NCBI GenBank assembly: GCA_002256115.1
Contig: NKIK01000015.1
Coordinates: 1-64,000 of the forward strand
Origin: Burkholderiales bacterium PBB3
Lineage (GTDB): Bacteria > Pseudomonadota > Gammaproteobacteria > Burkholderiales > Burkholderiaceae_C
DNA length: 64,000 bases
Direction of reading: 5' to 3'
Shown here piece by piece: positions 1 through 64,000 of this stretch (within the stretch, counting starts at the first letter, position 1; each line of letters opens with the position of its first letter). The notes under the pieces were generated by a model, which had not been told where the DNA came from, made no database searches, and saw nothing but the letters and a program-made list of their open reading frames with translations. The position numbers and the translations under genes are program-made.

Positions 1-125
1 TGCTTGATGCGTTCTTGCAGAGCATTCATCTGGGGGGTAATCTCTTGCAGCCGGGCCCACAGGAACCTGATGATTTCGTCCTTTTGCGCGTGGCTGAGTT
101 GGCTGAGGTCGGGCAGGCTTTGCAT
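1..125 (-). CDS. IS66-family transposase, N-terminal fragment (cut by window edge)
   Basis: Reading the minus strand from an ATG at 125 gives 41 residues beginning MQSLPDLSQLSHAQKDEIIR, followed by a leucine/glutamine-rich helical stretch. This matches the start typical of IS66-type (TnpC-like) transposases, where a short coiled coil precedes the zinc-binding and DDE catalytic domains. The frame is open to base 1, so the rest of the gene lies to the left. The call rests on recognising this N-terminal motif only; whether the element is complete or a remnant cannot be seen here. Confidence 0.7.
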   Translation of the reverse strand, partial: MQSLPDLSQLSHAQKDEIIRFLWARLQEITPQMNALQERIK

Positions 126-301
126 TGTGGGCGATTGTCGCTCACTATTTCATAGCGGGGACGAATTCACGCGTTTATTCTCGATTTGAATCATTGGGAG
201 CTGAGTAGTTACGTTCTTACAGTAGCGTATCGGCACCGTCGATCTGCTTCATGTTGTGCAGACTGAATACGTCGCAGTGCGCCTAGGGCGTTTCGGCTGG
301 T
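126..301. other. Non-coding stretch, probable right end of the IS66-type element
   Basis: No convincing gene lies here. On the minus strand, positions 205-221 read AGTAGTTACGTTCTTACA reversed as TGTAAGAACGTAACTACT, which starts with the GTAAG often seen at IS66 termini. It may be the terminal inverted repeat of the element whose transposase starts at 125. Without the other end or a target duplication this is only suggestive. Confidence 0.3.
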
Positions 302-670
302 TCAGAGCAAGTCGCCCGGCCCTTCGTGCAGGGCTGACCACTGGAGCGGCCGGATTCCACCCATCCACAGCGCGCGGTCGCGGTGGTCGATCAGTTCGTT
401 GTCACTGATGGGGTGCACAAACACCACCAAACCCGCGCGGTGCATTGCCAGCCAGGGAATCAACTGGCCAAACACCGGTGGCGCAAAAGCCAATTGGCAA
501 CTCCAGTCCAGGTGCGGGCCTATGGGTTTCTCATGCACCCGCCCCTGGGTCACATCAAACAAAGCTGCGGCCTGGCTGCACAGCGCCCGCGCTTGATCGA
601 CTGTGGCCTGTGAGAAATAGACGTGTGCGTGAAAGCCCCGAATGGTCGGGGCGTGGGTGTTATTCATCAT
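302..670 (-). CDS. DOPA 4,5-dioxygenase family protein
   Basis: The product has 122 residues when started at the ATG at 670, or 121 from the adjacent ATG at 667. Near the N-terminus the motif F-H-A-H-V-Y-F supplies the histidines expected of the aromatic-ring-cleaving DOPA-dioxygenase family. A second conserved part reads G-P-H-L-D-W-S, followed by VVFVHP-S and a D-H-R-D-R-A-L-W-M-G segment. The size of about 120 residues is typical. The start overlaps the 3' end of the amine oxidase gene by 11 nt, so the two are probably translated together, and a role in catechol or amine catabolism is possible. Longer upstream starts would run inside the oxidase gene and add sequence unlike the family. The substrate is unknown. 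Confidence 0.75.
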   Translation of the reverse strand: MMNNTHAPTIRGFHAHVYFSQATVDQARALCSQAAALFDVTQGRVHEKPIGPHLDWSCQLAFAPPVFGQLIPWLAMHRAGLVVFVHPISDNELIDHRDRALWMGGIRPLQWSALHEGPGDLL

Positions 671-2207
671 GCGGGTCCATGGGCACAGGTGGAACCATCG
701 CCATCGCAAGTTCCACGCTGTTGAGGGCCCCTTCGATAAAGCCCTGGTAATCCGAATAGGCCTCGCCGACGATATGCACATTTTTGGCGCCACTGCCAAA
801 GTCAAAGGCCTTGAAAGCGTCCATCACCTTCCAGGAGCGCACGCCCGGTTGCCAGCCGTGGTTGGCCGCGCCGTAGGGTGCGCGAGCCCAATCGCGTATG
901 CCGTAGGTGATGATGGAGGCGCGTATGTAGCTGGTAGCCTCATTCAGGCTCATCTCGCTGAAGATGCGACGGGCGTGCTCGGTCAGCTTCAGCGAAGTGG
1001 TTTGGTTCGATTCGAGCGAACGCTTCACATCGCGCGCCACAAACAGCGCAAAGGCATCGACGATGCGCGCGTTTTGATCGACTTCGGCGCGGTCATGGCG
1101 TTCGGCATCCACGATGTAGTGCCGCCAAAACTCGGTGGATGGGCGGTCCATATAGAGCAAGACCATGCCGTGCCCATCGTGGTCTTGGCCTGGCGCACGG
1201 CGAAAGTAATGGATCTCGCGTGTGGGCATGCAATTGGCGTACTGCTGGGGCGCTTGTTCATGTGTCCACCACGGGGTGTTGCAAACGAAAAATACCTTCA
1301 GCATCGGAAAGCCATTGACGCTGTCGAGTTGCTCGGCAATGTGGTCCGGCAAGTGGGTGCCGAGTTTGACCAAGGGCTGGCGGGGCAGCGCCAGTACCAG
1401 ACGTTCGGCCTGAATTTGGGTCGTACCACTTTGCGTTTTGACATCCAGCTCTAGCGCCGCTTGGCCCAGGCCGGTGGGCTTGAACGCCAGCAGGGTGTGG
1501 CCACCGGCGAGGGTGATATTGGGGTGGGCGCGCAGACGTGCCATCAGCTCATCGGTCAGCCGCGAGGAGCCGCCTGCAATGCAGGCCAACTGTTGGCCTA
1601 CCGTCTTGAGCGCGCGCAGCCACCAGATGATCCACTCGGCCGCATTCAGATTCTCCGGAATCATGTGATAGAAGGTGCCGGTGTCGCGCAGCTTGACTAG
1701 GGCACGGTGGCTCAGGATGCCCTGGGCCGAGAGCGCATTCCAAAAGCCCATGTCCCATAGCGGTTGGCCATGCAGTTGCGCGTGTTTGCGCAAGCGCATG
1801 TAGTCGGTCTCCGTCAGGTTGTCGATCCAGGCCTGGTCGGCCGCATCCCGGCCCATGATCAACATGATGCCACGTTTGAGTAGTTGCAGCGAGTTCAGGC
1901 CTTGTTCTGCCTCGGGCAAGTCCAAATCCGCGGCGGTGATTGCTTCGGCCGATGGTCCGGAAAAGTCCACCAAGCCCACACCCAGCTCGGCACACAGCTG
2001 GGCAAAGCGCGGTTGCAGCGTAGGCTCAAAACGCATGGGGCCGTACTCGGCAATGAAGCCGTCCATATCCTCGGTCTCAATGCGCCCGCCCCAGCGGTCC
2101 GATGAGGCCTCCAGAATCAGGATGTGGTGGCCGATATCGGCCAGGCGTTTGGCGCAAACCAGCCCGGCAATGCCGCCGCCGGCGATGACGATGTCCGCTT
2201 TTTTCAT
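660..2207 (-). CDS. Flavin-containing amine oxidase family FAD-dependent oxidoreductase
   Basis: The product has 515 residues. The N-terminus has an FAD-binding Rossmann motif, IVIAGGGIAGLVCAKRLAD, ending in an acidic residue (ILILEASSDRWGGRI) with the G-G-R typical of flavin amine oxidases and phytoene-desaturase-like enzymes. The C-terminus has a second flavin-contacting segment, VHIVGEAYSDYQGFIEGALN. There is no signal peptide, so it is probably cytoplasmic. The ATG at 2207 begins 8 nt after the hepT stop, and the 3' end overlaps the DOPA-dioxygenase-like gene. The family oxidises amines or desaturates carotenoid-like substrates; the actual substrate cannot be inferred. The class is clear, the reaction is not. 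Confidence 0.8.
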   Translation of the reverse strand: MKKADIVIAGGGIAGLVCAKRLADIGHHILILEASSDRWGGRIETEDMDGFIAEYGPMRFEPTLQPRFAQLCAELGVGLVDFSGPSAEAITAADLDLPEAEQGLNSLQLLKRGIMLIMGRDAADQAWIDNLTETDYMRLRKHAQLHGQPLWDMGFWNALSAQGILSHRALVKLRDTGTFYHMIPENLNAAEWIIWWLRALKTVGQQLACIAGGSSRLTDELMARLRAHPNITLAGGHTLLAFKPTGLGQAALELDVKTQSGTTQIQAERLVLALPRQPLVKLGTHLPDHIAEQLDSVNGFPMLKVFFVCNTPWWTHEQAPQQYANCMPTREIHYFRRAPGQDHDGHGMVLLYMDRPSTEFWRHYIVDAERHDRAEVDQNARIVDAFALFVARDVKRSLESNQTTSLKLTEHARRIFSEMSLNEATSYIRASIITYGIRDWARAPYGAANHGWQPGVRSWKVMDAFKAFDFGSGAKNVHIVGEAYSDYQGFIEGALNSVELAMAMVPPVPMDPHDE

Positions 2208-2215
2208 GGGTGTGG

Positions 2216-2626
2216 CTAGCCGCGTTTCAAAACTGCGCTTGTGAAATCTGAAAACTCATGCAGGTGGTTCGTGATGACGCTGACCAGAATAGGCATCAGC
2301 AGGCTCTGGTAGTCATGCACAGCGATGTTGCGAAATGCGACCATGCGTTTAAGCGCCTCTGCCAATGGCGCATCAATCCACTGTGCGCGTGCCATCAATT
2401 CAAATACGTCTCTGGCACTTTGGGGTACGCCCAATCCTTCGCGACGTACGATGTGCTGGCCCATATCAAGGACGGCCTCGCATGCACGTTGCACGTTCAG
2501 CGTTGCTGCGTCTTGGCGGGTGAAGTCGGTCGCAAAATTGGCTGGGTCATGGGCATACTCTTCACGCGCACGGGCTACGCATCGCTCTACCGCGGCCGCC
2601 TTGTTAACCAGTACGTCATCGGCCAT
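2216..2626 (-). CDS. hepT: HepT-like HEPN toxin (DUF86)
   Basis: The product is 136 residues of alpha-helical sequence carrying the HEPN RNase motif R-N-I-A-V-H-D-Y (R-X4-H-D-Y) around residue 105. In characterised MntA/HepT modules HepT is a ribonuclease toxin, and the antitoxin silences it by attaching AMP to the tyrosine of this motif. All three key residues (R, H, Y) are present, so the protein looks active. Its start lies 11 nt inside the end of the mntA gene, the usual coupled arrangement. The family role is established knowledge; activity in this organism is inferred. Confidence 0.85.
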   Translation of the reverse strand: MADDVLVNKAAAVERCVARAREEYAHDPANFATDFTRQDAATLNVQRACEAVLDMGQHIVRREGLGVPQSARDVFELMARAQWIDAPLAEALKRMVAFRNIAVHDYQSLLMPILVSVITNHLHEFSDFTSAVLKRG

Positions 2627-3038
2627 AAATTCTTCCGATGCGTTGAATATCTGCCATCAAGGGAGCGCGGGCTTCGTCTAAGGCGGTTTTTTCGCTCAGC
2701 ACAAAAGTCTCAAACAAAGCGGCCAACAAGCCCACAGACCATAGGCGGCTGCCAGTAGTAACCACTTGGTATTGCATGACGGTAGAGGCTGCACGTAAGT
2801 CGAGTAAGTCCACGGGGCAGGCCACCACATCGCTCAGGCTGGCTGTTAAGTCCCACAGGACCAGAGGGTCTGCGTAGCCGGCTACCAATACCGCCAAGTC
2901 CAGGTCGCTGTGCTGCCCGGCCGTGCCCTGCATTTGACTACCGAAAGCGTAAATCGACATAGCATGGGGCAAGCGCGCGCGAATCGCGGCCACAACGGGT
3001 CCTTTTGGCGCGAGCAATGAAAGTATTGATGCGGGCAT
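2616..3038 (-). CDS. mntA: MntA-type nucleotidyltransferase antitoxin
   Basis: The product has 140 residues. A polymerase-beta-like nucleotidyltransferase signature is visible: G-S-Q-M-Q-G then S-D-L-D-L, i.e. GS-X10-DxD, which binds ATP and metal. Family members AMPylate the HepT toxin encoded immediately downstream, neutralising it. The ATG at 3038 is preceded by intergenic sequence, and the 3' end overlaps hepT by 11 nt, so the pair forms a self-contained type VII toxin-antitoxin cassette. The motif is intact, which predicts an active enzyme. Confidence 0.85.
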   Translation of the reverse strand: MPASILSLLAPKGPVVAAIRARLPHAMSIYAFGSQMQGTAGQHSDLDLAVLVAGYADPLVLWDLTASLSDVVACPVDLLDLRAASTVMQYQVVTTGSRLWSVGLLAALFETFVLSEKTALDEARAPLMADIQRIGRIYGR

Positions 3039-3076
3039 GTTGGAATTATGCCGCGCAGCGTTCGTTGGATATAGCC

Positions 3077-6000
3077 TTAGCCTCTACGCAAATCCCGCGT
3101 AAACGGAAACTCCTTGCTCCCCGCCACATTGATCGTGGCCGGCGGCACATGCATCACACCCGGTGTGTGGCCCATGGCACCAAAGCGAGACATACGGCGA
3201 CTTTCGGCCTCAAAGGCATTCACCGGGAAGCTCTCGTAGCTCAGGCCACCAGGGTGGGCGACGAAGTACTGGCAGCCGCCCAGAGAGCGTTTCATCCAGG
3301 TGTCCACAATGTCAAAGGTTAGCGGGGCATGCACGCCGATGCTGGGGTGCAGGCTGCTGGGTGGGTTCCAGGCTTTGTAGCGCACGGCCGCCACGTATTC
3401 GCCCACCGTGCCGGTGCTCTGCATGGGCAGGGCTTCTCCGTTGCAGGTGATCACATACCGGCTTTGGTTCATGCCAGTCACATGCACTTCCATGCGCTCC
3501 AGGCTGGAGTCCACATAGCGGGCGGTGCCGCCGGGCGCGCCTTCTTCGCCCATCACATGCCAGGGCTCCAGCGCGTTGCGCAGGGTTAGCTCGATGCTGG
3601 CGGCCTTGAAGGTACCGACGATAGGGAAGCGGAACTCGGTGTGCGGGGCAAACCATTGCGGATCAAACGCGTAGCCTGCGTCATTCATCTCTGTGATCAC
3701 ATCGGCAAAGTCTTGCTGAATGAAGGTCGGCAGCATGAAGCGGTCATGCAGCTCGGTGCCCCAGCGGGTCGCAGGGGCCTTGTACGGCGCTTTCCAGAAG
3801 CGGGCCACCAGCGCGCGCAGCAGCAACTGTTGCACACTGCTCATATGCGGGTGCGGCGGCATCTCAAAGGCGCGCAGCTCCAGCAAACCGAGCCGACCGG
3901 TGGAAGAGTCAGGCGAGTACATCTTGTCGATAGAAAACTCGCTGCGGTGGGTGTTGCCGGTCGCGTCAATCAGGATATTGCGCAGCGTGCGGTCGACCAG
4001 CCAGGGCGGCATGCTCTGGCCGTAGAGCTGGCGGTTCTTGTAGATCTGCTCAATCGCAATTTCCAGCTCGTAAAGCTGGTCGTTGCGCGCTTCGTCCACA
4101 CGCGGGGCCTGGCTGGTGGGGCCGACAAACATACCGCTGAACAAGTAGCTCAGAGACGGGTGGTTGTGCCAGTACAGCAGCAGGCTGGCCAGCAGCTCAG
4201 GGCGGCGTAAAAACGGGCTGTCCGAAGGCGTGGCACCACCCATCACAAAGTGGTTGCCACCACCGGTTCCGGTGTGGCGGCCATCGGTCATGAACTTCTC
4301 TGCCGACAGGCGCGACTCAAACGCGGCGTTGTACAAAAACTCGGTGTTGTAGACCAGTTCTTTCCAGTTGGTGACCGGGTGAATGTTCACCTCGATCACG
4401 CCCGGATCAGGCGTCACTTGCAAGAGCTTCAGGCGCGGGTCGCGTGGCGGCGGGTAGCCTTCCAGCACGATTTTGACTTTGAGCTCTGCGGCTGTGGCCT
4501 CAATAGCCGCCAGCAGGTCCAGGTAGTCTTCCAGGCGCTCCAGGGGCGGCATAAACACATAGATCACACCACTCTTCACACCCACGGCCTCAGCCTTGGG
4601 GCCACTGGCGCGGCGCGGGTCGCGCACTTCCACGCAAAGCGCCGTGCGGGTGATCCAGTGGGCGGATTCCTTTTGCTGGGGTGCGCGCGCAAAGTCGGCG
4701 GGTTCGGCTTGCCGTGCGCTTTGGGCGTTGGCGGCCACTTGGTTGCGGGCGACGGTGTCTGGCGCGTTCAAGAAGGAGCCTGTGGGCACCTGGAACTTGC
4801 GGGCGGCCTCAGTGGCACGGGCCGCACCGGCCACGTAAGGTGTGCCACCGGGCGAAGCGGCTGCGTTGTGCGGTGCAAGGCCTGGCGCAGGCGAGTTCGC
4901 GCCAGGCGTCACAACGGACGTCAGCGGCGTCTGCGCATAGCGCGCTGCCAGTGCGCCGTGGGCGGGCAAGCTCTCGCGCGGGGCGTAGGGGTCTTGCTCG
5001 ATCAGGTAGGGGTAGTCGGTTTCACTCACCCAGGGCAACGAGTCCAAGGGCAAGCGCAGGCCCATGGGCGAATCGCCGGGCATCAGGTACATGCGCTCAT
5101 CGCGGAAGAACCAGGGGCCGGTGGTCCAGCCCGGGCCTGCCAGGGAGGGGTTCAGGCCACCGCCCGCGCTGGCGGGCTTGACGGGCAGCACATAGCCAAT
5201 AGGCGAGTCCAGCTTTTGCTCAAACACGCGGCGCAGGCGCGCGCGTTCCATTTCGTCGTCCAGCTTGCTGTTGAACGGGTCCACATTGACCGGCAGGCGG
5301 CGCTCGCGCCACAGGTAGTACCACGTGTCCTCGTAGCCGGTCTGGATGTATTTGTCGGTCAGGCCCAGCTTGGAGGCCAGGGTGCGGATAAAGAATCCAG
5401 CGTCTTCGCTGGTGTAGTGGCTGGGCACGCGCTCGTCGGCAAACAGCTCGGGGTTGCCCCAGATTTTTTGTTTGTCGGCGCGCCAGTAAATATTCAGCGC
5501 CCAGCGCGGCAATTGCTCTCCGGGGTACCACTTGCCTTGACCAAAATGCAGGAAGCCGCCCTGGCCGTATTCCTGGCGCAGCTTGTGCACCAGCTCGGTG
5601 GCAAAGCCGCGTTTGGTGGGGCCAAGGGCATCGGTGTTCCACTCGGCAGCGTCGCGATCTGCCACGGCCACAAAGGTGGGTTCGCCGCCCATGGTCAAGC
5701 GCACATCACCGGCCACCAGCTCCTGGTCTACGGCGTCACCCAATTGCATCACGGCAGCCCATTGCTCGGGCGTGTAGGGCTTGGTCACGCGGGGGGATTC
5801 GTAAATGCGCGTCACCGCCATGTGGTGCTCAAACTCCACTTCGCTTTCGTCCACGCCGCCTTCAATGGGCGCTGCACCAGAGGGCTGCGGGGTGCAGGCC
5901 AAGGGGATGTGGCCTTCCCCTGCCAGCAGTCCGCTGGTGGCGTCCAGGCCGATCCATCCTGCGCCGGGCAAATACACCTCGCACCAGGCGTGCAGGTCGG

Positions 6001-6691
6001 TGAAGTCGACTTCGGTGCCGCTGGGGCCGTCGAGGGATTTCACGTCGGACTTGAGTTGAATCAGGTAGCCGGAGACAAAGCGCGCCGCCAGGCCGCAGTT
6101 GCGCAGCAGTTGCACCAGCAGCCACGCCGAATCGCGGCAGGAACCGGAGGCCTTGGTCAGGGTTTCTTCGGGCGTTTGCACGCCGGGTTCCATGCGGATG
6201 GTGTAGCTGATAGCCTTGTGCACCAGCGTGTTCAGGTCCACCAAAAAGATGACGCTGCGGCGCTTGGTGCGGTCAATGGCATCCAGAAAACCCTGCACCA
6301 GCGGTGTCATCGGGTCGGCCTGCAGGTAGGGGGCCAGCTCTTGTTTCAGGTTTGCCGCGTAGGAGCCGCCTTCAAAGCTAAAGGGGAATTCTTCAGCCTC
6401 GGGCTCCAGAAAGAAGTCAAAGGGGTTGTAGACCGCCATCTCCACCACCAAGTCGACGGTGACCTTGAAGTGCGTGGTTTTCTCCGGGAAGACCAGGCGC
6501 GCCTGGTAGTTGGAAAACGGGTCTTGTTGCCAGTTAACAAAGTGGGTGCTGGGCTCGACCTTCAGCGAGTAAGACAAGACCTTGCTGCGGCAGTGCGGGG
6601 CAGGGCGCAGGCGTATCGTTTGGGGGCCCAGGTTGACCGGGCGGTCGTAGATGTAGTGGGTGACGTGGTTCAGCGCGGCATGGATGGACAT
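3077..6691 (-). CDS. DUF2126/transglutaminase-like protein of the ATP-grasp/alpha-E cluster
   Basis: The product is about 1204 residues. The N-terminal 300 residues are a transglutaminase-like cysteine protease fold: an N-terminal beta domain (TRLRPAPHCRS-like region), the nucleophile in G-S-C-R-D-S-A-W, histidine in D-L-H-A-W-C-E-V-Y and aspartate in G-L-D-A-T-S-G. The remaining roughly 800 residues are the DUF2126 region with many conserved aromatic and charged stretches. I chose the ATG at 6691 because homologues begin MSIHAALNHVTHYIYD; upstream in-frame codons to 6961 overlap comEC and look non-coding. This family co-occurs with the ATP-grasp and alpha-E proteins encoded at 9585-12120 in predicted peptide-modification systems. 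No signal peptide is visible. Confidence 0.85.
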   Translation of the reverse strand: MSIHAALNHVTHYIYDRPVNLGPQTIRLRPAPHCRSKVLSYSLKVEPSTHFVNWQQDPFSNYQARLVFPEKTTHFKVTVDLVVEMAVYNPFDFFLEPEAEEFPFSFEGGSYAANLKQELAPYLQADPMTPLVQGFLDAIDRTKRRSVIFLVDLNTLVHKAISYTIRMEPGVQTPEETLTKASGSCRDSAWLLVQLLRNCGLAARFVSGYLIQLKSDVKSLDGPSGTEVDFTDLHAWCEVYLPGAGWIGLDATSGLLAGEGHIPLACTPQPSGAAPIEGGVDESEVEFEHHMAVTRIYESPRVTKPYTPEQWAAVMQLGDAVDQELVAGDVRLTMGGEPTFVAVADRDAAEWNTDALGPTKRGFATELVHKLRQEYGQGGFLHFGQGKWYPGEQLPRWALNIYWRADKQKIWGNPELFADERVPSHYTSEDAGFFIRTLASKLGLTDKYIQTGYEDTWYYLWRERRLPVNVDPFNSKLDDEMERARLRRVFEQKLDSPIGYVLPVKPASAGGGLNPSLAGPGWTTGPWFFRDERMYLMPGDSPMGLRLPLDSLPWVSETDYPYLIEQDPYAPRESLPAHGALAARYAQTPLTSVVTPGANSPAPGLAPHNAAASPGGTPYVAGAARATEAARKFQVPTGSFLNAPDTVARNQVAANAQSARQAEPADFARAPQQKESAHWITRTALCVEVRDPRRASGPKAEAVGVKSGVIYVFMPPLERLEDYLDLLAAIEATAAELKVKIVLEGYPPPRDPRLKLLQVTPDPGVIEVNIHPVTNWKELVYNTEFLYNAAFESRLSAEKFMTDGRHTGTGGGNHFVMGGATPSDSPFLRRPELLASLLLYWHNHPSLSYLFSGMFVGPTSQAPRVDEARNDQLYELEIAIEQIYKNRQLYGQSMPPWLVDRTLRNILIDATGNTHRSEFSIDKMYSPDSSTGRLGLLELRAFEMPPHPHMSSVQQLLLRALVARFWKAPYKAPATRWGTELHDRFMLPTFIQQDFADVITEMNDAGYAFDPQWFAPHTEFRFPIVGTFKAASIELTLRNALEPWHVMGEEGAPGGTARYVDSSLERMEVHVTGMNQSRYVITCNGEALPMQSTGTVGEYVAAVRYKAWNPPSSLHPSIGVHAPLTFDIVDTWMKRSLGGCQYFVAHPGGLSYESFPVNAFEAESRRMSRFGAMGHTPGVMHVPPATINVAGSKEFPFTRDLRRG

Positions 6692-6831
6692 GGGCTTGTC
6701 TCGGTTGGGCTCAAAATTGAATATTCCCATGGTACCAAGCAATTCTTGCGCCACGGTAACTCGTCGCATTTGCAGGACCAAACGGCGCAAACCATGCCCA
6801 ATCCGCATGCGCGCGGCGGTTAGCATGCGCT
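6692..6831. other. Divergent intergenic region between the DUF2126 gene and comEC
   Basis: About 140 bases separate the two divergent starts. It must hold promoters for both directions, but no clear -10/-35 pair, operator or hairpin stands out by eye. Confidence 0.4.
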
Positions 6832-9474
6832 GTGCACGCCACCACCTACCAGTCACCTGTTTGGGCGCAAACGCTGTTGGCCGCCTTGCTGGGCTGGGTG
6901 GTGGGGAGCGCTTGGCAACTGCAGCAAGTTGCACTGTGGCCGCTTGGGGTTTATGTGGCATTTATGCCGCTAGGGCTCATGCTTAGTGCGGGAGCAGCTC
7001 CTAAAAAGATAGTGAATGCGTTTCCCCTCGCCTGGCGCTCTGGGTGGCGGCTGCAAGCTTGCAGCTTGCTCGGGGCTGCGCTGTTGGCGTTTGCGGCCAC
7101 CGGGCTGCGCGCCACGGTGTTTCTGGCCGATGCGCTAGACCCGGCGCTGGAGGGGCGTGATGTGGTGGTCACCGGGGTGGTGGCCAATTTGCCTCAGCGC
7201 AATGAGGCGGCGCTGCGCTTTCGTTTGCAGGTGGAAGCTGCAGCTTTGAATGGCGCGCCGGTGCGCGTGCCGCCGCGCATGGATGTGGGCTGGTACGGCG
7301 GTGCTTTCCCGGCCGGGCCTGCGGTGGCGCTGGGGGCCGACCTCACCACGCCGCCCGCGCCCGTGGCGGCGCTGAATCGCCTGCCGCCCAATCTGGTAGC
7401 CGGGGAGCGCTTGCAGCTCACGCTGCGCCTCAAAGCCCCGCATGGCGCGCGCAACCCCCACGGATTCGACTATGAATTGTGGCTCTGGGACCAAGGTGTG
7501 CAGGCCACGGGCTATGTGCGCGCCGGGCCTAAAGACCTGCCGCCTTCACGCCTAGGCACCACCTGGTCGTACCCCGTGTCGCAGCTGCGCCAGGCGGTGC
7601 GTGACGCGGTGCTGGCGCGCATAGAAAACCGCCAGCAAGCCGGGCTAATTGCGGCCCTGGTGGTGGGCGATCAGGCGGCGGTAGACCGGGCCGACTGGGA
7701 TGTTTTTCGGGCCACGGGTGTGGCCCACCTGGTCAGTATTTCTGGCCTGCACATCACCATGTTGGCCTGGGGGGCGGCCTTGGGCGCGGGCTGGCTGTGG
7801 CGGCGCTCTAGCCACCTGTGCCGGGCGCTGCCTGCGCCCACGGCGGCGTTGCTGGGGGGCGTGGCCGTGGCGCTGGCGTATTCCGCCTTTGCCGGCTGGG
7901 GCGTACCGGCGCAGCGTACCTGCATCATGCTGGCCACGGTGGCGGCCCTGCGGCTGACGGGTGCACGCTGGCCCTGGCCCCAGGTGTGGATGCTGGCCTG
8001 CGCCGTGGTGGTGGCCTGGGACCCGTGGGCGCTGCTGCAAAGCGGCTTTTGGCTCAGTTTTGTCGCCGTGGGGGTGCTGTTTGCTACAGATTTAGGAGCT
8101 GCTCCCGCACTATCCACGGCCTCAAATGCCAATTTGGCATCTAACTCACGCGCTGTAGCTGTAGTGCAGCGCTTGGGCATGGGCCTGAAGCATTTGCTGC
8201 GCGAGCAATGGGTCATCACCGTGGCGCTGGCACCGCTGACTTTGTTGCTGTTTGGGCAGGTATCTGTGGTGGGGCTGCTGGCCAACTTGGTGGCCGTGCC
8301 CTGGGTCACCTTGGTGGTGACGCCCCTGGCTTTGCTGGGCTGCGTCATTCCGCCGTTGTGGGATGTGGCTGCCCAGGCCATCAGCGCGCTGCTGTGGCTC
8401 TTGCAGGGCTTGGCGGGTTGGCCCTGGGCCAGCTTGCAAGTGGCCGTGGCTCCCCTGGGCGTGGCCGTGCTGGGTGCCGTGGGCGCGCTGCTGCTCGTGG
8501 CACCGCTGCCGCCCGCGCTGCGCGTGCTGGGTCTGCCTTTGCTGTTGCCAGTATTGCTGTGGCAAGCGCCCAGCCCTGCGCCGGGTGAGTTTGAGTTGCT
8601 AGCCGCTGACGTGGGCCAGGGCAATGCGGTGCTGGTGCGCACCGCTGGGCATGCCCTGCTGTTTGATGCCGGGCCGCGCTTTAGCCTGGAGAGCGACGCA
8701 GGCCACCGCGTGCTGGTGCCCCTGATGCAAGCACTGCAAACGCGCCTGGACCTGGTGGTGCTGAGCCACCGCGATTTGGACCACGTAGGCGGTGCCCCCG
8801 CCGTACTGGCCATGCAGCCCCAAGCCGAGCTGCTCAGCTCCATCGAAGCCGACAACCCCTTGCAAAATCTGCGCACAGCCAAGCGCTGTGTGGCTGGGCA
8901 ACACTGGGTTTGGGACGGTGTGGAGTTCGCCGTGCTCCACCCCCAAGCCAGCGACTACGACACCCCCGCCAAACCCAACGCCCTGTCATGTGTGCTGCGC
9001 ATCAGCAACGGCCGCCAAACCGCATTGCTAACCGGGGATATTGAACAGCCGCAAGAGGCGCGGCTGGGAGCCTGGGCGGCAGAGCGTTCTGCGCAGGTAA
9101 AAGGAGGAGCCCGCAGGCCGGGGGACACGCAGCAGGACGCTCTGATGCCCAGGCTCCTCGTGCAAAGTGAAGGGACTAGCAGCTTGCATTCAGACGTGTT
9201 GCTCGTCCCCCACCACGGCAGCAACACCTCCAGCAGCGGGGCGTTTCTGGACGCAGTAACCCCACGCATCGCCATCGTTCAGTCCGGCTACCGCAACCGC
9301 TTTGGCCACCCCACCGCGTTGGTGATGGAGCGCTACACGCAGCGCGGTATTGCGGTCGTGGATTCACCCCACTGTGGTGCATACACCTGGCAATCATGGG
9401 TGCCGGATGCACCCGCTTCTGGTGCATGCTGGCGGCTCTCCAGCCAGCGCTACTGGCACCACCGGGTTCCATAG
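6832..9474 (+). CDS. comEC: ComEC/Rec2 DNA-uptake channel protein
   Basis: The product has 880 residues from the GTG at 6832. Order of parts: N-terminal hydrophobic segments; a soluble OB-fold-like DUF4131 region (GRDVVVTGVVANLP); the multi-spanning competence domain with G-L-I-A-A-L-V-V-G-D and H-L-V-S-I-S-G-L-H; and a C-terminal metallo-beta-lactamase-like domain with D-V-G-Q-G-N-A, S-H-R-D-L-D-H-V-G-G and V-P-H-H-G-S-N-T-S. ComEC carries single-stranded transforming DNA across the inner membrane. Two copies of the interspersed repeat lie inside the frame (about 6971-7020 and 8081-8140) without breaking it. It sits between members of the amidoligase cluster but is probably functionally unrelated. 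Confidence 0.92.
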   Translation: MHATTYQSPVWAQTLLAALLGWVVGSAWQLQQVALWPLGVYVAFMPLGLMLSAGAAPKKIVNAFPLAWRSGWRLQACSLLGAALLAFAATGLRATVFLADALDPALEGRDVVVTGVVANLPQRNEAALRFRLQVEAAALNGAPVRVPPRMDVGWYGGAFPAGPAVALGADLTTPPAPVAALNRLPPNLVAGERLQLTLRLKAPHGARNPHGFDYELWLWDQGVQATGYVRAGPKDLPPSRLGTTWSYPVSQLRQAVRDAVLARIENRQQAGLIAALVVGDQAAVDRADWDVFRATGVAHLVSISGLHITMLAWGAALGAGWLWRRSSHLCRALPAPTAALLGGVAVALAYSAFAGWGVPAQRTCIMLATVAALRLTGARWPWPQVWMLACAVVVAWDPWALLQSGFWLSFVAVGVLFATDLGAAPALSTASNANLASNSRAVAVVQRLGMGLKHLLREQWVITVALAPLTLLLFGQVSVVGLLANLVAVPWVTLVVTPLALLGCVIPPLWDVAAQAISALLWLLQGLAGWPWASLQVAVAPLGVAVLGAVGALLLVAPLPPALRVLGLPLLLPVLLWQAPSPAPGEFELLAADVGQGNAVLVRTAGHALLFDAGPRFSLESDAGHRVLVPLMQALQTRLDLVVLSHRDLDHVGGAPAVLAMQPQAELLSSIEADNPLQNLRTAKRCVAGQHWVWDGVEFAVLHPQASDYDTPAKPNALSCVLRISNGRQTALLTGDIEQPQEARLGAWAAERSAQVKGGARRPGDTQQDALMPRLLVQSEGTSSLHSDVLLVPHHGSNTSSSGAFLDAVTPRIAIVQSGYRNRFGHPTALVMERYTQRGIAVVDSPHCGAYTWQSWVPDAPASGACWRLSSQRYWHHRVP
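6971..7020 (-). repeat. Interspersed repeat copy 1 (within comEC)
   Basis: On the minus strand this stretch carries the core AGGAGCTGCTCCCGCACTA, shared with copies at 8081, 27861, 38115 and 39185. It is read in frame within comEC (L-S-A-G-A-A-P-K-K) near the end of a hydrophobic segment. Confidence 0.7.
8081..8140 (+). repeat. Interspersed repeat copy 2 (within comEC)
   Basis: Contains TTGCTACAGATTTAGGAGCT followed by GCTCCCGCACTATCCACGGCC, the same element as the other copies and inverted relative to copy 1. It is translated in frame as A-T-D-L-G-A-A-P-A-L-S-T-A-S, between membrane segments of ComEC. The peptide resembles the one copy 3 encodes in MltB (A-T-F-L-I-A-A-P-A-L-S-M-G-S). Confidence 0.75.
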
Positions 9475-9584
9475 TGGTGCTGCCAGATGCGCAACTGGTG
9501 CATTCCGTTTGAACACACGCTTTCTGCACCGCATCGGGTTTTGGCGGCCTGAAACTTGCTATCCTGTTGCCAGGAGATCACCTT

Positions 9585-11144
9585 ATGCGGAAATTCGACG
9601 AGATGTACACCCAGCTCCCCTACGAGTTTTTCACTCATGGGAAGCAGATTCGAGAGCACTACAAAATCTACGACGAATGGCTGGCACGCCAGCCGGGCGA
9701 CATGATGGCCAAGCGCCGCGAAGAGGCGGAGATGATTTTTCGCCGCGTCGGCATTACCTTCGCGGTCTACGGTGAAAAAGACGAAGACGGCGCAGGCACC
9801 GAGCGCTTGATTCCGTTTGACCTGATCCCGCGCATCATTCCGGCGCACGAGTGGGCCAGCATGGAAAAAGGCCTGGTGCAGCGTGTCACTGCGCTCAACC
9901 GCTTTATCCACGACATCTACCACGACCAAGAAATTTTGAAAGCCGGCATCGTGCCGCGCGAGCAGATCGAGGGCAACGCCCAGTACCGCCCCGAGATGGT
10001 GGGTGTGGATGTGCCCAACGGCATTTACTCCCAAATCTCGGGCATCGACATCGTGCGCGCCCCCGACGCCCAAGGCAACGGCGAGTACTACGTGCTGGAA
10101 GACAATCTGCGCGTGCCCAGCGGCGTGAGCTATATGCTGGAAGACCGCAAGATGATGATGCGGCTCTTCCCCGATTTGTTCAGCGCGCACCGCGTGGCAC
10201 CCATTGCCCATTACCCCGATCTGCTGCTGGAAACCCTGCGCGAGAGCAGCCCCGGCACAGTAGCCGACCCCACCGTGGTGGTGCTCACGCCCGGCATGTA
10301 CAACAGCGCCTACTTTGAGCACGCCTTTTTGGCGCAGCAAATGGGGGTGGAATTGGTAGAGGGCCAGGACCTGATGGTCAAGGACAACTTCGTGTACATG
10401 CGCACCACGCGCGGCCCGCGCCGCGTCGATGTGATCTACCGCCGCGTAGACGATGACTTCCTCGACCCCACCGCCTTCCGGCCCACCTCCACACTCGGTT
10501 GCGCGGGCTTGCTCAACGCCTACAAGGCCGGGAATGTGACCATCTGCAACGCCGTAGGCACCGGCATTGCCGATGACAAGTCCATCTACCCGTATGTACC
10601 GCAAATGATCGAGTTCTACTTGGGCGAGAAACCCATCCTGAATAATGTGCCCACCTACATGTGCCGCAACAAGGATGACTTGGCCTACACGCTGGCGAAC
10701 CTGAAAGACCTGGTGGTGAAAGAGGTGCACGGTGCCGGTGGCTACGGCATGCTGGTGGGGCCAGCCTCTACCAAAGAAGAGATCGAAGACTTCCGCAAAG
10801 CCTTGCTGGCCAACCCCAGTGGGTACATCGCGCAACCCACGCTCAGCCTGTCGAGTTGCCCCACGTTTGTTGAGAGCGGCATTGCACCGCGCCACATTGA
10901 CTTGCGCCCCTATGTGCTCAGTGGCAAGACCGTGCAGATGGTGCCCGGTGGTTTGACGCGCGTGGCCTTGAAAGACGGCTCATTGGTCGTGAACAGTAGC
11001 CAGGGTGGCGGTACCAAAGACACCTGGATTCTGGAGGCCGACCCGGTCCCAGAGGAAGCCGTTGCTGCAGCTGAATCAGCACCAGAGGCTGCACCCGAGG
11101 CCGCACCTGCATCTGCCACCCAAAGCCAATCTCAGTCAGCCTAA
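9585..11144 (+). CDS. Circularly permuted ATP-grasp protein (DUF404/DUF407 type)
   Basis: The product has 519 residues. It starts MRKFDEMYTQ at the ATG at 9585, chosen because AGGAG at 9572-9576 is well spaced from it; the TTG at 9567 is poorer. The sequence matches the circularly permuted ATP-grasp family: R-F-I-H-D-I-Y-H-D-Q-E-I-L, Y-Y-V-L-E-D-N-L-R-V-P-S-G-V-S-Y, and K-E-V-H-G-A-G-G-Y-G-M-L-V-G near the ATP site. The C-terminal 35 residues are a low-complexity Ala/Pro/Glu/Gln tail. The family is predicted to ligate amino acids or peptides. The alpha-E partner starts 16 nt downstream, indicating one operon. Confidence 0.88.
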   Translation: MRKFDEMYTQLPYEFFTHGKQIREHYKIYDEWLARQPGDMMAKRREEAEMIFRRVGITFAVYGEKDEDGAGTERLIPFDLIPRIIPAHEWASMEKGLVQRVTALNRFIHDIYHDQEILKAGIVPREQIEGNAQYRPEMVGVDVPNGIYSQISGIDIVRAPDAQGNGEYYVLEDNLRVPSGVSYMLEDRKMMMRLFPDLFSAHRVAPIAHYPDLLLETLRESSPGTVADPTVVVLTPGMYNSAYFEHAFLAQQMGVELVEGQDLMVKDNFVYMRTTRGPRRVDVIYRRVDDDFLDPTAFRPTSTLGCAGLLNAYKAGNVTICNAVGTGIADDKSIYPYVPQMIEFYLGEKPILNNVPTYMCRNKDDLAYTLANLKDLVVKEVHGAGGYGMLVGPASTKEEIEDFRKALLANPSGYIAQPTLSLSSCPTFVESGIAPRHIDLRPYVLSGKTVQMVPGGLTRVALKDGSLVVNSSQGGGTKDTWILEADPVPEEAVAAAESAPEAAPEAAPASATQSQSQSA

Positions 11145-11160
11145 CAACGAGGGAATTTGT

Positions 11161-12120
11161 ATGTTGTCAAGAACCGCTGACCATTTGTTCTGGATGTCCC
11201 GCTACACCGAGCGGGCCGAAAACACCGCCCGTATGCTGGATGTGAACTACCAGACATCGCTGCTGCCGCAGTCAGACGCTGTGGCCCAAATGGGCTGGCA
11301 AGGCCTGCTATCCATCAGTGAGTTGCTGTACACCTACAAGCAAAACCACGAAGACATTTTGGCCCGCGAGGTCATGGATTTCATGGTCAAAGACGAGAGC
11401 AATCCGTCCAGCATTTTGTCGTGCCTGGGCGCCGCGCGTGAGAACGCCCGGGCCGTGCGCGGTGCGCTGACCACCGAGGTCTGGGAAACCCAAAACACCA
11501 CCTGGCTGGAAGTCAAACGCATCATCAAGAGCGGTGAATTTGAACGCGACCCGGCCCAGTTTTTTGAATGGGTCAAGTTTCGTTCGCATCTGTCGCGCGG
11601 CGTGACGGTAGGCACCATGCTGATGGACGAGGCCTTGTATTTCATGCGCATGGGCACTTTTCTGGAGCGGGCCGACAATACCGCGCGTTTGGTGGATGTG
11701 AAATTCCACGCCGTACAAAGCGATTTCTTTGGCACCGCCAACGAGAAAGACCAAGAGTACGACTTCTACCACTGGAGCGCGATATTGCGCAGCGTGTCAG
11801 GCTTTGAGGTCTACCGCAAGGTCTACCGCGATGTCATCAAGCCCGAGCGGGTGGCTGAGTTACTGATACTGCGGCCCGACATGCCACGTTCTTTGCACTC
11901 TTGCCTGAACGAAGTGGAGAACAACCTGCACCTGGTGGCCAGCAACCCGGACAGCGAAACCTTGCGCCGCTCCGGCAAGCTGCGCGCAGAGCTGCAATAC
12001 GGTCGTATCGATGAAATTTTGGCCACGGGTCTGCACGCCTATCTGACGCAGTTTCTGGACCGCGTGAACGACCTGGGCGCGCACATCAGCCGCGAGTACC
12101 TGGTGGCCTCCGCCGCCTGA
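11161..12120 (+). CDS. Alpha-E domain protein (DUF403)
   Basis: The product has 319 residues, mostly helical. It begins MLSRTADHLFWMSRYTERAE, the hallmark start of the alpha-E family, with further conserved parts F-L-E-R-A-D-N-T-A-R and R-S-L-H-S-C-L-N-E-V. The ATG at 11161 follows GAGGG and lies 16 nt after the ATP-grasp stop. Longer frames to 11005 would overlap that gene and are rejected. The family is an established companion of circularly permuted ATP-grasp and transglutaminase proteins; its biochemical activity is not well defined. The stop is 1 nt from the convergent cupin gene. Confidence 0.88.
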   Translation: MLSRTADHLFWMSRYTERAENTARMLDVNYQTSLLPQSDAVAQMGWQGLLSISELLYTYKQNHEDILAREVMDFMVKDESNPSSILSCLGAARENARAVRGALTTEVWETQNTTWLEVKRIIKSGEFERDPAQFFEWVKFRSHLSRGVTVGTMLMDEALYFMRMGTFLERADNTARLVDVKFHAVQSDFFGTANEKDQEYDFYHWSAILRSVSGFEVYRKVYRDVIKPERVAELLILRPDMPRSLHSCLNEVENNLHLVASNPDSETLRRSGKLRAELQYGRIDEILATGLHAYLTQFLDRVNDLGAHISREYLVASAA

Positions 12121-12121
12121 T

Positions 12122-12991
12122 TCAAGGACTGGAAGGCGTGGCGGGTGTGTCGGCCACCTGCAGCTTATGCAGCAGCGCATCAAAGACCGACGCAAACTGC
12201 GCCTGCGCCGGGTCGGCCTGCCACCAGTAGTTCAGCAGAATATTTAAGGGGCTGAGTGAGCGCACGTGGTGCCACCACAGGGTCGGGATGTAGATGGCAT
12301 CACCCGGCTCCAGGTCGGCCACCAGCGCCGACTCTAGGGCCTGCGCGAACAACGGGAAACGCTCCCAATCGGGTTGGTCAAAATCCACCAGGCTGATGGG
12401 CGAACCGGTCGGCGTCAAGTCCAGCGGGCCCAAATACAAATTGCGGTATTGCGCTGGCGGGAACAGCGTAAAGCGGCGCTTGCCGCTGACCACGCAGGCA
12501 ATATTGTCGGACCCGTCGATATGGGCGGGCGTAGTGATTCGGTTGCCCAGCCAAATGCGCGCTTGCACTGTCGGGGGCAGCACCGGGAGGTGGTGCGTGG
12601 CATGCAAGCCAGGCAGGCAATCGGGTACCCAGGCGCTTTGCACCGCCACGGCCGGTGGGGTGTCAAACTGAGCGTAGCGCAGCACCTGTTCCATCACCTT
12701 GGTGAGCGGCACCTGGTTGCGCAAAAAATTGAAACCGGTCTGCGTGCTGTTGTAGAAAATTCGGCCGCGCTCTTGCGGTGGGGTCATGATGGCTTCGACC
12801 GGTTTACCACTATCCAGGGCATGTAGGTAGTGGCACACCGCGTGGTCGGATTGCAAGGCAAGTTGCACCGCAGGCCAGTGCCTGACCACGCCACAGAGGA
12901 CGGCCGGCTGGTACTGCGGTGCAATCTCTTGCGCAAATACCGCCGGTGTTACGTCGTGCCAGCGGCGTACGGTTTGCAGTGCGTGTGCCAT
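12122..12991 (-). CDS. Cupin-like/JmjC-domain protein of the chitin locus
   Basis: The product has 289 residues. A metal-binding cupin pattern is visible: H-I-D in T-P-A-H-I-D-G-S-D-N, followed by G-K-R-R-F-T-L-F-P-P and a distal W-W-H-H-V-R-S-L, as in cupin_8/JmjC-like 2-oxoglutarate oxygenases. The ATG at 12991 lies 3 nt after the chitinase stop. Such proteins are often encoded beside TonB-dependent receptors for polysaccharides in Xanthomonas and Caulobacter relatives, but their substrate is unsettled. It is the last gene of the receptor-chitinase-cupin unit. Confidence 0.78.
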   Translation of the reverse strand: MAHALQTVRRWHDVTPAVFAQEIAPQYQPAVLCGVVRHWPAVQLALQSDHAVCHYLHALDSGKPVEAIMTPPQERGRIFYNSTQTGFNFLRNQVPLTKVMEQVLRYAQFDTPPAVAVQSAWVPDCLPGLHATHHLPVLPPTVQARIWLGNRITTPAHIDGSDNIACVVSGKRRFTLFPPAQYRNLYLGPLDLTPTGSPISLVDFDQPDWERFPLFAQALESALVADLEPGDAIYIPTLWWHHVRSLSPLNILLNYWWQADPAQAQFASVFDALLHKLQVADTPATPSSP

Positions 12992-12994
12992 GGC

Positions 12995-14026
12995 CTATTG
13001 CAAACCCGCCAAAAAGGCCTGTAGATAGGCCTGGGCAGGCACTGCATTCAGGCTGCTGCAGGCGGGCGACACCGCAGTGGCACCGTTGACGCAGGGGGTA
13101 TCGCGGTCCAAAGACCAGTAGTGCAAACCCGCCAGCCCTTGCGCTTTGGCAAAGCGGGCCAGCTGCTGTGCATCCTGGGGGGTGAATACGTTTTCCACCA
13201 CATCGTTGACGCCCAACATCGCTGTTACCGCGATCTGCGAGGGGGCGAGACCGTACTTGGCGCGCAAATTTTGAACCGCTTGTTCGGCAGATGCCGCCAT
13301 GTCGCAGCGCCCCTGGCGCACCACACAGTTTGTGGCAGTGGCAGGGCCGTAGTTCATCACCATCAAGTTGATGACGTAATCACGCACACCAAAATCTTGC
13401 AAGGCCCGCATGACGATTTGACCAGTGGCATTCAGGCTGGCACCGCTGCCATCGTTGGCGGCAAACGTAGCCACCGTGAAACTAAAGCGCAAATGGGGCC
13501 GGGCCTGTTGCGCAAGCTTGACGCGCTGCACCAGGTCACGGATCATGGTTTCGGTTTGGTTGGCCTCAATGTCGAAATCAAAACCGATCAAGGCGGGTGT
13601 GGTGTAGCGCTGAATGAATGCTGCAAAGCCTGTGTCGGTGCCGCACGTGAAAACGCCGCCTTCACCGCCGGTGGAAATGATGTAGGGCAGGCGCGCCTGA
13701 ACAAGACCTTTTAGGTTGGCATCGGCCAAGGCTGTGGCTGGTACGCCACCCCAATTTTCTTGCCCACATTCACCGGATGCAAAGGCCAAAGAAAGGGCGT
13801 TCACCCCCGGCGGCAGGATGTGGCTTGCGCCCTGGGTCAGCGCGACGGACTGGCCGTTTTGCAGACCGGAGATGCGCTTGTGCTGCGCATCCAAACCCAT
13901 ATTGATGTGCTTGTAGGGGCCAAAGAGCAGTGCTGTGCTTTGGGGCGGTGTTGTGGTGCAGGCTGCCGCCAGTAGGCTGGCCGCAAGCGCCAAGCCTGCA
14001 CGGATCAATCTGGGATGAAGAAACAT
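12995..14026 (-). CDS. Glycoside hydrolase family 18 chitinase-like lipoprotein
   Basis: The product has 343 residues from the ATG at 14026; a GTG at 14038 is a possible earlier start. The N-terminus is a lipoprotein signal with lipobox L-A-A-A-C, so the enzyme should be membrane-anchored. The GH18 catalytic motif appears as I-G-F-D-F-D-I-E-A, with the acid/base glutamate present; N-L-M-V-M-N-Y-G and G-L-H-Y-W-S-L-D-R-D match later conserved strands. GH18 enzymes cut chitin by substrate-assisted catalysis. It lies between the TonB receptor and the cupin gene in a GlcNAc-utilisation locus, which supports a role on chitin or chitooligosaccharides. Confidence 0.87.
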   Translation of the reverse strand: MFLHPRLIRAGLALAASLLAAACTTTPPQSTALLFGPYKHINMGLDAQHKRISGLQNGQSVALTQGASHILPPGVNALSLAFASGECGQENWGGVPATALADANLKGLVQARLPYIISTGGEGGVFTCGTDTGFAAFIQRYTTPALIGFDFDIEANQTETMIRDLVQRVKLAQQARPHLRFSFTVATFAANDGSGASLNATGQIVMRALQDFGVRDYVINLMVMNYGPATATNCVVRQGRCDMAASAEQAVQNLRAKYGLAPSQIAVTAMLGVNDVVENVFTPQDAQQLARFAKAQGLAGLHYWSLDRDTPCVNGATAVSPACSSLNAVPAQAYLQAFLAGLQ

Positions 14027-14055
14027 AGTGGTTGTCACGATCTGGGTTTATACCG

Positions 14056-14084
14056 ACAAAAAACGGGGCCCCGTGGGGCCCCGT
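14056..14084 (-). terminator. Rho-independent-type hairpin after the TonB receptor gene
   Basis: Perfect 10-bp arms ACGGGGCCCC (14063-14072) and GGGGCCCCGT (14075-14084) enclose a 2-nt loop, with six T on the minus strand at 14063-14058. It lies between the receptor stop and the chitinase start, so it probably attenuates transcription into the chitinase and cupin genes. Confidence 0.8.
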
Positions 14085-14156
14085 GAAAAATCGGTCCGTC
14101 TGGGCGCAAGCACCCGTTGGACCATCCCCTAACACATTGATTTCAAGCGTGCGCTA

Positions 14157-16907
14157 TCAGAACTTGAAGCGCATGCCCACGTAGTGTTGAGCACCGTTGG
14201 AGTAGAAACGGCCTGGCTGATCTGGGTTGAACACGTAGTTCTTCAAGATCGGGTTGTTCAGGTTTTGGCCCGAATACGACAGCGTCAGATCCTTGGTCAG
14301 TGCGTAGTTCAGAGAAATAGCCAGGCTGCCCACCGCGTCTTGGTACAGCGGTGTACCGCGGTCCAAAGCAGCCAGGTACGAGGAACGCCATGAGTAGCCC
14401 ACACGCGCATTGAATGACTCGTTCTCAAAGTACACGCCAAAGTTGGAGGTGTACTTGGATGCGCCCAGCAAATCGCAAGGGCTGGACGTGGTGACATTGG
14501 TCACAGCAGCGCAGGTACCGAAGTTTTGTGCGCCGTCTGCAATGGTCAAGTTGCCGTCCACACCGAAGCCCATGCCCACGGGCATTTGCAATGCAAGCTC
14601 AGCACCCTTGATCGATGCGCCCACGTTGATGGGGGCTGTGATCTCGTAGTTGTCAAACACCGCCGTGCCACTCTTTTCCGACTTGGTTGCGTTGATGAAC
14701 TGGGCGTTGTACTTGCCGTAGCCAACGTAGTTGCGCAGGTCCATGTAAAACACGCCCACGGATGCCAAAGCGCGTGGTGCAAAGTACCACTGCACAGTAG
14801 CGTCGTAGTTGTTCGAGAGGATAGGCTGCAAGTAAGGGTTGCCGCCATTGCCACGCGCCTTGTCGCCAGCTGTCAGCGGATCGGTCAAGCTCACCGTACC
14901 TGCCAGCGCGCCGAAGTCAGGGCGGGTCATGGTGCTGGACACGCTAAAGCGGGCCACAACATCCTTGTTCACGTCGATCTTCAGGTTAGCCGATGGCAAG
15001 ATGTTGGTGTAGGTGTTGCTGATGTCGGTCTGGCTGACAAATCCACCCCATGGGAAGGCTGGCAGCTTGCCGGTCGCGTTCGCAGGAAGGATCTGGTAGT
15101 TGTGGGTCACGCCCTTGGTGTTGACGATACGCACACCGACGTTGCCGCTCCAGCCTGGGCCTTCCAGGTCACCAGAAATGTAGGCCGCCGTAGTGTCTTC
15201 GGTCAGGCTGAACATGTCAGGGTAATAGGTACGCTCGGTCGAGCGATTGGAGTACTTGTCACCCCAGGCGTTCAACACACTGCGATCGAGTTGCCACACA
15301 TTGCGCGGGAAGTCGCCACCCAGGCCCGTGCCGAAATCGGACGGGTAGGTTTGACCATTCCATGCGGGGGCATTGCCAGCTGCGAAGGGATCAGCACCCC
15401 AGTTCGGGCCTTGTGCCACGGCAAAGTTGCTGCGATCATGCTTGGTGCCCCGCACGCCGAATTTGATTTCGGTCAGTGGGCCCATGTTTACCGCGTAGGC
15501 GGCATCCAACTGGGCGTAGGCTTCCTTGTCTTCGGTGGAGGCTGGGCTGTAGCCGAAGATCCAGTCCAGTGTCGTACCAGCGAAGTTGGCGACATTGCCC
15601 GATGGGAACTTGACGGTGGCTGGACTGCCCAGGCCGTTGAGTTGGTAGTTCAGGCCGGTGTTGAACACGTCGCCTTCGTACACGCCTTGGGTCGGTGTCT
15701 CGCCAATACCCTTGGTCTGTCCGATTTTGCCTTTGATGGTCAAGACGTCGCTGACGCGGTATTTGCCGTCCAGATCAAAGAATTCGGTCGAAGACTTGGC
15801 ACCTTCGCGCACGATGTCATCGACGATAGCGTACTGCAGGGGGGCTGCAGCTGTGCCTTTGTTGGAATAGTTGGCCGATGTCAGTGTGCCGTTTTGGATG
15901 GTGTAGCTGTCAGGCAACTTGCCACCAATCAAGGTACCAGAGCCGCCCATGTAGGCCATAAAGTTGCGGTTGTAGTTCGAGGCATCCATCTTCGAGTTGA
16001 AGTAGGTGGCTTCCAAGGACAGGTCACTGGTGGGCTTGAACTGCACATCGATCAGACCACCTTGGCGCTTGCGCTCTTGCTCAAACAAAGAAGATCCAAT
16101 CAGGCGCGGGAACCATACGCCGGCCAGCTTGGGGTCCAGGGCCACCACGGGGTTGTCCGATGCCACTTGGCGCCAATCCAGCAGCTCTTGGCCATCGCGG
16201 CGCAGGGAGCGTTTTTCAGAGAACACGTGGGCCATGATGCCCAAGGTGTTGCTGTCGTTCTTCCAGTTAAACAAAACGCTGGCCTGTGGGTCGTTCTTGT
16301 TGGCCAGTGTGGAATACACGTTTTCGATCGAACCGTCCACGGAGAATTGTTTCTTGGCGTCTAGTGGGTGGCGGGTGATGATGTCTACGGTACCGGCAGC
16401 GCCGCCTTCAACCAAATCCGCGGTGGGGGACTTCTTGACCACCACTTGGCCTACGATTTCCGAAGGCAACAAAGAGTAGCTGGCGCTACGACCGACTGCA
16501 CCGCCCACTTGGTCCAACACGAACCAGTCGCCTGACGACATAGCGTGGCCATTGATCAGGGTTTGCGTCAAGCTGGGGCTGGTACCGCGCAGGCTGACAC
16601 GGTCGTTTTCGTCGAAGCCACCGGAGCCCGCAGCGGACGAGCTGATGTTCACGCCTGGAATGCGTTGCAAAGAGTCTGCAACGTTTTTGTCAGGCATCTT
16701 GCCAATGTCTTCAGCGGTGATCACTTCAACATTGGAGTCGGCATTGCGTTTCCTGGAGAGCGACTGCTCCAAAGAAGCACGGATACCGGTCACGGTGACG
16801 GCGTTGAGCTGGGCTTCAGCTTTAGGCGCTTGTTGGGCATGGGCCGCTGCAACGCTTAACACGGTGAGCGCAACAGCGGTGGCAATGGGAGTGCGGATCA
16901 GCTTCAT
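14157..16907 (-). CDS. TonB-dependent receptor for chitin/GlcNAc oligosaccharides
   Basis: The product has 916 residues. A signal peptide ends A-A-H-A-Q; the plug domain has I-T-A-E-D-I-G-K-M-P-D-K-N-V-A-D-S-L and P-G-V-N-I; the barrel ends in aromatic R-M-R-F-K-F. The form matches the Xanthomonas/Caulobacter-type TonB-dependent receptor subfamily often used for carbohydrates. It would import oligosaccharides across the outer membrane using TonB energy. The neighbouring chitinase, NagZ, NagA and kinase genes point to chitin oligomers. The 196-base upstream region holds TGGTAT-like half-sites also found in front of the nag operon, suggesting shared control by the GntR regulator. The substrate is inferred from context. 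Confidence 0.9.
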   Translation of the reverse strand: MKLIRTPIATAVALTVLSVAAAHAQQAPKAEAQLNAVTVTGIRASLEQSLSRKRNADSNVEVITAEDIGKMPDKNVADSLQRIPGVNISSSAAGSGGFDENDRVSLRGTSPSLTQTLINGHAMSSGDWFVLDQVGGAVGRSASYSLLPSEIVGQVVVKKSPTADLVEGGAAGTVDIITRHPLDAKKQFSVDGSIENVYSTLANKNDPQASVLFNWKNDSNTLGIMAHVFSEKRSLRRDGQELLDWRQVASDNPVVALDPKLAGVWFPRLIGSSLFEQERKRQGGLIDVQFKPTSDLSLEATYFNSKMDASNYNRNFMAYMGGSGTLIGGKLPDSYTIQNGTLTSANYSNKGTAAAPLQYAIVDDIVREGAKSSTEFFDLDGKYRVSDVLTIKGKIGQTKGIGETPTQGVYEGDVFNTGLNYQLNGLGSPATVKFPSGNVANFAGTTLDWIFGYSPASTEDKEAYAQLDAAYAVNMGPLTEIKFGVRGTKHDRSNFAVAQGPNWGADPFAAGNAPAWNGQTYPSDFGTGLGGDFPRNVWQLDRSVLNAWGDKYSNRSTERTYYPDMFSLTEDTTAAYISGDLEGPGWSGNVGVRIVNTKGVTHNYQILPANATGKLPAFPWGGFVSQTDISNTYTNILPSANLKIDVNKDVVARFSVSSTMTRPDFGALAGTVSLTDPLTAGDKARGNGGNPYLQPILSNNYDATVQWYFAPRALASVGVFYMDLRNYVGYGKYNAQFINATKSEKSGTAVFDNYEITAPINVGASIKGAELALQMPVGMGFGVDGNLTIADGAQNFGTCAAVTNVTTSSPCDLLGASKYTSNFGVYFENESFNARVGYSWRSSYLAALDRGTPLYQDAVGSLAISLNYALTKDLTLSYSGQNLNNPILKNYVFNPDQPGRFYSNGAQHYVGMRFKF

Positions 16908-17103
16908 GGTTTCCTTTTTTACGGTGACTGAATGGGTTGTTTGGAGGGTGCGCTTAGGATGGATCGCGTGGCATTATTGGTTTGATACCACATTGTTCAT
17001 CTTAGATGCCACTATGCTACCAATTTTATGAATTTGCAATCGCTAAGTTGTATTGAGGTGGTATGGAAAACCCTAGTTTGTGGTTTTTTTGCTGTGCTGA
17101 TGT
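16908..17103. promoter_or_regulatory. Promoter region of the TonB receptor with TGGT/ACCA half-sites
   Basis: An imperfect palindrome TGGTTTGATACCA lies at 16978-16990, with a further TGGTAT at 17059-17064 and CTACCAATT near 17018. The region is AT-richer than its surroundings. Similar half-sites occur at 24646-24717 before the nag operon. This suggests operators for the HutC-type GntR protein encoded at 22996-23739, by inference from shared sequence only. Confidence 0.5.
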
Positions 17104-18048
17104 TTAAAAATCACAGGTGCTGGCGAGGGCGGGCGTTGCTGGTGCAACGGTGTCCAGGGCGGGCACTTTGCTGGTGCGCAATTGCCCTACCATGGTGTCA
17201 ATTTCAGCCGGGCTGAGTACTTGGTTTTTGACGTGCAAAACCCAGTCAATGTCTTGCTGATACACCCGCAGGCTGCTGACGCCAGGCAACTGGCCGCCGG
17301 GCGAAAACCACAAGTTGAAATTGATCGACATGGGGACGACGGGGTAGTTGCGCCCACCGTGCTCGGCCACCGCTACACCATCCAAAATGTGGCGTGTGCG
17401 GCCATTGGCGACTTGCATGACCAGTGTGTGCCAGCCACCCAGTGGGCGAAACTCTTCATGCGCTTGGTTGAATGCCAGCCAGGGTTCAATGCGGACGGTT
17501 TGCCAAGTGATGCCATACAGGCGCGTGCGGGTGTCGCCCCAGCCGCCGTTGGGCAGGTATTCCCAGTCCACTTCGCTGAACTCTGGGTCGAAGTCATATT
17601 TGAGCGGGCTGACGGCGTAGAAGCTTTGCACCACCACATCGCCATCGGGCCCTTGCACCGGTGTGTCCGAAAATCGTACCCGCGCGGCATAGGTGCCTTC
17701 CAGGTATTTGCGTGCGTGGCACAACTGGGCCTGGGCAGTGCCGAGGCCCGTGCCATCGGTACTGGCTTGCAGACGCATGAGTTGATTGCCGGGGCGCTCG
17801 GGATCGGCTACCAAGCTGAGCGTGCCAGGGCCCCACTGTGCACCCGGTATGCCAGGGTGGCCGGGTTGGCTGCGTTGGATCCAGCCGCCTTTAGATAAGT
17901 CGGCAGTGCTGGTGTAACTGAAATCGTCAAACAGCACACCCGAGGAGGGCAGTGCCAGCGGGGGCGCAGCGTGGGCCGAGCCTTGTATCAGGCCCCCCAG
18001 GACCCCAACCAAGACCCAGGCGGCCGTCAGGCCATGGCGCACGCGCAT
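17104..18048 (-). CDS. Glycoside hydrolase family 16-like secreted protein
   Basis: The product has 314 residues with an N-terminal signal peptide ending G-S-A-H-A-A. A beta-jelly-roll catalytic pattern E-V-D-W-E (ExDxE) appears in F-S-E-V-D-W-E-Y-L, the GH16 nucleophile/acid-base arrangement. The ATG at 18048 has a strong TAAGGAG site, 9 nt after the transporter stop. GH16 enzymes usually act on beta-glucans or galactans; here it is the last gene of a GlcNAc operon, so a chitin-related polymer is plausible. It has an extra C-terminal tail rich in A, P and T. The fold assignment is good, the substrate uncertain. Confidence 0.72.
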   Translation of the reverse strand: MRVRHGLTAAWVLVGVLGGLIQGSAHAAPPLALPSSGVLFDDFSYTSTADLSKGGWIQRSQPGHPGIPGAQWGPGTLSLVADPERPGNQLMRLQASTDGTGLGTAQAQLCHARKYLEGTYAARVRFSDTPVQGPDGDVVVQSFYAVSPLKYDFDPEFSEVDWEYLPNGGWGDTRTRLYGITWQTVRIEPWLAFNQAHEEFRPLGGWHTLVMQVANGRTRHILDGVAVAEHGGRNYPVVPMSINFNLWFSPGGQLPGVSSLRVYQQDIDWVLHVKNQVLSPAEIDTMVGQLRTSKVPALDTVAPATPALASTCDF

Positions 18049-18057
18049 GGTGGCTCC

Positions 18058-19344
18058 TTATTCCGAGGTAGTTTCAGCTGCGGGGAATTTGACAAAGTAC
18101 ATCAGCGCCAACGCCGGAATGCCGCAGCCAATCGTCCACAGGAAGAAGGTCTGGTAACCCATGGCCAGTTGAATGTCGCCACTGATGGTTTTGGAAATGA
18201 TGAAGCCCAGTTGCATGACGCCAGAGCCCAAGGCATAGTGCGCGGTCTGGAAGCGTCCGGGTGCCACGGCCTGCATGATGTACAAAATCATGCCGACAAA
18301 TCCGAAGCCATAGCCCAGCATTTCAATGGCCACCGCAGTGCCAATGTGCAGCATGTCGGAGGGCAGGGCTGTGGCCAGGTAATAGAACACCACGTTGGGT
18401 ACGGCCATGGCAATGATCAGCACCGGCATGGCGCGGCGCAAGCCCAGCCAGGCAGTGAAATAGCCGCCCAAAATACTGCCGACCAAAAAGGCAGCCGTAC
18501 CGGCTGTGCCATAGATGCCGCCCACCTGTTCCGTGGTCAAACCCAAGCCGCCTTTGGCGCGCGCTTCAATCAAGAACAGCGGGCCAATGGTTTGCACTTG
18601 GCCTTCTGCAAAGCGGAACAGAATGATGAAAAGGATCGCCAGCCAGACGCCCGGCTTGAGCAGAAAGTCAGCCACCACTTCTTTGAGCGTCTTGAACACC
18701 GAGGCCACATTCAGATCTGCGTGCGCCGTATTCAGTGTGCCGGGCAGTGCCCATGCGTTGTAGGCAGCCAGCGCAGCCAGCAGGATGGACAGCATCACAA
18801 AGATCGTGGACCAGGCGTTGAACACACCGATCTTTTGCTCTAGGTGGCCCGCCAGTACCAGCAAGCCGCCCAAAGTCAAGAATTTGGACGCATTGAAAAA
18901 TGCACCCTGCCAACCGGCATACGCCGCCTGCTGTTTGGAGCTCAGGCTGGCCATATACAGGCCATCGCAGGCAATGTCATGCGTGGCAGAGGCATAGGCC
19001 AACACAAAAAACACCGCAATGCTGAGCGCAAAGTAAGCCGGCATCTGCAGCGCAAGTGCCAGCAGCGCAAGGCCTGCGGCACCGGTGAACTGCATCACCA
19101 CCACCACAATTTTCTTGCTGCGCAGCATCTCCAGAAACGGGCTCCACAGCGGCTTGAACGCCCAGGCCAGGCCGAGCACGCCCGTCCAGCGCGCGATCTG
19201 GTCGTTCTCCACGCCCATGTTTTTGTACATCAGGCCGGCAATCAGCATGACGACGAAAAACTGCATGCCCTGCACAAAGTACAGGCTGGGCATCCAGACC
19301 AGGGGGGAGCGGGCCGAGGCGGCGGGGGCTGGTGTTTCTTGCAT
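18058..19344 (-). CDS. MFS transporter, AmpG-like, of the nag operon
   Basis: The product has 428 residues with about 12 hydrophobic segments. Early conserved parts L-Y-F-V-Q-G-M-Q-F-F and A-W-A-F-K-P-L-W-S-P and the helix A-T-H-D-I-A-C-D-G-L resemble AmpG/PAT-family sugar-peptide permeases. It should sit in the inner membrane. Its place between nagZ and the GH16-like gene suggests import of GlcNAc, chitobiose or anhydro-muropeptide-like sugars from the periplasm after uptake by the TonB receptor. The precise substrate is not shown by sequence. Confidence 0.8.
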   Translation of the reverse strand: MQETPAPAASARSPLVWMPSLYFVQGMQFFVVMLIAGLMYKNMGVENDQIARWTGVLGLAWAFKPLWSPFLEMLRSKKIVVVVMQFTGAAGLALLALALQMPAYFALSIAVFFVLAYASATHDIACDGLYMASLSSKQQAAYAGWQGAFFNASKFLTLGGLLVLAGHLEQKIGVFNAWSTIFVMLSILLAALAAYNAWALPGTLNTAHADLNVASVFKTLKEVVADFLLKPGVWLAILFIILFRFAEGQVQTIGPLFLIEARAKGGLGLTTEQVGGIYGTAGTAAFLVGSILGGYFTAWLGLRRAMPVLIIAMAVPNVVFYYLATALPSDMLHIGTAVAIEMLGYGFGFVGMILYIMQAVAPGRFQTAHYALGSGVMQLGFIISKTISGDIQLAMGYQTFFLWTIGCGIPALALMYFVKFPAAETTSE

Positions 19345-19368
19345 GGTGATTGCCTAGGTAGAAAGAGA

Positions 19369-20856
19369 TCAGGCCGTAGCCAACGGAACGGGAGCGACGC
19401 CGGGTGTGCCCGCCTGGCCCTGAAGCCAGGCCTGCAGTGCGGCCAGCGCGCCATCGGCGTAGCCCCAGGTCACCACGGCGGGTGCGGCGATGTCAAAAAC
19501 CTGAAAAGGATTCCACACGGCCAGGTGCAAGTCCACAGCCAGATTTTTGGCACCCACGCCATAGCGACCATGGTGGTTGGAGACCAGCACATGGGTACGC
19601 CCATCGCGCGGCAACTGGCTGGCGTCCAAGCTGGTCAGCTTGGGGATGGCGACAAACTCCACATCGCTGAAACCCTGGAACAGAGCTTGGATGTCCGCAA
19701 ACGGCAACCCAGCTTCCGAGACACCGTCGCTGGCCACTTCGGCTTGGGCGACCACCCGCAGGGGGGCATGGCGGGGCGGTACCTGTGCCACGCCCACGGC
19801 GGTCAGGCCGCGGCTCCAGGCGCTGTGCATCAGGGCGTCGTCTAGGCTGTGCTGAGCAGCCGTGTAGTCAACGGACACCAGCGGAAACCGCTGGGCCAGG
19901 GCATCCACGCGGTCGCAGGCGCTGCGCATGCTGCGCGGCTCTAGGCTACCCGCGTCCATGGCCGCGGCGATGGCTTGCAGTGCGGCCAGTTGTTCATGCC
20001 GTGCGCCTTGTGCCAGCACCAAGTCGGCCCCGGCTTGCAAGGACAGCACAGCGGCACGCGCGTGGCCATAGCGGTCGTGTACGGCTTTCATCATCAGGGC
20101 ATCGGTGATGATGACGCCACGGTAGCCGATGGCCTGGCGCAGTACACCGGTCAGCATGGTGTGGGACAGCGTGGCGGGGTGCTCGGGGTCAATTTGCGGA
20201 TAGACGATATGCGCCGTCATCACGGCAGGGGCGGTATCTGCCAGGGCCCGGAACGGCACCAGCTCCAGGGCCTCCAGGTCGGCCATGGATTTGTCGACGC
20301 TGGGCAAGGCGTGGTGCGAATCGGTGTGGGTGTCGCCATGGCCAGGAAAGTGCTTGACGCAGCAGGCTACGCCTTCGGCCATCGAGCCTTGCATCCAGGC
20401 CTCTGCCAAGCGCGCCACCTGCAGGGGATCGGCTGAAAAACTGCGTTCGGCAATCACTGGGTTGGCCGGGTTGTTGTTCACATCCAGTACGGGCGCAAAG
20501 TTCCAGTTAATACCCAGACCTTTGAGGCCGCGCGCTACGGCTGCGCCCACTTCGTGTGCCAGTGCGGGGTCATCGGCAGCACCTAAAGCCATGGCGGCGG
20601 GTGCCTGGGGCAAGAAAGTTGCCCGGATGACCGAGCCACCTTCCTGGTCAATGCCAATCAGGCCGAGCGGACCCAGTGCTTCGCGCAGATCAGCCGTCAG
20701 CTTTTGCACTTGCTGGCGGGTGCCCAGGTTTTTACGAAACAGGCAGACGGCCCGGATGTGGTGGCTGCGCAGAAACTGCGCGGTTTCGGCATCCAGTGAG
20801 GTGCCTTCCATATCGACCATCACAAGCTGGCCGGGGTGCAACACAGGGGTGTTCAT
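19369..20856 (-). CDS. nagZ: Beta-N-acetylhexosaminidase, glycoside hydrolase family 3
   Basis: The product has 495 residues. The diagnostic NagZ loop K-H-F-P-G-H-G-D-T-H-T-D-S-H-H is present, carrying the His/Asp dyad, and the nucleophile aspartate lies in I-I-T-D-A-L-M-M. The first 340 residues match the compact TIM barrel. The extra C-terminal 150 residues correspond to a second domain, as in two-domain GH3 enzymes. There is no signal peptide, so it acts in the cytoplasm on GlcNAc-terminated oligosaccharides brought in by the neighbouring transporter. The ATG is 12 nt from the deaminase stop. Confidence 0.9.
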   Translation of the reverse strand: MNTPVLHPGQLVMVDMEGTSLDAETAQFLRSHHIRAVCLFRKNLGTRQQVQKLTADLREALGPLGLIGIDQEGGSVIRATFLPQAPAAMALGAADDPALAHEVGAAVARGLKGLGINWNFAPVLDVNNNPANPVIAERSFSADPLQVARLAEAWMQGSMAEGVACCVKHFPGHGDTHTDSHHALPSVDKSMADLEALELVPFRALADTAPAVMTAHIVYPQIDPEHPATLSHTMLTGVLRQAIGYRGVIITDALMMKAVHDRYGHARAAVLSLQAGADLVLAQGARHEQLAALQAIAAAMDAGSLEPRSMRSACDRVDALAQRFPLVSVDYTAAQHSLDDALMHSAWSRGLTAVGVAQVPPRHAPLRVVAQAEVASDGVSEAGLPFADIQALFQGFSDVEFVAIPKLTSLDASQLPRDGRTHVLVSNHHGRYGVGAKNLAVDLHLAVWNPFQVFDIAAPAVVTWGYADGALAALQAWLQGQAGTPGVAPVPLATA

Positions 20857-20868
20857 TCCTCAAATTCC

Positions 20869-21891
20869 TCAATGCGTACGGGTGACCTTGGCCAAAAATC
20901 GGGGCTCGTCCGGGTTGCGTCCCCGGGTGCGGGCCAGGGCTTCCACCATGGGGTAGAAACTCTGGATCAACGAGATCGGGTCAAGCTCAATCGATGCGGT
21001 TTCTGCCATGGGCAAATTGGCACCGGGCGTGCCTGCGGGGGCTGCTAACAAGACCTTTGCGCCGCGCAGGCGCATTTCTTCGGCCAGGGCCAGCAGGCCG
21101 GCCTGTGCCGGGCCACGGGGGGCAAATACCAGTAGCGGGTAGCCTTCTTCGATCAAGGCCATCGGGCCGTGTTTGACCTCGGCGCTGGAGAAAGCCTCCG
21201 CCTGAATGCCACAGGTCTCCTTGAACTTCAAAGCGGCTTCCAGTGCCACGGGCATGCCGGTGCCACGGCCAATTACAAATAGGCGGTCAACGTCCTTGAG
21301 CACCTCAATGGCGCTGGTCCAGTCCATGTTCGCAGCGCGGGACAAGGCCCCGGGCAGGGCGGATAGCGAGGCCTGCAGGGCCAGATCGTCTTGCCAGGCG
21401 GCGGCCACGCGCGCGCCGGCCACCAGTTGGGTGATGAAGCTTTTGGTGGCTGCCACGCTGGTTTCAGTGCCCGCATGCAGCGGGAATACCCACTGCGCAG
21501 CCTCGGCCAACGGGGAGTCCGGCTTGTTGACAAAAGCCGCCGTCACTGCACCACCTTCACGGAAGAAGCGGGTGGGTGCGACCAGATCCGGGCTCTGGCC
21601 CGATTGGGAGAACGCCAGCGACACCAAGCCTTCGCATTGGATTTGGGATTGGTACAGCGTGATCAGCGACATGGGCAAGGAGGTGACCAGTCGCCCCATA
21701 CGCGCCATCACCAAATAGGCCAGGAAGTGGGCGGCGTGGTCCGAGCTACCACGGGCCACCGTGAGCAGGGCGGCGGGCGGTTGGTTGCGCAATAGAGCCC
21801 CGAATTCGGAATACTCTTTGTCGTTATTGGCGAGTTGGGATGCAACAGCATCCGGGGCTTCTCGGCATTCAGCCAGCATGTGCGTGGTCAA
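20869..21891 (-). CDS. nagB-II: SIS-domain glucosamine-6-phosphate deaminase, NagB-II type
   Basis: The product has 340 residues with two sugar-isomerase (SIS) domains: A-R-G-S-S-D-H-A-A-H and F-S-Q-S-G-Q-S-P-D in the first, and G-R-G-T-G and K-H-G-P-M-A-L-I in the second. This resembles the isomerase half of GlmS without the glutaminase domain, the layout of NagB-II deaminases that convert glucosamine-6-P to fructose-6-P and ammonia. The likely start is TTG at 21891, because GAAGGA sits 7 nt upstream on the minus strand. The ATG at 21879 has no such site. It overlaps the end of nagA by 23 nt. Confidence 0.87.
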   Translation of the reverse strand: MTTHMLAECREAPDAVASQLANNDKEYSEFGALLRNQPPAALLTVARGSSDHAAHFLAYLVMARMGRLVTSLPMSLITLYQSQIQCEGLVSLAFSQSGQSPDLVAPTRFFREGGAVTAAFVNKPDSPLAEAAQWVFPLHAGTETSVAATKSFITQLVAGARVAAAWQDDLALQASLSALPGALSRAANMDWTSAIEVLKDVDRLFVIGRGTGMPVALEAALKFKETCGIQAEAFSSAEVKHGPMALIEEGYPLLVFAPRGPAQAGLLALAEEMRLRGAKVLLAAPAGTPGANLPMAETASIELDPISLIQSFYPMVEALARTRGRNPDEPRFLAKVTRTH

Positions 21892-22999
21892 TGGAATTTC
21901 CTTCTACAAAAACGTTTTGAATATGAAGATCGCGGTTCAGCACCACGATGTCGGCCCAACTGCCAACGCTCAGGCGGCCGCGGTCGGCCAGGCCCAGGTA
22001 GTCCGCCGCGTGGGTGGATACCCGGCGGGATGCGTCGTGCAGGGGCAGGCCCAAGGTGTCTACGAGGTTGCGCAGGGCTTGGTCTAGCGTCAGGGTGGAC
22101 CCGGCCAGGGTGCCGTCGGCCAGGCGCACGCCCCCCATGCACTTGTAGACCTTGTGGCTACCGAGCTGGTACTCGCCATCGGGCATGCCGGTGGCCGAGG
22201 TGGAGTCGGTCACGCAGTACAGGCAGGGGATGGAGCGCAGCGCCACGCGAATCGCGCCGGGGTGCACATGCAGCAGGTCAGGAATAATTTCGGCGTATTT
22301 GGCGTGGGCCAGCGCGGCACCCACCATGCCCGGTTCGCGGTGGTGCATGCCGGTCATGGCATTGAACAAATGGGTAAAGCCACCGGCACCCCGCGCCAGG
22401 GCGTTCACACCGTCTTCATACGAGCCCGTGGTGTGGCCGATCTGAATGCGGTAGCCGGCCTCGCGCAGGGAATCGATCAGTTCCATATTGCCCGGTACTT
22501 CGGGGGCCATGGTGATCAGGCGGATGGGTGCCAGCAGGTTCAGGGCGTTGAGTTCATTGAGCTGCACCGGGCGCGCAAAGTCGGGCTGGGCACCGAGCTT
22601 TTCGTCGTTGATGTAGGGGCCTTCCAGGTGCACGCCGAGCACGCGGGCACCGTGGGCCGAGCGGTCTACGCAGACTGTCTTGAGCGCAGTCAGGGCCATC
22701 ACCAAGTCCTCCTTGGGGGCTGTCATGGTGGTGGCCAGCATGGACGTGGTGCCGTGGCGCGCATGGGTTTCGCTGACACGCACCCCTGCGTCAGCGCCTT
22801 GCATGATGTCGCGCCCGCCGCCGCCATGCACGTGCAGGTCGATGAAGCCCGGCAACACCAGCGGTTGGCCGGATTCCCGTGCCTGGCTTTCACCCATCGG
22901 TGTGCCATCAATGCGGGTGACGCGGCCCGCGTCGTTGAAGCTGATACTGCCGCTGACAAAACCAGCCGGTGTCAGGATGTTGCCTTGAATCGTGCTCAT
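21869..22999 (-). CDS. nagA: N-acetylglucosamine-6-phosphate deacetylase
   Basis: The product has 376 residues, typical of NagA. Metal and substrate motifs are visible: D-L-H-V-H-G near residue 55, L-E-G-P-Y-I-N around 125, H-T-T-G-S-Y-E-D, H-L-F-N-A-M and the catalytic aspartate in C-V-T-D-S-T-S-A-T-G. It removes acetate from GlcNAc-6-P, between the kinase and deaminase steps. The ATG overlaps the GntR stop (ATGA), and the 3' end overlaps the deaminase gene, so the genes are translationally coupled. Confidence 0.93.
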   Translation of the reverse strand: MSTIQGNILTPAGFVSGSISFNDAGRVTRIDGTPMGESQARESGQPLVLPGFIDLHVHGGGGRDIMQGADAGVRVSETHARHGTTSMLATTMTAPKEDLVMALTALKTVCVDRSAHGARVLGVHLEGPYINDEKLGAQPDFARPVQLNELNALNLLAPIRLITMAPEVPGNMELIDSLREAGYRIQIGHTTGSYEDGVNALARGAGGFTHLFNAMTGMHHREPGMVGAALAHAKYAEIIPDLLHVHPGAIRVALRSIPCLYCVTDSTSATGMPDGEYQLGSHKVYKCMGGVRLADGTLAGSTLTLDQALRNLVDTLGLPLHDASRRVSTHAADYLGLADRGRLSVGSWADIVVLNRDLHIQNVFVEGNSIDHAHAG

Positions 23000-23739
23000 C
23001 CTTCGCGCCTCATCTCGGCCACGAAGTCGTAGTAGTCGCTACGGCAATACGAGTGGGTCAGCTCCACGGCCTGGCCGGATTCAAGGTAACCAATCCGGGT
23101 GATAAACAGCACGGCCTGGCGGTCGGGAATACCCAGTTGCTCCGCCAAGCGTGGCTGGGCGTTGAGCGCACGAATGTGTTGCAGGGCGCGCACTGGGGCT
23201 TGGCGGATATGGGTCAGGTGTTCGTACAGCGAGCCCTCCACCGCCATCGGGTCGGCAATGACGGACTGCGGCAAGATGCTGACCTCGTAGGCCATGACCA
23301 CATCGTCGGCCAGGCGCAGGCGCTCCAGGCGTGCCACGCGCGCACCGGGCGACAGGCCCAGCGTGAGCTGCTCGTCGGTCATCGCCACGCTGACGGTGCG
23401 GTTGAGCCAGCGCGATGACGGCGTGTAGCCACGGCGCTCCAACTCCTCCGAGAAGCTGGTCAAGCGCGACAGCGGCTGCTCCAGCAGCGGCGCAATGTAG
23501 TTGCCCGAGCCGCGCTTGCGGATGATCAGGCCTTGTTCGACCAGTTGGTCAATGGCCGAGCGTGCTGTGACGCGCGACACATTCAGGGTCTCGGCCAGCA
23601 CACGCTCAGAGGGCAGGGCCTCGTCGGGTTTGTAGCCGCCTTCTCGGATGGTCTGGGCCAGCTTGCGCGCCAGCTGCAAATACATGGGCGAGCTGTCGTC
23701 GGGGTCCGGCGCAAACGTGAAGGCGTTGGTGCGGGTCAT
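22996..23739 (-). CDS. GntR/HutC-family regulator of GlcNAc utilisation
   Basis: The product has 247 residues. The N-terminal winged helix (residues 20-85) shows L-P-S-E-R-V-L-A-E-T-L-N-V-S-R and K-R-G-S-G-N-Y-I. The C-terminal UTRA domain has L-S-P-G-A-R-V-A-R-L-E-R-L-R and binds a phosphorylated amino sugar in the NagR/YvoA group. It is encoded inside the nag operon, overlapping kinase and nagA by 4 nt each, so it is likely autoregulated. TGGTAT half-sites in front of the operon and of the TonB receptor are candidate binding sites. Confidence 0.88.
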   Translation of the reverse strand: MTRTNAFTFAPDPDDSSPMYLQLARKLAQTIREGGYKPDEALPSERVLAETLNVSRVTARSAIDQLVEQGLIIRKRGSGNYIAPLLEQPLSRLTSFSEELERRGYTPSSRWLNRTVSVAMTDEQLTLGLSPGARVARLERLRLADDVVMAYEVSILPQSVIADPMAVEGSLYEHLTHIRQAPVRALQHIRALNAQPRLAEQLGIPDRQAVLFITRIGYLESGQAVELTHSYCRSDYYDFVAEMRREG

Positions 23740-24611
23740 GGCCTAGCCTCCAGCGCAGCACGGATTAAATGCAATGCGCCCTGCGTTGCATCTTGGCGCG
23801 GCTTCACGCAGCGTGCTTGGGTTGTTGGGGCGAGCCGGGGCTGGAGTTGTTCGCCAATGCTTCCGCAAATGGCCAAGGGCAAACCTTGGGCCGGGTCCAG
23901 TGCCAGGGCGATCGCATCCAGCGCACGGGCTGCTTGAGCCAACAAGTCTTCAGCGACAGGGTCTGTGGCAGCGTTGTCAAAAACCAAACGGGCCAGTTGG
24001 GCGTATTCGAATTGGCGCGCCACCGCACACCAGGCCTGTAGTGCCTCACGGTTGGCCCCACAGCGCTCCAGAATGCGCTGGGCCAGTGGCCCCAGAACTC
24101 CACGTTGGTCTAGTGCTTGCTGTGCCAGGCCCATGGCCCGCAGCCCCAACCAGGCCCCGCTGCCCTCATCGCCCACCGGAAATCCCCAGCCGCTGACCTG
24201 AAAACGGCTACCGTCGGGGCGCAAGACCTCACCCACACTGCCGGTACCGGCCGCCACCATGGCCCCTGGGCGGCCACCGTGTGCGCCCAGCAGCATGGTG
24301 TGGGCATCCGTGTCCAGGACCAGCCGGGCAAAACCAGGGTTTTGGGCATGGAACTGCTCAGACCATGGGCGGTGGCTGACGCCGGAGAGGCCGGCTCCCA
24401 TCGCGCAGGCGGACCACGCAGGTGGCTCCACGCGCACGGAGGCAAAAGCAGCGCTAATGGCTTGCAAGATGTGTTGCCAGGCTTGGCCTACGCCCTGGCC
24501 CAGGGCAGAGGGGCCAGCTTGACCAACCGCCAACAAGCTGCCATCGGGGAGGCCCACTGCAACGCGGGTGCCCGTGCCCCCGCCGTCAACGCCTATCAAA
24601 TACTCGATCAT
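23736..24611 (-). CDS. N-acetylglucosamine kinase, BadF/BadG/BcrA ATPase family
   Basis: The product has 291 residues from the ATG at 24611 (M-I-E-Y-L-I-G-V-D-G-G-G). The phosphate-1 loop G-V-D-G-G-G-T-G-T-R, the D-T-D-A-H segment and V-A-A-G-T-G-S-V-G match actin-fold sugar kinases of the NAGK group. Frames extending to 24677 add unrelated residues in the promoter and are rejected. As first gene of the operon it supplies GlcNAc-6-P for NagA. It overlaps the regulator gene by 4 nt. Confidence 0.87.
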   Translation of the reverse strand: MIEYLIGVDGGGTGTRVAVGLPDGSLLAVGQAGPSALGQGVGQAWQHILQAISAAFASVRVEPPAWSACAMGAGLSGVSHRPWSEQFHAQNPGFARLVLDTDAHTMLLGAHGGRPGAMVAAGTGSVGEVLRPDGSRFQVSGWGFPVGDEGSGAWLGLRAMGLAQQALDQRGVLGPLAQRILERCGANREALQAWCAVARQFEYAQLARLVFDNAATDPVAEDLLAQAARALDAIALALDPAQGLPLAICGSIGEQLQPRLAPTTQARCVKPRQDATQGALHLIRAALEARP

Positions 24612-24836
24612 GGTGATTCTCGGTACGCTGCAAGATTGCCTAAAGTGGTATGTTTTAGGCTTGGTGATTTCAATCATACCAATTTAATACCAATAAAACT
24701 GGTCTGCATACTGGTATTTACCCACAATTGATCAAATTTCCGGCGCACAGACCAGAAGGCGGCCGGCCACCCTCGGGCTGTGCGCGCCGGGGCTTGCGGT
24801 AATAATGCTTTGGGTAACCCGATGAAAAGGATTCTT
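24612..24836. promoter_or_regulatory. Divergent promoter region of the nag operon with five TGGTAT-type half-sites
   Basis: TGGTAT occurs at 24646-24651 and 24712-24717, TGGTCT at 24700-24705, and ATACCA at 24676-24681 and 24687-24692. The two ATACCA copies are 11 bp apart and the two TGGT copies 12 bp, about one helical turn. The block is AT-rich. It fits a multi-site operator for the GntR/HutC regulator. The HDOD gene start lies at the other side. Confidence 0.55.
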
Positions 24837-25730
24837 ATGCGCGCCTCGCCCACGCCTGTGGCACCCCGCATGGACACGGATCGTGAACTGGATATGGCGC
24901 TTGCCTCCGGTCCTTTGCGCGATATCGTGATTCCGCCGTGCCCAGAACTGCTGGTAGCGCTGCGTAAGGAGATGGGCCAGGTGGACCCGGAGCCGCAGGT
25001 GATTGCGGACATTGCCGGACGCGATGTGGCCATGGCGGCCTCCTTGATCCGTACTGCAAACAGCCCGTTTTATGCGCGTTCGCGCTCTGTCACTTCCGTG
25101 TCGGAAGCTTTGGGCCTCTTGGGCGTGCGCATGACAGAAAAGCTGCTGACCGCTTTTTTGACCCGCCACGCGATCCGCATCAATTCCTCCGTGCTGGAGC
25201 ACTTTTGGGAGACATCCACCCGCAGAGCGATGGCCATGGCGCACATCGCCAAAGAGTTGTACACCGTCGACACCGACTTGGCCTACACCTGCGGCTTGTT
25301 CTACCACGTGGGTATTCCTATATTGATGCAGGGTGTGAAGGGCTACGCCGGTACGCTGGCCGAGGCCCTGGCACGCCAGGACCGCAGCTTTACGGACACT
25401 GAAAATGCGGCGCACCGAACCGACCATGCCGTGGTGGGGGCCCTGGTGGCGCGCACCTGGCGCTTACCCGAGCCGATTTACCAGGCCGTGCGGCTGCACC
25501 ATGACTTTACGGTGCTGCGCGCAGAGGCCGTGCCCCTGCAAGTACGAACGCTGGTGGCCATGGCTTTGGTGGCAGACCATCTGGTGTCTCAGCACGAGGG
25601 CGTGGCCCAGGGCAAGGAATGGGAGCAATTCTCCGCCGATTGCCTGGGCTTTTTGCATGTCACCGAAGTTGAGGTGGACGCCTGGGTGGATGCCTTGCAC
25701 CCTGTTTTTGAAGGCGTTACTCAGCTCTGA
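24837..25730 (+). CDS. HDOD-domain signalling protein
   Basis: The product has 297 residues. The HDOD domain spans roughly residues 20-230: P-P-C-P-E-L-L near the start, I-A-G-R-D-V-A-M-A-A-S-L-I-R-T-A-N-S, and C-G-L-F-Y-H-V-G in place of the usual H-D dyad. HDOD proteins are degenerate HD phosphohydrolases that act as regulatory scaffolds. I chose the ATG at 24837 because AAAGGA lies 5 nt upstream; an ATG at 24822 is possible. The gene is transcribed away from the nag operon, with no clear functional link. Confidence 0.82.
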   Translation: MRASPTPVAPRMDTDRELDMALASGPLRDIVIPPCPELLVALRKEMGQVDPEPQVIADIAGRDVAMAASLIRTANSPFYARSRSVTSVSEALGLLGVRMTEKLLTAFLTRHAIRINSSVLEHFWETSTRRAMAMAHIAKELYTVDTDLAYTCGLFYHVGIPILMQGVKGYAGTLAEALARQDRSFTDTENAAHRTDHAVVGALVARTWRLPEPIYQAVRLHHDFTVLRAEAVPLQVRTLVAMALVADHLVSQHEGVAQGKEWEQFSADCLGFLHVTEVEVDAWVDALHPVFEGVTQL

Positions 25731-25765
25731 GGGCGTGGGCTTCGCCCAGAAAGCCTGTAAGTCGC

Positions 25766-26821
<1,056 letters not shown>

Positions 26822-26824
26822 GCT

Positions 26825-27952
26825 TTATTTTGGCATGGCGGCTGCGATGTCTTTGCCCAATTCAATCACCGCCATGGCGTAGTAGCTGCTCCAGTTGTAG
26901 CGGGTAATGGTGTAGAAGTTGGCGGTACCCGCCACATACTGCGGCGCTGCTGCACCATTTTGCAGTTCGACCAGCGCCAGCAGGCCGGGGTGCATCAGCG
27001 CAGCAGCCTCCAGCTCGACCCCTTTGTCCACCATGGCCGCGGGTGTAAAAGTCGGCAAGATGTCCGGTGCCATCAGAGTCGCCATGTCCAGTTTGGCGGG
27101 GTTGAACTGCAGGGCGTAGTGGGTGGGCATGTCCTTTTGCCAGCCAAACGCCTTGAAGTAATTGGCCACGGAGCCTATGACGTCTGTGGCGTTGTGAAAC
27201 AGATCAATATGGCCGTCACCATCAAAGTCAATCGCGTATTTGCGCCAGCTAGAGGGCATGAACTGAGGCAAACCCATGGCCCCAGCGTAGCTGCCGCGCA
27301 GCGCCATAGGGTCGGTGTCGGTGCGCTGGGTCAGTAGCAAATAGGCTTCCAGCTCCGACAAAAAATAAGCACTACGCTCTTTGGCGCGCGGGTGGCTCTG
27401 CGGGAAGTCAAAAGCCAGTGTCGTCAGCGCATCGATGACCTTGAAGTTGCCCGTTTGTTGCCCGAATATGGTTTCCACACCAATGATGCCCACCACGATC
27501 TCGGAAGGAACTCCATAGGTCTGCTCGGCGCGGACCAACGCCTCTTGGTTGGCCTGCCAGAACTTTACCCCGGCCGCCGTGCGGATTGGGTCAATGAAGC
27601 GGCTGCGGTACACCGCCCAGTTCTTCGGCATACCAATGGGGGCGGGTGCCATGGCGCGCGCCACTGCGGGGATGAAACGCGCATGGCCCACGGCTTGGCG
27701 GACCCAGTCCGCACTGATGCCATTGCGCTCTGCGATGGCATCCGCTGCCGCCATGGCCTCCGGGCGGGTGGCATACAGAGGCCCTGCGATGATTGCTTTG
27801 GTAGCGGGCTTGGTGTGCTTTGTAAGTGGTTTTTTATATGCCTTTTTGGGCGTTGAGCCCATGGATAGTGCGGGAGCAGCTATTAAAAATGTAGCAATCA
27901 AACAATTCAAAAACCACGAAGTGGGAGAGCAGTAGGGGCGCATGCGGGTCAT
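26825..27952 (-). CDS. mltB: Lytic murein transglycosylase B
   Basis: The product has 375 residues. Its start is the ATG at 27952, overlapping the TgpA-like stop as ATGA; longer frames run inside that gene. The catalytic glutamate is in G-I-I-G-V-E-T-I-F-G; other family motifs are G-A-M-G-L-P-Q-F-M-P-S-S and D-F-D-G-D-G-H-I-D-L. MltB cuts peptidoglycan strands to 1,6-anhydromuramyl products. The hydrophobic signal segment near residues 12-30 is encoded by copy 3 of the interspersed repeat, an unusual origin for an export signal. There is no lipobox cysteine, so it is probably periplasmic rather than lipid-anchored. Confidence 0.88.
   Translation of the reverse strand: MTRMRPYCSPTSWFLNCLIATFLIAAPALSMGSTPKKAYKKPLTKHTKPATKAIIAGPLYATRPEAMAAADAIAERNGISADWVRQAVGHARFIPAVARAMAPAPIGMPKNWAVYRSRFIDPIRTAAGVKFWQANQEALVRAEQTYGVPSEIVVGIIGVETIFGQQTGNFKVIDALTTLAFDFPQSHPRAKERSAYFLSELEAYLLLTQRTDTDPMALRGSYAGAMGLPQFMPSSWRKYAIDFDGDGHIDLFHNATDVIGSVANYFKAFGWQKDMPTHYALQFNPAKLDMATLMAPDILPTFTPAAMVDKGVELEAAALMHPGLLALVELQNGAAAPQYVAGTANFYTITRYNWSSYYAMAVIELGKDIAAAMPK
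27861..27900 (-). repeat. Interspersed repeat copy 3 (within the mltB signal sequence)
   Basis: The minus strand reads TTGCTACATTTTTAATAGCT-type sequence, then GCTCCCGCACTATCCATGGGC. It is the same element as the copies at 8081 and 38115. Its translation L-I-A-T-F-L-I-A-A-P-A-L-S-M-G forms most of the h- and c-regions of the MltB signal peptide. Confidence 0.75.
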
Positions 27953-30006
27953 CGGGGTGGCTTCTCCGGCCAGGGCAAGTGCCGGAAACTGCGTTGGAGT
28001 TGTTGGAGGGTGCCTGGCGCGCTGTGGGCCGGTGCGTAGCGCCAAGCCTCCAGGCGCAGCAACCAGTCGGCCAGCTCGGGATACGCAGCAGCCTGGTGCT
28101 GGCGCAACACGGCCACCATCTGGCGGGGTGGTGCATGGGCGGGTACCGCAAAGCCCGCCTGGGTCAGGCGCTGCTGGGCTTGGTGCAGCAAACGCAGCCA
28201 CGGGTCTTGCCGGTGGCGGTCCCACAGCGTCCACGCCGCACCGCCCAAGCTGACGCTGATGACGATGCCAATCAGCACATAGCCCAGGTCTTCCCAGCTT
28301 GGCGATTCAAAGCCAATATTGCGCAGCAGGTCGAGCTGGCGGCTTTGTGTGTAGTTCAGCACCCATTGGTTCCAGCGGTTGTTCACGGCATCCCACATGG
28401 CCCGCATATTCAAAGCCACCTGCGGGCCCATGGCACCTGCCAGGGCTTCGGTCACGGCATTGCGCGGTGCCTGCAGGCGTTGCAGGCCGCCCGTGCGCCC
28501 TGGCGCTACCGCCGACGTGGGGTCAACCCGCACCCAACCGCGTCCGGCGATCCAGACCTCGCTCCAGGCGTGGGCATCGCTTTGGCGCACGGTCCAAAAA
28601 CCGTCCACGCTATTGATCTCGCCGCCCTGGTAGCCGGTCACGATACGGGCGGGTACATCCAGCGCGCGCATCAGCAGCACAAACGAGGATGCAATGTGTT
28701 CGCAGAAACCGGCCTTGCGGTCAAACCAGAATTCATCTGCGGTATGGGTGCCAAACACACCTGGCTCCAGCGTGTACGAGTAGCCGCCCGTGCGCAGCTT
28801 GTCCATCACCGCATCCACCAGCTTGGCCGCATCGGCCTGGGCCCAGCGGGGGTCACGCCGCATTTCTGCAGCGAGCTGCAGGGTGCGGGGGTTGTAGGTG
28901 GGCGGCAGGTCGACAAAGTCTTGCAGGCCTGTTGCCAAGCGGGTGGGGCCGTGGGTGAAGTTGGTGTAGCTTTGGGCGCTGTAGCGCACCAGGTCGGCCA
29001 TGGGTTTGTCGGCAGTCCATTGCAAATCGGCAGACATGGTGGCTTGGTAGCCATTCATGCGCGGGGCCTCGGGTGCGGCGTCCAGCACCAAAATCCAGGG
29101 CCGGTTATTGGCCTCCAAAGTTACTTGGTAGCGGATAGGTGCACCGGTAACCTGTAGCTCAGCGCCTAGTTGCATGCGGGGTGGAAAGGCGGAGCGCAAG
29201 GCCCGCCACTCCCGGCCGTCAAAACTGGAGAGCACCGGCCCACGGAAATACAGGTCACGCTGCGCGGGCGCGGGGCCTTCAAAGCGCACGCGCATGGCCA
29301 CGCTTTCGTCCAGCGCCAAGCTGGCGATACTGCCCACCTTCATATTGCCAGACAGGCCACTGCGCCCGCTCATGGCGTCAGACGGTACACCCCACAGCGG
29401 TGCCACACGCGGGAAAAGCACGAACAGCACCACCATGATGGGCGCGCCCAGCAGGCACATCCAGCCCGCCGTGCGCGCCGCGTGGATGAGCGGTGGCTTG
29501 CCCACCGGCATATGGCTCATCACCAGCGCGGTCAGAAGCCCCATCAGCCCGATCAGCATGGCGGCGGCCAATGGCAAAGACTGGGAGAAAAAGAAGTTGC
29601 TCAGCAGCGTAAAGAAGCCCAGAAAGAACACCACAAAGGCGTCTCTTTGGGCGCGCAGCTCCAGGGTCTTGAGCGCCAGCAACACGACGATGAACGTAAC
29701 CCCTGCATCCCGACCCACCAAGGTGCGGTGGCTGTAATAGGTGCCCGCCATGGCCAAAGACAGCAAAAGTACCAGCCACCAGCGCGACGGCAGGGTCTGG
29801 TTGCGCAGCGCAATGGCACCACGCCACAGCAAGATGCCTGCCGCCATGGCGCTGCACCACACCGGCAAGCGCGCTACCTGGGGCATGATGAGCCAGGCAA
29901 TCACCAGCAGCAAAAACAGGGTGTCACGCGCCTCGCGCGGAAGGTGGACCATGCGCTGCCAGAGGCTAGTTGGGGCCGTAGTGCGCATGGTGTTCATGGA
30001 GCTCAT
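27949..30006 (-). CDS. TgpA-like membrane transglutaminase (DUF3488)
   Basis: The product has 685 residues from the ATG at 30006, which overlaps the DUF58 stop as ATGA. It has six N-terminal hydrophobic helices (residues 25-210), then a periplasmic transglutaminase domain with cysteine in K-A-G-F-C-E-H-I-A-S-S, histidine in S-D-A-H-A-W-S-E-V-W and aspartate in R-V-D-P-T-S-A-V. A C-terminal helix and a DUF4129-like tail follow. In Pseudomonas, TgpA is an essential envelope protein encoded with MoxR and DUF58 proteins, the same order as here. The substrate is unknown. Confidence 0.88.
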   Translation of the reverse strand: MSSMNTMRTTAPTSLWQRMVHLPREARDTLFLLLVIAWLIMPQVARLPVWCSAMAAGILLWRGAIALRNQTLPSRWWLVLLLSLAMAGTYYSHRTLVGRDAGVTFIVVLLALKTLELRAQRDAFVVFFLGFFTLLSNFFFSQSLPLAAAMLIGLMGLLTALVMSHMPVGKPPLIHAARTAGWMCLLGAPIMVVLFVLFPRVAPLWGVPSDAMSGRSGLSGNMKVGSIASLALDESVAMRVRFEGPAPAQRDLYFRGPVLSSFDGREWRALRSAFPPRMQLGAELQVTGAPIRYQVTLEANNRPWILVLDAAPEAPRMNGYQATMSADLQWTADKPMADLVRYSAQSYTNFTHGPTRLATGLQDFVDLPPTYNPRTLQLAAEMRRDPRWAQADAAKLVDAVMDKLRTGGYSYTLEPGVFGTHTADEFWFDRKAGFCEHIASSFVLLMRALDVPARIVTGYQGGEINSVDGFWTVRQSDAHAWSEVWIAGRGWVRVDPTSAVAPGRTGGLQRLQAPRNAVTEALAGAMGPQVALNMRAMWDAVNNRWNQWVLNYTQSRQLDLLRNIGFESPSWEDLGYVLIGIVISVSLGGAAWTLWDRHRQDPWLRLLHQAQQRLTQAGFAVPAHAPPRQMVAVLRQHQAAAYPELADWLLRLEAWRYAPAHSAPGTLQQLQRSFRHLPWPEKPPR

Positions 30007-30986
30007 GGAGCCAGCGCCAGCGCTTGCAGGCACTTTTGTTGGTGGGCTGCACCGCTGCCGGGGCTGACTTCGGCATGCGGCAAACGCAGCCCATACTGAA
30101 GCCCCAGTTTTTCTGCCGTCAGCACCCAGGCGCATAAACGCGAGAGCGCGGCCTCGGCCTGGCCCGCAGAGGCCGCCAGCCCGGTGTGCGCCCAGTCTAG
30201 CCAGAGCTCAAAGCGCTGGACCTGCTGCGCATCGCGGCTGACCAGTTCGTCGGATTTAGCCGCTTTCTTCCAGACCACCAATTTAAGAGGATCGCCACGG
30301 CGGTAGGCGCGTACCCCGTCAAATTCACCCGTGCTTTGGCGGTGCACGGCAGCGGTGCCGCCCGCACGGGGTTCACCTGGCGGCAGAGGCGGCGGATGGG
30401 CCTCGGGCTTGGGGTAAATCAACACGCTGGAGGCTGGTCGCCAGACGCTCCAGACCCGGAAAGTGCCCAGAGGAAATTTGGTTTGTGCGGTCAACACAGG
30501 CAAGCGGTGCAAGCCGCGCCGCTCTGGCGTAAAACCCACTTGCACCCGTGCACTGCCTTGGGCGGGCACATCGGTCCAGTTCCAATGATCGGTGCCCAGC
30601 ACGGCCAGACCGATGCCGTGGCGCGCCGATTTGCGCTCGCTCAATACGTTGATAGCAATCACCACACTGGCCCCCACAAACTGGGCGTCGGGCACCTGCA
30701 AATTCATGGCCACTCCGCGCAAATTGGCATGGCAAACATGCATGCCGACGAGCGCGCTGCCTGCTAACAAAAATGTGAGCACGTAGCCCAGATTGAGTTG
30801 GTAGTTGATAGAGGCCACGAGCAAGACCAGCAGGGTGGCAGCCAGCATGAATCCGGGTGCAGTGGGCAGGATGTAGACGTTCTTTTGTGTCAACAGAATA
30901 CTGTCTTTGAGAGGTAGGCGCGCTTCAAACCAGCGCCGGAAGCGTCCGCTGAAGTCGAGCCAACCGAGTTTGGCCTCTGCAGTCAC
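30003..30986 (-). CDS. DUF58-domain membrane protein
   Basis: The product has about 327 residues if started at the GTG at 30986, 13 nt after the moxR-like stop; the nominal longer frame to 31064 overlaps that gene. Two adjacent hydrophobic helices (near residues 40-85) are followed by the DUF58 signature G-V-R-A-Y-R-R-G-D-P-L-K-L-V-V-W-K-K. DUF58 proteins form von-Willebrand-like partners of MoxR ATPases. Its overlap with the TgpA-like gene indicates an operon. The start codon is uncertain. Confidence 0.83.
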   Translation of the reverse strand: MTAEAKLGWLDFSGRFRRWFEARLPLKDSILLTQKNVYILPTAPGFMLAATLLVLLVASINYQLNLGYVLTFLLAGSALVGMHVCHANLRGVAMNLQVPDAQFVGASVVIAINVLSERKSARHGIGLAVLGTDHWNWTDVPAQGSARVQVGFTPERRGLHRLPVLTAQTKFPLGTFRVWSVWRPASSVLIYPKPEAHPPPLPPGEPRAGGTAAVHRQSTGEFDGVRAYRRGDPLKLVVWKKAAKSDELVSRDAQQVQRFELWLDWAHTGLAASAGQAEAALSRLCAWVLTAEKLGLQYGLRLPHAEVSPGSGAAHQQKCLQALALAP

Positions 30987-30999
30987 GCGCAGTACCCGT

Positions 31000-31920
31000 T
31001 CACGGCAGCGGCACCGCCGCCAGCATGGCGCGCACCTGCTCCACCGCACCGCGACCGGAGTCACCCACCGGGATCAAGCGGTGCGCCACAGCCTGGGGCA
31101 AGATGGCCTGCACGTCGTCTGGGGCCACATAGTCGCGCCCGCTCAACAGAGCCTGGGCTTTGGCCGCGCGGATCACGGCAATGCCGGCACGGGGCGACAA
31201 GCCCTGCAAAAACCACTGGCCCGAGCGCGTGGCGGCAATCAGGTCTTGCACATAGTCCAGCAGCGGGTCGGCCGCGTGTACCGCCAATACCAAGCGCTGC
31301 AGTGCATGCAGTTCGTCCAGCGTCAAGAGGCTGGGCAGTTTGTCCACCACATCGCGGCGGTCTTCGCCCGACAGCAGCGCGCGCTCAGCCGCGCGGTCGG
31401 GGTAGCCCAAAGAGATGCGCATCAGGAAGCGGTCCAGTTGCGATTCGGGCAGGGCGTAGGTGCCAATCTGGTCCAGCGGATTTTGGGTGGCAATCACAAA
31501 AAAGGGCTGGGGTAGGGCGCGGGTTTCACCTTCGACCGTGACCTGTTTTTCCTCCATGGCTTCCAGCAAGGCGCTTTGGGTTTTGGGGCTGGCGCGGTTG
31601 ATTTCATCGGCCAACAGCACCTGGGCAAAGATCGGGCCGGGGTGGAACACAAAGGCTTCTTTGCCGCGCTCGTACACCGACACGCCCGACAGATCGCTGG
31701 GCATCAAATCCGAGGTGAACTGCACCCGCGAAAACTGCAAGCCAAAGGTGCGCGACAGCGCATGGGCCAGCGTGGTTTTACCGACCCCCGGCACGTCATC
31801 AATCAGCAGGTGGCCACCGGCCAACAAGCAGGCCACGCAGTCCTGAATCTGGGCGGGCTTACCGACGATCACCGTGGTAAGCTGTTCCAGTAATGATTTG
31901 AGCTTGTGTTGTGCATTCAT
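31000..31920 (-). CDS. MoxR-family AAA+ ATPase
   Basis: The product has 306 residues. Walker A is G-V-G-K-T-T-L-A-H, Walker B L-L-A-D-E-I-N-R-A, sensor 1 A-T-Q-N-P, and the C-terminal lid domain is present. MoxR ATPases act as chaperones that mature partner proteins or insert cofactors. It begins the MoxR-DUF58-TgpA-MltB operon on the minus strand. The HDAC-family gene diverges 41 nt upstream. Confidence 0.92.
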   Translation of the reverse strand: MNAQHKLKSLLEQLTTVIVGKPAQIQDCVACLLAGGHLLIDDVPGVGKTTLAHALSRTFGLQFSRVQFTSDLMPSDLSGVSVYERGKEAFVFHPGPIFAQVLLADEINRASPKTQSALLEAMEEKQVTVEGETRALPQPFFVIATQNPLDQIGTYALPESQLDRFLMRISLGYPDRAAERALLSGEDRRDVVDKLPSLLTLDELHALQRLVLAVHAADPLLDYVQDLIAATRSGQWFLQGLSPRAGIAVIRAAKAQALLSGRDYVAPDDVQAILPQAVAHRLIPVGDSGRGAVEQVRAMLAAVPLP

Positions 31921-31961
31921 GGCATGACGTTAACCGAAAATTCTGAATAACGAGCGCTTTG

Positions 31962-32915
31962 GTGAAGAAGACCGGATACTTTAGCCACCCCGATTGCCGC
32001 AAACACGAAATGGGCCAGGGGCACCCCGAGTGCCCTGAGCGTTTGGACGCCATTGAGGACCGTTTGCTGATCTCCGGCGTGGGCGATGCGCTGGACCGCC
32101 GCGAAGCGCCGCAAGCCCCCTTAACTGATCTGGAATTGGCCCATGGCCGCATGCACATTGCGGCTATTCGTGGACTCACCGATGGCCTGCGCGACGAGGT
32201 GGCCGCTGGCGGCCCCCAGCATGCCCAGATCGACCCCGACACCTGTATCAATGTGCACTCATGGAATGCAGCCTTGCGCGCCGCGGGTGCTGCGCTGGCG
32301 GCTACCGATGCCGTCATCGCCGGGGAGTTGGAAAACGCCTTTTGCGCGGTGCGCCCACCGGGCCACCATGCCTGCCGGGATCAGTCCATGGGCTTTTGCC
32401 TGTTTAACAATGTGGCCATAGCGGCGCGCTATGCGCTGGAGCGCCATGGACTCAAGCGCGTGGCGATTGTGGACTTTGACGTGCACCACGGCAATGGCAC
32501 CGAGAATATCGTCGCGGGCGACCAGCGCATCCTGATGGTGAGCTTTTTTCAGCACCCGTTTTATCCCGATGGGGGCAGCCGGTCCCACGCCAGCAACCTG
32601 GTGAATCTGCCGGTACCGGCGTATACCAAGGGTGCGCAGATTCGCGAGCTGGTGAACACACAGTGGCTACCGCGCCTGGAGGCCTACAAACCCGAGATGA
32701 TTTTTATCAGCGCTGGCTTTGATGCCCACCGCGATGACGATTTGGGTCAAATGGGGTTGCTGGAATCCGACTTCGCGTGGATGACCGAACGTATCAAAGC
32801 CATTGCCAACCGCCACGCGCAGGGGCGTATCGTGTCTTGCCTGGAAGGCGGCTACAACCTAGACGCGCTGGCCCGCAGCGTAGAAGCCCATGTGCGGGTG
32901 CTGGCAGACCTGTAA
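31962..32915 (+). CDS. Histone-deacetylase-family (class II type) deacetylase
   Basis: The product has 317 residues from the GTG at 31962; a TTG at 31959 is equally in frame. Zinc-site and catalytic motifs are present: R-P-P-G-H-H-A, D-F-D-V-H-H-G-N-G-T and S-A-G-F-D-A-H. These match bacterial acetylpolyamine amidohydrolase and acetoin-utilisation-like deacetylases. It is a cytoplasmic enzyme removing acetyl groups from polyamines or proteins. The MscS gene follows after 25 nt, possibly cotranscribed. Confidence 0.88.
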   Translation: MKKTGYFSHPDCRKHEMGQGHPECPERLDAIEDRLLISGVGDALDRREAPQAPLTDLELAHGRMHIAAIRGLTDGLRDEVAAGGPQHAQIDPDTCINVHSWNAALRAAGAALAATDAVIAGELENAFCAVRPPGHHACRDQSMGFCLFNNVAIAARYALERHGLKRVAIVDFDVHHGNGTENIVAGDQRILMVSFFQHPFYPDGGSRSHASNLVNLPVPAYTKGAQIRELVNTQWLPRLEAYKPEMIFISAGFDAHRDDDLGQMGLLESDFAWMTERIKAIANRHAQGRIVSCLEGGYNLDALARSVEAHVRVLADL

Positions 32916-32940
32916 GCCCTGGCACAGCAACTCCTCATTT

Positions 32941-34209
32941 ATGCGAACTCCGACTCCCAAACCCATTGATGACCTGGACGCCTGGATGGCGGCCTTTGCC
33001 CGCCCCACGGTATTAATCGAGGTGCTATTGCTACTGGTGTGTGGCGTATTGGCCTGGGCCTTGGTGGCGGGCTTGCGCCGCGTTTTTACGGGGCTGGATG
33101 AGCGCTCCATTTGGTTTGGCCGCCGCAATGTGGACGGCGTGCTGTTCCCCGCGATATTGCTGTGCCTGGCCTACGCCTGCTTGGAAGTGGCCGACCGCTA
33201 CATCCCCGTGGCGGTGCTGAAGTTGGCCATTCCGGTGCTGATTTCATTGGTGGTCATTCGGGTGGGGGTGAAGGTGCTGCAGGCGGCCTTTACCCAGGCG
33301 CGATGGGCCCGGTTGCTGGAAACCACGATTTCCTGGGTGGCCTGGCTGGCGGTGGTGTTGTGGGTCAGTGGTTTGTTGCCAGTGATCCTCAATGAGCTGG
33401 ATCTGATCACCTGGAAGGTCGGCGGCTCCTCCTTGTCGGTGCGCACCATGATTGAGGGCATCCTCACCGGTGGCGCGGTGTTGATCTTCACGTTGTGGAT
33501 TTCGGCGGCGATTGAGAGCCGCTTGCTCAGTTCGGCTACGGGCGGCGAGTTGTCGCTGCGCAAAGCGATCAGCAACGCAGCGCGCGCCATGTTGATCTTT
33601 GTGGGTTTGATGGTGGCTCTGTCCGTGGTGGGCATTGACCTGACTGCGTTATCGGTATTGGGCGGGGCGATTGGCGTGGGCATTGGCTTTGGTCTGCAAA
33701 AACTGGCAGCCAACTATGTGAGCGGTTTTGTCATTCTTGCCGAGCAAAGCATGCGCATTGGCGACAGCGTGCGGGTCGACAATTTTGAAGGCGTCATCAC
33801 CCAAATCAATGCGCGCTACACCGTGGTGCGCTCGCTGGCAGGGCGCGAGTCCATCGTGCCCAACGAGATGCTGATTACCAACCGGGTCGAGAACCTCTCC
33901 TTGGTGGACTCCAAGGTCAATCTAAGTACCGTGATTTCTGTGGGCTACGACAGCAATGTGGAGCAGGTGAGCGCACTGTTGGTGGCAGCGGCCAGTGAAC
34001 AAAGCCGCGTGCTCACCGAACCCGCACCGGCCGCCCATTTGTCAGCCTTTGGTGCGGACGGGCTGGAGTTCACGCTGGGCTATTGGGTGACTGACCCTGA
34101 AAATGGCCAACTCAATCTGCGCTCTGCCATCAACAAGGCCATTTTGGCGGCCTTGCGCGAGAACAACATCGAAATACCCTATCCCCAGCGGGTGGTACAC
34201 AACCGCTAA
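32941..34209 (+). CDS. Small-conductance mechanosensitive channel family protein
   Basis: The product has 422 residues from the ATG at 32941. Several N-terminal helices precede a pore-lining helix rich in Gly/Ala (G-G-A-I-G-V-G-I-G-F-G-L-Q), then the MscS beta domain (R-I-G-D-S-V-R-V) and the C-terminal I-E-I-P-Y-P-Q hallmark. These channels release solutes on hypo-osmotic shock. It is longer than MscS of E. coli (about 286 residues) because of extra N-terminal helices. Confidence 0.9.
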   Translation: MRTPTPKPIDDLDAWMAAFARPTVLIEVLLLLVCGVLAWALVAGLRRVFTGLDERSIWFGRRNVDGVLFPAILLCLAYACLEVADRYIPVAVLKLAIPVLISLVVIRVGVKVLQAAFTQARWARLLETTISWVAWLAVVLWVSGLLPVILNELDLITWKVGGSSLSVRTMIEGILTGGAVLIFTLWISAAIESRLLSSATGGELSLRKAISNAARAMLIFVGLMVALSVVGIDLTALSVLGGAIGVGIGFGLQKLAANYVSGFVILAEQSMRIGDSVRVDNFEGVITQINARYTVVRSLAGRESIVPNEMLITNRVENLSLVDSKVNLSTVISVGYDSNVEQVSALLVAAASEQSRVLTEPAPAAHLSAFGADGLEFTLGYWVTDPENGQLNLRSAINKAILAALRENNIEIPYPQRVVHNR

Positions 34210-34276
34210 GCCCCCGAATTTGAAGTGCTGCCTCTATTTGTGTCACGCAAGTGCCTGGAGGCCGTGTCGGCCTCGC

Positions 34277-34316
34277 TATAATTGCAAAAAAGCACGATCG
34301 TTCTATTTTTTGCAAT
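34277..34316 (+). promoter_or_regulatory. Candidate promoter and operator upstream of etfB
   Basis: TATAAT at 34277-34282 is a strong -10-like hexamer. It is followed directly by a perfect inverted repeat with 11-bp arms, ATTGCAAAAAA at 34281-34291 and TTTTTTGCAAT at 34306-34316, around a centre GCACGATCGTTCTA that contains CGATCG. Overlap of the repeat with the -10 suggests a repressor site; a TetR-type fatty-acid or branched-chain regulator would be typical for such genes. It could alternatively form an RNA hairpin. Confidence 0.5.
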
Positions 34317-34430
34317 CGGATGGACTTCACGCCTTTGGTGGGGTGCCGGAAAGCCGAGCCGCATAGAATCCACAGATTGACGTGCACGTCAACTCGACAG
34401 ACCCATTTCTAACTATCTGGAGCAGCAGCC

Positions 34431-35180
34431 ATGAAAGTCCTCGTACCCGTCAAACGCGTGGTCGACTACAACGTCAAAGTCCGAGTCAAATCGGATGGCA
34501 CCGGCGTCGATATTGCCAACGTCAAGATGAGCATGAACCCGTTTGACGAGATTGCGGTGGAAGAGGCCGTGCGCCTGAAGGAAAAGGGCGTGGTCACCGA
34601 GGTGATCGCTGTGTCTTGCGGCGTGGCCCAGTGCCAAGAGACTTTGCGTACCGCCATGGCCATTGGTGCAGACCGCGCTATTCTGGTGGAAACCACCGAA
34701 GAACTGCAGCCCCTGGCGGTTGCCAAACTGCTCAAAGCCCTGATGGACAAAGAGCAGCCCGGCCTGGTAATTTTGGGTAAGCAAGCGATTGATGACGATT
34801 GCAACCAGACCGGCCAGATGCTGGCGGCCCTGGCAGACCTGCCCCAAGCCACTTTTGCCTCCAAGGTCGAAATCGTCGACGGCAAGGCCCATGTCACGCG
34901 TGAAGTGGACGGCGGCCTGGAAACCCTGGCCGTGAGCATGCCCGCCATCATCACCACCGACCTGCGCCTGAACGAGCCCCGCTACGTCACCTTGCCCAAC
35001 ATCATGAAGGCCAAGAAAAAGCAGCTCGACATCTTTAAGCCCGAAGACCTCGGCGTGAACGTAGCCCCCCGCATCAAGACCCTGAGCGTGGCCGAGCCCG
35101 CCAAGCGCAGCGCCGGTATCAAGGTACCTGATGTCGCCACACTGGTGGACAAGCTGAAGAACGTTTCTAAAGTTATCTAA
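34431..35180 (+). CDS. etfB: Electron transfer flavoprotein beta subunit
   Basis: The product has 249 residues. It starts [14 protein letters not shown], and the AMP-binding and interface regions are conserved ([19 protein letters not shown]). With EtfA it carries electrons from acyl-CoA dehydrogenases to ETF-ubiquinone oxidoreductase. The ATG is preceded by GGAG. etfA follows after 69 nt and an acyl-CoA dehydrogenase gene comes next. Confidence 0.95.
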
Positions 35181-35249
35181 AGCTTTGCGGGACAGACCAA
35201 GATTTGCGTAGCAAATTTGCTCTGTCCTCAACTGATTAAAGGAAATTCC

Positions 35250-36182
35250 ATGACTGCTCTCGTAATCGCTGAACACGACAACAACTCTATCAAGGGCGCG
35301 ACCCTGAACACCGTGACCGCTGCTGCCCAATGCGGTGGCGACGTGCACGTGCTGGTCGCCGGTAGCAATGCCGGTGCCGCTGCGGCCGCCGCTGCGCAAA
35401 TCGCTGGTGTGTCCAAAGTTATCCACGCCGACGAAGCCGGCCTGGCCCATGGCCTGGCTGAGAACGTGACTGCACAAGTGCTGGCCATCGCAGGCAACTA
35501 CAGCCACCTGGTGTTCCCCGCCACGGCGTCAGGCAAAAACATCGCCCCCCGCGTAGCGGCCAAGCTCGATGTGGGCCAAGTGTCCGACATCACCAAGGTC
35601 ATCAGCCCCGATACCTTTGAGCGTCCCATCTACGCCGGTAACGCGATTGCCACCGTGCAAGCGACCGACGCCGTGAAGGTGTTGACTGTGCGTACGACCG
35701 GCTTTGACCCCGCAGCCGCCACGGGCGGTAGCGCGGCTATCGAAACCCTGGCCGCTGTCGCTGCCAACGCCAGTGTCACGTTTGTGGGCTCCGAGATCGC
35801 CAAGAACGACCGCCCCGAGCTGACCGCTGCCAAGATCATCGTGTCCGGTGGACGCGCTCTGGGCTCCAGCGAGAAGTTCATGGAAGTGATGACACCGCTG
35901 GCCGACAAGTTGGGTGCCGCACTGGGTGCCTCGCGCGCCGCCGTGGACGCTGGCTATGCGCCCAACGACTGGCAAGTGGGTCAGACCGGCAAGATCGTTG
36001 CGCCCCAGCTGTACATCGCCGCTGGTATCAGCGGTGCCATCCAGCATTTGGCCGGTATGAAAGACTCCAAGGTCATCGTGGCGATCAACAAAGACCCTGA
36101 AGCACCGATCTTCAGCGTGGCCGACTACGGCCTAGAAGCCGATCTGTTTGTGGCTGTGCCCGAACTGGTTGCTGCGCTCTGA
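35250..36182 (+). CDS. etfA: Electron transfer flavoprotein alpha subunit
   Basis: The product has 310 residues from the ATG at 35250 with AAAGGAAA upstream. The C-terminal FAD domain shows [19 protein letters not shown] and [12 protein letters not shown]. It forms the FAD-carrying half of the ETF dimer with the upstream etfB product. A terminator follows at 36199-36225. Confidence 0.95.
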
Positions 36183-36198
36183 TGACTATGTGAAAAAG

Positions 36199-36225
36199 GG
36201 CATCGCTTGCGGTGCCTTTTTTTTT
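36199..36225 (+). terminator. Rho-independent terminator after etfA
   Basis: GGCATCGC (36199-36206) pairs with GCGGTGCC (36209-36216), with one G-U type mismatch and a 2-nt loop, followed by nine T (36217-36225). It ends the etf transcript 17 nt after the stop. Confidence 0.85.
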
Positions 36226-36276
36226 GGCCCAAAGGCCTGCGTAACCCGCTTGTAACAAGAATTTTTGGAGACTCCC

Positions 36277-38097
36277 ATGAGCTACGTCGCCCCCGTCAAG
36301 GACATGCTGTTCAACATCGAACACCTGGCCAATATCGAACAGATCGCCCAACTCCCTGGCTTTGAAGACGCAGGTCTGGACACGGCACAGGCAGTGCTGG
36401 AAGAGTCCGCCAAATTCAGTGAAGGCGTCCTGAGCCCGCTGAACTGGGAAGGTGACAAAAACCCATCGAGCTGGAAAGACGGCGTTGTCACAGCCACCCC
36501 GGGTTTCAAGGAAGCCTTCAAGCAGTTTGCCGACGGCGGCTGGCAAGGCCTGCAGCACCCCACCGACTTTGGTGGCCAGGGCTTACCCAAGACCATTGGC
36601 GCCGCGTGCGGCGAGATGGTGAACAGCGCCAACATGAGCTTTGCGCTGTGTCCGCTGCTGAGCGATGGCGCGATCGAAGCGCTGCTGACGGCGGGTTCGG
36701 ATGAACTAAAAGCCACCTATCTGGAAAACCTGGTCAGCGGTAAATGGACCGGCACGATGAACCTGACTGAGCCACAAGCCGGTAGTGATCTGGCCGCGGT
36801 GCGCAGCCGCGCCGAGCCACAGCCTGACGGCAGCTACAAGGTATTTGGCACCAAGATTTTCATCACCTGGGGTGAACACGACATGGCTGAGAACATCGTC
36901 CATCTGGTGTTGGCCCGTGTCACCGGCGCGCCTGACGGCGTCAAGGGCATCAGCCTGTTTGTCGTGCCCAAATTCATGGTCAACAAAGATGGCAGCTTGG
37001 GCGCGCGCAACGACGTGCACTGTGTCTCCATCGAACACAAGATGGGCATCAAGGCCAGCCCGACGGCCGTGCTGCAGTACGGTGACGGCACGGCGGCGGT
37101 ATGTGCAAACGGCGCCGGACCCGGCGCCGTGGGTTACCTGGTGGGCCAGGAAAACCGGGGCCTGGAGTACATGTTCATCATGATGAACGCGGCCCGCTAC
37201 GGTGTGGGCGTGCAGGGCATTGCGATTGCCGAGCGTGCCTACCAAAAGGCCGTGCAGTTCTCCAAGGACCGCGTGCAAAGCCGCCCGGTGGATGGCTCGA
37301 TGCCAGCCGCGGCACCCATCATCCACCACCCCGATGTGCGCCGCATGTTGATGACCATGCGCGCCTACACCGAGGGCTGCCGCGCCTTGGCCAGTGTGGG
37401 TGCCAGCGCCTACGACGCAGCCCACCACCACCCCGATGCCGACACACGCAAGCAGAACCAGGCCTTCTACGAATACATGGTGCCGTTGATCAAGGGTTAC
37501 AGCACCGAGATGAGCCTGGAGGTCACCAGCTTGGGCGTGCAGGTGCATGGTGGCATGGGCTTTATCGAAGAAACCGGTGCTGCCCAGTACTACCGCGATG
37601 CCAAGATTTTGACCATCTACGAAGGTACTACGGCCATACAGGCCAATGACTTGGTGGGCCGCAAGACCTCGCGTGATGGTGGCCAAACGGCCAAGGGCAT
37701 TGCCGGGCAGGTTGAAAAGACTGAGGCCGAGTTGGCAGCCAGCGGCTCCGCCCACGCGCTGGCCGTGGCCAAGTGCCTGAAGGCGGCGCGCCTGGCTTTC
37801 ATCGACGTGGTGGAGTTTGTCGCGGGCAATACCAAAGCGAACCCCAACGCTGTATTTGCCGGCAGCGTGCCCTACCTGATGCTGGCCGGGAACCTGATGG
37901 CGGGCTGGCAACTGGCGCGCGCGCTGTTGGTGGCCGAGAAGCAAGTGGCTGCCGGTAACGATGTGCCTTTCATGCAAGCCAAGATCACCACCGCACGCTT
38001 CTACGCCGACCACCTGCTCAGCAAAGCCGGTGGCTTGCGCGACAGCATTGTGGAAGGTGCCGACAGCGTCACCGCGTTGGCGCTGGATGCGTTTTAA
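36277..38097 (+). CDS. Acyl-CoA dehydrogenase (large, DmdC-like type)
   Basis: The product has 606 residues from the ATG at 36277 (GGAG 6 nt upstream). Conserved parts include M-N-L-T-E-P-Q-A-G-S-D, the flavin-contacting F-I-T-W-G-E-H-D, Q-V-H-G-G-M-G-F-I-E-E and the catalytic-loop Y-E-G-T-T-A-I-Q-A-N-D. The family exceeds the usual 380 residues because of an extra C-terminal domain, as in 3-methylmercaptopropionyl-CoA dehydrogenase-like enzymes and long-chain ACADs. It probably passes electrons to the ETF encoded upstream. The substrate chain is not determined. Confidence 0.9.
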   Translation: MSYVAPVKDMLFNIEHLANIEQIAQLPGFEDAGLDTAQAVLEESAKFSEGVLSPLNWEGDKNPSSWKDGVVTATPGFKEAFKQFADGGWQGLQHPTDFGGQGLPKTIGAACGEMVNSANMSFALCPLLSDGAIEALLTAGSDELKATYLENLVSGKWTGTMNLTEPQAGSDLAAVRSRAEPQPDGSYKVFGTKIFITWGEHDMAENIVHLVLARVTGAPDGVKGISLFVVPKFMVNKDGSLGARNDVHCVSIEHKMGIKASPTAVLQYGDGTAAVCANGAGPGAVGYLVGQENRGLEYMFIMMNAARYGVGVQGIAIAERAYQKAVQFSKDRVQSRPVDGSMPAAAPIIHHPDVRRMLMTMRAYTEGCRALASVGASAYDAAHHHPDADTRKQNQAFYEYMVPLIKGYSTEMSLEVTSLGVQVHGGMGFIEETGAAQYYRDAKILTIYEGTTAIQANDLVGRKTSRDGGQTAKGIAGQVEKTEAELAASGSAHALAVAKCLKAARLAFIDVVEFVAGNTKANPNAVFAGSVPYLMLAGNLMAGWQLARALLVAEKQVAAGNDVPFMQAKITTARFYADHLLSKAGGLRDSIVEGADSVTALALDAF

Positions 38098-38114
38098 ATG
38101 TCGGTGCAAAGAAT

Positions 38115-38169
38115 AGTTGCTATTGATTTAGTAGCTGCTCCCGCACTATCCATGGCCTGAATGGCCGAT
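38115..38169 (+). repeat. Interspersed repeat copy 4 (intergenic)
   Basis: Contains GTTGCTATTGATTTAGTAGC followed by TGCTCCCGCACTATCCATGG and GGCCTGAATGGCC. It lies between the acyl-CoA dehydrogenase and nitronate monooxygenase genes. The GCTA...TAGC and GGCC...GGCC arms could form two small hairpins, which other copies share with compensating changes. Confidence 0.8.
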
Positions 38170-38205
38170 TTAACCCATAAAAACACCTATTCGACAGGAG
38201 ACACC

Positions 38206-39177
38206 ATGTCCAAATTGCCCGCCCCCCTGAATAGCCTGCCATTTCCGGTGATTGGCTCGCCGCTCTTCATCATCAGCAACCCCAAGCTGGTGATCGCCCA
38301 GTGCATCGCTGGCGTGGTGGGCTCCATGCCTGCACTCAACGCGCGCCCGGCCGAGCAACTGGAAGAGTGGCTGATTGAGATCACCGAGACGCTGGCGGCC
38401 TACAACAAAGCCAACCCCGACAAGCCTGCCGCGCCGTTTGCGATCAACCAAATCGTGCACAAGAGCAATGACCGGCTGGACCACGACATGGCCATGTGCG
38501 TGAAGTACAAGGTGCCCATCATCATCACCAGCCTGGGTGCGCGCGAAGACATCAACGCCGCGGCGCACAGCTATGGCGGCGTGGTGCTGCACGACATCAT
38601 CAACAACAAGCACGCACGCAAGGCGATTGAGAAGGGCGCGGATGGCCTGATCGCCGTGGCAGCGGGTGCTGGTGGCCATGCGGGCGTGAAGAGCCCGTTT
38701 GCGCTGATTCAGGAAATCCGCCAATGGTTCGATGGCCCCATCGCCTTGAGCGGTGCCATCTCTACCGGCGCGGCCGTGCTGGCCGCCCAGGCCATGGGCG
38801 CGGACTTCGGCTACATCGGCTCGGCCTTCATTGCCACCGAAGAAGCACGGGCCACCCCCGAATACAAGCAGGCGATTGTGGACAACGACTCTGACGAAAT
38901 CATCTACAGCAATCTGTTTACCGGCGTGCATGGCAACTACTTGGCCCCCAGCATCCGCGCTGCGGGCCTGGACCCAGCCAACCTGCCCGAGAGCGATCCG
39001 AGCAAGATGAACTTTGGCGGTGCATCGGCCAAGGCCTGGAAAGACATCTGGGGCTGCGGCCAGGGCATTGGCGCGGTCACCCAAGTGCAATCGACGGCAG
39101 CCTATGTGGCCCAACTCAAGCGCGAGTATGCGGCTGCCAAAGCCGAGTTGTTGGCGCACCAGTACCCAGGCGTTTGA
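38206..39177 (+). CDS. Nitronate monooxygenase family flavoprotein
   Basis: The product has 323 residues from the ATG at 38206 (AGGAGA upstream). An FMN TIM barrel is indicated by P-V-I-G-S-P-L-F-I-I-S near the N-terminus, A-A-G-A-G-G-H-A-G and G-A-D-F-G-Y-I-G-S-A-F. The family oxidises alkyl nitronates or related carbon acids, and some members act as enoyl-reductase-like FMN enzymes. The gene follows the acyl-CoA dehydrogenase, which suggests a link to acyl-CoA metabolism rather than nitro compounds. Confidence 0.87.
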   Translation: MSKLPAPLNSLPFPVIGSPLFIISNPKLVIAQCIAGVVGSMPALNARPAEQLEEWLIEITETLAAYNKANPDKPAAPFAINQIVHKSNDRLDHDMAMCVKYKVPIIITSLGAREDINAAAHSYGGVVLHDIINNKHARKAIEKGADGLIAVAAGAGGHAGVKSPFALIQEIRQWFDGPIALSGAISTGAAVLAAQAMGADFGYIGSAFIATEEARATPEYKQAIVDNDSDEIIYSNLFTGVHGNYLAPSIRAAGLDPANLPESDPSKMNFGGASAKAWKDIWGCGQGIGAVTQVQSTAAYVAQLKREYAAAKAELLAHQYPGV

Positions 39178-39184
39178 GTGCCCA

Positions 39185-39238
39185 ATCGGCCGTATAGGCC
39201 GTGGATAGTGCGGGAGAAGCTCCTGAAATAATAGCAAA
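39185..39238 (-). repeat. Interspersed repeat copy 5 (intergenic)
   Basis: The minus strand reads TTTGCTATTATTTCAGGAGC followed by TTCTCCCGCACTATCCACGG and GGCCTATACGGCC. It lies 8 nt after the nitronate monooxygenase stop, about 1 kb from copy 4 and in the opposite orientation. Confidence 0.75.
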
Positions 39239-39413
39239 TGTGTTGCGGGGGCAATAAGCCACGCATGAACCCGCTGCGCCGCTACACTCTGAAACGCGCT
39301 TCGCCCTATCCAGTTCCCCAGTTACCCATAGCGACGCCAACTATGAGGAGAGACAGCGTGCGTGCACAAGAATGTGGAGCACCGTGCCGGAAGTCAATCT
39401 CCGTGGCAGCCGC

Positions 39414-41747
39414 ATGCAAGCCATGAAGGCGGTCCTTTGGCGATGGCTGCTGTGGTCGCTGCTGAGCTTGTGGACTGCAACCGGGCTGGCGCAAACCGGC
39501 GTGGTCGAAATTGCCCAGCACGACCGCTATGTGCTGTCGCGGGCATTCACCTTTCTGGAAGACACCAGTGCCACGCAGACCCTGCAAGACATTCTGAAGC
39601 CGGACGTCCAAGCCGGTTTTAAGCCCGTGCCGCAGAGCGTGACATCCACCAACTTTGGCACCACCAACTCTGCGATCTGGTTGCGACTGGCACTACATAC
39701 CGACGCGTCATCGCCCCGGAACTGGATGGTCGAAGTGGCCTACCCGCCACTGGACCGGCTCGATCTGTACCTGTCGCATGCCGACGGGTCGTTTGAACAC
39801 CACAGCGGCGGCGACTCCTTGCCCTTTCCCAGCCGGGTGGTCCCCCACCGCAGCCACGTCACTCCGATTGCATTGGAGCCGGGTAGCAAATCCATGCTGT
39901 ATTTGCGAATCGCCTCCCAAGGTGCCGTGTCAGCCCCCGTCACGCTGTGGCAACCCGCGGCACTGTGGCAACAAGACCAGGTCACGTATTCCATCTTTAG
40001 CCTGTACTTTGGACTTTTGATCGGTTTGTTGGTCTACAACCTCTTGCTGTTTTTGTCGATCCGCGATCCGGCTTACCTGATCTACGTGGTTTTTGTGGCG
40101 TGCATTGGCTTGTCGCAAGCGGCAAATTCCGGCCTCGGCGCCCAGTTTCTTTGGCCCGATGCGCTCTGGTGGAACAGCAATTCCATCAATGCAACCCACG
40201 CTGCCAGTGGCACTTTTGGTATTTTGTTTGTACGCAGCTTTCTGGCCAGTAAGACCCGGCTGCCTGTGCTGGACCGCTGGATACAGGGGCAGGCGGGCCT
40301 GTGGTGCGCCGCTTTTTTTGCTGCCCTGATGCTGCCGTACAAAACTGCAGGCCAAATCGTGACGGCGCTCGCGCTGAGCGGTGTTGTTACCGTGCTGTGG
40401 GCCGGCACGCTCAGTGTGCGCCGCAATCACCCGGGTGCCATCTACTTTCTGTTCGCCTGGGGTGCGTTTTTGTTTGGTGTGGTGATACAGACCATGCACA
40501 ACAACGGCGTTCTGCCCTCCAACCGCTTCACGGTGGACGCTTTGTTGATTGGCTCCGCGCTGGAAATGGTTTTGTTGTCATTTGCCTTGGCTGATCGCAT
40601 CAATGTGATGCGCCGAGAGAAAGAGCTTGCGCAAGGCCAGGTTCTGGCCGAACAGGCGATGGTGCAGGGTTTGCAGCAATCCCAGGAGCACTACCGGGCA
40701 CTCATCGAACATGTGGGTGAAGGCATGGTCGTCGTGCAAAACGAACGCGTCGTGTTCGTGAATGCCAGGGCTAGCGAGATCCTGCAGTTACCCAAGGATG
40801 CGATTATTGAGCGTGGTTTTATTGACAGCATCAACGCCCAAGATCGGGTAGTGCTGGTGGACCGCGTGCGGCGGCAGGTGTTGGGCCAAGCCGTTCCAGA
40901 ACTCTGCCGTGTGCGCTTGGAGCTGGCTGGGCAGGCCGTCAAATGGCTGGAGTTTGGCGGCAACGTGGTTCCTTGGGACGGTAGCCAGGGCCTGTTGATC
41001 TTCTTTTTGGACATTACCCAGCGCCACAATGCCGACCTGGAGATGCGGGCAGCCTTGGACCGCCAGCAGGAGCTCAACGAACTGCGTTCGCGTTTTGTCG
41101 CCATGACCAGCCACGAATTTCGTACCCCGCTGGCCACGATTTTGTCGTCACAAGAACTGCTCAAGCATTACAGCGACCGACTCCCCCCGGAAGAAAAGCA
41201 AGAGGTGCTTGCGGCCATTGAAATCAGTGTTCACCGCATGACCCGCATGCTGGATCGGGTGTTGCTGATGGGGAAGGCGGACGCGCACATGTTGGAATTC
41301 AGCCCCCAGGAGATCGACCTGCGCGAACTCTGTGAGACTTTGATCGCTGAGGCCGTCAACCAACAGCCGGACAGTCGCTGCGAGGTGAGGGCGGAGATTT
41401 CCGAAACCTTAGGCTCCGGCCTGTTTGATGAACGCCTGCTGCGCCATATTTTTGGCAATTTGTTGTCCAACGCCATTAAATATTCACCGCAGGGTGGTGT
41501 GGTGCGTCTGAAGGTTTTTGCCCAGGAAGCAAAGACGGTGTTTGAGGTGTCCGACCAGGGCATAGGTGTGCCAGCGGATGAGATAGACCACCTGTTTGCG
41601 TCGTTTCACCGCGCCAGCAATGTCGGCAGCATCGCAGGCACCGGCCTGGGGCTAGCCATCGTCAAACAGTCGGTGGAGCTGCACGGTGGTGCCATTAGCG
41701 TGCGCAGTGCGCCGGGCAGTGGCACAACCTTTACCGTCAGGCTGTGA
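39414..41747 (+). CDS. 7TMR-DISM sensor histidine kinase with PAS domain
   Basis: The product has about 777 residues if started at the ATG at 39414, which gives a clean signal sequence ending T-G-L-A-Q-T; an ATG at 39372 is possible. Order: periplasmic DISMED2 beta-domain (residues 30-170), seven-helix DISM membrane unit (about 175-390), a coiled coil, PAS (430-530), HisKA with the phospho-accepting histidine in [10 protein letters not shown] (about residue 567), and HATPase with [10 protein letters not shown] and G-T-G-L-G-L-A-I. It probably senses an envelope carbohydrate or small ligand. No response regulator gene is adjacent; the nearest signalling gene is the convergent diguanylate cyclase. 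Confidence 0.9.
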
Positions 41748-41756
41748 CCACCTGGT

Positions 41757-42926
41757 TCAGCTTATTTCGGCCATCGCTACCTGGTTGCGGCCACCCGCTT
41801 TGGCGGCATAGACTGCCATGTCGGCGCGGCGTAACAAATGGTCGTAAGACGTGTCGCTGCGGTCGTACACGCCGACACCGATCGATATCGTCAGCCGAAC
41901 CGGTTGCCCTTCCAACTGCAGGGGCGCGGACTCTACGGCTTGCCGCAGCCGTTCGGCAGCGGTGTGGGCCTGCGCCGCATCGGTAACGGTGAACAAGGCG
42001 ACGAACTCTTCGCCACCCTGACGCCCCACCATGTGCGGGCCGCGGCAGTGTTCAGCCAAGACGGCGGCCACATGTTTGAGTGCGATGTCGCCCGCATCGT
42101 GGCCGTAGCGGTCGTTGATGTGTTTGAAATGGTCAATATCAATCACCGCCAAGGCCAAACCTGCATGGGTTCCGGCGCGTTGGGCGTTGTTAAAGGCAGC
42201 CACGCCAGAGCCTGTGATCGTGCGGCGGTTGGGTAGACCTGTCAGGTAATCCGTGGCGGCGGCGTGTTGCCATTGGTGCCGCAGCCGCTCCGAACACATC
42301 ACCAAGAAAGCGCTGGTGCCGACCACGGGAAGGGCTGCAACGACGATAGGCGTCAGAAGATTGAAGGTGCTGTTGGGGTCCAGCACAGAAATATGGCGGA
42401 TCGGATTGAGCATTGAACTCATGCCCCGCAGCACCATGAATCCTCCGACTAACAAAAAGATGCCTGCCAGCACCCGGCGGCTGTGCAAATCATGCTCAGC
42501 TTTGGCTCTCGAAAGAGTCCAGGCCGACCAGAATAAGCACAGGCTCCAGGCTACCGAAGCGAAGTACACCCGGATGGCAAAGTGCGGATCCTGGGCTGAG
42601 AACCAGTAAATGCCGACCGTGGCAATCAATGCTGGGCAAAAGATCCAAGGGGTGTCTGGTGAGCCCGAGAACCGACGTGCAGCACGCCAATACAGTGCAA
42701 GCCCCAATGACAGACAACCGTTGGCGAGCGCCAGGTTCCAGTGCATGGGCAAAAAATCTTGCAGGGCTAGCAAGCTAGTGCCCCCGGCAAACAGCAGGGT
42801 GCCAATGCGCCAATCGGAGGCGCTGGGCTGTACATCGGGCGACAGGCTTTTGTGCATCAGCCCGAGTACGCCGCCATTGAGCAGCATCATGAAGGTCGCT
42901 AAGACCATGCCGGTGCGTGTGTCCAT
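41757..42926 (-). CDS. Diguanylate cyclase with seven-helix N-terminal membrane domain
   Basis: The product has 389 residues. Six or seven hydrophobic segments fill residues 5-210. A GGDEF domain follows with [17 protein letters not shown] and the active-site motif G-G-E-E-F. The usual inhibitory RxxD five residues before the motif is absent (R-G-P-H instead), so product inhibition at that site is unlikely. It makes cyclic di-GMP at the inner membrane. It is convergent with the DISM kinase gene, 9 nt apart. Confidence 0.9.
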
Positions 42927-42944
42927 CTTAGGCTTAACTCCGTG

Positions 42945-43685
42945 CTAAGGGGCGAAATGGGCTGCGTCTGCAGGCCAGTAGATCGCAGTGTGTTCGGGCG
43001 ACCAGGGCTCAAATTTAGCCATAACCTGCGCAAACGCCGGGCTGGACTCGAACCCTTCTAACCAGCGCTGCAGCCAAGGCCAGGGCTGGCTAGCAAACCA
43101 GGCCCGGTCCGTATGCGCCCATTGGCGCACAAAGGGTGCAATGGCCGCATCTGCCAGGCCCCAGCGGTCCCCAGCCAGATTGCCCGAAGATGCCAAAGCC
43201 GCGTCGAGCGATGCTAGGAATACGCTGCCATGCGCACGGTCTGCCAGGCCATCGGGCAGGGCATAACGGTTGGGGTATTTGTAGCGGTCCAGGTGGGCTT
43301 TAAAAACGCCGTCGCAGGCGGCAATCCAGCCGCGCTGTAGGGCCTGCTGTTCGGGGCTTCGGAGCAACCAACCTAGGGGGTCACACTGGCCCAAAGCCCA
43401 CAGCATGATGTCCAGGCTTTGCTCCAGCACTTGGCCCTGCGGCAGTTGCAAAACAGGCACCGTGCCCTTGGGTGAAATCGCCAACATCTCGGCCGGTTTG
43501 CTGCGCAGGGCGACTTCTCGCAGCGCACACACCACGCCGCTGCTGAGCAGGGCCAGCCGCGCCCGCATGGCATACGGGCAGCGGCGAAAGCTGTACAAAA
43601 TGGGCGCTGGGGCGGTTCGCAAGGGCTTAGTGGGATTATTGGGTTTCGGGTAGGGGTAGCTTGGCACCAATATGGGTCTGCGCAC
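42945..43685 (-). CDS. Glutathione S-transferase-like protein
   Basis: The product has up to 246 residues. The thioredoxin-fold N-terminus holds Y-S-F-R-R-C-P-Y-A-M-R-A-R-L-A-L, with the CPYA active-site motif, and later L-E-Q-S-L-D-I-M. The C-terminal helical GST domain ends about residue 230. The start is uncertain: GTG at 43685 or 43667 overlaps trhO by 50 or 32 nt, and a TTG at 43622 would give a more usual N-terminus. It is the second gene of a probable trhO operon. Confidence 0.8.
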   Translation of the reverse strand: MRRPILVPSYPYPKPNNPTKPLRTAPAPILYSFRRCPYAMRARLALLSSGVVCALREVALRSKPAEMLAISPKGTVPVLQLPQGQVLEQSLDIMLWALGQCDPLGWLLRSPEQQALQRGWIAACDGVFKAHLDRYKYPNRYALPDGLADRAHGSVFLASLDAALASSGNLAGDRWGLADAAIAPFVRQWAHTDRAWFASQPWPWLQRWLEGFESSPAFAQVMAKFEPWSPEHTAIYWPADAAHFAP

Positions 43686-44580
43686 GCGACTTGGCCAGCT
43701 CCCACTGGCGTTGGCGTTCGCGGGCGCTGTCTTTTTGTGCCTGGCTGGTATGGGCGTGGCAGCGCGGGCAGCTCACGCCCGCTTCATACAGCGGCGATTC
43801 AGTGGCACCCTCGGGCAACGGCTGGCGGCAGGCGCGGCACAGCGCATGCGCGCCGGGCACCAGCGCGTGGCCCACTGATACGCGCTCGTCGAACACAAAG
43901 CACTCGCCTTCCCACAGGCTTTGCTCGGGCGGCACGGTTTCCAAGTATTTGAGGATGCCGCCTTCCAGGTGGTAGACCTCGTCATAGCCTAATGTCTTCA
44001 TCAGCGCGGTGGATTTCTCACAGCGGATACCACCGGTGCAAAACATGGCGACTTTGGGCTTTTTGTCAGCCGCCTTGCCCAGGCGTTCTGCGTCTTCCAC
44101 CCACTTCGGCAGCTCGGAGAAGGAACGGATATGGGGGTTCACCGCATGGGCGAAGCTGCCAATCTCCACCTCGTAGTCATTGCGCGTGTCCACCACCACC
44201 ACGTCCGGGTCCGATATGAGGGCATTCCAGTCGGCCGGTTTCACATACGTACCCGCCCCCTTGGTCGGGCTGATGCCCGGCACACCCAGGGTCACGATCT
44301 CCTTTTTAAGGCGTACCTTCATACGGTAAAACGGTGCGCGCTCTGACCAGGATTCCTTGTGTTGCAGGTCGGCGAACAGCGGGTCGCTGCGCAAATAAGC
44401 CAGCACTGCGTGTACGCCATCGGCGGGCCCGGCAATGGTGCTGTTGATGCCTTCGCGGGCCAGCAGAATGAGGCCTTTGACCGCATGTTGCTCGCACAGC
44501 GCCAACAAGGCCGGCTTGCGCTGCGCATAGTCCGGCAGGTCCACAAACTTGTAAAACGCGGCGGTCAGATAGGAGTCCAT
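43636..44580 (-). CDS. trhO: tRNA uridine(34) hydroxylase, rhodanese type
   Basis: The product has 314 residues. An N-terminal acylphosphatase-like domain carries L-A-R-E-G-I-N-S-T-I-A-G; a rhodanese domain has the cysteine in M-F-C-T-G-G-I-R-C-E-K. The C-terminal tail has zinc-like C-R-A-C and C-P-R-C. TrhO hydroxylates U34 of tRNA in an oxygen-dependent manner, giving 5-hydroxyuridine for wobble decoding. The ATG at 44580 is separated from the divergent cytochrome b gene by 150 nt. Confidence 0.93.
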   Translation of the reverse strand: MDSYLTAAFYKFVDLPDYAQRKPALLALCEQHAVKGLILLAREGINSTIAGPADGVHAVLAYLRSDPLFADLQHKESWSERAPFYRMKVRLKKEIVTLGVPGISPTKGAGTYVKPADWNALISDPDVVVVDTRNDYEVEIGSFAHAVNPHIRSFSELPKWVEDAERLGKAADKKPKVAMFCTGGIRCEKSTALMKTLGYDEVYHLEGGILKYLETVPPEQSLWEGECFVFDERVSVGHALVPGAHALCRACRQPLPEGATESPLYEAGVSCPRCHAHTSQAQKDSARERQRQWELAKSRAQTHIGAKLPLPETQ

Positions 44581-44730
44581 ATGCAGTGCCAGTGCCCAGA
44601 TTGAAGAACGGTTACAGAATAGTTATAGGAAATGTAAACCACTGTAAACGCACCCCCTTAGAATGTCCGCTGCCCCAAAGTTCCAAGAAAACTTTCACGA
44701 ATTGGCGGCGACTCAATTAAAGGGTGGTTT
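44581..44730. promoter_or_regulatory. Divergent region upstream of the multiheme operon
   Basis: AT-rich for this genome. Two direct TGTAAAC copies lie about 10 bp apart (44633-44639 and 44643-44649), and TAGAAT at 44659-44664 could be a -10 box. A short open frame begins at 44663 and runs in another frame past the GTG at 44731; see findings. Confidence 0.4.
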
Positions 44731-45591
44731 GTGGGTATACGGCACCAGAGTTTTTTGGAGTTCAAGCAGTACCGCTATCTCAAGTTGGCGGTTGCTTTGG
44801 TCCTTTTGGCGGTCGTGGCCTACGTGTGGCATCGCAACACCCGTTTCTTTGCGCCGGGAAATGTGGGCTACGGCGGCACCTGGATGGGTTACACCCTGGG
44901 CAGCATTGCCACCGCCCTGGTGGTGTGGCTGCTGTGGCTGGGGGTGCGCAAACGCCGCTACCGGGCCTCCAGTACATCTCTGCAGGGTTGGGTGTCTGCC
45001 CATGTGTACCTTGGCATTGCCACTTTGCTGATTGCTGTGTTGCACAGTGGCTTTGAGTTGGGTTTTAACCTGCATTCCTTTACGCTGATCTTGCTGGCTG
45101 CCGTGGTGATCAGCGGTATTTACGGTGTTTTTGTCTATGTGCGGGTGCCTCCCAACATGACCGACAAAATAGGCGAAGACAGCCTGGAAGGTTTGCTGCT
45201 GCAAATCCGCACCCTTGATGTACAGGCCCGCAAGGCGGCGCTGAGTCTGTCGGATGCGTTCAATAGTTTGCTGGTCAATGCGGCGCAGGACACGCGATTG
45301 AGTGGCTCCATTTTTGACGGATTGGGCGGCTTGAGGTTGCGTGCATGCCCCACTGATGTAGCTGTCCAGCAGATGCAAGTTCTGTTGCGTCAACTCAAAG
45401 CCGAGCATGTCGTTCTGGGGCGGGAGGTGTTCTCGCTGATGCTGAGCCGCCAGACCGCTGTGCGCGCGGTGCGCCTGGAGCTGCGGTCCATGGCAAGGCT
45501 CAAACGCTGGTTGATGTGGCATGTACCCATGTCAATCGCCTTGGTGGTGGCCTTGGCTGCACACATCGTGTCGGTTTTTATCTACTGGTGA
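44731..45591 (+). CDS. Five-helix diheme cytochrome b, membrane part of the multiheme operon
   Basis: The product has 286 residues from the GTG at 44731. Five hydrophobic helices lie near residues 15-33, 50-70, 88-106, 112-132 and 264-285. Helix 3 holds H91 and H105, helix 5 holds H264 and H278; both pairs are H-X13-H, the spacing of bis-histidine heme ligands in cytochrome b. Positive-inside analysis puts both helices in the same direction, so H91 can pair with H264 and H105 with H278, giving two hemes across the membrane. A soluble helical domain of about 120 residues precedes helix 5, probably cytoplasmic. It is the first gene of a seven-gene operon and a likely quinol oxidase/reductase entry point. 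I know no named family for it. Confidence 0.75.
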   Translation: MGIRHQSFLEFKQYRYLKLAVALVLLAVVAYVWHRNTRFFAPGNVGYGGTWMGYTLGSIATALVVWLLWLGVRKRRYRASSTSLQGWVSAHVYLGIATLLIAVLHSGFELGFNLHSFTLILLAAVVISGIYGVFVYVRVPPNMTDKIGEDSLEGLLLQIRTLDVQARKAALSLSDAFNSLLVNAAQDTRLSGSIFDGLGGLRLRACPTDVAVQQMQVLLRQLKAEHVVLGREVFSLMLSRQTAVRAVRLELRSMARLKRWLMWHVPMSIALVVALAAHIVSVFIYW

Positions 45592-45598
45592 GTCCCCC

Positions 45599-47401
45599 AT
45601 GATTCGCTGCAAACTCGTCGAAAGCTCGGTAGTCGATACTTCGCAAGGGACCACCGCGAACGTGGGGCGTATCGTTTCCGGGGAGACGCTGTCCATAGGG
45701 CGGGCGGCGTCTTCCAAAATCTATGTGCCAGACCCTTCTATCCGCTTGGACCATGCGTCCATTCACCGAGCCGAGGACGGTTTTTTGTATTTGCACGCCG
45801 CAGGGCCCGTGTCCGTTAACCAGCAAGTTCTGACCGACTGCAGGCTGGCTGTAGGGCAAACCATTGCGATTGGCCCCTATAGTTTTCACCTGGATGCTTT
45901 GGAGGACGGGCCGCAGACATCGGTAGCCAGCCTGACGCTCCTGTACCGATTGGATGAGTCCACTGCGGCGTCCGGGCAGGACATTGTGAGTCAATTGCAA
46001 GCGTCCAACCGTGCTGGGTTTTTTCAGCGCCGCTGGCTGGCGTGGTCTCTGGCTTGTCTGGTGGCCTTGTTTTGTGCGGCGCTCCCGATCCGGAATGCCT
46101 ACCAGCTGGCCGACACCCCGGCGGACCCGCGCTTGGCTGCAGAGACCTCGGCGTCGGGGGGGCTGAATACTTTCTGGAACCCGGGCCGTATATCGTCGGC
46201 GCACCAGAACTTTGGCAGTGCATGCGTTCAATGCCATGAAAAGCCTTTTCAGCGCGTGGCAGAAGCATCGTGCCAGGCCTGCCACACCTCGGTGGGCAGC
46301 CATATCGCAGACCCGCACCTAGAGCAATCCACCTTCGATGGCCAGCGTTGCGCGAGTTGCCACCGTGATCATCAGGGCCGCGATGGTATGAAAAAGGTGG
46401 ATGCTTTGGGTTGTGTGAGTTGCCACAGTGATGTCAAACACTATGCAGCGACGACGACTTTGCCCGATATTGCAGACTTCGCAGACTCTCACCCGGCATT
46501 CCGTTTGTCTATCGTGCAGGCAGATGCACAGGCAGATGTGCAGACAGATACGAAGCGCCGAGGCGGCAAAGTCGAGCGGCTGCTACAAACTGCAAGTCTC
46601 AAAAACGCCACGGGCTTGAAATTCCCACACGATATTCACATGGCCAAAGCGGGTATCAAGAGCCCGCAGGGCCCCAGCGCAAGCCAGGGGCGGCTGGTGT
46701 TGGAGTGCAGCAGTTGCCACACATTGGATGCTGCCGGCGTGCGCTATGCGCCTGTGAAAATGGAGCAGCATTGCCAGGGCTGCCACCAACTGGCCGTCGA
46801 TCCCCAAGCGCCCCAACGACAGGTTCCCCACGCCAAACCTGAGGTGGTTGCTTCGGCCGTGCGCGATATCTACGCTAGCTTGGCGCTGGACCGTTTCCCG
46901 TCCGAGCTGGTGACCGTTAACACGCTTTTGCAGCGGCCCGCAGGCCAAACTGCAGCGGGTATGTCGAGCAGTGCCGCGCGCTGGGTAGATACCCAAACCC
47001 AGAGCGCGCTGGTCTCCATGTTAGAAAAACCCAAGGGCGTTTGCTTGACCTGCCATCAAGTAACGCCAAAACCAGTAACACCCCAACAAAGCGGTGCAAC
47101 AGCTACCCGTGCTTGGGATATTGCGCCCCTAGTGTTCACCCAACACTGGTTACCCAAATCCAAGTTCTCCCATGCGCAGCATAAAAATGCAGCGTGCGCA
47201 GACTGCCATGCGGCCACTGCGTCCAAAGATTCCAGTGACATTCTGATTCCTGATATTGCGACCTGCAAAGGCTGTCATACCGGCTTGCATCCGGACAAGA
47301 GCAAGGTGGTCAGCACCTGCGACAGTTGCCACGGCTTTCACGCTGCGGTGCAACACCCGATTTTCAAGGAAGCTGCGCTGAAGCGCGGACCTGCACCGTG
47401 A
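45599..47401 (+). CDS. FHA domain fused to a membrane-anchored decaheme cytochrome c
   Basis: The product has 600 residues from the ATG at 45599, 7 nt after the cytochrome b stop. Residues 1-105 form a forkhead-associated (FHA) fold with L-S-I-G-R-A-A-S-S, D-H-A-S-I-H-R and N-Q-Q-V-L. A single transmembrane helix lies near 146-163. The rest holds ten CxxCH heme sites (first cysteine about residue 209, last about 574), CVQCH through CDSCH. FHA domains bind phosphothreonine peptides, so a cytoplasmic phospho-sensor seems joined to a periplasmic electron wire. I know of no characterised protein with this layout. The stop overlaps the next start by 1 nt. Confidence 0.82.
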   Translation: MIRCKLVESSVVDTSQGTTANVGRIVSGETLSIGRAASSKIYVPDPSIRLDHASIHRAEDGFLYLHAAGPVSVNQQVLTDCRLAVGQTIAIGPYSFHLDALEDGPQTSVASLTLLYRLDESTAASGQDIVSQLQASNRAGFFQRRWLAWSLACLVALFCAALPIRNAYQLADTPADPRLAAETSASGGLNTFWNPGRISSAHQNFGSACVQCHEKPFQRVAEASCQACHTSVGSHIADPHLEQSTFDGQRCASCHRDHQGRDGMKKVDALGCVSCHSDVKHYAATTTLPDIADFADSHPAFRLSIVQADAQADVQTDTKRRGGKVERLLQTASLKNATGLKFPHDIHMAKAGIKSPQGPSASQGRLVLECSSCHTLDAAGVRYAPVKMEQHCQGCHQLAVDPQAPQRQVPHAKPEVVASAVRDIYASLALDRFPSELVTVNTLLQRPAGQTAAGMSSSAARWVDTQTQSALVSMLEKPKGVCLTCHQVTPKPVTPQQSGATATRAWDIAPLVFTQHWLPKSKFSHAQHKNAACADCHAATASKDSSDILIPDIATCKGCHTGLHPDKSKVVSTCDSCHGFHAAVQHPIFKEAALKRGPAP

Positions 47402-49320
47402 TGATGACGCGATCTGTGCCTCGGGGCATTTCGGGCGGCTTTAGCGCCACGGCTTGGCTGCTGCTAGGGCTGTTGGCCACGGTGGGTTTGACAGCCTGCG
47501 ACGCCGGCGGAGCGGCCCCAAGCGCCGCGACGGCGGGTGATTGTGGCGGTGCCTGTGATCGCAATGCCCTGAGCGCGGTAGACGTGGAGCGGATTTTGGC
47601 GCAAACCGTGGTGGCTGCGCAGTCACGCGGCCACAAGGCTACGGTGGCTGTCACCGACAGGGTTGGCAATGTGTTGGGCGTATACGCCATGGATGGCGCA
47701 GCGCCCCAATTCCGCATTGACGGTGGGCGGGCTGTGGTCGGTGGGCTGGAAGGCATTGACATTTTGCCGAGTACGTTTGCAGCGATCAGCAAAGCGATCA
47801 CCGGGGCCTACTTGTCTAGTGCAGGGAATGCTTTCTCCACACGCACAGCGAGTCACATTGTCCAAGAGAACTTCAACCCTCTTGAGCGAAATCAACCGTC
47901 CGGTCCCTTGTTTGGTGTGCAGTTTTCGCAGTTACCTTGCTCCGATATCGTGCTGCGCCAAAGCGATGCACAGCGGGGCCCCAAGCGTTCCCCCTTGGGG
48001 CTTGCGGCAGACCCTGGGGGCTTGCCGCTTTACCGAGATGGTCAAGTGGTGGGCGGAATCGGCGTGATCAGCGATAGTGTCTACGGGCTAGATTTGGATA
48101 TCTCCAATGTAGACAACGACGCCGACGAAGGTTTGGCCATTGCCGGTAGTGCAGGTTTTTGGGCACCCGAGGGGGTGCGGGCCAACCGGATTACGGCAGA
48201 TGGCAGATCCTTGCGTTACACGGATGCGACGGATGCCAGTGCCACAGCGGGCACCTCCAATGTCAACACCTTGGTGGGCTTGCCGGGGAGCCTGATGGCA
48301 GTGCCCCAATATTTCTCCGGTGCAATTCGGGCAGGTACTGCGTATGGTGTGGCTGCTTCAGGTATCCGAGCGGATGCCGGTGTATTCGCAGATTTAGGTG
48401 GGCACATTTTGGTAGATGCCGCCAATGCCAACCGGTATCCTGCCATCGCGGGCAGTGATGCCATTTTGGCGGCAGCCGAGGTTCAGCAAATTTTGCGTTC
48501 CGCTCTGGGCGTTGCGAATGCGGCCCGCGCGCAAATCCGTGCACCTGCCGGACAGGCGGCCCAGGTCACTGTATCGGTGGTGGATACGCAGGGCGAAGTC
48601 TTGGGTGTGGTGCGGTCGCCCGACGCACCGATTTTTGGTATTGATGTAGCGCTGCAGAAGGCGCGCAGCGCGGCCTTTATGTCCAATCCTGAGGCGGCAG
48701 CAGAGTTACAAAATCTGCCGCCAGCCAATTATTTGAAGCCGGTTGCCACATCGGCCATTGCGCCCTATGTGAGCGATCTGCGCAGGCTGCTGTCGAGCCC
48801 CACGGCCCTGGCCGATGGCACCGCCTACAGCACCCGTACACTGGGCAATTTGGCCCGGCCTTTTTTGCCGGACGGCGTGTTGTCGGCCACTCCGGGGCCT
48901 TTGTCTAAAAGCTACCCCCAGTGGAGCCCCTTCAGCACGGGCCTGCAGCTGGATTTGAGTTTGAATGCGATTGTGGCCGCTGCAGGCGGCAGCTTGGCCA
49001 GTGGCTGCACCGGCTTGCCCCGGTTGAAGAATGGCTTGCAGATATTTCCCGGAGGTATTCCGATTTACCGCACTACTGCGGGGGTGACTCGGTTGGCAGG
49101 CGCGATAGGTGTGTCCGGTGATGGGGTGGACCAGGACGACATGATTGCCTTTTTAGGTCTCAGCCGAGCTGCGTCTATTTTGGATAGCGGCGTTGGTCAG
49201 GCTCCAACTGCTTTGCGGGCAGACCGTATTGTGTTGCCCGGTGGAAATTTGCGTTACGCCCAATGCCCACAGGCTCCGTTCAATGCCAGTAGCGAGCAAA
49301 ACGTATGCGCTGGGCTATGA
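47401..49320 (+). CDS. Lipoprotein with two GlcG/HbpS-like domains
   Basis: The product has 639 residues from the ATG at 47401 (TGATG overlap with the previous stop). The signal ends in lipobox L-T-A-C, so it is lipid-anchored. Two copies of the GlcG/HbpS fold are seen: L-A-Q-T-V-V-A-A-Q-S with A-V-T-D-R-V-G-N-V-L-G-V near residue 90, and V-Q-Q-I-L-R-S-A-L with V-V-D-T-Q-G-E-V-L-G-V near 400. Such domains bind heme or small ligands in other bacteria. No CxxCH is present. Its gene lies between a decaheme cytochrome and an outer-membrane barrel. The function is not known. Confidence 0.72.
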   Translation: MMTRSVPRGISGGFSATAWLLLGLLATVGLTACDAGGAAPSAATAGDCGGACDRNALSAVDVERILAQTVVAAQSRGHKATVAVTDRVGNVLGVYAMDGAAPQFRIDGGRAVVGGLEGIDILPSTFAAISKAITGAYLSSAGNAFSTRTASHIVQENFNPLERNQPSGPLFGVQFSQLPCSDIVLRQSDAQRGPKRSPLGLAADPGGLPLYRDGQVVGGIGVISDSVYGLDLDISNVDNDADEGLAIAGSAGFWAPEGVRANRITADGRSLRYTDATDASATAGTSNVNTLVGLPGSLMAVPQYFSGAIRAGTAYGVAASGIRADAGVFADLGGHILVDAANANRYPAIAGSDAILAAAEVQQILRSALGVANAARAQIRAPAGQAAQVTVSVVDTQGEVLGVVRSPDAPIFGIDVALQKARSAAFMSNPEAAAELQNLPPANYLKPVATSAIAPYVSDLRRLLSSPTALADGTAYSTRTLGNLARPFLPDGVLSATPGPLSKSYPQWSPFSTGLQLDLSLNAIVAAAGGSLASGCTGLPRLKNGLQIFPGGIPIYRTTAGVTRLAGAIGVSGDGVDQDDMIAFLGLSRAASILDSGVGQAPTALRADRIVLPGGNLRYAQCPQAPFNASSEQNVCAGL

Positions 49321-51092
49321 ACCGCTTGGGTGTGGCGACTGCGATGCTGGCTTGCTGTGGCGTGCAGGCCCAGTCACCCGCGCCCATCAAGCCGGCCGAT
49401 GGCGCAGAGGCTGCCATAGAGCTGCGCAGAGCCCAGACGACACCCTTGGAGTACCAGCTTCCGCCGATTGACCCAGCGCAGGTGCCACCTCCCAAAGCAT
49501 GGGACCCCAGAGCGAGTATTCCCGTACCGGATCGCTGGCGCATCATGGAATCCTTGGGCGTGAACGATGTCTGGTGGGACCCTTACAACCAGAACACGAT
49601 CAAGGGGGATAAGCCTTGGCAGCGTTTGAAGGATTGGGGACCTGACTGGTTTTTGGCCTTGGGTGTGATCTCGGATTCTTTGGTGGAACTGCGCCGTGTG
49701 CCTACGGGTGTTGGCGTGCAATCCAGTGAGTCACCCGGCAGCAGCAATGTGTTTGGCAGGGACAGCCAAAACACGATTGCGCAAACGCTGATCGTCAGTG
49801 CATCCTTGATCAAAGGCAACACCACGTTCAAGCCACCGGATTACGAGTTCAAGTTTGCCGGTGCTTTTAACTTGAACCGTACGCGTGTGGATGAGGTGCG
49901 CGGTGTCAATGTCAATCCGCTGTACGGCACCATTCGCAATGACAATTTCTTTGGCGTGCAGGAGGCGTTCGTTGATGTGCATTTGCGCAACGTGTCTGAT
50001 GCTTACGACTTTGACTCAGTGCGTGTCGGTATTCAACCCTTCAATGCCGACTTTCGTGGGTTCTTGCTGAATGACTCCGTGCTCGGCGTTCGACTCTTTG
50101 GCAACCGCGATAGCAATGTATGGCAGTACAACTTGGGCTGGTTTCGGCGGTTGGAAAAGGACACCAATTCTGGGCTCAACAACATCAGCCGCGAAGTCCG
50201 TGCAGACGATAGCTTGGTCGCATCGGTGTACCGACAAGATTGGCCGGTACTCGGCCACACGACCCAGGCCACGGTGGTCTACAACACCAATCGCGAAGGC
50301 GATCAGCGCGATTTCTATGACAACAATGGCTTGAAAGTGCGCCCGGCCGTCATCGGTGATGTACGACCGCACAATTACGACGTTGCATATTTGGGCCTGA
50401 ATGGTGATGGTCACTTTGGTAAGTGGAATCTCACCTCATCTGCCTATCTTGCACTGGGACGCTGTAGCTATGACGCCCTGTCGCAAAAGGCGCAATCGAT
50501 TGAAGCGACTTTTTTGGCTGCCGAGTTGTCGCGAGATTTTGATTGGCTGCGTGTGCGCGCCAGTGCGCTCTATGCCAGTGGTGATACGAACCCGCTGGAC
50601 GACAAAGCTACAGGCTTTGACGCCATTCTTGAAAACCCACAATTTGCGGGTGCCGACACCAGCTACTGGATTCGCCAATCGGTGGCGCTGATTGGCGGTG
50701 GCGGTGTAGCCTTGTCTGGGCGCAATGGAGTGCTGGCCAGTTTGCGCTCGTCTAAAGATCAAGGGCAGTCCAATTTTGTCAATCCTGGGCTCAAACTTTT
50801 GGGCGTTGGGGTAGATGCAGATTTGACACCCCAACTGCGGGTTTTGGGCAACCTATCTTGGTTATCGTTTGACGACACCAAGGTGTTGCAGATTCTGCGA
50901 AACCAAGCACCGATTGCCAAAGAAATCGGTACCGACGTTTCGGTGGCTCTCCAGTACCGCCCTTACATGACGCAAAACGTGGTGTTGAGTGCCTCTGTGG
51001 CATGGCTGGAACCTGGGCGTGGTTATAAAGATTTATATGCCAGCGCTGACCGCCCATACTCCTTACTCGTCAATATGACCTTGACTTTCTGA
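49317..51092 (+). CDS. Outer-membrane beta-barrel protein of the multiheme operon
   Basis: The product has 591 residues from the ATG at 49317 (ATGA overlap); an ATG at 49305 would add four residues. A signal peptide ends G-V-Q-A-Q. The remainder is rich in alternating aromatic/polar strands and ends M-T-L-T-F, the C-terminal phenylalanine of outer-membrane barrels. The mature N-terminus is proline-rich. It could be the porin sheath of a porin-cytochrome conduit by analogy with MtrB. However, I see no MtrB-type CxxC and no clear sequence match to that family. The barrel call is good, the family unknown. Confidence 0.68.
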   Translation: MNRLGVATAMLACCGVQAQSPAPIKPADGAEAAIELRRAQTTPLEYQLPPIDPAQVPPPKAWDPRASIPVPDRWRIMESLGVNDVWWDPYNQNTIKGDKPWQRLKDWGPDWFLALGVISDSLVELRRVPTGVGVQSSESPGSSNVFGRDSQNTIAQTLIVSASLIKGNTTFKPPDYEFKFAGAFNLNRTRVDEVRGVNVNPLYGTIRNDNFFGVQEAFVDVHLRNVSDAYDFDSVRVGIQPFNADFRGFLLNDSVLGVRLFGNRDSNVWQYNLGWFRRLEKDTNSGLNNISREVRADDSLVASVYRQDWPVLGHTTQATVVYNTNREGDQRDFYDNNGLKVRPAVIGDVRPHNYDVAYLGLNGDGHFGKWNLTSSAYLALGRCSYDALSQKAQSIEATFLAAELSRDFDWLRVRASALYASGDTNPLDDKATGFDAILENPQFAGADTSYWIRQSVALIGGGGVALSGRNGVLASLRSSKDQGQSNFVNPGLKLLGVGVDADLTPQLRVLGNLSWLSFDDTKVLQILRNQAPIAKEIGTDVSVALQYRPYMTQNVVLSASVAWLEPGRGYKDLYASADRPYSLLVNMTLTF

Positions 51093-51093
51093 C

Positions 51094-54000
51094 ATGAAAA
51101 CTCGGTTCATCAAGTCTTCGGTGTTGTGGTCTTCCGCCTTGCTGGCGCTGGTGTTTCTGGGCTTCGTGCTAGGGTTTTCGCAGGCCCATTCTGAAACCCA
51201 AAGCAACGCTGCTAGTGTGCGTGCACCCATGATGGCTCCGTCGGCACCTAAGACCCAGACCGTCGAGCAAGCGCTGGCAAAATCCCAAGGCTGCGAGAGC
51301 TGTCACCAATACAGTCCGGGCGCGAATGATCATCGCACTATGCACGCCAACCCTGGCGTTGTTTTGGGTTGCACCGATTGCCACGGCGGCAACGCTAGCA
51401 TCCGCATTCCCGATACGTCGAAACAGGGGACTGCGGCCTACGCAGACGTCGTTAAACAGGCCCATGTATTGCCCGGAACCCAGGTGCAGTGGAATGGCCC
51501 CTCCAGCGCCAACCCCAAAGGCAGCTATACCCGCCTGAACCGACAGACCCCGGAGTTCATTCGTTTCATGAACCCCGGCGATATGCGGGTCGCCCGCGAG
51601 GCCTGCGGTGCCTGCCATTTGCCCATCATTCAGGCCAGTGAGCGCAGCCTGATGTCCACCAGCGCCATGTTGTGGGGTGGCGCGGCCTATAACAACGGCA
51701 TCCTGCCCTATAAGCGCTATGTATTGGGTGAGGCCTACACCAGTGACAGCCTGCCGGCGATGCTGAAGAACCCCACTCCGGTAAGCGCTCATATGCGCGA
51801 TATGGGCATCTTGGAGAGTCTGGCACCTTTACCCGCGTGGGAAACGGTGGCTCCTGCGGACGTGTTCCGCGTGTTTGAGCGTGGTGGCAAGATCAATGGC
51901 ACCCAGTTTCCTGAAATCGGATTGCCCAATTCAACCGGCATGCTGCAGAAACTGGATGAACCGGGTCGGCCCGACGTCCGCCAGTCCAACCGGGGGCCTG
52001 GCACGGGCAACCGTATTGCTGTGCCGCTGATCAATGTTACCAAGACCCGGTTGAACGATCCGCATCTGTGGTTTCTGGGGACTGGTGAGCAGCCGGGTGA
52101 TTACCGCTCGTCGGGATGCACGGCCTGCCACACGCCTTACGCCAATGACCGCGACCCCCAGCATTCCGGGCCCTATGCCAAGCGTGGCCACGAAGGTAAA
52201 ACGGCTACGTCTGATCCGACGATTCCCAAAGACGAGTCCGGCCATCCCATCTCGCACCAGTTCACCCGAGCGATACCGTCTTCGCAGTGCATGGTGTGTC
52301 ACATGCACCAGCCGAATATTTTTGTGAATTCCTTTTACGGAACCACGATGTGGGACTACGAAGCCGATGCCCCCTTCATGTGGCCCAAGGAACAGAAGTA
52401 CCCCAGCGTCGCAGAGTCTCGCAAAATACTAGACCGTAACCCCGAGGAGGCTGCCACCCGAGGACTGTGGGGAGACCCCGAGTTTTCCAAGCGCGTGTCA
52501 GAGCTCAATCCACAACTCAAAGACACGCAGTTCGCTGATTACCACGGGCACGGATGGAACTTCCGCGCCATTTTCAAGCGGGACCGCAAGGGCACTTTGG
52601 TGGATGCCAAGAATCAAGCGGTAGCAGACGACGATCCGCAAAAATTCAAGAAAGCCGTGCACCTGAAATCAGTGCATCTGGATGTAGGCATGCACTGTGT
52701 GGATTGCCACTTCTCGCAGGATATGCATGGCAACGGGCATATTTATGGCGAGGTCGCAGCGGCGATCGAGGTGGACTGCAAGGATTGCCATGGCAGCGCA
52801 GGCAAGTACCCCACCTTGACCACATCAGGCCCAGCGGCCAAACCGGGTGGCACTGACATGGCACTGCTGCGCACACCGGACGGCCGCAAGCGCTTTGAGT
52901 GGCGCGAAGGCAAGCTGTACCAGCGCTCTGCAGTCGAGCCCGGCCTGGAGTGGGAGATGTCTTTGGTAAAAGACTCAGTAACCCCCGGCAATGCCAAGTA
53001 CAACGAAAAGGCGGCGCGTGCCAAATTGATGCATGCGGGGGCCAGTGGGCAAGACGGAAAGTGGGGTGCGGCATCGGCCTCAGAGGCCTACGCCCACAGT
53101 GACGACAAAATGCAATGCCATTCTTGCCACACCTCCTGGACCACCAGCTGCGCGGGTTGCCATTTGCCCATTCAGGCCAATGCCAAAACCGAGCGCCAGC
53201 ACTATGAAGGCGGAGAAACTCGCAATTACGCCAGTTACAACCCCCAGGTGGCACGCGATGACATGTTTCAACTGGGCAAGCAGGGCTCGGTGAAAGGCGG
53301 CAAGACCGTGCCGGTACGTTCAAGCTCGGCGCTGCTTTTGTCCTCTACCAATATCAACCGCGAGAAAATTTACATCCAACAGGCCCCCATTGCCGCCAGC
53401 GGGTTTTCTTCGCAGGCATTCGCGCCGCATTACCCGCACACCGAGCGAAAAACAGAAACCAAGACCTGCTCAGACTGCCACGTCAACCGCGACAACGACA
53501 ACAACGCCATCATGGCCCAGCTGCTGTTGCAGGGCACAAATTTCGTCAACTTTGTCGGCTACAACGCCTGGGTGGGCGAGGCAAATCACGTCGAGGCCGT
53601 GCAGGTGACCGAATGGGATGAACCCCAAGCAGTGATTGGCAGTTATCTGCACCGTTACGCCTACCCCGATTGGTTTAAAGATCACCAGAGGGCTGAAAGC
53701 AAACTTGCCACTGCGTTTGATCACAGTACCCAAGGTGCCGCGAACTGCATTCAACAGCGGGGGGAGTACCTTTTTGCCGCAGAAGGGGCCGGTGGTTTGC
53801 GGGTCTATGACGTGGCCGGTATCGCCAATAAAGGGGTCTCTCAGCGCATCATCACGGCACCTTTTTCGGCACTGGGACACAACACGCATGTGCAGTCGGC
53901 CCATGCCAGCTGCGTGGCCTTACCCACCAACCAGCCCATTGCACCACTGCGCAATACCGGGGAGCTGATGCGCATCACCAACCAAGAGCAAGCTTTTCAC

Positions 54001-54915
54001 CCCATTTACAGCTACGCCTTTGTGACCGACGCCAAGGAAGGCCTGATTCTGGTGAATGTAGATACCCTGGCAGACGGTGAACCACGCAACAACTTCTTGC
54101 GCCGAGCCCTGACGTGGAACGGTGGCACTAGCCATCCTGGCGTGCTGAGCGGTGCACGACACATTACCGTGGGTGGGCACTATTTGTATATCACGACTAC
54201 TCAAGGATTGGTGGTGATCGATGTGGACCAGCCATTGCAACCACAATGGGTAGCGACTATCCCCATGAAAGACGCACGGGCTAGTGCCTTGCAGTTCAGA
54301 TACTTGTGGGTAACCACAGCCCAGGGGCTGGAGTTAGTCGACGTGACAACACCCTCACGTGCGATGTTGGTCAGCGATGCGCTGATACCGCTTGCGGACG
54401 CCCGCAAGGTCTATGTGGCGCGGACCTACGCGTATGTGGCCGCAGGAGCCGCGGGCTTGGTCATCGTTGATGTCGAGAGGCCGACGCAGCCCAAGATTGC
54501 AAGCCGGGTGCAAAAAGGCAGCTCTGCCAGTACTTCACTGTTGGATTCTCAAGACGTTATTGTCGGATCTACCAATGCGTCTTTGTTTGCCTATGTCGCG
54601 GATGGGGCGCATGGCATCAAGGTCATTCAGCTCACTGCGCCAGACAGTCAGCCCAAGTTTTATGGATTCTCTCCGGAGCCCAAGCCCCAGGTCATTGCTT
54701 GGCGCCCAAGTCAGTCGCGCGCTTTGTCTTTATCCAAGGGGCTGGATAGAGACCGTGCCGTTGATGAAACCGGAGGGCAGATTGCCGTGTTTGGGCGTAT
54801 TGGGTCCCGCCCATTCAATGCCGCGGAAATGGGCAAACTCTATTTGCGCAAAAACGGAACGGTGTGGACGGTGACCGATACACCCGGCACCAGCTATTCC
54901 AACGTTGGACGATAA
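51094..54915 (+). CDS. Decaheme cytochrome c fused to an LVIVD-repeat beta-propeller
   Basis: The product has 1273 residues. A signal peptide or anchor helix lies at residues 8-30. Ten CxxCH sites run from residue 67 (CESCH) to about 792 (CSDCH), unevenly spaced with a gap of about 200 residues around 180-400. The C-terminal 400 residues hold six LVIVD-type repeats such as G-L-V-V-I-D-V-D-Q-P and G-L-V-I-V-D-V-E-R-P, forming a probable beta-propeller. LVIVD repeats occur in secreted or surface proteins. It begins 1 nt after the barrel gene stop. It may be a periplasmic or surface-exposed reductase or oxidase. The substrate is unknown. Confidence 0.85.
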   Translation: MKTRFIKSSVLWSSALLALVFLGFVLGFSQAHSETQSNAASVRAPMMAPSAPKTQTVEQALAKSQGCESCHQYSPGANDHRTMHANPGVVLGCTDCHGGNASIRIPDTSKQGTAAYADVVKQAHVLPGTQVQWNGPSSANPKGSYTRLNRQTPEFIRFMNPGDMRVAREACGACHLPIIQASERSLMSTSAMLWGGAAYNNGILPYKRYVLGEAYTSDSLPAMLKNPTPVSAHMRDMGILESLAPLPAWETVAPADVFRVFERGGKINGTQFPEIGLPNSTGMLQKLDEPGRPDVRQSNRGPGTGNRIAVPLINVTKTRLNDPHLWFLGTGEQPGDYRSSGCTACHTPYANDRDPQHSGPYAKRGHEGKTATSDPTIPKDESGHPISHQFTRAIPSSQCMVCHMHQPNIFVNSFYGTTMWDYEADAPFMWPKEQKYPSVAESRKILDRNPEEAATRGLWGDPEFSKRVSELNPQLKDTQFADYHGHGWNFRAIFKRDRKGTLVDAKNQAVADDDPQKFKKAVHLKSVHLDVGMHCVDCHFSQDMHGNGHIYGEVAAAIEVDCKDCHGSAGKYPTLTTSGPAAKPGGTDMALLRTPDGRKRFEWREGKLYQRSAVEPGLEWEMSLVKDSVTPGNAKYNEKAARAKLMHAGASGQDGKWGAASASEAYAHSDDKMQCHSCHTSWTTSCAGCHLPIQANAKTERQHYEGGETRNYASYNPQVARDDMFQLGKQGSVKGGKTVPVRSSSALLLSSTNINREKIYIQQAPIAASGFSSQAFAPHYPHTERKTETKTCSDCHVNRDNDNNAIMAQLLLQGTNFVNFVGYNAWVGEANHVEAVQVTEWDEPQAVIGSYLHRYAYPDWFKDHQRAESKLATAFDHSTQGAANCIQQRGEYLFAAEGAGGLRVYDVAGIANKGVSQRIITAPFSALGHNTHVQSAHASCVALPTNQPIAPLRNTGELMRITNQEQAFHPIYSYAFVTDAKEGLILVNVDTLADGEPRNNFLRRALTWNGGTSHPGVLSGARHITVGGHYLYITTTQGLVVIDVDQPLQPQWVATIPMKDARASALQFRYLWVTTAQGLELVDVTTPSRAMLVSDALIPLADARKVYVARTYAYVAAGAAGLVIVDVERPTQPKIASRVQKGSSASTSLLDSQDVIVGSTNASLFAYVADGAHGIKVIQLTAPDSQPKFYGFSPEPKPQVIAWRPSQSRALSLSKGLDRDRAVDETGGQIAVFGRIGSRPFNAAEMGKLYLRKNGTVWTVTDTPGTSYSNVGR

Positions 54916-54926
54916 GGGGATCCTCA

Positions 54927-56288
54927 GTGAACACACTACGTTGTTGGTTGGTAGCAGTTGCGTTCTTGGCGGTGTGTGCTGGTACTTCAATTGCCCAAAA
55001 TCTACCGGACAGGTCAATGGACAAGACATTGGGGGTGGTGACCTGTGCCAGTTCTTTGTGTCACGGGTCCATTGCACCCTGGAATGGTTCTCTCGTGTCA
55101 CAAAATGAGTATGTCGTCTGGTCTCGGTTGGACAAACATGCTCGCGCCTATAAGCTGTTACTGAACGAGCAATCCAAACGCATTGCAGCCAAGTTGGGTT
55201 TGGCGGCACCGGCCCACGAGTCCAAAGTGTGTTTGGATTGCCACGCTCACAATCCTTTGCAGTCCAAGACCGAGCACCACATCAGCGATGGTGTTGCGTG
55301 CGAAGCTTGCCACGGCGGGGCGGAGCGCTGGATCGGCACCCACACCGAGGCCGGCAACAGCCACGCAAAAAACCTCGCCAACGGCATGTATCCCAGTGAT
55401 CAGCCCTTGGCGAGAGCGCAGCTGTGTTTATCCTGCCATTTCGGCGACACCGAAAAGTACGTCACACACCGAATGATGGCCGCGGGTCACCCTCGGTTGA
55501 GCTTCGAATTGAACACGTTTACCAGCTTGCAACCCGCGCATTTCAAGGTGGACACCGACTACGTGCAGCGCAAGGGAACGGTGGACGGCGTCAAAATCTG
55601 GTCTGTGGGACAGGCGGTGGCAGTGGCAACACAGCTGAGCATTCTGATGGACCCTAAGCGTGGGCGTGACGGCGCATTCCCTGAACTCACTTTGTTTGAT
55701 TGCCATGCCTGCCACCATCCGATGGCGGATACACGCTGGACACCGAGGACGACTTTGGGTAGCAATCAGGGGCCAGGTTTGGTGCGTTTGAATGACTCCA
55801 GTATTTTGATGTTGTATTTGATACTGCGGCAGACCGAGCCAGCTTCGGCCGAGAATTTCAAATTGGCGGTGTCTCAATTGAACCAAGCGATTGCAGGACG
55901 CGGCGACATGGCTGCGTCTGCCGCGACTCTGAAAATACAAGCCCAGGCGGCTGCACAAAAGTTGAGTCAATCTGGAATGACGGATGCGCAGCTCGCGGGC
56001 GTAGCGCTGTTGCTGGTGGATGACGGCCTAAACGGTAGCTATTCGGACTACGCGGGTGCGGAGCAGGCGACCATGGCCCTGGGTAGCGTGGTGAGCCTCT
56101 TGAATCAGCAGGGCAAGCTCAAGTCTGCGGCCGAAATGAACCGTGGTCTGGCGAGCTTGCGGGCTTCGCTAGTCAACGATGAAAAATTTAAGCCCTCGGA
56201 ATTTCAGCTGCGATTGCGGGCTATTCGCCCGCAATTGGTATCGGGGATTACCAAACAGAACGCTCCTAAGGAACAGGGTAGGCCATGA
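54927..56288 (+). CDS. Periplasmic pentaheme-type cytochrome c
   Basis: The product has 453 residues from the GTG at 54927, with AAGGGGA upstream. A signal peptide ends S-I-A-Q. Four CxxCH motifs (CLDCH, CEACH, CLSCH, CHACH) are preceded by C-A-S-S-L-C-H near residue 40, a CX4CH spacing. If that binds heme, the protein has five hemes, resembling cytochrome c554-like electron carriers. The C-terminal 200 residues have no heme sites and are helical. The 3' end overlaps the oxidoreductase gene as ATGA. Confidence 0.8.
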   Translation: MNTLRCWLVAVAFLAVCAGTSIAQNLPDRSMDKTLGVVTCASSLCHGSIAPWNGSLVSQNEYVVWSRLDKHARAYKLLLNEQSKRIAAKLGLAAPAHESKVCLDCHAHNPLQSKTEHHISDGVACEACHGGAERWIGTHTEAGNSHAKNLANGMYPSDQPLARAQLCLSCHFGDTEKYVTHRMMAAGHPRLSFELNTFTSLQPAHFKVDTDYVQRKGTVDGVKIWSVGQAVAVATQLSILMDPKRGRDGAFPELTLFDCHACHHPMADTRWTPRTTLGSNQGPGLVRLNDSSILMLYLILRQTEPASAENFKLAVSQLNQAIAGRGDMAASAATLKIQAQAAAQKLSQSGMTDAQLAGVALLLVDDGLNGSYSDYAGAEQATMALGSVVSLLNQQGKLKSAAEMNRGLASLRASLVNDEKFKPSEFQLRLRAIRPQLVSGITKQNAPKEQGRP

Positions 56289-58795
56289 CCTATAAAGTCG
56301 CCATTGTGGGATCAGGTCCTGCCGGTTTATCGGCTGCAGCGCACGCTGCCAAGTTGGGCTTGAGTCATATTCTGTTGGAGGCACAAGCGCACCTGAGCGA
56401 TACCATTTACAAGTACCAAAAGGGTAAGCATGTCATGGCCGAGCCGGGATTCTTGGATCTGCGCAGCCCAGTGCAGTTTCAGGCAGGAACCCGAGAAAGT
56501 ATTCTGCAAAGCTTTGGCAATGATGTGGCTAGCTTCGGTGTGAATGTGCAATATGGGGCGGTGGTGTCTGGCATTCAGGGAAGCAAGGGCAATTTTCAGA
56601 TTGCACTCGACAACACAGAAGTCATCGTTGCGGAATATGTGATTTTGGCGATTGGTGTCCAGGGCAATTTGCGCACCTTGGGGGTGCCAGGGGATGGTTT
56701 GAAAAATGTCCAGTACCAGCTGGACGATCCTGCGGCTTATGGCGGTGAAACCATTATTGTGGTGGGTGCCGGTGATGCAGCGATTGAGAATGCGCTGGCG
56801 TTAGCGGAGAACAATAACAGTGTCATTTTGTTGAACCGCAATGAGGAGTTCAGTCGCTGCAAGGAAGGCAATTTGACCGCTGTTCAAGCAGCCATTGGCG
56901 CGGGGAAAATGGCCTGCCGCTATCTCACCAGTATTGATCACATTGATCGTCTGGAAACGCAAAGCGACGATACGGACATGAACCGTACCATGATGGTTTC
57001 CGTTGTTGATCTGTCGCGACGTCAGACTCCCAAAGCGCAAAAGCCCGGTCTGCAGGTCACGCTCAATACGGCGGTGGGTGAAGAAGTCATTGCGTGCCAT
57101 CGCGTCATTGGCAGGTTGGGAGCTATTGCCCCGCGCAAGCTGGTGGAGGGATTTGGTGTCCGCTTCACAGGCAAAGAGGCTACGGCCTTGCCTGCACTGT
57201 CACCCACCTACGAGTCCAACGTCCCTGGTTTGTATGTCGTTGGCGCTTTGGGTGGCTACCCGCTCATCAAGCAGGCTATGAATCAAGGCTACGAGGCCGT
57301 AGAGGCTCTGTGTGGTCGGATCGTAGTGCCTGCAGATCAGCCGCTTTTGGAGCAAAAGTTTGCCGCACTGATGCGCGCGCGCAGTCAACTGACCAGTGTG
57401 GATAGTGTGCTGGAGGAGGTGGCCAGAAGTGCGCCGTGGTTAGCGAGTTTGAGTGCACTGCAATTGCGCGAGTTTTTGTTGGAAAGCGATATCCGTTTAC
57501 CTGCAGCGGGATCTGTCATCTTTGCTCGCAACGATTACACCAATTCATTTTTCAGTATCGTAGGCGGGTCTGTGCGGATAGTGTCAGACGATTCTGCCGG
57601 GCCGTCTGTTGAGTTGGATGCCGGCAAGTTTTTTGGTGAGTTGGGCTTGATATCCGGTAGGCGAAGGTCTGCAACGGTGCTGGCGGGGGGCGATTGTTTT
57701 TTGGTGGAAACGCCAAGGCGTGCAATGTTGAAGCTACTGGCCTCGTCCGAGTCGGTGCGCAGGGAGCTGGATCTCGTGGCTTTGCGCCGTGCCGTTCGAA
57801 AGTACGTGGCAGCCAGTTTGTCGGAGGAGCAACTGACCCAGCTGTTAGAAGGTGCACAAATTCGCCATTACAAAGCGGGCGATGCGCTGTTTCTGGAGGG
57901 CGATACGTCGGACGGTTTGTACCTGATTCGCAAGGGCTCAGTCATGGTTTCTCGGACCATCGGCGGTCGCGATGTGGTGCTGTCCTATGTTTCCGCAGGA
58001 AATTACGTGGGCGAAATGGCCTTGATGCTGGATGCCCCTCGTTCGGCCACCGTGCGGGCGGCGGTACCGTCAGAAGCTATTGTGTTGCTGGCGACCAAAG
58101 TAACCGAGGTGCTTGCCCAAAATACCGGTCTGCGCCAGCAGCTAGACGGCCAGTACTTATCGCGTTTGCAAGCGAATCAGGTGATGAAAGCCGATGAAAA
58201 GTCCGGTAATTTAATTTCCTTTCTGTTGCAGCAAGGCGTCGGAGAAGCGACCGATGTTTTGTTGATTGATGAATCGCTATGTATTCGCTGTGACAACTGT
58301 GAGAAGGCCTGTGCGGACACCCATGGTGGCGCTTCCCGGCTGGATCGTGAGGCAGGTCCGACCTACGCGAATTTGCATGTGCCAACCTCATGCCGCCACT
58401 GCGAGCACCCGCATTGCATGAAGGATTGCCCGCCGGATGCCATTAAGCGCTCTGCGGGTGGTGAGGTTTATATTTCTGACACCTGTATCGGTTGCGGCAA
58501 TTGTGAGAAAAATTGCCCTTACGGTGTGATTCAAATGGTCCCTGCTGCCGAAAAGAAGGGTATCAATAGTCTGTGGGCATGGTTGTTGTTTGGCCTCGGC
58601 CAAGAGCCTGGTGCCAAGGCCATTGGCGCAGAGACTTACGACAAGTCCAAGTCTTCTGGGATCAAGAAGGCCGCCAAGTGCGATATGTGCCGCGATTTGG
58701 ATTCAGGGCCTGCCTGCGTGCGCGCATGTCCAACGGGTGCCGCGCTGCGTATTAGTCCAGAAAAATTTCTGGACTATGTCGGCACCAAAAATTAA
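56285..58795 (+). CDS. FAD/NAD(P) oxidoreductase fused to two cyclic-nucleotide-binding domains and a four-cluster ferredoxin
   Basis: The product has 836 residues. Residues 1-345 form a thioredoxin-reductase-like flavoprotein: V-G-S-G-P-A-G-L-S-A at the start and a second nucleotide loop V-G-A-G-D-A-A-I-E-N, but no redox CxxC between them. Two cyclic-nucleotide domains lie at about 397-500 and 525-620, with phosphate cassettes F-G-E-L-G-L-I-S-G...R-S-A and V-G-E-M-A-L-M-L...R-S-A. From about 660, four cysteine clusters (CIRCDNC, CRHCEHPHC, CIGCGNC, CDMCRDL...C) resemble HybA/DmsB-type ferredoxins. No signal peptide, so cytoplasmic. It could feed NAD(P)H electrons to the membrane cytochrome under cNMP control. 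This is inference. Confidence 0.85.
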   Translation: MTYKVAIVGSGPAGLSAAAHAAKLGLSHILLEAQAHLSDTIYKYQKGKHVMAEPGFLDLRSPVQFQAGTRESILQSFGNDVASFGVNVQYGAVVSGIQGSKGNFQIALDNTEVIVAEYVILAIGVQGNLRTLGVPGDGLKNVQYQLDDPAAYGGETIIVVGAGDAAIENALALAENNNSVILLNRNEEFSRCKEGNLTAVQAAIGAGKMACRYLTSIDHIDRLETQSDDTDMNRTMMVSVVDLSRRQTPKAQKPGLQVTLNTAVGEEVIACHRVIGRLGAIAPRKLVEGFGVRFTGKEATALPALSPTYESNVPGLYVVGALGGYPLIKQAMNQGYEAVEALCGRIVVPADQPLLEQKFAALMRARSQLTSVDSVLEEVARSAPWLASLSALQLREFLLESDIRLPAAGSVIFARNDYTNSFFSIVGGSVRIVSDDSAGPSVELDAGKFFGELGLISGRRRSATVLAGGDCFLVETPRRAMLKLLASSESVRRELDLVALRRAVRKYVAASLSEEQLTQLLEGAQIRHYKAGDALFLEGDTSDGLYLIRKGSVMVSRTIGGRDVVLSYVSAGNYVGEMALMLDAPRSATVRAAVPSEAIVLLATKVTEVLAQNTGLRQQLDGQYLSRLQANQVMKADEKSGNLISFLLQQGVGEATDVLLIDESLCIRCDNCEKACADTHGGASRLDREAGPTYANLHVPTSCRHCEHPHCMKDCPPDAIKRSAGGEVYISDTCIGCGNCEKNCPYGVIQMVPAAEKKGINSLWAWLLFGLGQEPGAKAIGAETYDKSKSSGIKKAAKCDMCRDLDSGPACVRACPTGAALRISPEKFLDYVGTKN

Positions 58796-58797
58796 TG

Positions 58798-58848
58798 CAG
58801 CCATCGCCCAAGCCATTTTGTTGGCTTGTGCGATGCTGATTGATTTTT
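58798..58848. terminator. Terminator hairpin between the multiheme operon and dnaJ
   Basis: Arms 58798-58814 and 58823-58838 (CATCGCCCAAGCC / GGCTTGTGCGATG, one mismatch, extended by CAG/CTG) enclose an 8-nt loop. A T-rich tail follows on the plus strand (58844-58848). It ends the cytochrome operon and lies before the convergent dnaJ stop, so it may serve both directions. Confidence 0.75.
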
Positions 58849-59980
58849 AACTGAACAGGTTCTTCAAGCGGTCGGTCCAGCTATCACCCGATGGTGAATG
58901 CTTGCTGCCGCCTTTTTTGAACGATTCGTCCAGTTCGCGCATCAGCTTGCGCTGGTGCTCACTGAGCTTGACCGGCGTTTCTACTGAGATGTGGCAATAC
59001 AAGTCACCCGGATAGCTGGCGCGCACGCCCTTGATGCCCTTGCCACGCAGGCGGAATTGCTTGCCGCTTTGCGTACCCTCGGGGATGTCAATGGCCGCTT
59101 TGCCAGCCAGCGTAGGTACTTCAATCTCGCCACCCAGCGCAGCCGTCACCATGCTGATGGGCACGGAGCAATGCAGGTCATCGCCATCGCGCTCAAAGAT
59201 GTCATGCTTCTTGATGCGGATCTCGATATACAGATCGCCCGGTGGCCCGCCATTGGTGCCCGGCTCACCATTGCCCGCCGAGCGAATGCGCATGCCACCG
59301 TCGATACCAACGGGAATTTTGACTTCCAGGGTCTTCTGGCGCTTGATCTTGCCTTGGCCGCTGCAAGCGGTGCAAGGTTCGGGAATCACTTTGCCCGTGC
59401 CACGGCAGGTGGGGCAGGTTTGCTGCACGCTAAAAAAGCCCTGGCGCATTTGCACAGTGCCAGCACCACTGCAGGTGCCGCAGGTCTTGACCTGGGTGCC
59501 TGGCTTGGCACCTGAGCCTTTGCAGACCTCGCAGTTGTCCCAGCTCGGAATGCGGATCTGGGCGTCCTTACCCTTGGCGGCTTCTTCCAGTGTGATTTCC
59601 ATCGCGTAGCTCAGGTCGCTGCCGCGAAACACCTGGCGTCCGCCAGCGCCTGCGCGCCCGCGTTGCTGGCCAAACATGTCGCCAAAAATATCGCCAAAGG
59701 CTTCGGCAAAACCACCGTAGCCATCGGCGCCGCCGCCACCGCGGTTGGGGTCGACTCCGGCATGGCCGTATTGGTCATAGGCCGCGCGTTTTTGCGCGTC
59801 CGAGAGCATCTCGTAGGCTTCTTTGCCTTCCTTAAATTTCTCTTCGGCCACCTTGGAGGTGTCACCCTGATTGCGGTCAGGGTGGTGCTTCATCGCCAGC
59901 TTGCGATAGGCCTTTTTGATGTCTTCCTCGGTAGCGTTCTTGGGAACGCCCAGAGTTTCGTAATAGTCTCGTTTGGCCAT
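58847..59980 (-). CDS. dnaJ: Chaperone DnaJ
   Basis: The product has 377 residues. The J domain (1-70) has the H-P-D motif. A Gly/Phe-rich linker (75-115) follows, then four zinc repeats [24 protein letters not shown] and CTACSGQG, and the C-terminal substrate-binding domain. DnaJ stimulates DnaK ATPase and delivers unfolded clients. The gene is third in the grpE-dnaK-dnaJ order, 105 nt after dnaK. Confidence 0.97.
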
Positions 59981-60085
59981 GTTCTCTCTACGCCTAGTTA
60001 CAACACAAAAGCCGCGTCAGGCGCCGGGTGGGCGTCCAACGCGGCGCGCGTGTGATCGATCATCTCTTCAGACGATCTTTCGCGT

Positions 60086-62044
60086 TTAGCCCTTTTTGAC
60101 TTCCTTGACTTCGGCGTCCACCACGTTGTCGTCATCCGGCTTGGAGGACGATTGCGCGTGGGCTGCGTGGTCTTGTGAAGCAGCTTCTGGGCCAGCGCCA
60201 CCGGCAGCGGCTTCCTTGGCTTGCTGGTCGGCGTACATTTTCTCGCCCAGCTTCTGGCTGGCTGCCATCAGGGCATTGCCCTTGTCTTCGATGCGGCCCT
60301 TGTCGTCGCTCTTCAGCGCTTCTTCTAGGTCCTTGATCGCCGCTTCGATTTTTTCCTTTTCGCCCGCGTCTAGCTTGTCACCGTACTCGGAAAGGCTCTT
60401 CTTCACGCTGTGCATATTGCTGTCAGCGGTGTTCTTGGCTTGCACCAGTTCCAGCTTCTTCTTGTCGTCGGCGGCGTTCAGCTCGGCGTCTTTCACCATC
60501 TGCTGAATTTCGGCTTCTGACAGACCGGAGTTGGCCTTGATCGTGATCTTGCTTTCCTTGCCGGTGCCTTTGTCCTTGGCGCCCACGTGCAAGATGCCGT
60601 TGGCGTCAATGTCAAAGGACACTTCAATTTGCGGCGTACCGCGGGCTGCCGGTGGAATGCCTTCGAGGTTGAACTCACCCAGCATCTTGTTGCCTTGGGC
60701 AATCTCGCGCTCGCCCTGGAATACCTTGATGGTCACGGCAGGCTGGTTGTCTTCTGCGGTCGAGAAAGTTTGTGCAAACTTGGTCGGGATCGTGGTGTTC
60801 TTGGTGATCATCTTGGTCATCACACCGCCCATGGTTTCAATACCCAGGGACAAAGGCGTCACGTCCAACAGCAACACGTCCTTGCGGTCGCCAGACAATA
60901 CCTGACCCTGAATCGCAGCACCCACAGCCACGGCTTCATCGGGGTTCACGTCTTTGCGTGGCTCTTTGCCAAACAACTCCTTGACCTTCTCTTGCACCTT
61001 GGGCATGCGGGTCATGCCGCCGACCAAGATCACGTCGTGGATGTCGGAGGCGGAAACACCCGCATCCTTCAGGGCTGTGCGGCAAGGCGCAATGGTGCGC
61101 TCGATCAGTTCCTCGACCAGGCTTTCCAGCTTGGCGCGGGTTAGCTTGATGTTCAAGTGCTTGGGGCCGGAGGCATCAGCGGTCACGTAGGGCAGGTTGA
61201 TGTCGGTCTGGGCGCTGCTGGACAACTCGATCTTGGCCTTTTCAGCGGCTTCCTTCAGGCGTTGCAGGGCCAGCACGTCCTTACCCAGATCGACGCCTTG
61301 TTCTTTCTTGAACTCGGTGATGATGAAGTCGATGATGCGTTGGTCAAAATCTTCGCCACCCAAGAAGGTATCACCGTTCGTGGACAACACTTCGAATTGC
61401 TTCTCGCCATCGACATCGGCGATTTCGATGATGGACACGTCAAAGGTTCCGCCACCCAAGTCGTACACGGCGATCTTGCGGTCGCCCTTTTCGTTTTTGT
61501 CCAGGCCAAAGGCCAAGGCTGCAGCCGTAGGTTCGTTGATGATGCGCTTGACATCCAGACCGGCAATGCGGCCAGCGTCTTTGGTGGCTTGGCGTTGTGC
61601 GTCATTGAAGTAAGCGGGCACGGTGATCACGGCGTCGGTCACTTCTTCGCCGAGGTAGTCTTCGGCGGTCTTCTTCATCTTGCGCAGGATGTCAGCGCTG
61701 ACTTGCTGCGGGGCCATGCGGTTGCCGCGCACTTCGACCCAGGCGTCGCCGTTGTCGGCAGCCGCAATCTTGTAAGGCATCAGGTCGATGTCCTTTTGCA
61801 CTTCTTTCTCAGCAAACTTGCGACCGATCAAACGCTTGACGGCGTACAGGGTGTTCTTGGGGTTGGTCACCGACTGGCGCTTGGCGGACGCGCCAACCAG
61901 CACTTCACCATCTTCCTGGTAGGCAATGATGGACGGTGTGGTGCGCGCACCTTCCGAGTTCTCGATCACTTTGGCGGTGTTGCCTTCCATGATGGCCACG
62001 CAGCTGTTGGTGGTTCCCAAGTCGATACCAATAATTCGTCCCAT
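60086..62044 (-). CDS. dnaK: Chaperone DnaK (Hsp70)
   Basis: The product has 652 residues, beginning [15 protein letters not shown]. The ATPase domain (1-385), linker [11 protein letters not shown] and substrate domain are complete, and the tail is acidic and Ala/Gln-rich, ending E-V-K-E-V-K-K-G. It binds hydrophobic peptides in an ATP-driven cycle with DnaJ and GrpE. AGGAG precedes the ATG at 62044. Confidence 0.98.
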
Positions 62045-62156
62045 GATTTACTCCTAGTGTCTTTGGGAGCAGAGCCGAAGCGCTGTTCCGCAAGGGTTTC
62101 AATTAAAAATTCAGATGTGAATAAGGTGTGGCAGTTGCGCTACTTTTCAAGAGCAA

Positions 62157-62714
62157 CTATTTGGGTGCCGACACGGTAATCAAGGCGGGGCGCAGCACGC
62201 GGTCGGCAATCAGGTAACCCTTTTGCAGCACGCTGACCACGGTGTTGGCGTCATGCTCTGAAGGCACGACGCTGATGGCCTGGTGCTGGTGCGGATCAAA
62301 TTTTTCGCCGAGGCCTGGGTTGATGGCGATCACCTTGTTGCGCTCCAACGCGGCCAGCAACTGGCGCAAGGTGGCTTGGGCCCCTTCGCGGATCTGCTCG
62401 TTGGTCGCGTCTTTGATGATCAGACCGGCTTCCAAGCTGTCGGCCACGGGCAGCAGGCTTTCGGCCAAGCTTTCGACGGCAAACTTGCGAGCCTTGGAAA
62501 CTTCGTCTTCGGCCCGGCGACGGGCGTTTTCAGCCTCGGCTTTGGCGCGCAAGAACTGGTCCGCCAGTTCGGCACTCTTGGCTTGCAAGGTGGTCAACTC
62601 GGCTTGCACCCGGGCCAGTTCCGCTTCAGGCGCAGCTAGAGCGGCCATGATTTCTTCGGGCGTGGCATGCGGGGTGTCGGTGGCGGGAGTGGGGGTGTTT
62701 GCGTTGTCAGACAT
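62157..62714 (-). CDS. grpE: Nucleotide exchange factor GrpE
   Basis: The product has 185 residues from the ATG at 62714 (M-S-D-N-A-N-T-P); the longer frame to 62774 would run through the promoter. The N-terminal coiled coil (residues 35-85) has [12 protein letters not shown], and the C-terminal beta domain has V-V-S-V-L-Q-K-G-Y. GrpE releases ADP from DnaK. A sigma32-like promoter lies directly upstream. Confidence 0.96.
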
Positions 62715-62735
62715 GCTGGATGGGGAGTAATAAAC

Positions 62736-62777
62736 TTCTAAGCCCCCAATTGGGGGCTTAGAAAGAGATTTCAAGGG
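62736..62777 (-). promoter_or_regulatory. Sigma32-type heat-shock promoter of grpE overlapping a 28-bp palindrome
   Basis: On the minus strand CTTGAAA (62775-62769) is followed after 12-13 nt by CCCCCAATT (62756-62748), matching the heat-shock consensus CTTGAAA / CCCCATNT. The -10 sits inside a perfect palindrome at 62736-62763 whose half is TTCTAAGCCCCCAA. The downstream half would also lie in the 5' leader. Confidence 0.72.
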
Positions 62778-62809
62778 CGTTTTGCCCTGGTTGGGCCTGG
62801 TTTTTGGTC

Positions 62810-63163
62810 TTAACCGGCGATTTTTAGCAGCTCAACGTCAAATTTTAGAGTGGCGTTGGGGGGGATCACACCACCCGCGCCGCGTGCACCGTAGCCCAGA
62901 GACGATGGAATGATCAAAGTGCGGGCACCGCCCACTTTCATGCCGGCCACGCCTTCGTCCCAACCGCGGATCACCATGCCAGCGCCCAAGCTGAACACGA
63001 AGGGGTCATTGCGGTCTTTGCTGGAGTCAAACTTGGCGCCTTGCACGCCGTCGTTGTAAAGCCAGCCGGTGTAGTGCACCGTGACGCTTTGGCCCTTGGT
63101 GGCTACCGGGCCGCTGCCCTCGGTGGTGTCGTCGTACTGGAGTCCGGTGGCGGTGGTTTGCAT
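62810..63163 (-). CDS. FKBP-type peptidyl-prolyl cis-trans isomerase
   Basis: The product has 117 residues, a single FKBP domain with [23 protein letters not shown] and L-K-F-D-V-E-L-L. No signal peptide, so cytoplasmic. It catalyses proline isomerisation during folding. Its place beside the heat-shock genes suits a folding role, though it has its own upstream region. Confidence 0.95.
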
Positions 63164-63193
63164 GGTATTCCTTGAATGGTTTGTTATTCGTTC

Positions 63194-63242
63194 GCTATTG
63201 AATTGATAGCCGCTACGGCAGGTTCTACCTGGGCCCCAGCCC
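63194..63242. repeat. Divergent relative of the interspersed repeat
   Basis: GCTATTGAATTGATAGC (63194-63210), then CGCTACGGCAGGTTCTACCT, and GGGCCCCAGCCC (63231-63242). It has the same two-hairpin plan as copies 1-5 but little core identity, so membership is uncertain. Confidence 0.4.
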
Positions 63243-63292
63243 TAAATGCTTGTAAAACCGCCCTGCGGGCAGTCCTAAATTATGCCGCACAC

Positions 63293-63318
63293 AAAAAAAA
63301 GACAGGCTGTACCTGTCT
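63293..63318 (-). terminator. Rho-independent terminator of the HxlR-like gene
   Basis: Arms GACAGG and CCTGTC (63301-63306 and 63312-63317) with a 5-nt loop, followed on the minus strand by eight T. A second hairpin (CGCCCTTC / GAAGGGCG at 63326-63333 and 63346-63353) lies between it and the HxlR-like stop. Confidence 0.75.
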
Positions 63319-63367
63319 TCTGTGCCGCCCTTCAGCCGGACGGCGGAAGGGCGATTTCAGCCTAGTA

Positions 63368-63679
63368 TTACTTGGCTTTTTTGGTTTGGCTCGTCGCCCA
63401 CTTGGTAGCGAAAGCCTGTAAATCCCCCAAGCGTTTGAGCAAATCTGCACCGGACGCTGTGACGCAGTAACCTTCTGAGCCGTGCGTCAACAGACCTGCC
63501 TCACGCAGTTCTTTGATACGGGTATTCAGGGTATTCGGGGTGATGGTTCCAACGCTGTCTTGCAGCAAACGGAAGGTTTGGGCATGGCCATCGCGCAGGG
63601 CCCAGAGGACGCGCATCGCATAACGGGACTCCAACAGCCCCAACAACTGACCGATGGCCACCGATTCTTTTGAACTCAT
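63368..63679 (-). CDS. HxlR-like winged-helix transcriptional regulator
   Basis: The product has 103 residues. The pattern R-Y-A-M-R-V-L-W-A-L-R-D-G followed by I-T-P-N-T-L-N-T-R-I-K-E-L-R-E-A-G-L-L fits the single-domain winged helix of HxlR regulators, which respond to redox or small molecules. It ends in a Lys-rich tail. The ATG at 63679 is preceded by GAGG. No target is evident. Confidence 0.75.
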   Translation of the reverse strand: MSSKESVAIGQLLGLLESRYAMRVLWALRDGHAQTFRLLQDSVGTITPNTLNTRIKELREAGLLTHGSEGYCVTASGADLLKRLGDLQAFATKWATSQTKKAK

Positions 63680-63830
63680 TAACTACCTCTCCTATGTGTC
63701 GACGTGGGCCGGAACCGCGCATTATGGCGCTGAAAAAGCATTACCGGCCTGGCAATGTCGCCGAACTATATCGTAGTTTTTTGGCTGCTACAAGTTTCAT
63801 AGCTTAAGCCGCATAAAAATCTGTAACGCG
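63680..63830. other. Intergenic region before the ComFB-like gene
   Basis: No gene, clear promoter or repeat was identified in this 151-base stretch between divergent genes. Confidence 0.4.
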
Positions 63831-64000
63831 TTGCATCCCCGTTCGCAGCCATGTTCTTTCCGACTGATCTTTGAGGAAGTGGCCAAGCGCGCTGAGGACC
63901 ACCCTGAGTTCACTATCGATATGCTGGCCGATGTAGCCTGTGTGGCTTTAAATCGCCTGCCTCCACGCTATGTGCGCCATGACGTGGACATGATGTTTTA
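63831..64000 (+). CDS. ComFB-family protein, N-terminal part (cut by window edge)
   Basis: The frame open from 63816 to the end reads R-L-I-F-E-E-V-A-K-R-A, then L-A-D-V-A-C-V-A-L-N-R-L-P-P-R-Y-V and H-D-V-D-M-M-F-Y. This matches late-competence ComFB-domain proteins, which in other bacteria bind cyclic di-nucleotides. No ATG fits the frame; a TTG at 63831 is a possible start, while an ATG at 63851 is in another frame and stops after seven codons. A 5' frameshift is possible. The 3' end lies outside the window. Confidence 0.65.
   Translation, partial: MHPRSQPCSFRLIFEEVAKRAEDHPEFTIDMLADVACVALNRLPPRYVRHDVDMMF

Follow-up and report, generated by a model that had tools for sequence, protein, structure and literature searches.

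A widespread seven-gene operon of multiheme cytochromes and a putative role in electron transfer across the proteobacterial envelope

Gene content and arrangement of the locus

Seven open reading frames, here called G1 to G7, occupy positions 44731-58795 on the plus strand of the window, that is, of the whole 64,000-nucleotide stretch of DNA that was analyzed, and a check at these coordinates found all of them open. The preliminary description of this DNA had reported seven tightly packed genes on one strand, which is borne out by the reading frames and by the junctions as computed from ORF ends and start codons: a 7-nt gap between G1 and G2 (G2 start 45599), an overlap of 4 or 1 nt between G2 and G3 (G3 start 47398 or 47401), an overlap of 4 nt between G3 and G4 if G4 starts at its alternative ATG, 49317, or of 16 nt if it starts at its first, 49305, as in the coordinates used here, a 1-nt gap between G4 and G5, an 11-nt gap between G5 and G6 (G6 start 54927) that turns into an overlap with the earlier in-frame GTG at 54864, and a 4-nt overlap between G6 and G7. 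Its count of 24 CxxCH sites plus one CX4CH likewise agrees with the motifs in the translations, 10 in G2, 10 in G5 and 4 in G6, where the additional site reads CASSLCH.

G1 (44731..45591) encodes a diheme cytochrome b-like protein of 286 aa, predicted to lie in the inner membrane. It matches no Pfam family at E 0.01, and at a threshold of E 5 it gives a weak match to Ferric_reduct (E 0.025, 15.1 bits) below the Pfam cut-off of 28. The motif WX3HX13H occurs twice in all 22 alignment rows and SGXXG in 21 of them; by a plain hydropathy window, the window protein has five hydrophobic segments and the other rows have four or five. G2 (45599..47401) joins an FHA-like N-terminus, one hydrophobic segment and a decaheme c-type domain (Pfam FHA and Cytochrome_C7/Cytochrom_c3_2), the ten heme sites being invariant across 22 proteins, with CX4CH at one site in one row. 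The FHA domain of the window protein scores 25.3 against a Pfam cut-off of 20.7, and a search with the G2 profile finds known FHA proteins, yet the domain is missing from 2 of the 22 aligned proteins (rows begin at script-chosen start codons, and a few N-termini, such as that of L012 in this alignment, are cut), and a Ser stands at what we take to be the phosphothreonine-binding position in just 1 of the 19 rows covering that place. The earlier suggestion of gating by phosphopeptides is therefore weak, and an obligatory phosphopeptide gate was dropped. G6 (54927..56288) is cytochrome c554-like, both by Pfam (Cytochrome_C554) and by similarity to PDB cytochrome c554 (E 4.1e-06), and its 4+1 heme sites are kept in all 20 aligned proteins.

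The three genes between these cytochromes make up a putative outer module. G3 (47401..49320) encodes a putative lipoprotein with HbpS/GlcG-like domains (HbpS-like in Pfam, EfgA/HbpS-like relatives in the PDB) and carries the sequence LTAC, which we take to be a lipobox motif. G4 (49305..51092) is a predicted outer-membrane beta-barrel without a Pfam match at E 0.01 or even E 5, whose AF2 model has 18 strands and resembles AlgE and Occ channels in fold; MtrB is not among the 50 fold matches listed, a result compatible with a distant relation. G5 (51094..54915), of 1273 aa, combines a decaheme c-type cytochrome with a C-terminal LVIVD beta-propeller (LVIVD and multiheme matches in Pfam). Ten CxxCH motifs are present in 67 of 72 G5 proteins and nine in the remaining 5, and 13 further His outside the heme motifs are conserved at 99% or more. 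It is also the most conserved member, with a median identity to the window of 67-71% as against 31-54% for its partners, medians that rest on partly different row sets. An assignment of G5 to a known multiheme enzyme was rejected, with no NCBIfam model above its cut-off and no PDB sequence relative at E 1; its fold lists, filled by propeller matches, cover the propeller and say nothing on the heme part.

G7 (56285..58795) fuses a TrxR/YpdA/FNR-like FAD-NAD(P) domain with two cNMP-binding stretches and a 4Fe-4S domain (Pfam Pyr_redox_3, cNMP_binding and 4Fe-4S). Its parts resemble YpdA, TrxR and ferredoxin-NADP reductase (3ab1 is a relative of the FAD domain) and the FeS subunits of the HycB type, and the aligned rows hold nucleotide-binding motifs and 16 invariant Cys, from which we infer four 4Fe-4S clusters. 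The top NCBIfam match is YpdA, at 108.1 bits under a cut-off of 339.9, and a role as thioredoxin or bacillithiol reductase was dropped, the loop reading GSGPAG without the Cys that YpdA presumably has there. Both cNMP cassettes look intact in the window protein, the first with Glu and Arg in 22 of 22 rows, the second with Arg in 22 and Glu in 18, so that the cyclic-nucleotide half of the gating proposed earlier is possible, while its phosphopeptide half is poorly supported. Where the preliminary description had named NAD(P)H or quinones as exchange partner, the sequence makes NAD(P)H the likely donor and speaks neither for nor against quinones. The core idea of that description, an electron-transfer unit in which a diheme b-type protein works with multiheme cytochromes and a barrel, is supported.

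Conservation, distribution and neighborhood

A genome scan with G5 returned at least 585 relatives, of which the 80 best-scoring loci were kept, a sample in which close relatives are over-represented and many loci end at contig ends. Within these best 80 of at least 585, all seven genes are found in 39 loci and six in 24, every detected gene lies on the same strand as G5 in 69, G4 adjoins G5 in most, as it does in the window, and two circularly permuted orders prevail, G1 through G7 exactly in 16 loci and G7-G1 through G6 exactly in 15. Gene order is thus conserved among the homologues, not scattered, and since both it and the heme sites recur in related loci, the features of the operon are not due to chance. 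The statement that the operon has no recognized counterpart does not hold, as homologous operons with shared order are widespread and a similar, unnamed cluster is described in the accessible part of PMC13264449.

Parts, motifs, order and co-occurrence can all be read from the DNA. Among 369 genomes of the class, G5 is present in 13 and G7 in 16, all 13 falling within the 16 (Fisher p about 2e-21, for genomes that are mutually non-independent); G5 is present in 11 of 398 phylum genomes, and the class and phylum counts both include the genome of the window itself. The three class genomes with G7 and no G5 match comprise a locus cut by a contig end (L097), a short contig (L095) and a true variant (L096). 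Closer to home, none of 36 same-genus genomes has a close G7, two giving weak matches at 33-34% identity, and trhO and dnaJ, which flank the operon, lie 0.1-1.6 kb apart in seven of the eight congeners tested and 14.3 kb apart here. On the Sphingobium plasmid pMSHV the operon is split into G6-G3-G4-G5 and G7-G1-G2, and in genome G151 G7-G1-G2 and two G6-like genes are accompanied by another type of 5-heme protein and by a barrel-like one; from the two cases we take the operon to be modular.

Judged by record titles, the operon order is kept across alpha-, beta- and gamma-proteobacteria, and by record name the carriers include Limnobacter, Duganella, Steroidobacter, Parahaliea and Sphingobium, the nearest G5 relatives bearing a name being labeled Rhodoferax sp.; the titles also contain implausible bin labels (Bordetella parapertussis, Klebsiella pneumoniae, Marinimicrobia, Vicinamibacteria). 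COX1 was found in all 14 operon-bearing genomes tested and in 8 of 14 controls, which says little. Genes reading as ccm adjoin several loci, and the host of the window has CcmB.

Some neighbors invite a different interpretation, in which the chain would act as a sensor of NAD(P)H or of the redox state of the envelope and signal to nearby kinases, phosphatases and cyclases. HbpS, which G3 resembles, is a redox-sensor family. In locus L057, the one locus whose domains were read, a PP2C phosphatase and an FHA protein lie nearby, with relatives in 15 and 13 loci, respectively, and a kinase stands further along. TPS, CHASE2 and CHAT genes are occasional neighbors and were dropped as parts of the system, being near only 4 (CHASE2, as cyclase relatives beside the modules), 2 (TpsB) and 2 (CHAT) loci. 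Because most loci, and the window too, lack such neighbors, and 25 heme sites with a presumed four FeS clusters would be heavy equipment for a sensor, we regard a signaling role as very improbable.

A proposed route for electrons and its alternatives

With moderate confidence, we read the operon as encoding a chain that exports electrons from NAD(P)H across the envelope, for which the cofactors, the localization, the order and direction of flow and the regulation are inferred. NAD(P)H would be oxidized in the cytosol at the FAD of G7, and the electrons would pass through its four 4Fe-4S clusters to G1, whose two b hemes would carry them through the inner membrane and deliver them to G2, at its membrane-anchored decaheme domain. 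From there they would move to the periplasmic pentaheme G6 and on to the decaheme-propeller G5, paired with the barrel G4 at the outer membrane, and would finally reduce an extracellular acceptor; G3 may be accessory to this outer module, and G7 probably adjusts the electron input when it binds cyclic nucleotides.

Do electrons cross the outer membrane, or does their acceptor? The barrel of MtrB has 26 strands, and the smaller, 18-strand AlgE/Occ-like model of G4 makes a heme wire through it doubtful. The conservation of G5, far above that of its partners, in turn fits a specific enzyme better than a wire. A reductase supplied by its own solute channel is hence a serious rival, to which we give a minority chance: G4 would admit a small acceptor (an oxyanion or organic compound) that G5 reduces inside the outer membrane at the end of the same NAD(P)H chain, an arrangement nearer to Geobacter ext than to Mtr. 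It draws on the barrel model, on the conserved His of G5, on a weak match of G5 to the ExtM model (E 4.1e-19) and on the argument, in the accessible part of PMC5877670, that ExtI is a selective channel; however, the ExtM match, at 68.3 bits, is far under the curated cut-off of 800, other Ext families are absent from the matches listed for G1, G4 and G6, and porin-cytochrome pairs would explain the adjacency of G4 and G5 equally well.

The direction of the proposed export chain has one argument behind it, namely that NAD(P)H is a low-potential donor. Flavin-FeS proteins can work reversibly, and G5 and G4 might instead draw electrons from Fe(II) or another donor outside the cell, with G1 passing them to quinone or, given energy, to NAD(P)+. 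G1 shares the inner-membrane motif of the porin-cytochrome classes PCC3 and PCC4, for the latter of which He et al. (2017; PMC5566968) proposed the inward direction. Reduction of NAD(P)+ from a donor at the surface would be uphill, however, and a carbon-fixation pathway is reported for only 3 of the 36 PCC-carrying MAGs in the portion of PMC13264449 available, and we consider inward flow unlikely.

Within the export reading, we tentatively entertain a more specific version: a distinct, cyclic-nucleotide-tuned envelope exporter of oxygen-respiring Proteobacteria, fueled by NAD(P)H rather than quinol, through which surplus reductant is dumped at the cell surface via an AlgE-like barrel and a heme-propeller protein. 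Oxygen (yielding superoxide), Fe(III)/Mn(IV) or organic compounds might then be the acceptors, and the whole could amount to a bacterial analogue of NADPH oxidase built from cytochromes. Extracellular electron transfer has mostly been studied in metal-respiring specialists, and the named isolates with the operon are, to our knowledge, mostly not known for metal respiration, a point against export. If export is true, a dedicated relay from NAD(P)H to the outer membrane is maintained in many bacteria that possess aerobic-type oxidases, and the named carrier isolates render its acceptor testable by gene deletion.

Comparison with known systems

We found no functional study of the seven-gene operon in the open-access literature, and in the accessible parts of PMC13322032 and PMC11475568 either other clusters are treated or this one goes unnamed. 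With a barrel gene beside a multiheme cytochrome gene (G4-G5), the operon has the gene arrangement of the porin-cytochrome kind in the broad sense. Matched by description, it is probably the same system as the porin-cytochrome clusters to which a 2026 metagenome paper (PMC13264449) refers, without a name, as "group 1". In the part of that paper available, a large decaheme gene adjoins a porin of about 20 strands, where the G4 model has 18, a ferredoxin-NADP+ reductase gene is near in 7 of 11 cases, where the FAD domain of G7 is related to ferredoxin-NADP reductase 3ab1, and a Limnobacter MAG has a PCC, as Limnobacter alexandrii (L020) has the operon here; its decaheme genes, however, measure 4-5 kbp, whereas G5 of the window is 3.8 kb, and the description there does not include the seven-gene unit and its domains.

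PCC4, as far as the available text of He et al. (2017; PMC5566968) goes, shares a barrel with three multiheme cytochromes. The inner-membrane proteins of PCC3 and PCC4, likened there to ferric reductase/NOX, have two WX3HX13H motifs and SGXXG, and G1 has both motifs, with five hydrophobic segments beside the five TM segments of the PCC4 protein; subgroup II of PCC4 further has a PF13247 FeS protein upstream of the inner-membrane protein. The PCC4 cytochromes carry 4, 5 and 10 hemes, in contrast to 10, 10 and 4+1 here, where the FeS domain shares one polypeptide with FAD and cNMP domains, and where an HbpS-like lipoprotein is present.

The Geobacter cluster extHIJKLMNOPQS (selenite/tellurite; PMC5877670) is alike in its barrel, several multiheme cytochromes and b-type cytochrome, and in the weak ExtM similarity, which as an ExtM assignment fails by score. 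Among the families listed at E 0.01 for the seven proteins (25 of 26 in the case of G7), Rieske (ExtO) does not occur, and the selenoprotein ExtKL is neither matched by G6 at E 5 nor among the listed matches of the seven.

MtrCAB, MtoAB and PioAB likewise pair a multiheme cytochrome with a barrel. Unlike theirs, G4 shows no MtrB/PioB-family match, in agreement with its AlgE-like model, and neither G2 (16.8 bits) nor G6 (15.6 bits) approaches the cut-off of 192.2 for the MtrA/DmsE family (TIGR03508), although the G2 profile matches 66 positions of PDB chain 6r2q_A (E 5.1e-06), listed under another molecule name and presumably from the MtrCAB entry; the input here would moreover be NAD(P)H instead of quinol. 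In NADPH oxidases and ferric reductases, electrons pass from NAD(P)H to FAD and over two b hemes across the membrane, which is the sequence proposed here. G1 differs in staying below the Ferric_reduct cut-off, and in the route we propose FeS clusters would stand between the FAD and the b hemes, with c-type cytochromes carrying the electrons on.

Layout and conservation of the operon

Seven genes, all read as + strand ORFs, occupy 44731–58795 of the window, their junctions ranging from an 11-nt gap at the widest to a 4-nt overlap (a 16-nt overlap with the first ATG of G4). With domains assigned from Pfam and NCBIfam where families matched, they encode a diheme cytochrome b-like protein (G1), an FHA-decaheme protein (G2), a putative HbpS/GlcG-like lipoprotein (G3), a predicted outer-membrane barrel (G4), a decaheme cytochrome with an LVIVD propeller (G5), a cytochrome c554-like protein (G6) and a FAD-NAD(P)/two-cNMP/4Fe-4S fusion (G7). 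The preliminary description had correctly recognized this packed operon and its heme motifs: 10 in G2, 10 in G5, and four CxxCH plus one CX4CH in G6. The flanking genes, named from their translations, lie on the − strand: that of the rhodanese-like TrhO (43636–44580) on one side, dnaJ (58847–59980) and dnaK (60086–62044) on the other.

The further claim that the operon has no counterpart proved wrong. Scanning a single genome from each species with a 12-sequence G5 alignment returned at least 585 G5 relatives among 594 candidate stretches, and the best 80 of these were compared by locus. Most are titled as alpha-, beta- or gamma-proteobacteria; some bin labels are implausible. The complete set of seven occurs in 39 of these 80 loci, six genes in 24, and at most five in 17, a group in which contig ends truncate many loci. 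Rather than scattered homologues, two main orders recur: that of the window, G1-G2-G3-G4-G5-G6-G7, is exact in 16 loci, and G7-G1-G2-G3-G4-G5-G6 in 15, with 15 more lacking only G6; every detected gene shares the strand of G5 in 69/80. G058, a genome from a different family of this taxonomic order, carries the complete set arranged as in the window, and G172, from the same class, has both G5 and G7 twice, over two contigs. Protein searches gave at least 7998 clusters for G5 (E 1e-20) and at least 7303 for G7 (E 1e-60), and a plasmid collection held G5 in 13 records (12 Sphingobium, one Sphingopyxis). The operon is thus a real unit, not confined to the PBB3 genome.

Among other neighbours, cytochrome c maturation-like genes flank the operons of L007, L012, L013, L014, L016, L020, L021, L026, L032 and L074; such clusters, named from their sequences, include CcmI-like genes in nine loci, CcmA/CcmB-like in seven and CcmC-like in five. 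A small conserved protein precedes G3 in L059 (5485–5988; no Pfam family found for this copy), L037, L039, L041, L047, L054, L060 and L081.

Modules and probable acquisition

On the Sphingobium herbicidovorans plasmid pMSHV, G6-G3-G4-G5 (outer) and G7-G1-G2 (inner) form separate, oppositely oriented units; Sphingopyxis indica pMC4 carries the outer module without the inner within the 36 kb read; and in genome G151 (L096:6092–17319) G7-G1-G2 and two G6-like genes adjoin a different 5-heme cytochrome and a 568-residue protein. The end of the latter reads like an outer-membrane barrel, and by sequence the pair reads like an alternative outer module. The inner module therefore appears able to serve differing outer modules.

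In a class sample (369 genomes, PBB3 included), G5 occurs in 13 and G7 in 16, all 13 lying within the 16 (Fisher p ~2e-21, the genomes not being independent); a phylum sample (398 genomes, PBB3 included) has G5 in 11. A close G7 was found in 0/36 same-genus genomes. Across eight congeners, the interval between trhO and dnaJ measures 118 bases in one, 171 bases in another and 1.5–1.6 kb in five, while in the eighth the two genes fall on separate contigs; in the window the interval is 14.3 kb, with the operon between. Gain as a block is the simplest reading, loss elsewhere being a less simple alternative.

Proposed electron path and regulation

Electrons would enter at G7, a cytosolic flavin-FeS protein, and pass through the transmembrane diheme b protein (G1), the membrane-anchored decaheme (G2) and the soluble pentaheme (G6) to the outer-membrane barrel (G4) and decaheme (G5). 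The proposed chain from G7 to G4/G5 is an unbroken path over the whole envelope. The low potential of NAD(P)H as donor favours outward flow, and we lean slightly towards a final acceptor reduced outside the cell. The predicted G4 barrel (18 strands, AlgE/Occ-like) and the unusually strong conservation of G5 (median identity to the window 67–71% versus 31–54% in its partners, over partly differing row sets) would also fit a solute channel serving a periplasmic reductase, which we rate as less likely, though a substantial rival.

Phosphopeptide gating, suggested earlier, finds little support. The FHA domain of the window's G2 exceeds the Pfam cut-off, and GarA is among the FHA proteins that the G2 profile matches; however, the domain is absent from Duganella and Limnobacter G2, and Ser occupies the position that we take to be the phosphothreonine contact in 1/19 G2 rows. 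The domain's role may be limited to assembly. In G7, the first cNMP cassette has Glu and Arg in 22/22 rows, and the second Arg in 22/22 and Glu in 18/22. CHASE2-cyclase relatives lie near modules in four loci, and the PBB3 genome has four CHASE2 genes, away from the operon.

In L009 (1–12641) and L008 (1256–8920), a CHAT protein, a CHASE2-guanylate cyclase and a ShlB/FhaC secretion protein adjoin the modules, as does, in L009, a 2092-residue protein with no Pfam match. Beyond G6 in L057 (14889–23624) stand a PP2C phosphatase, a double-FHA protein, an autotransporter, a Ser/Thr kinase and a caspase-like Sel1 protein; among gamma-type loci, relatives of this phosphatase occur in 15 and of the FHA protein in 13.

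Relation to known systems

Neither a characterised operon with the same seven members nor a functional study of this one was found in the open-access library searched. The closest published description found is 'group 1' of PMC13264449, which comprises 11 clusters in which a decaheme gene of 4–5 kbp adjoins a porin of around 20 strands, a ferredoxin-NADP+ reductase gene lying near 7/11; judged by its description, it is probably the same system. The porin-cytochrome type PCC4 (He et al. 2017, PMC5566968) has the operon's inner-membrane signature but other numbers of hemes, and the Geobacter selenite/tellurite cluster ext (PMC5877670) offers a common theme and a weak ExtM match. Among porin-cytochrome systems in the broad sense, the operon is a variant that is both widespread and conserved and is marked by a likely NAD(P)H entry module.
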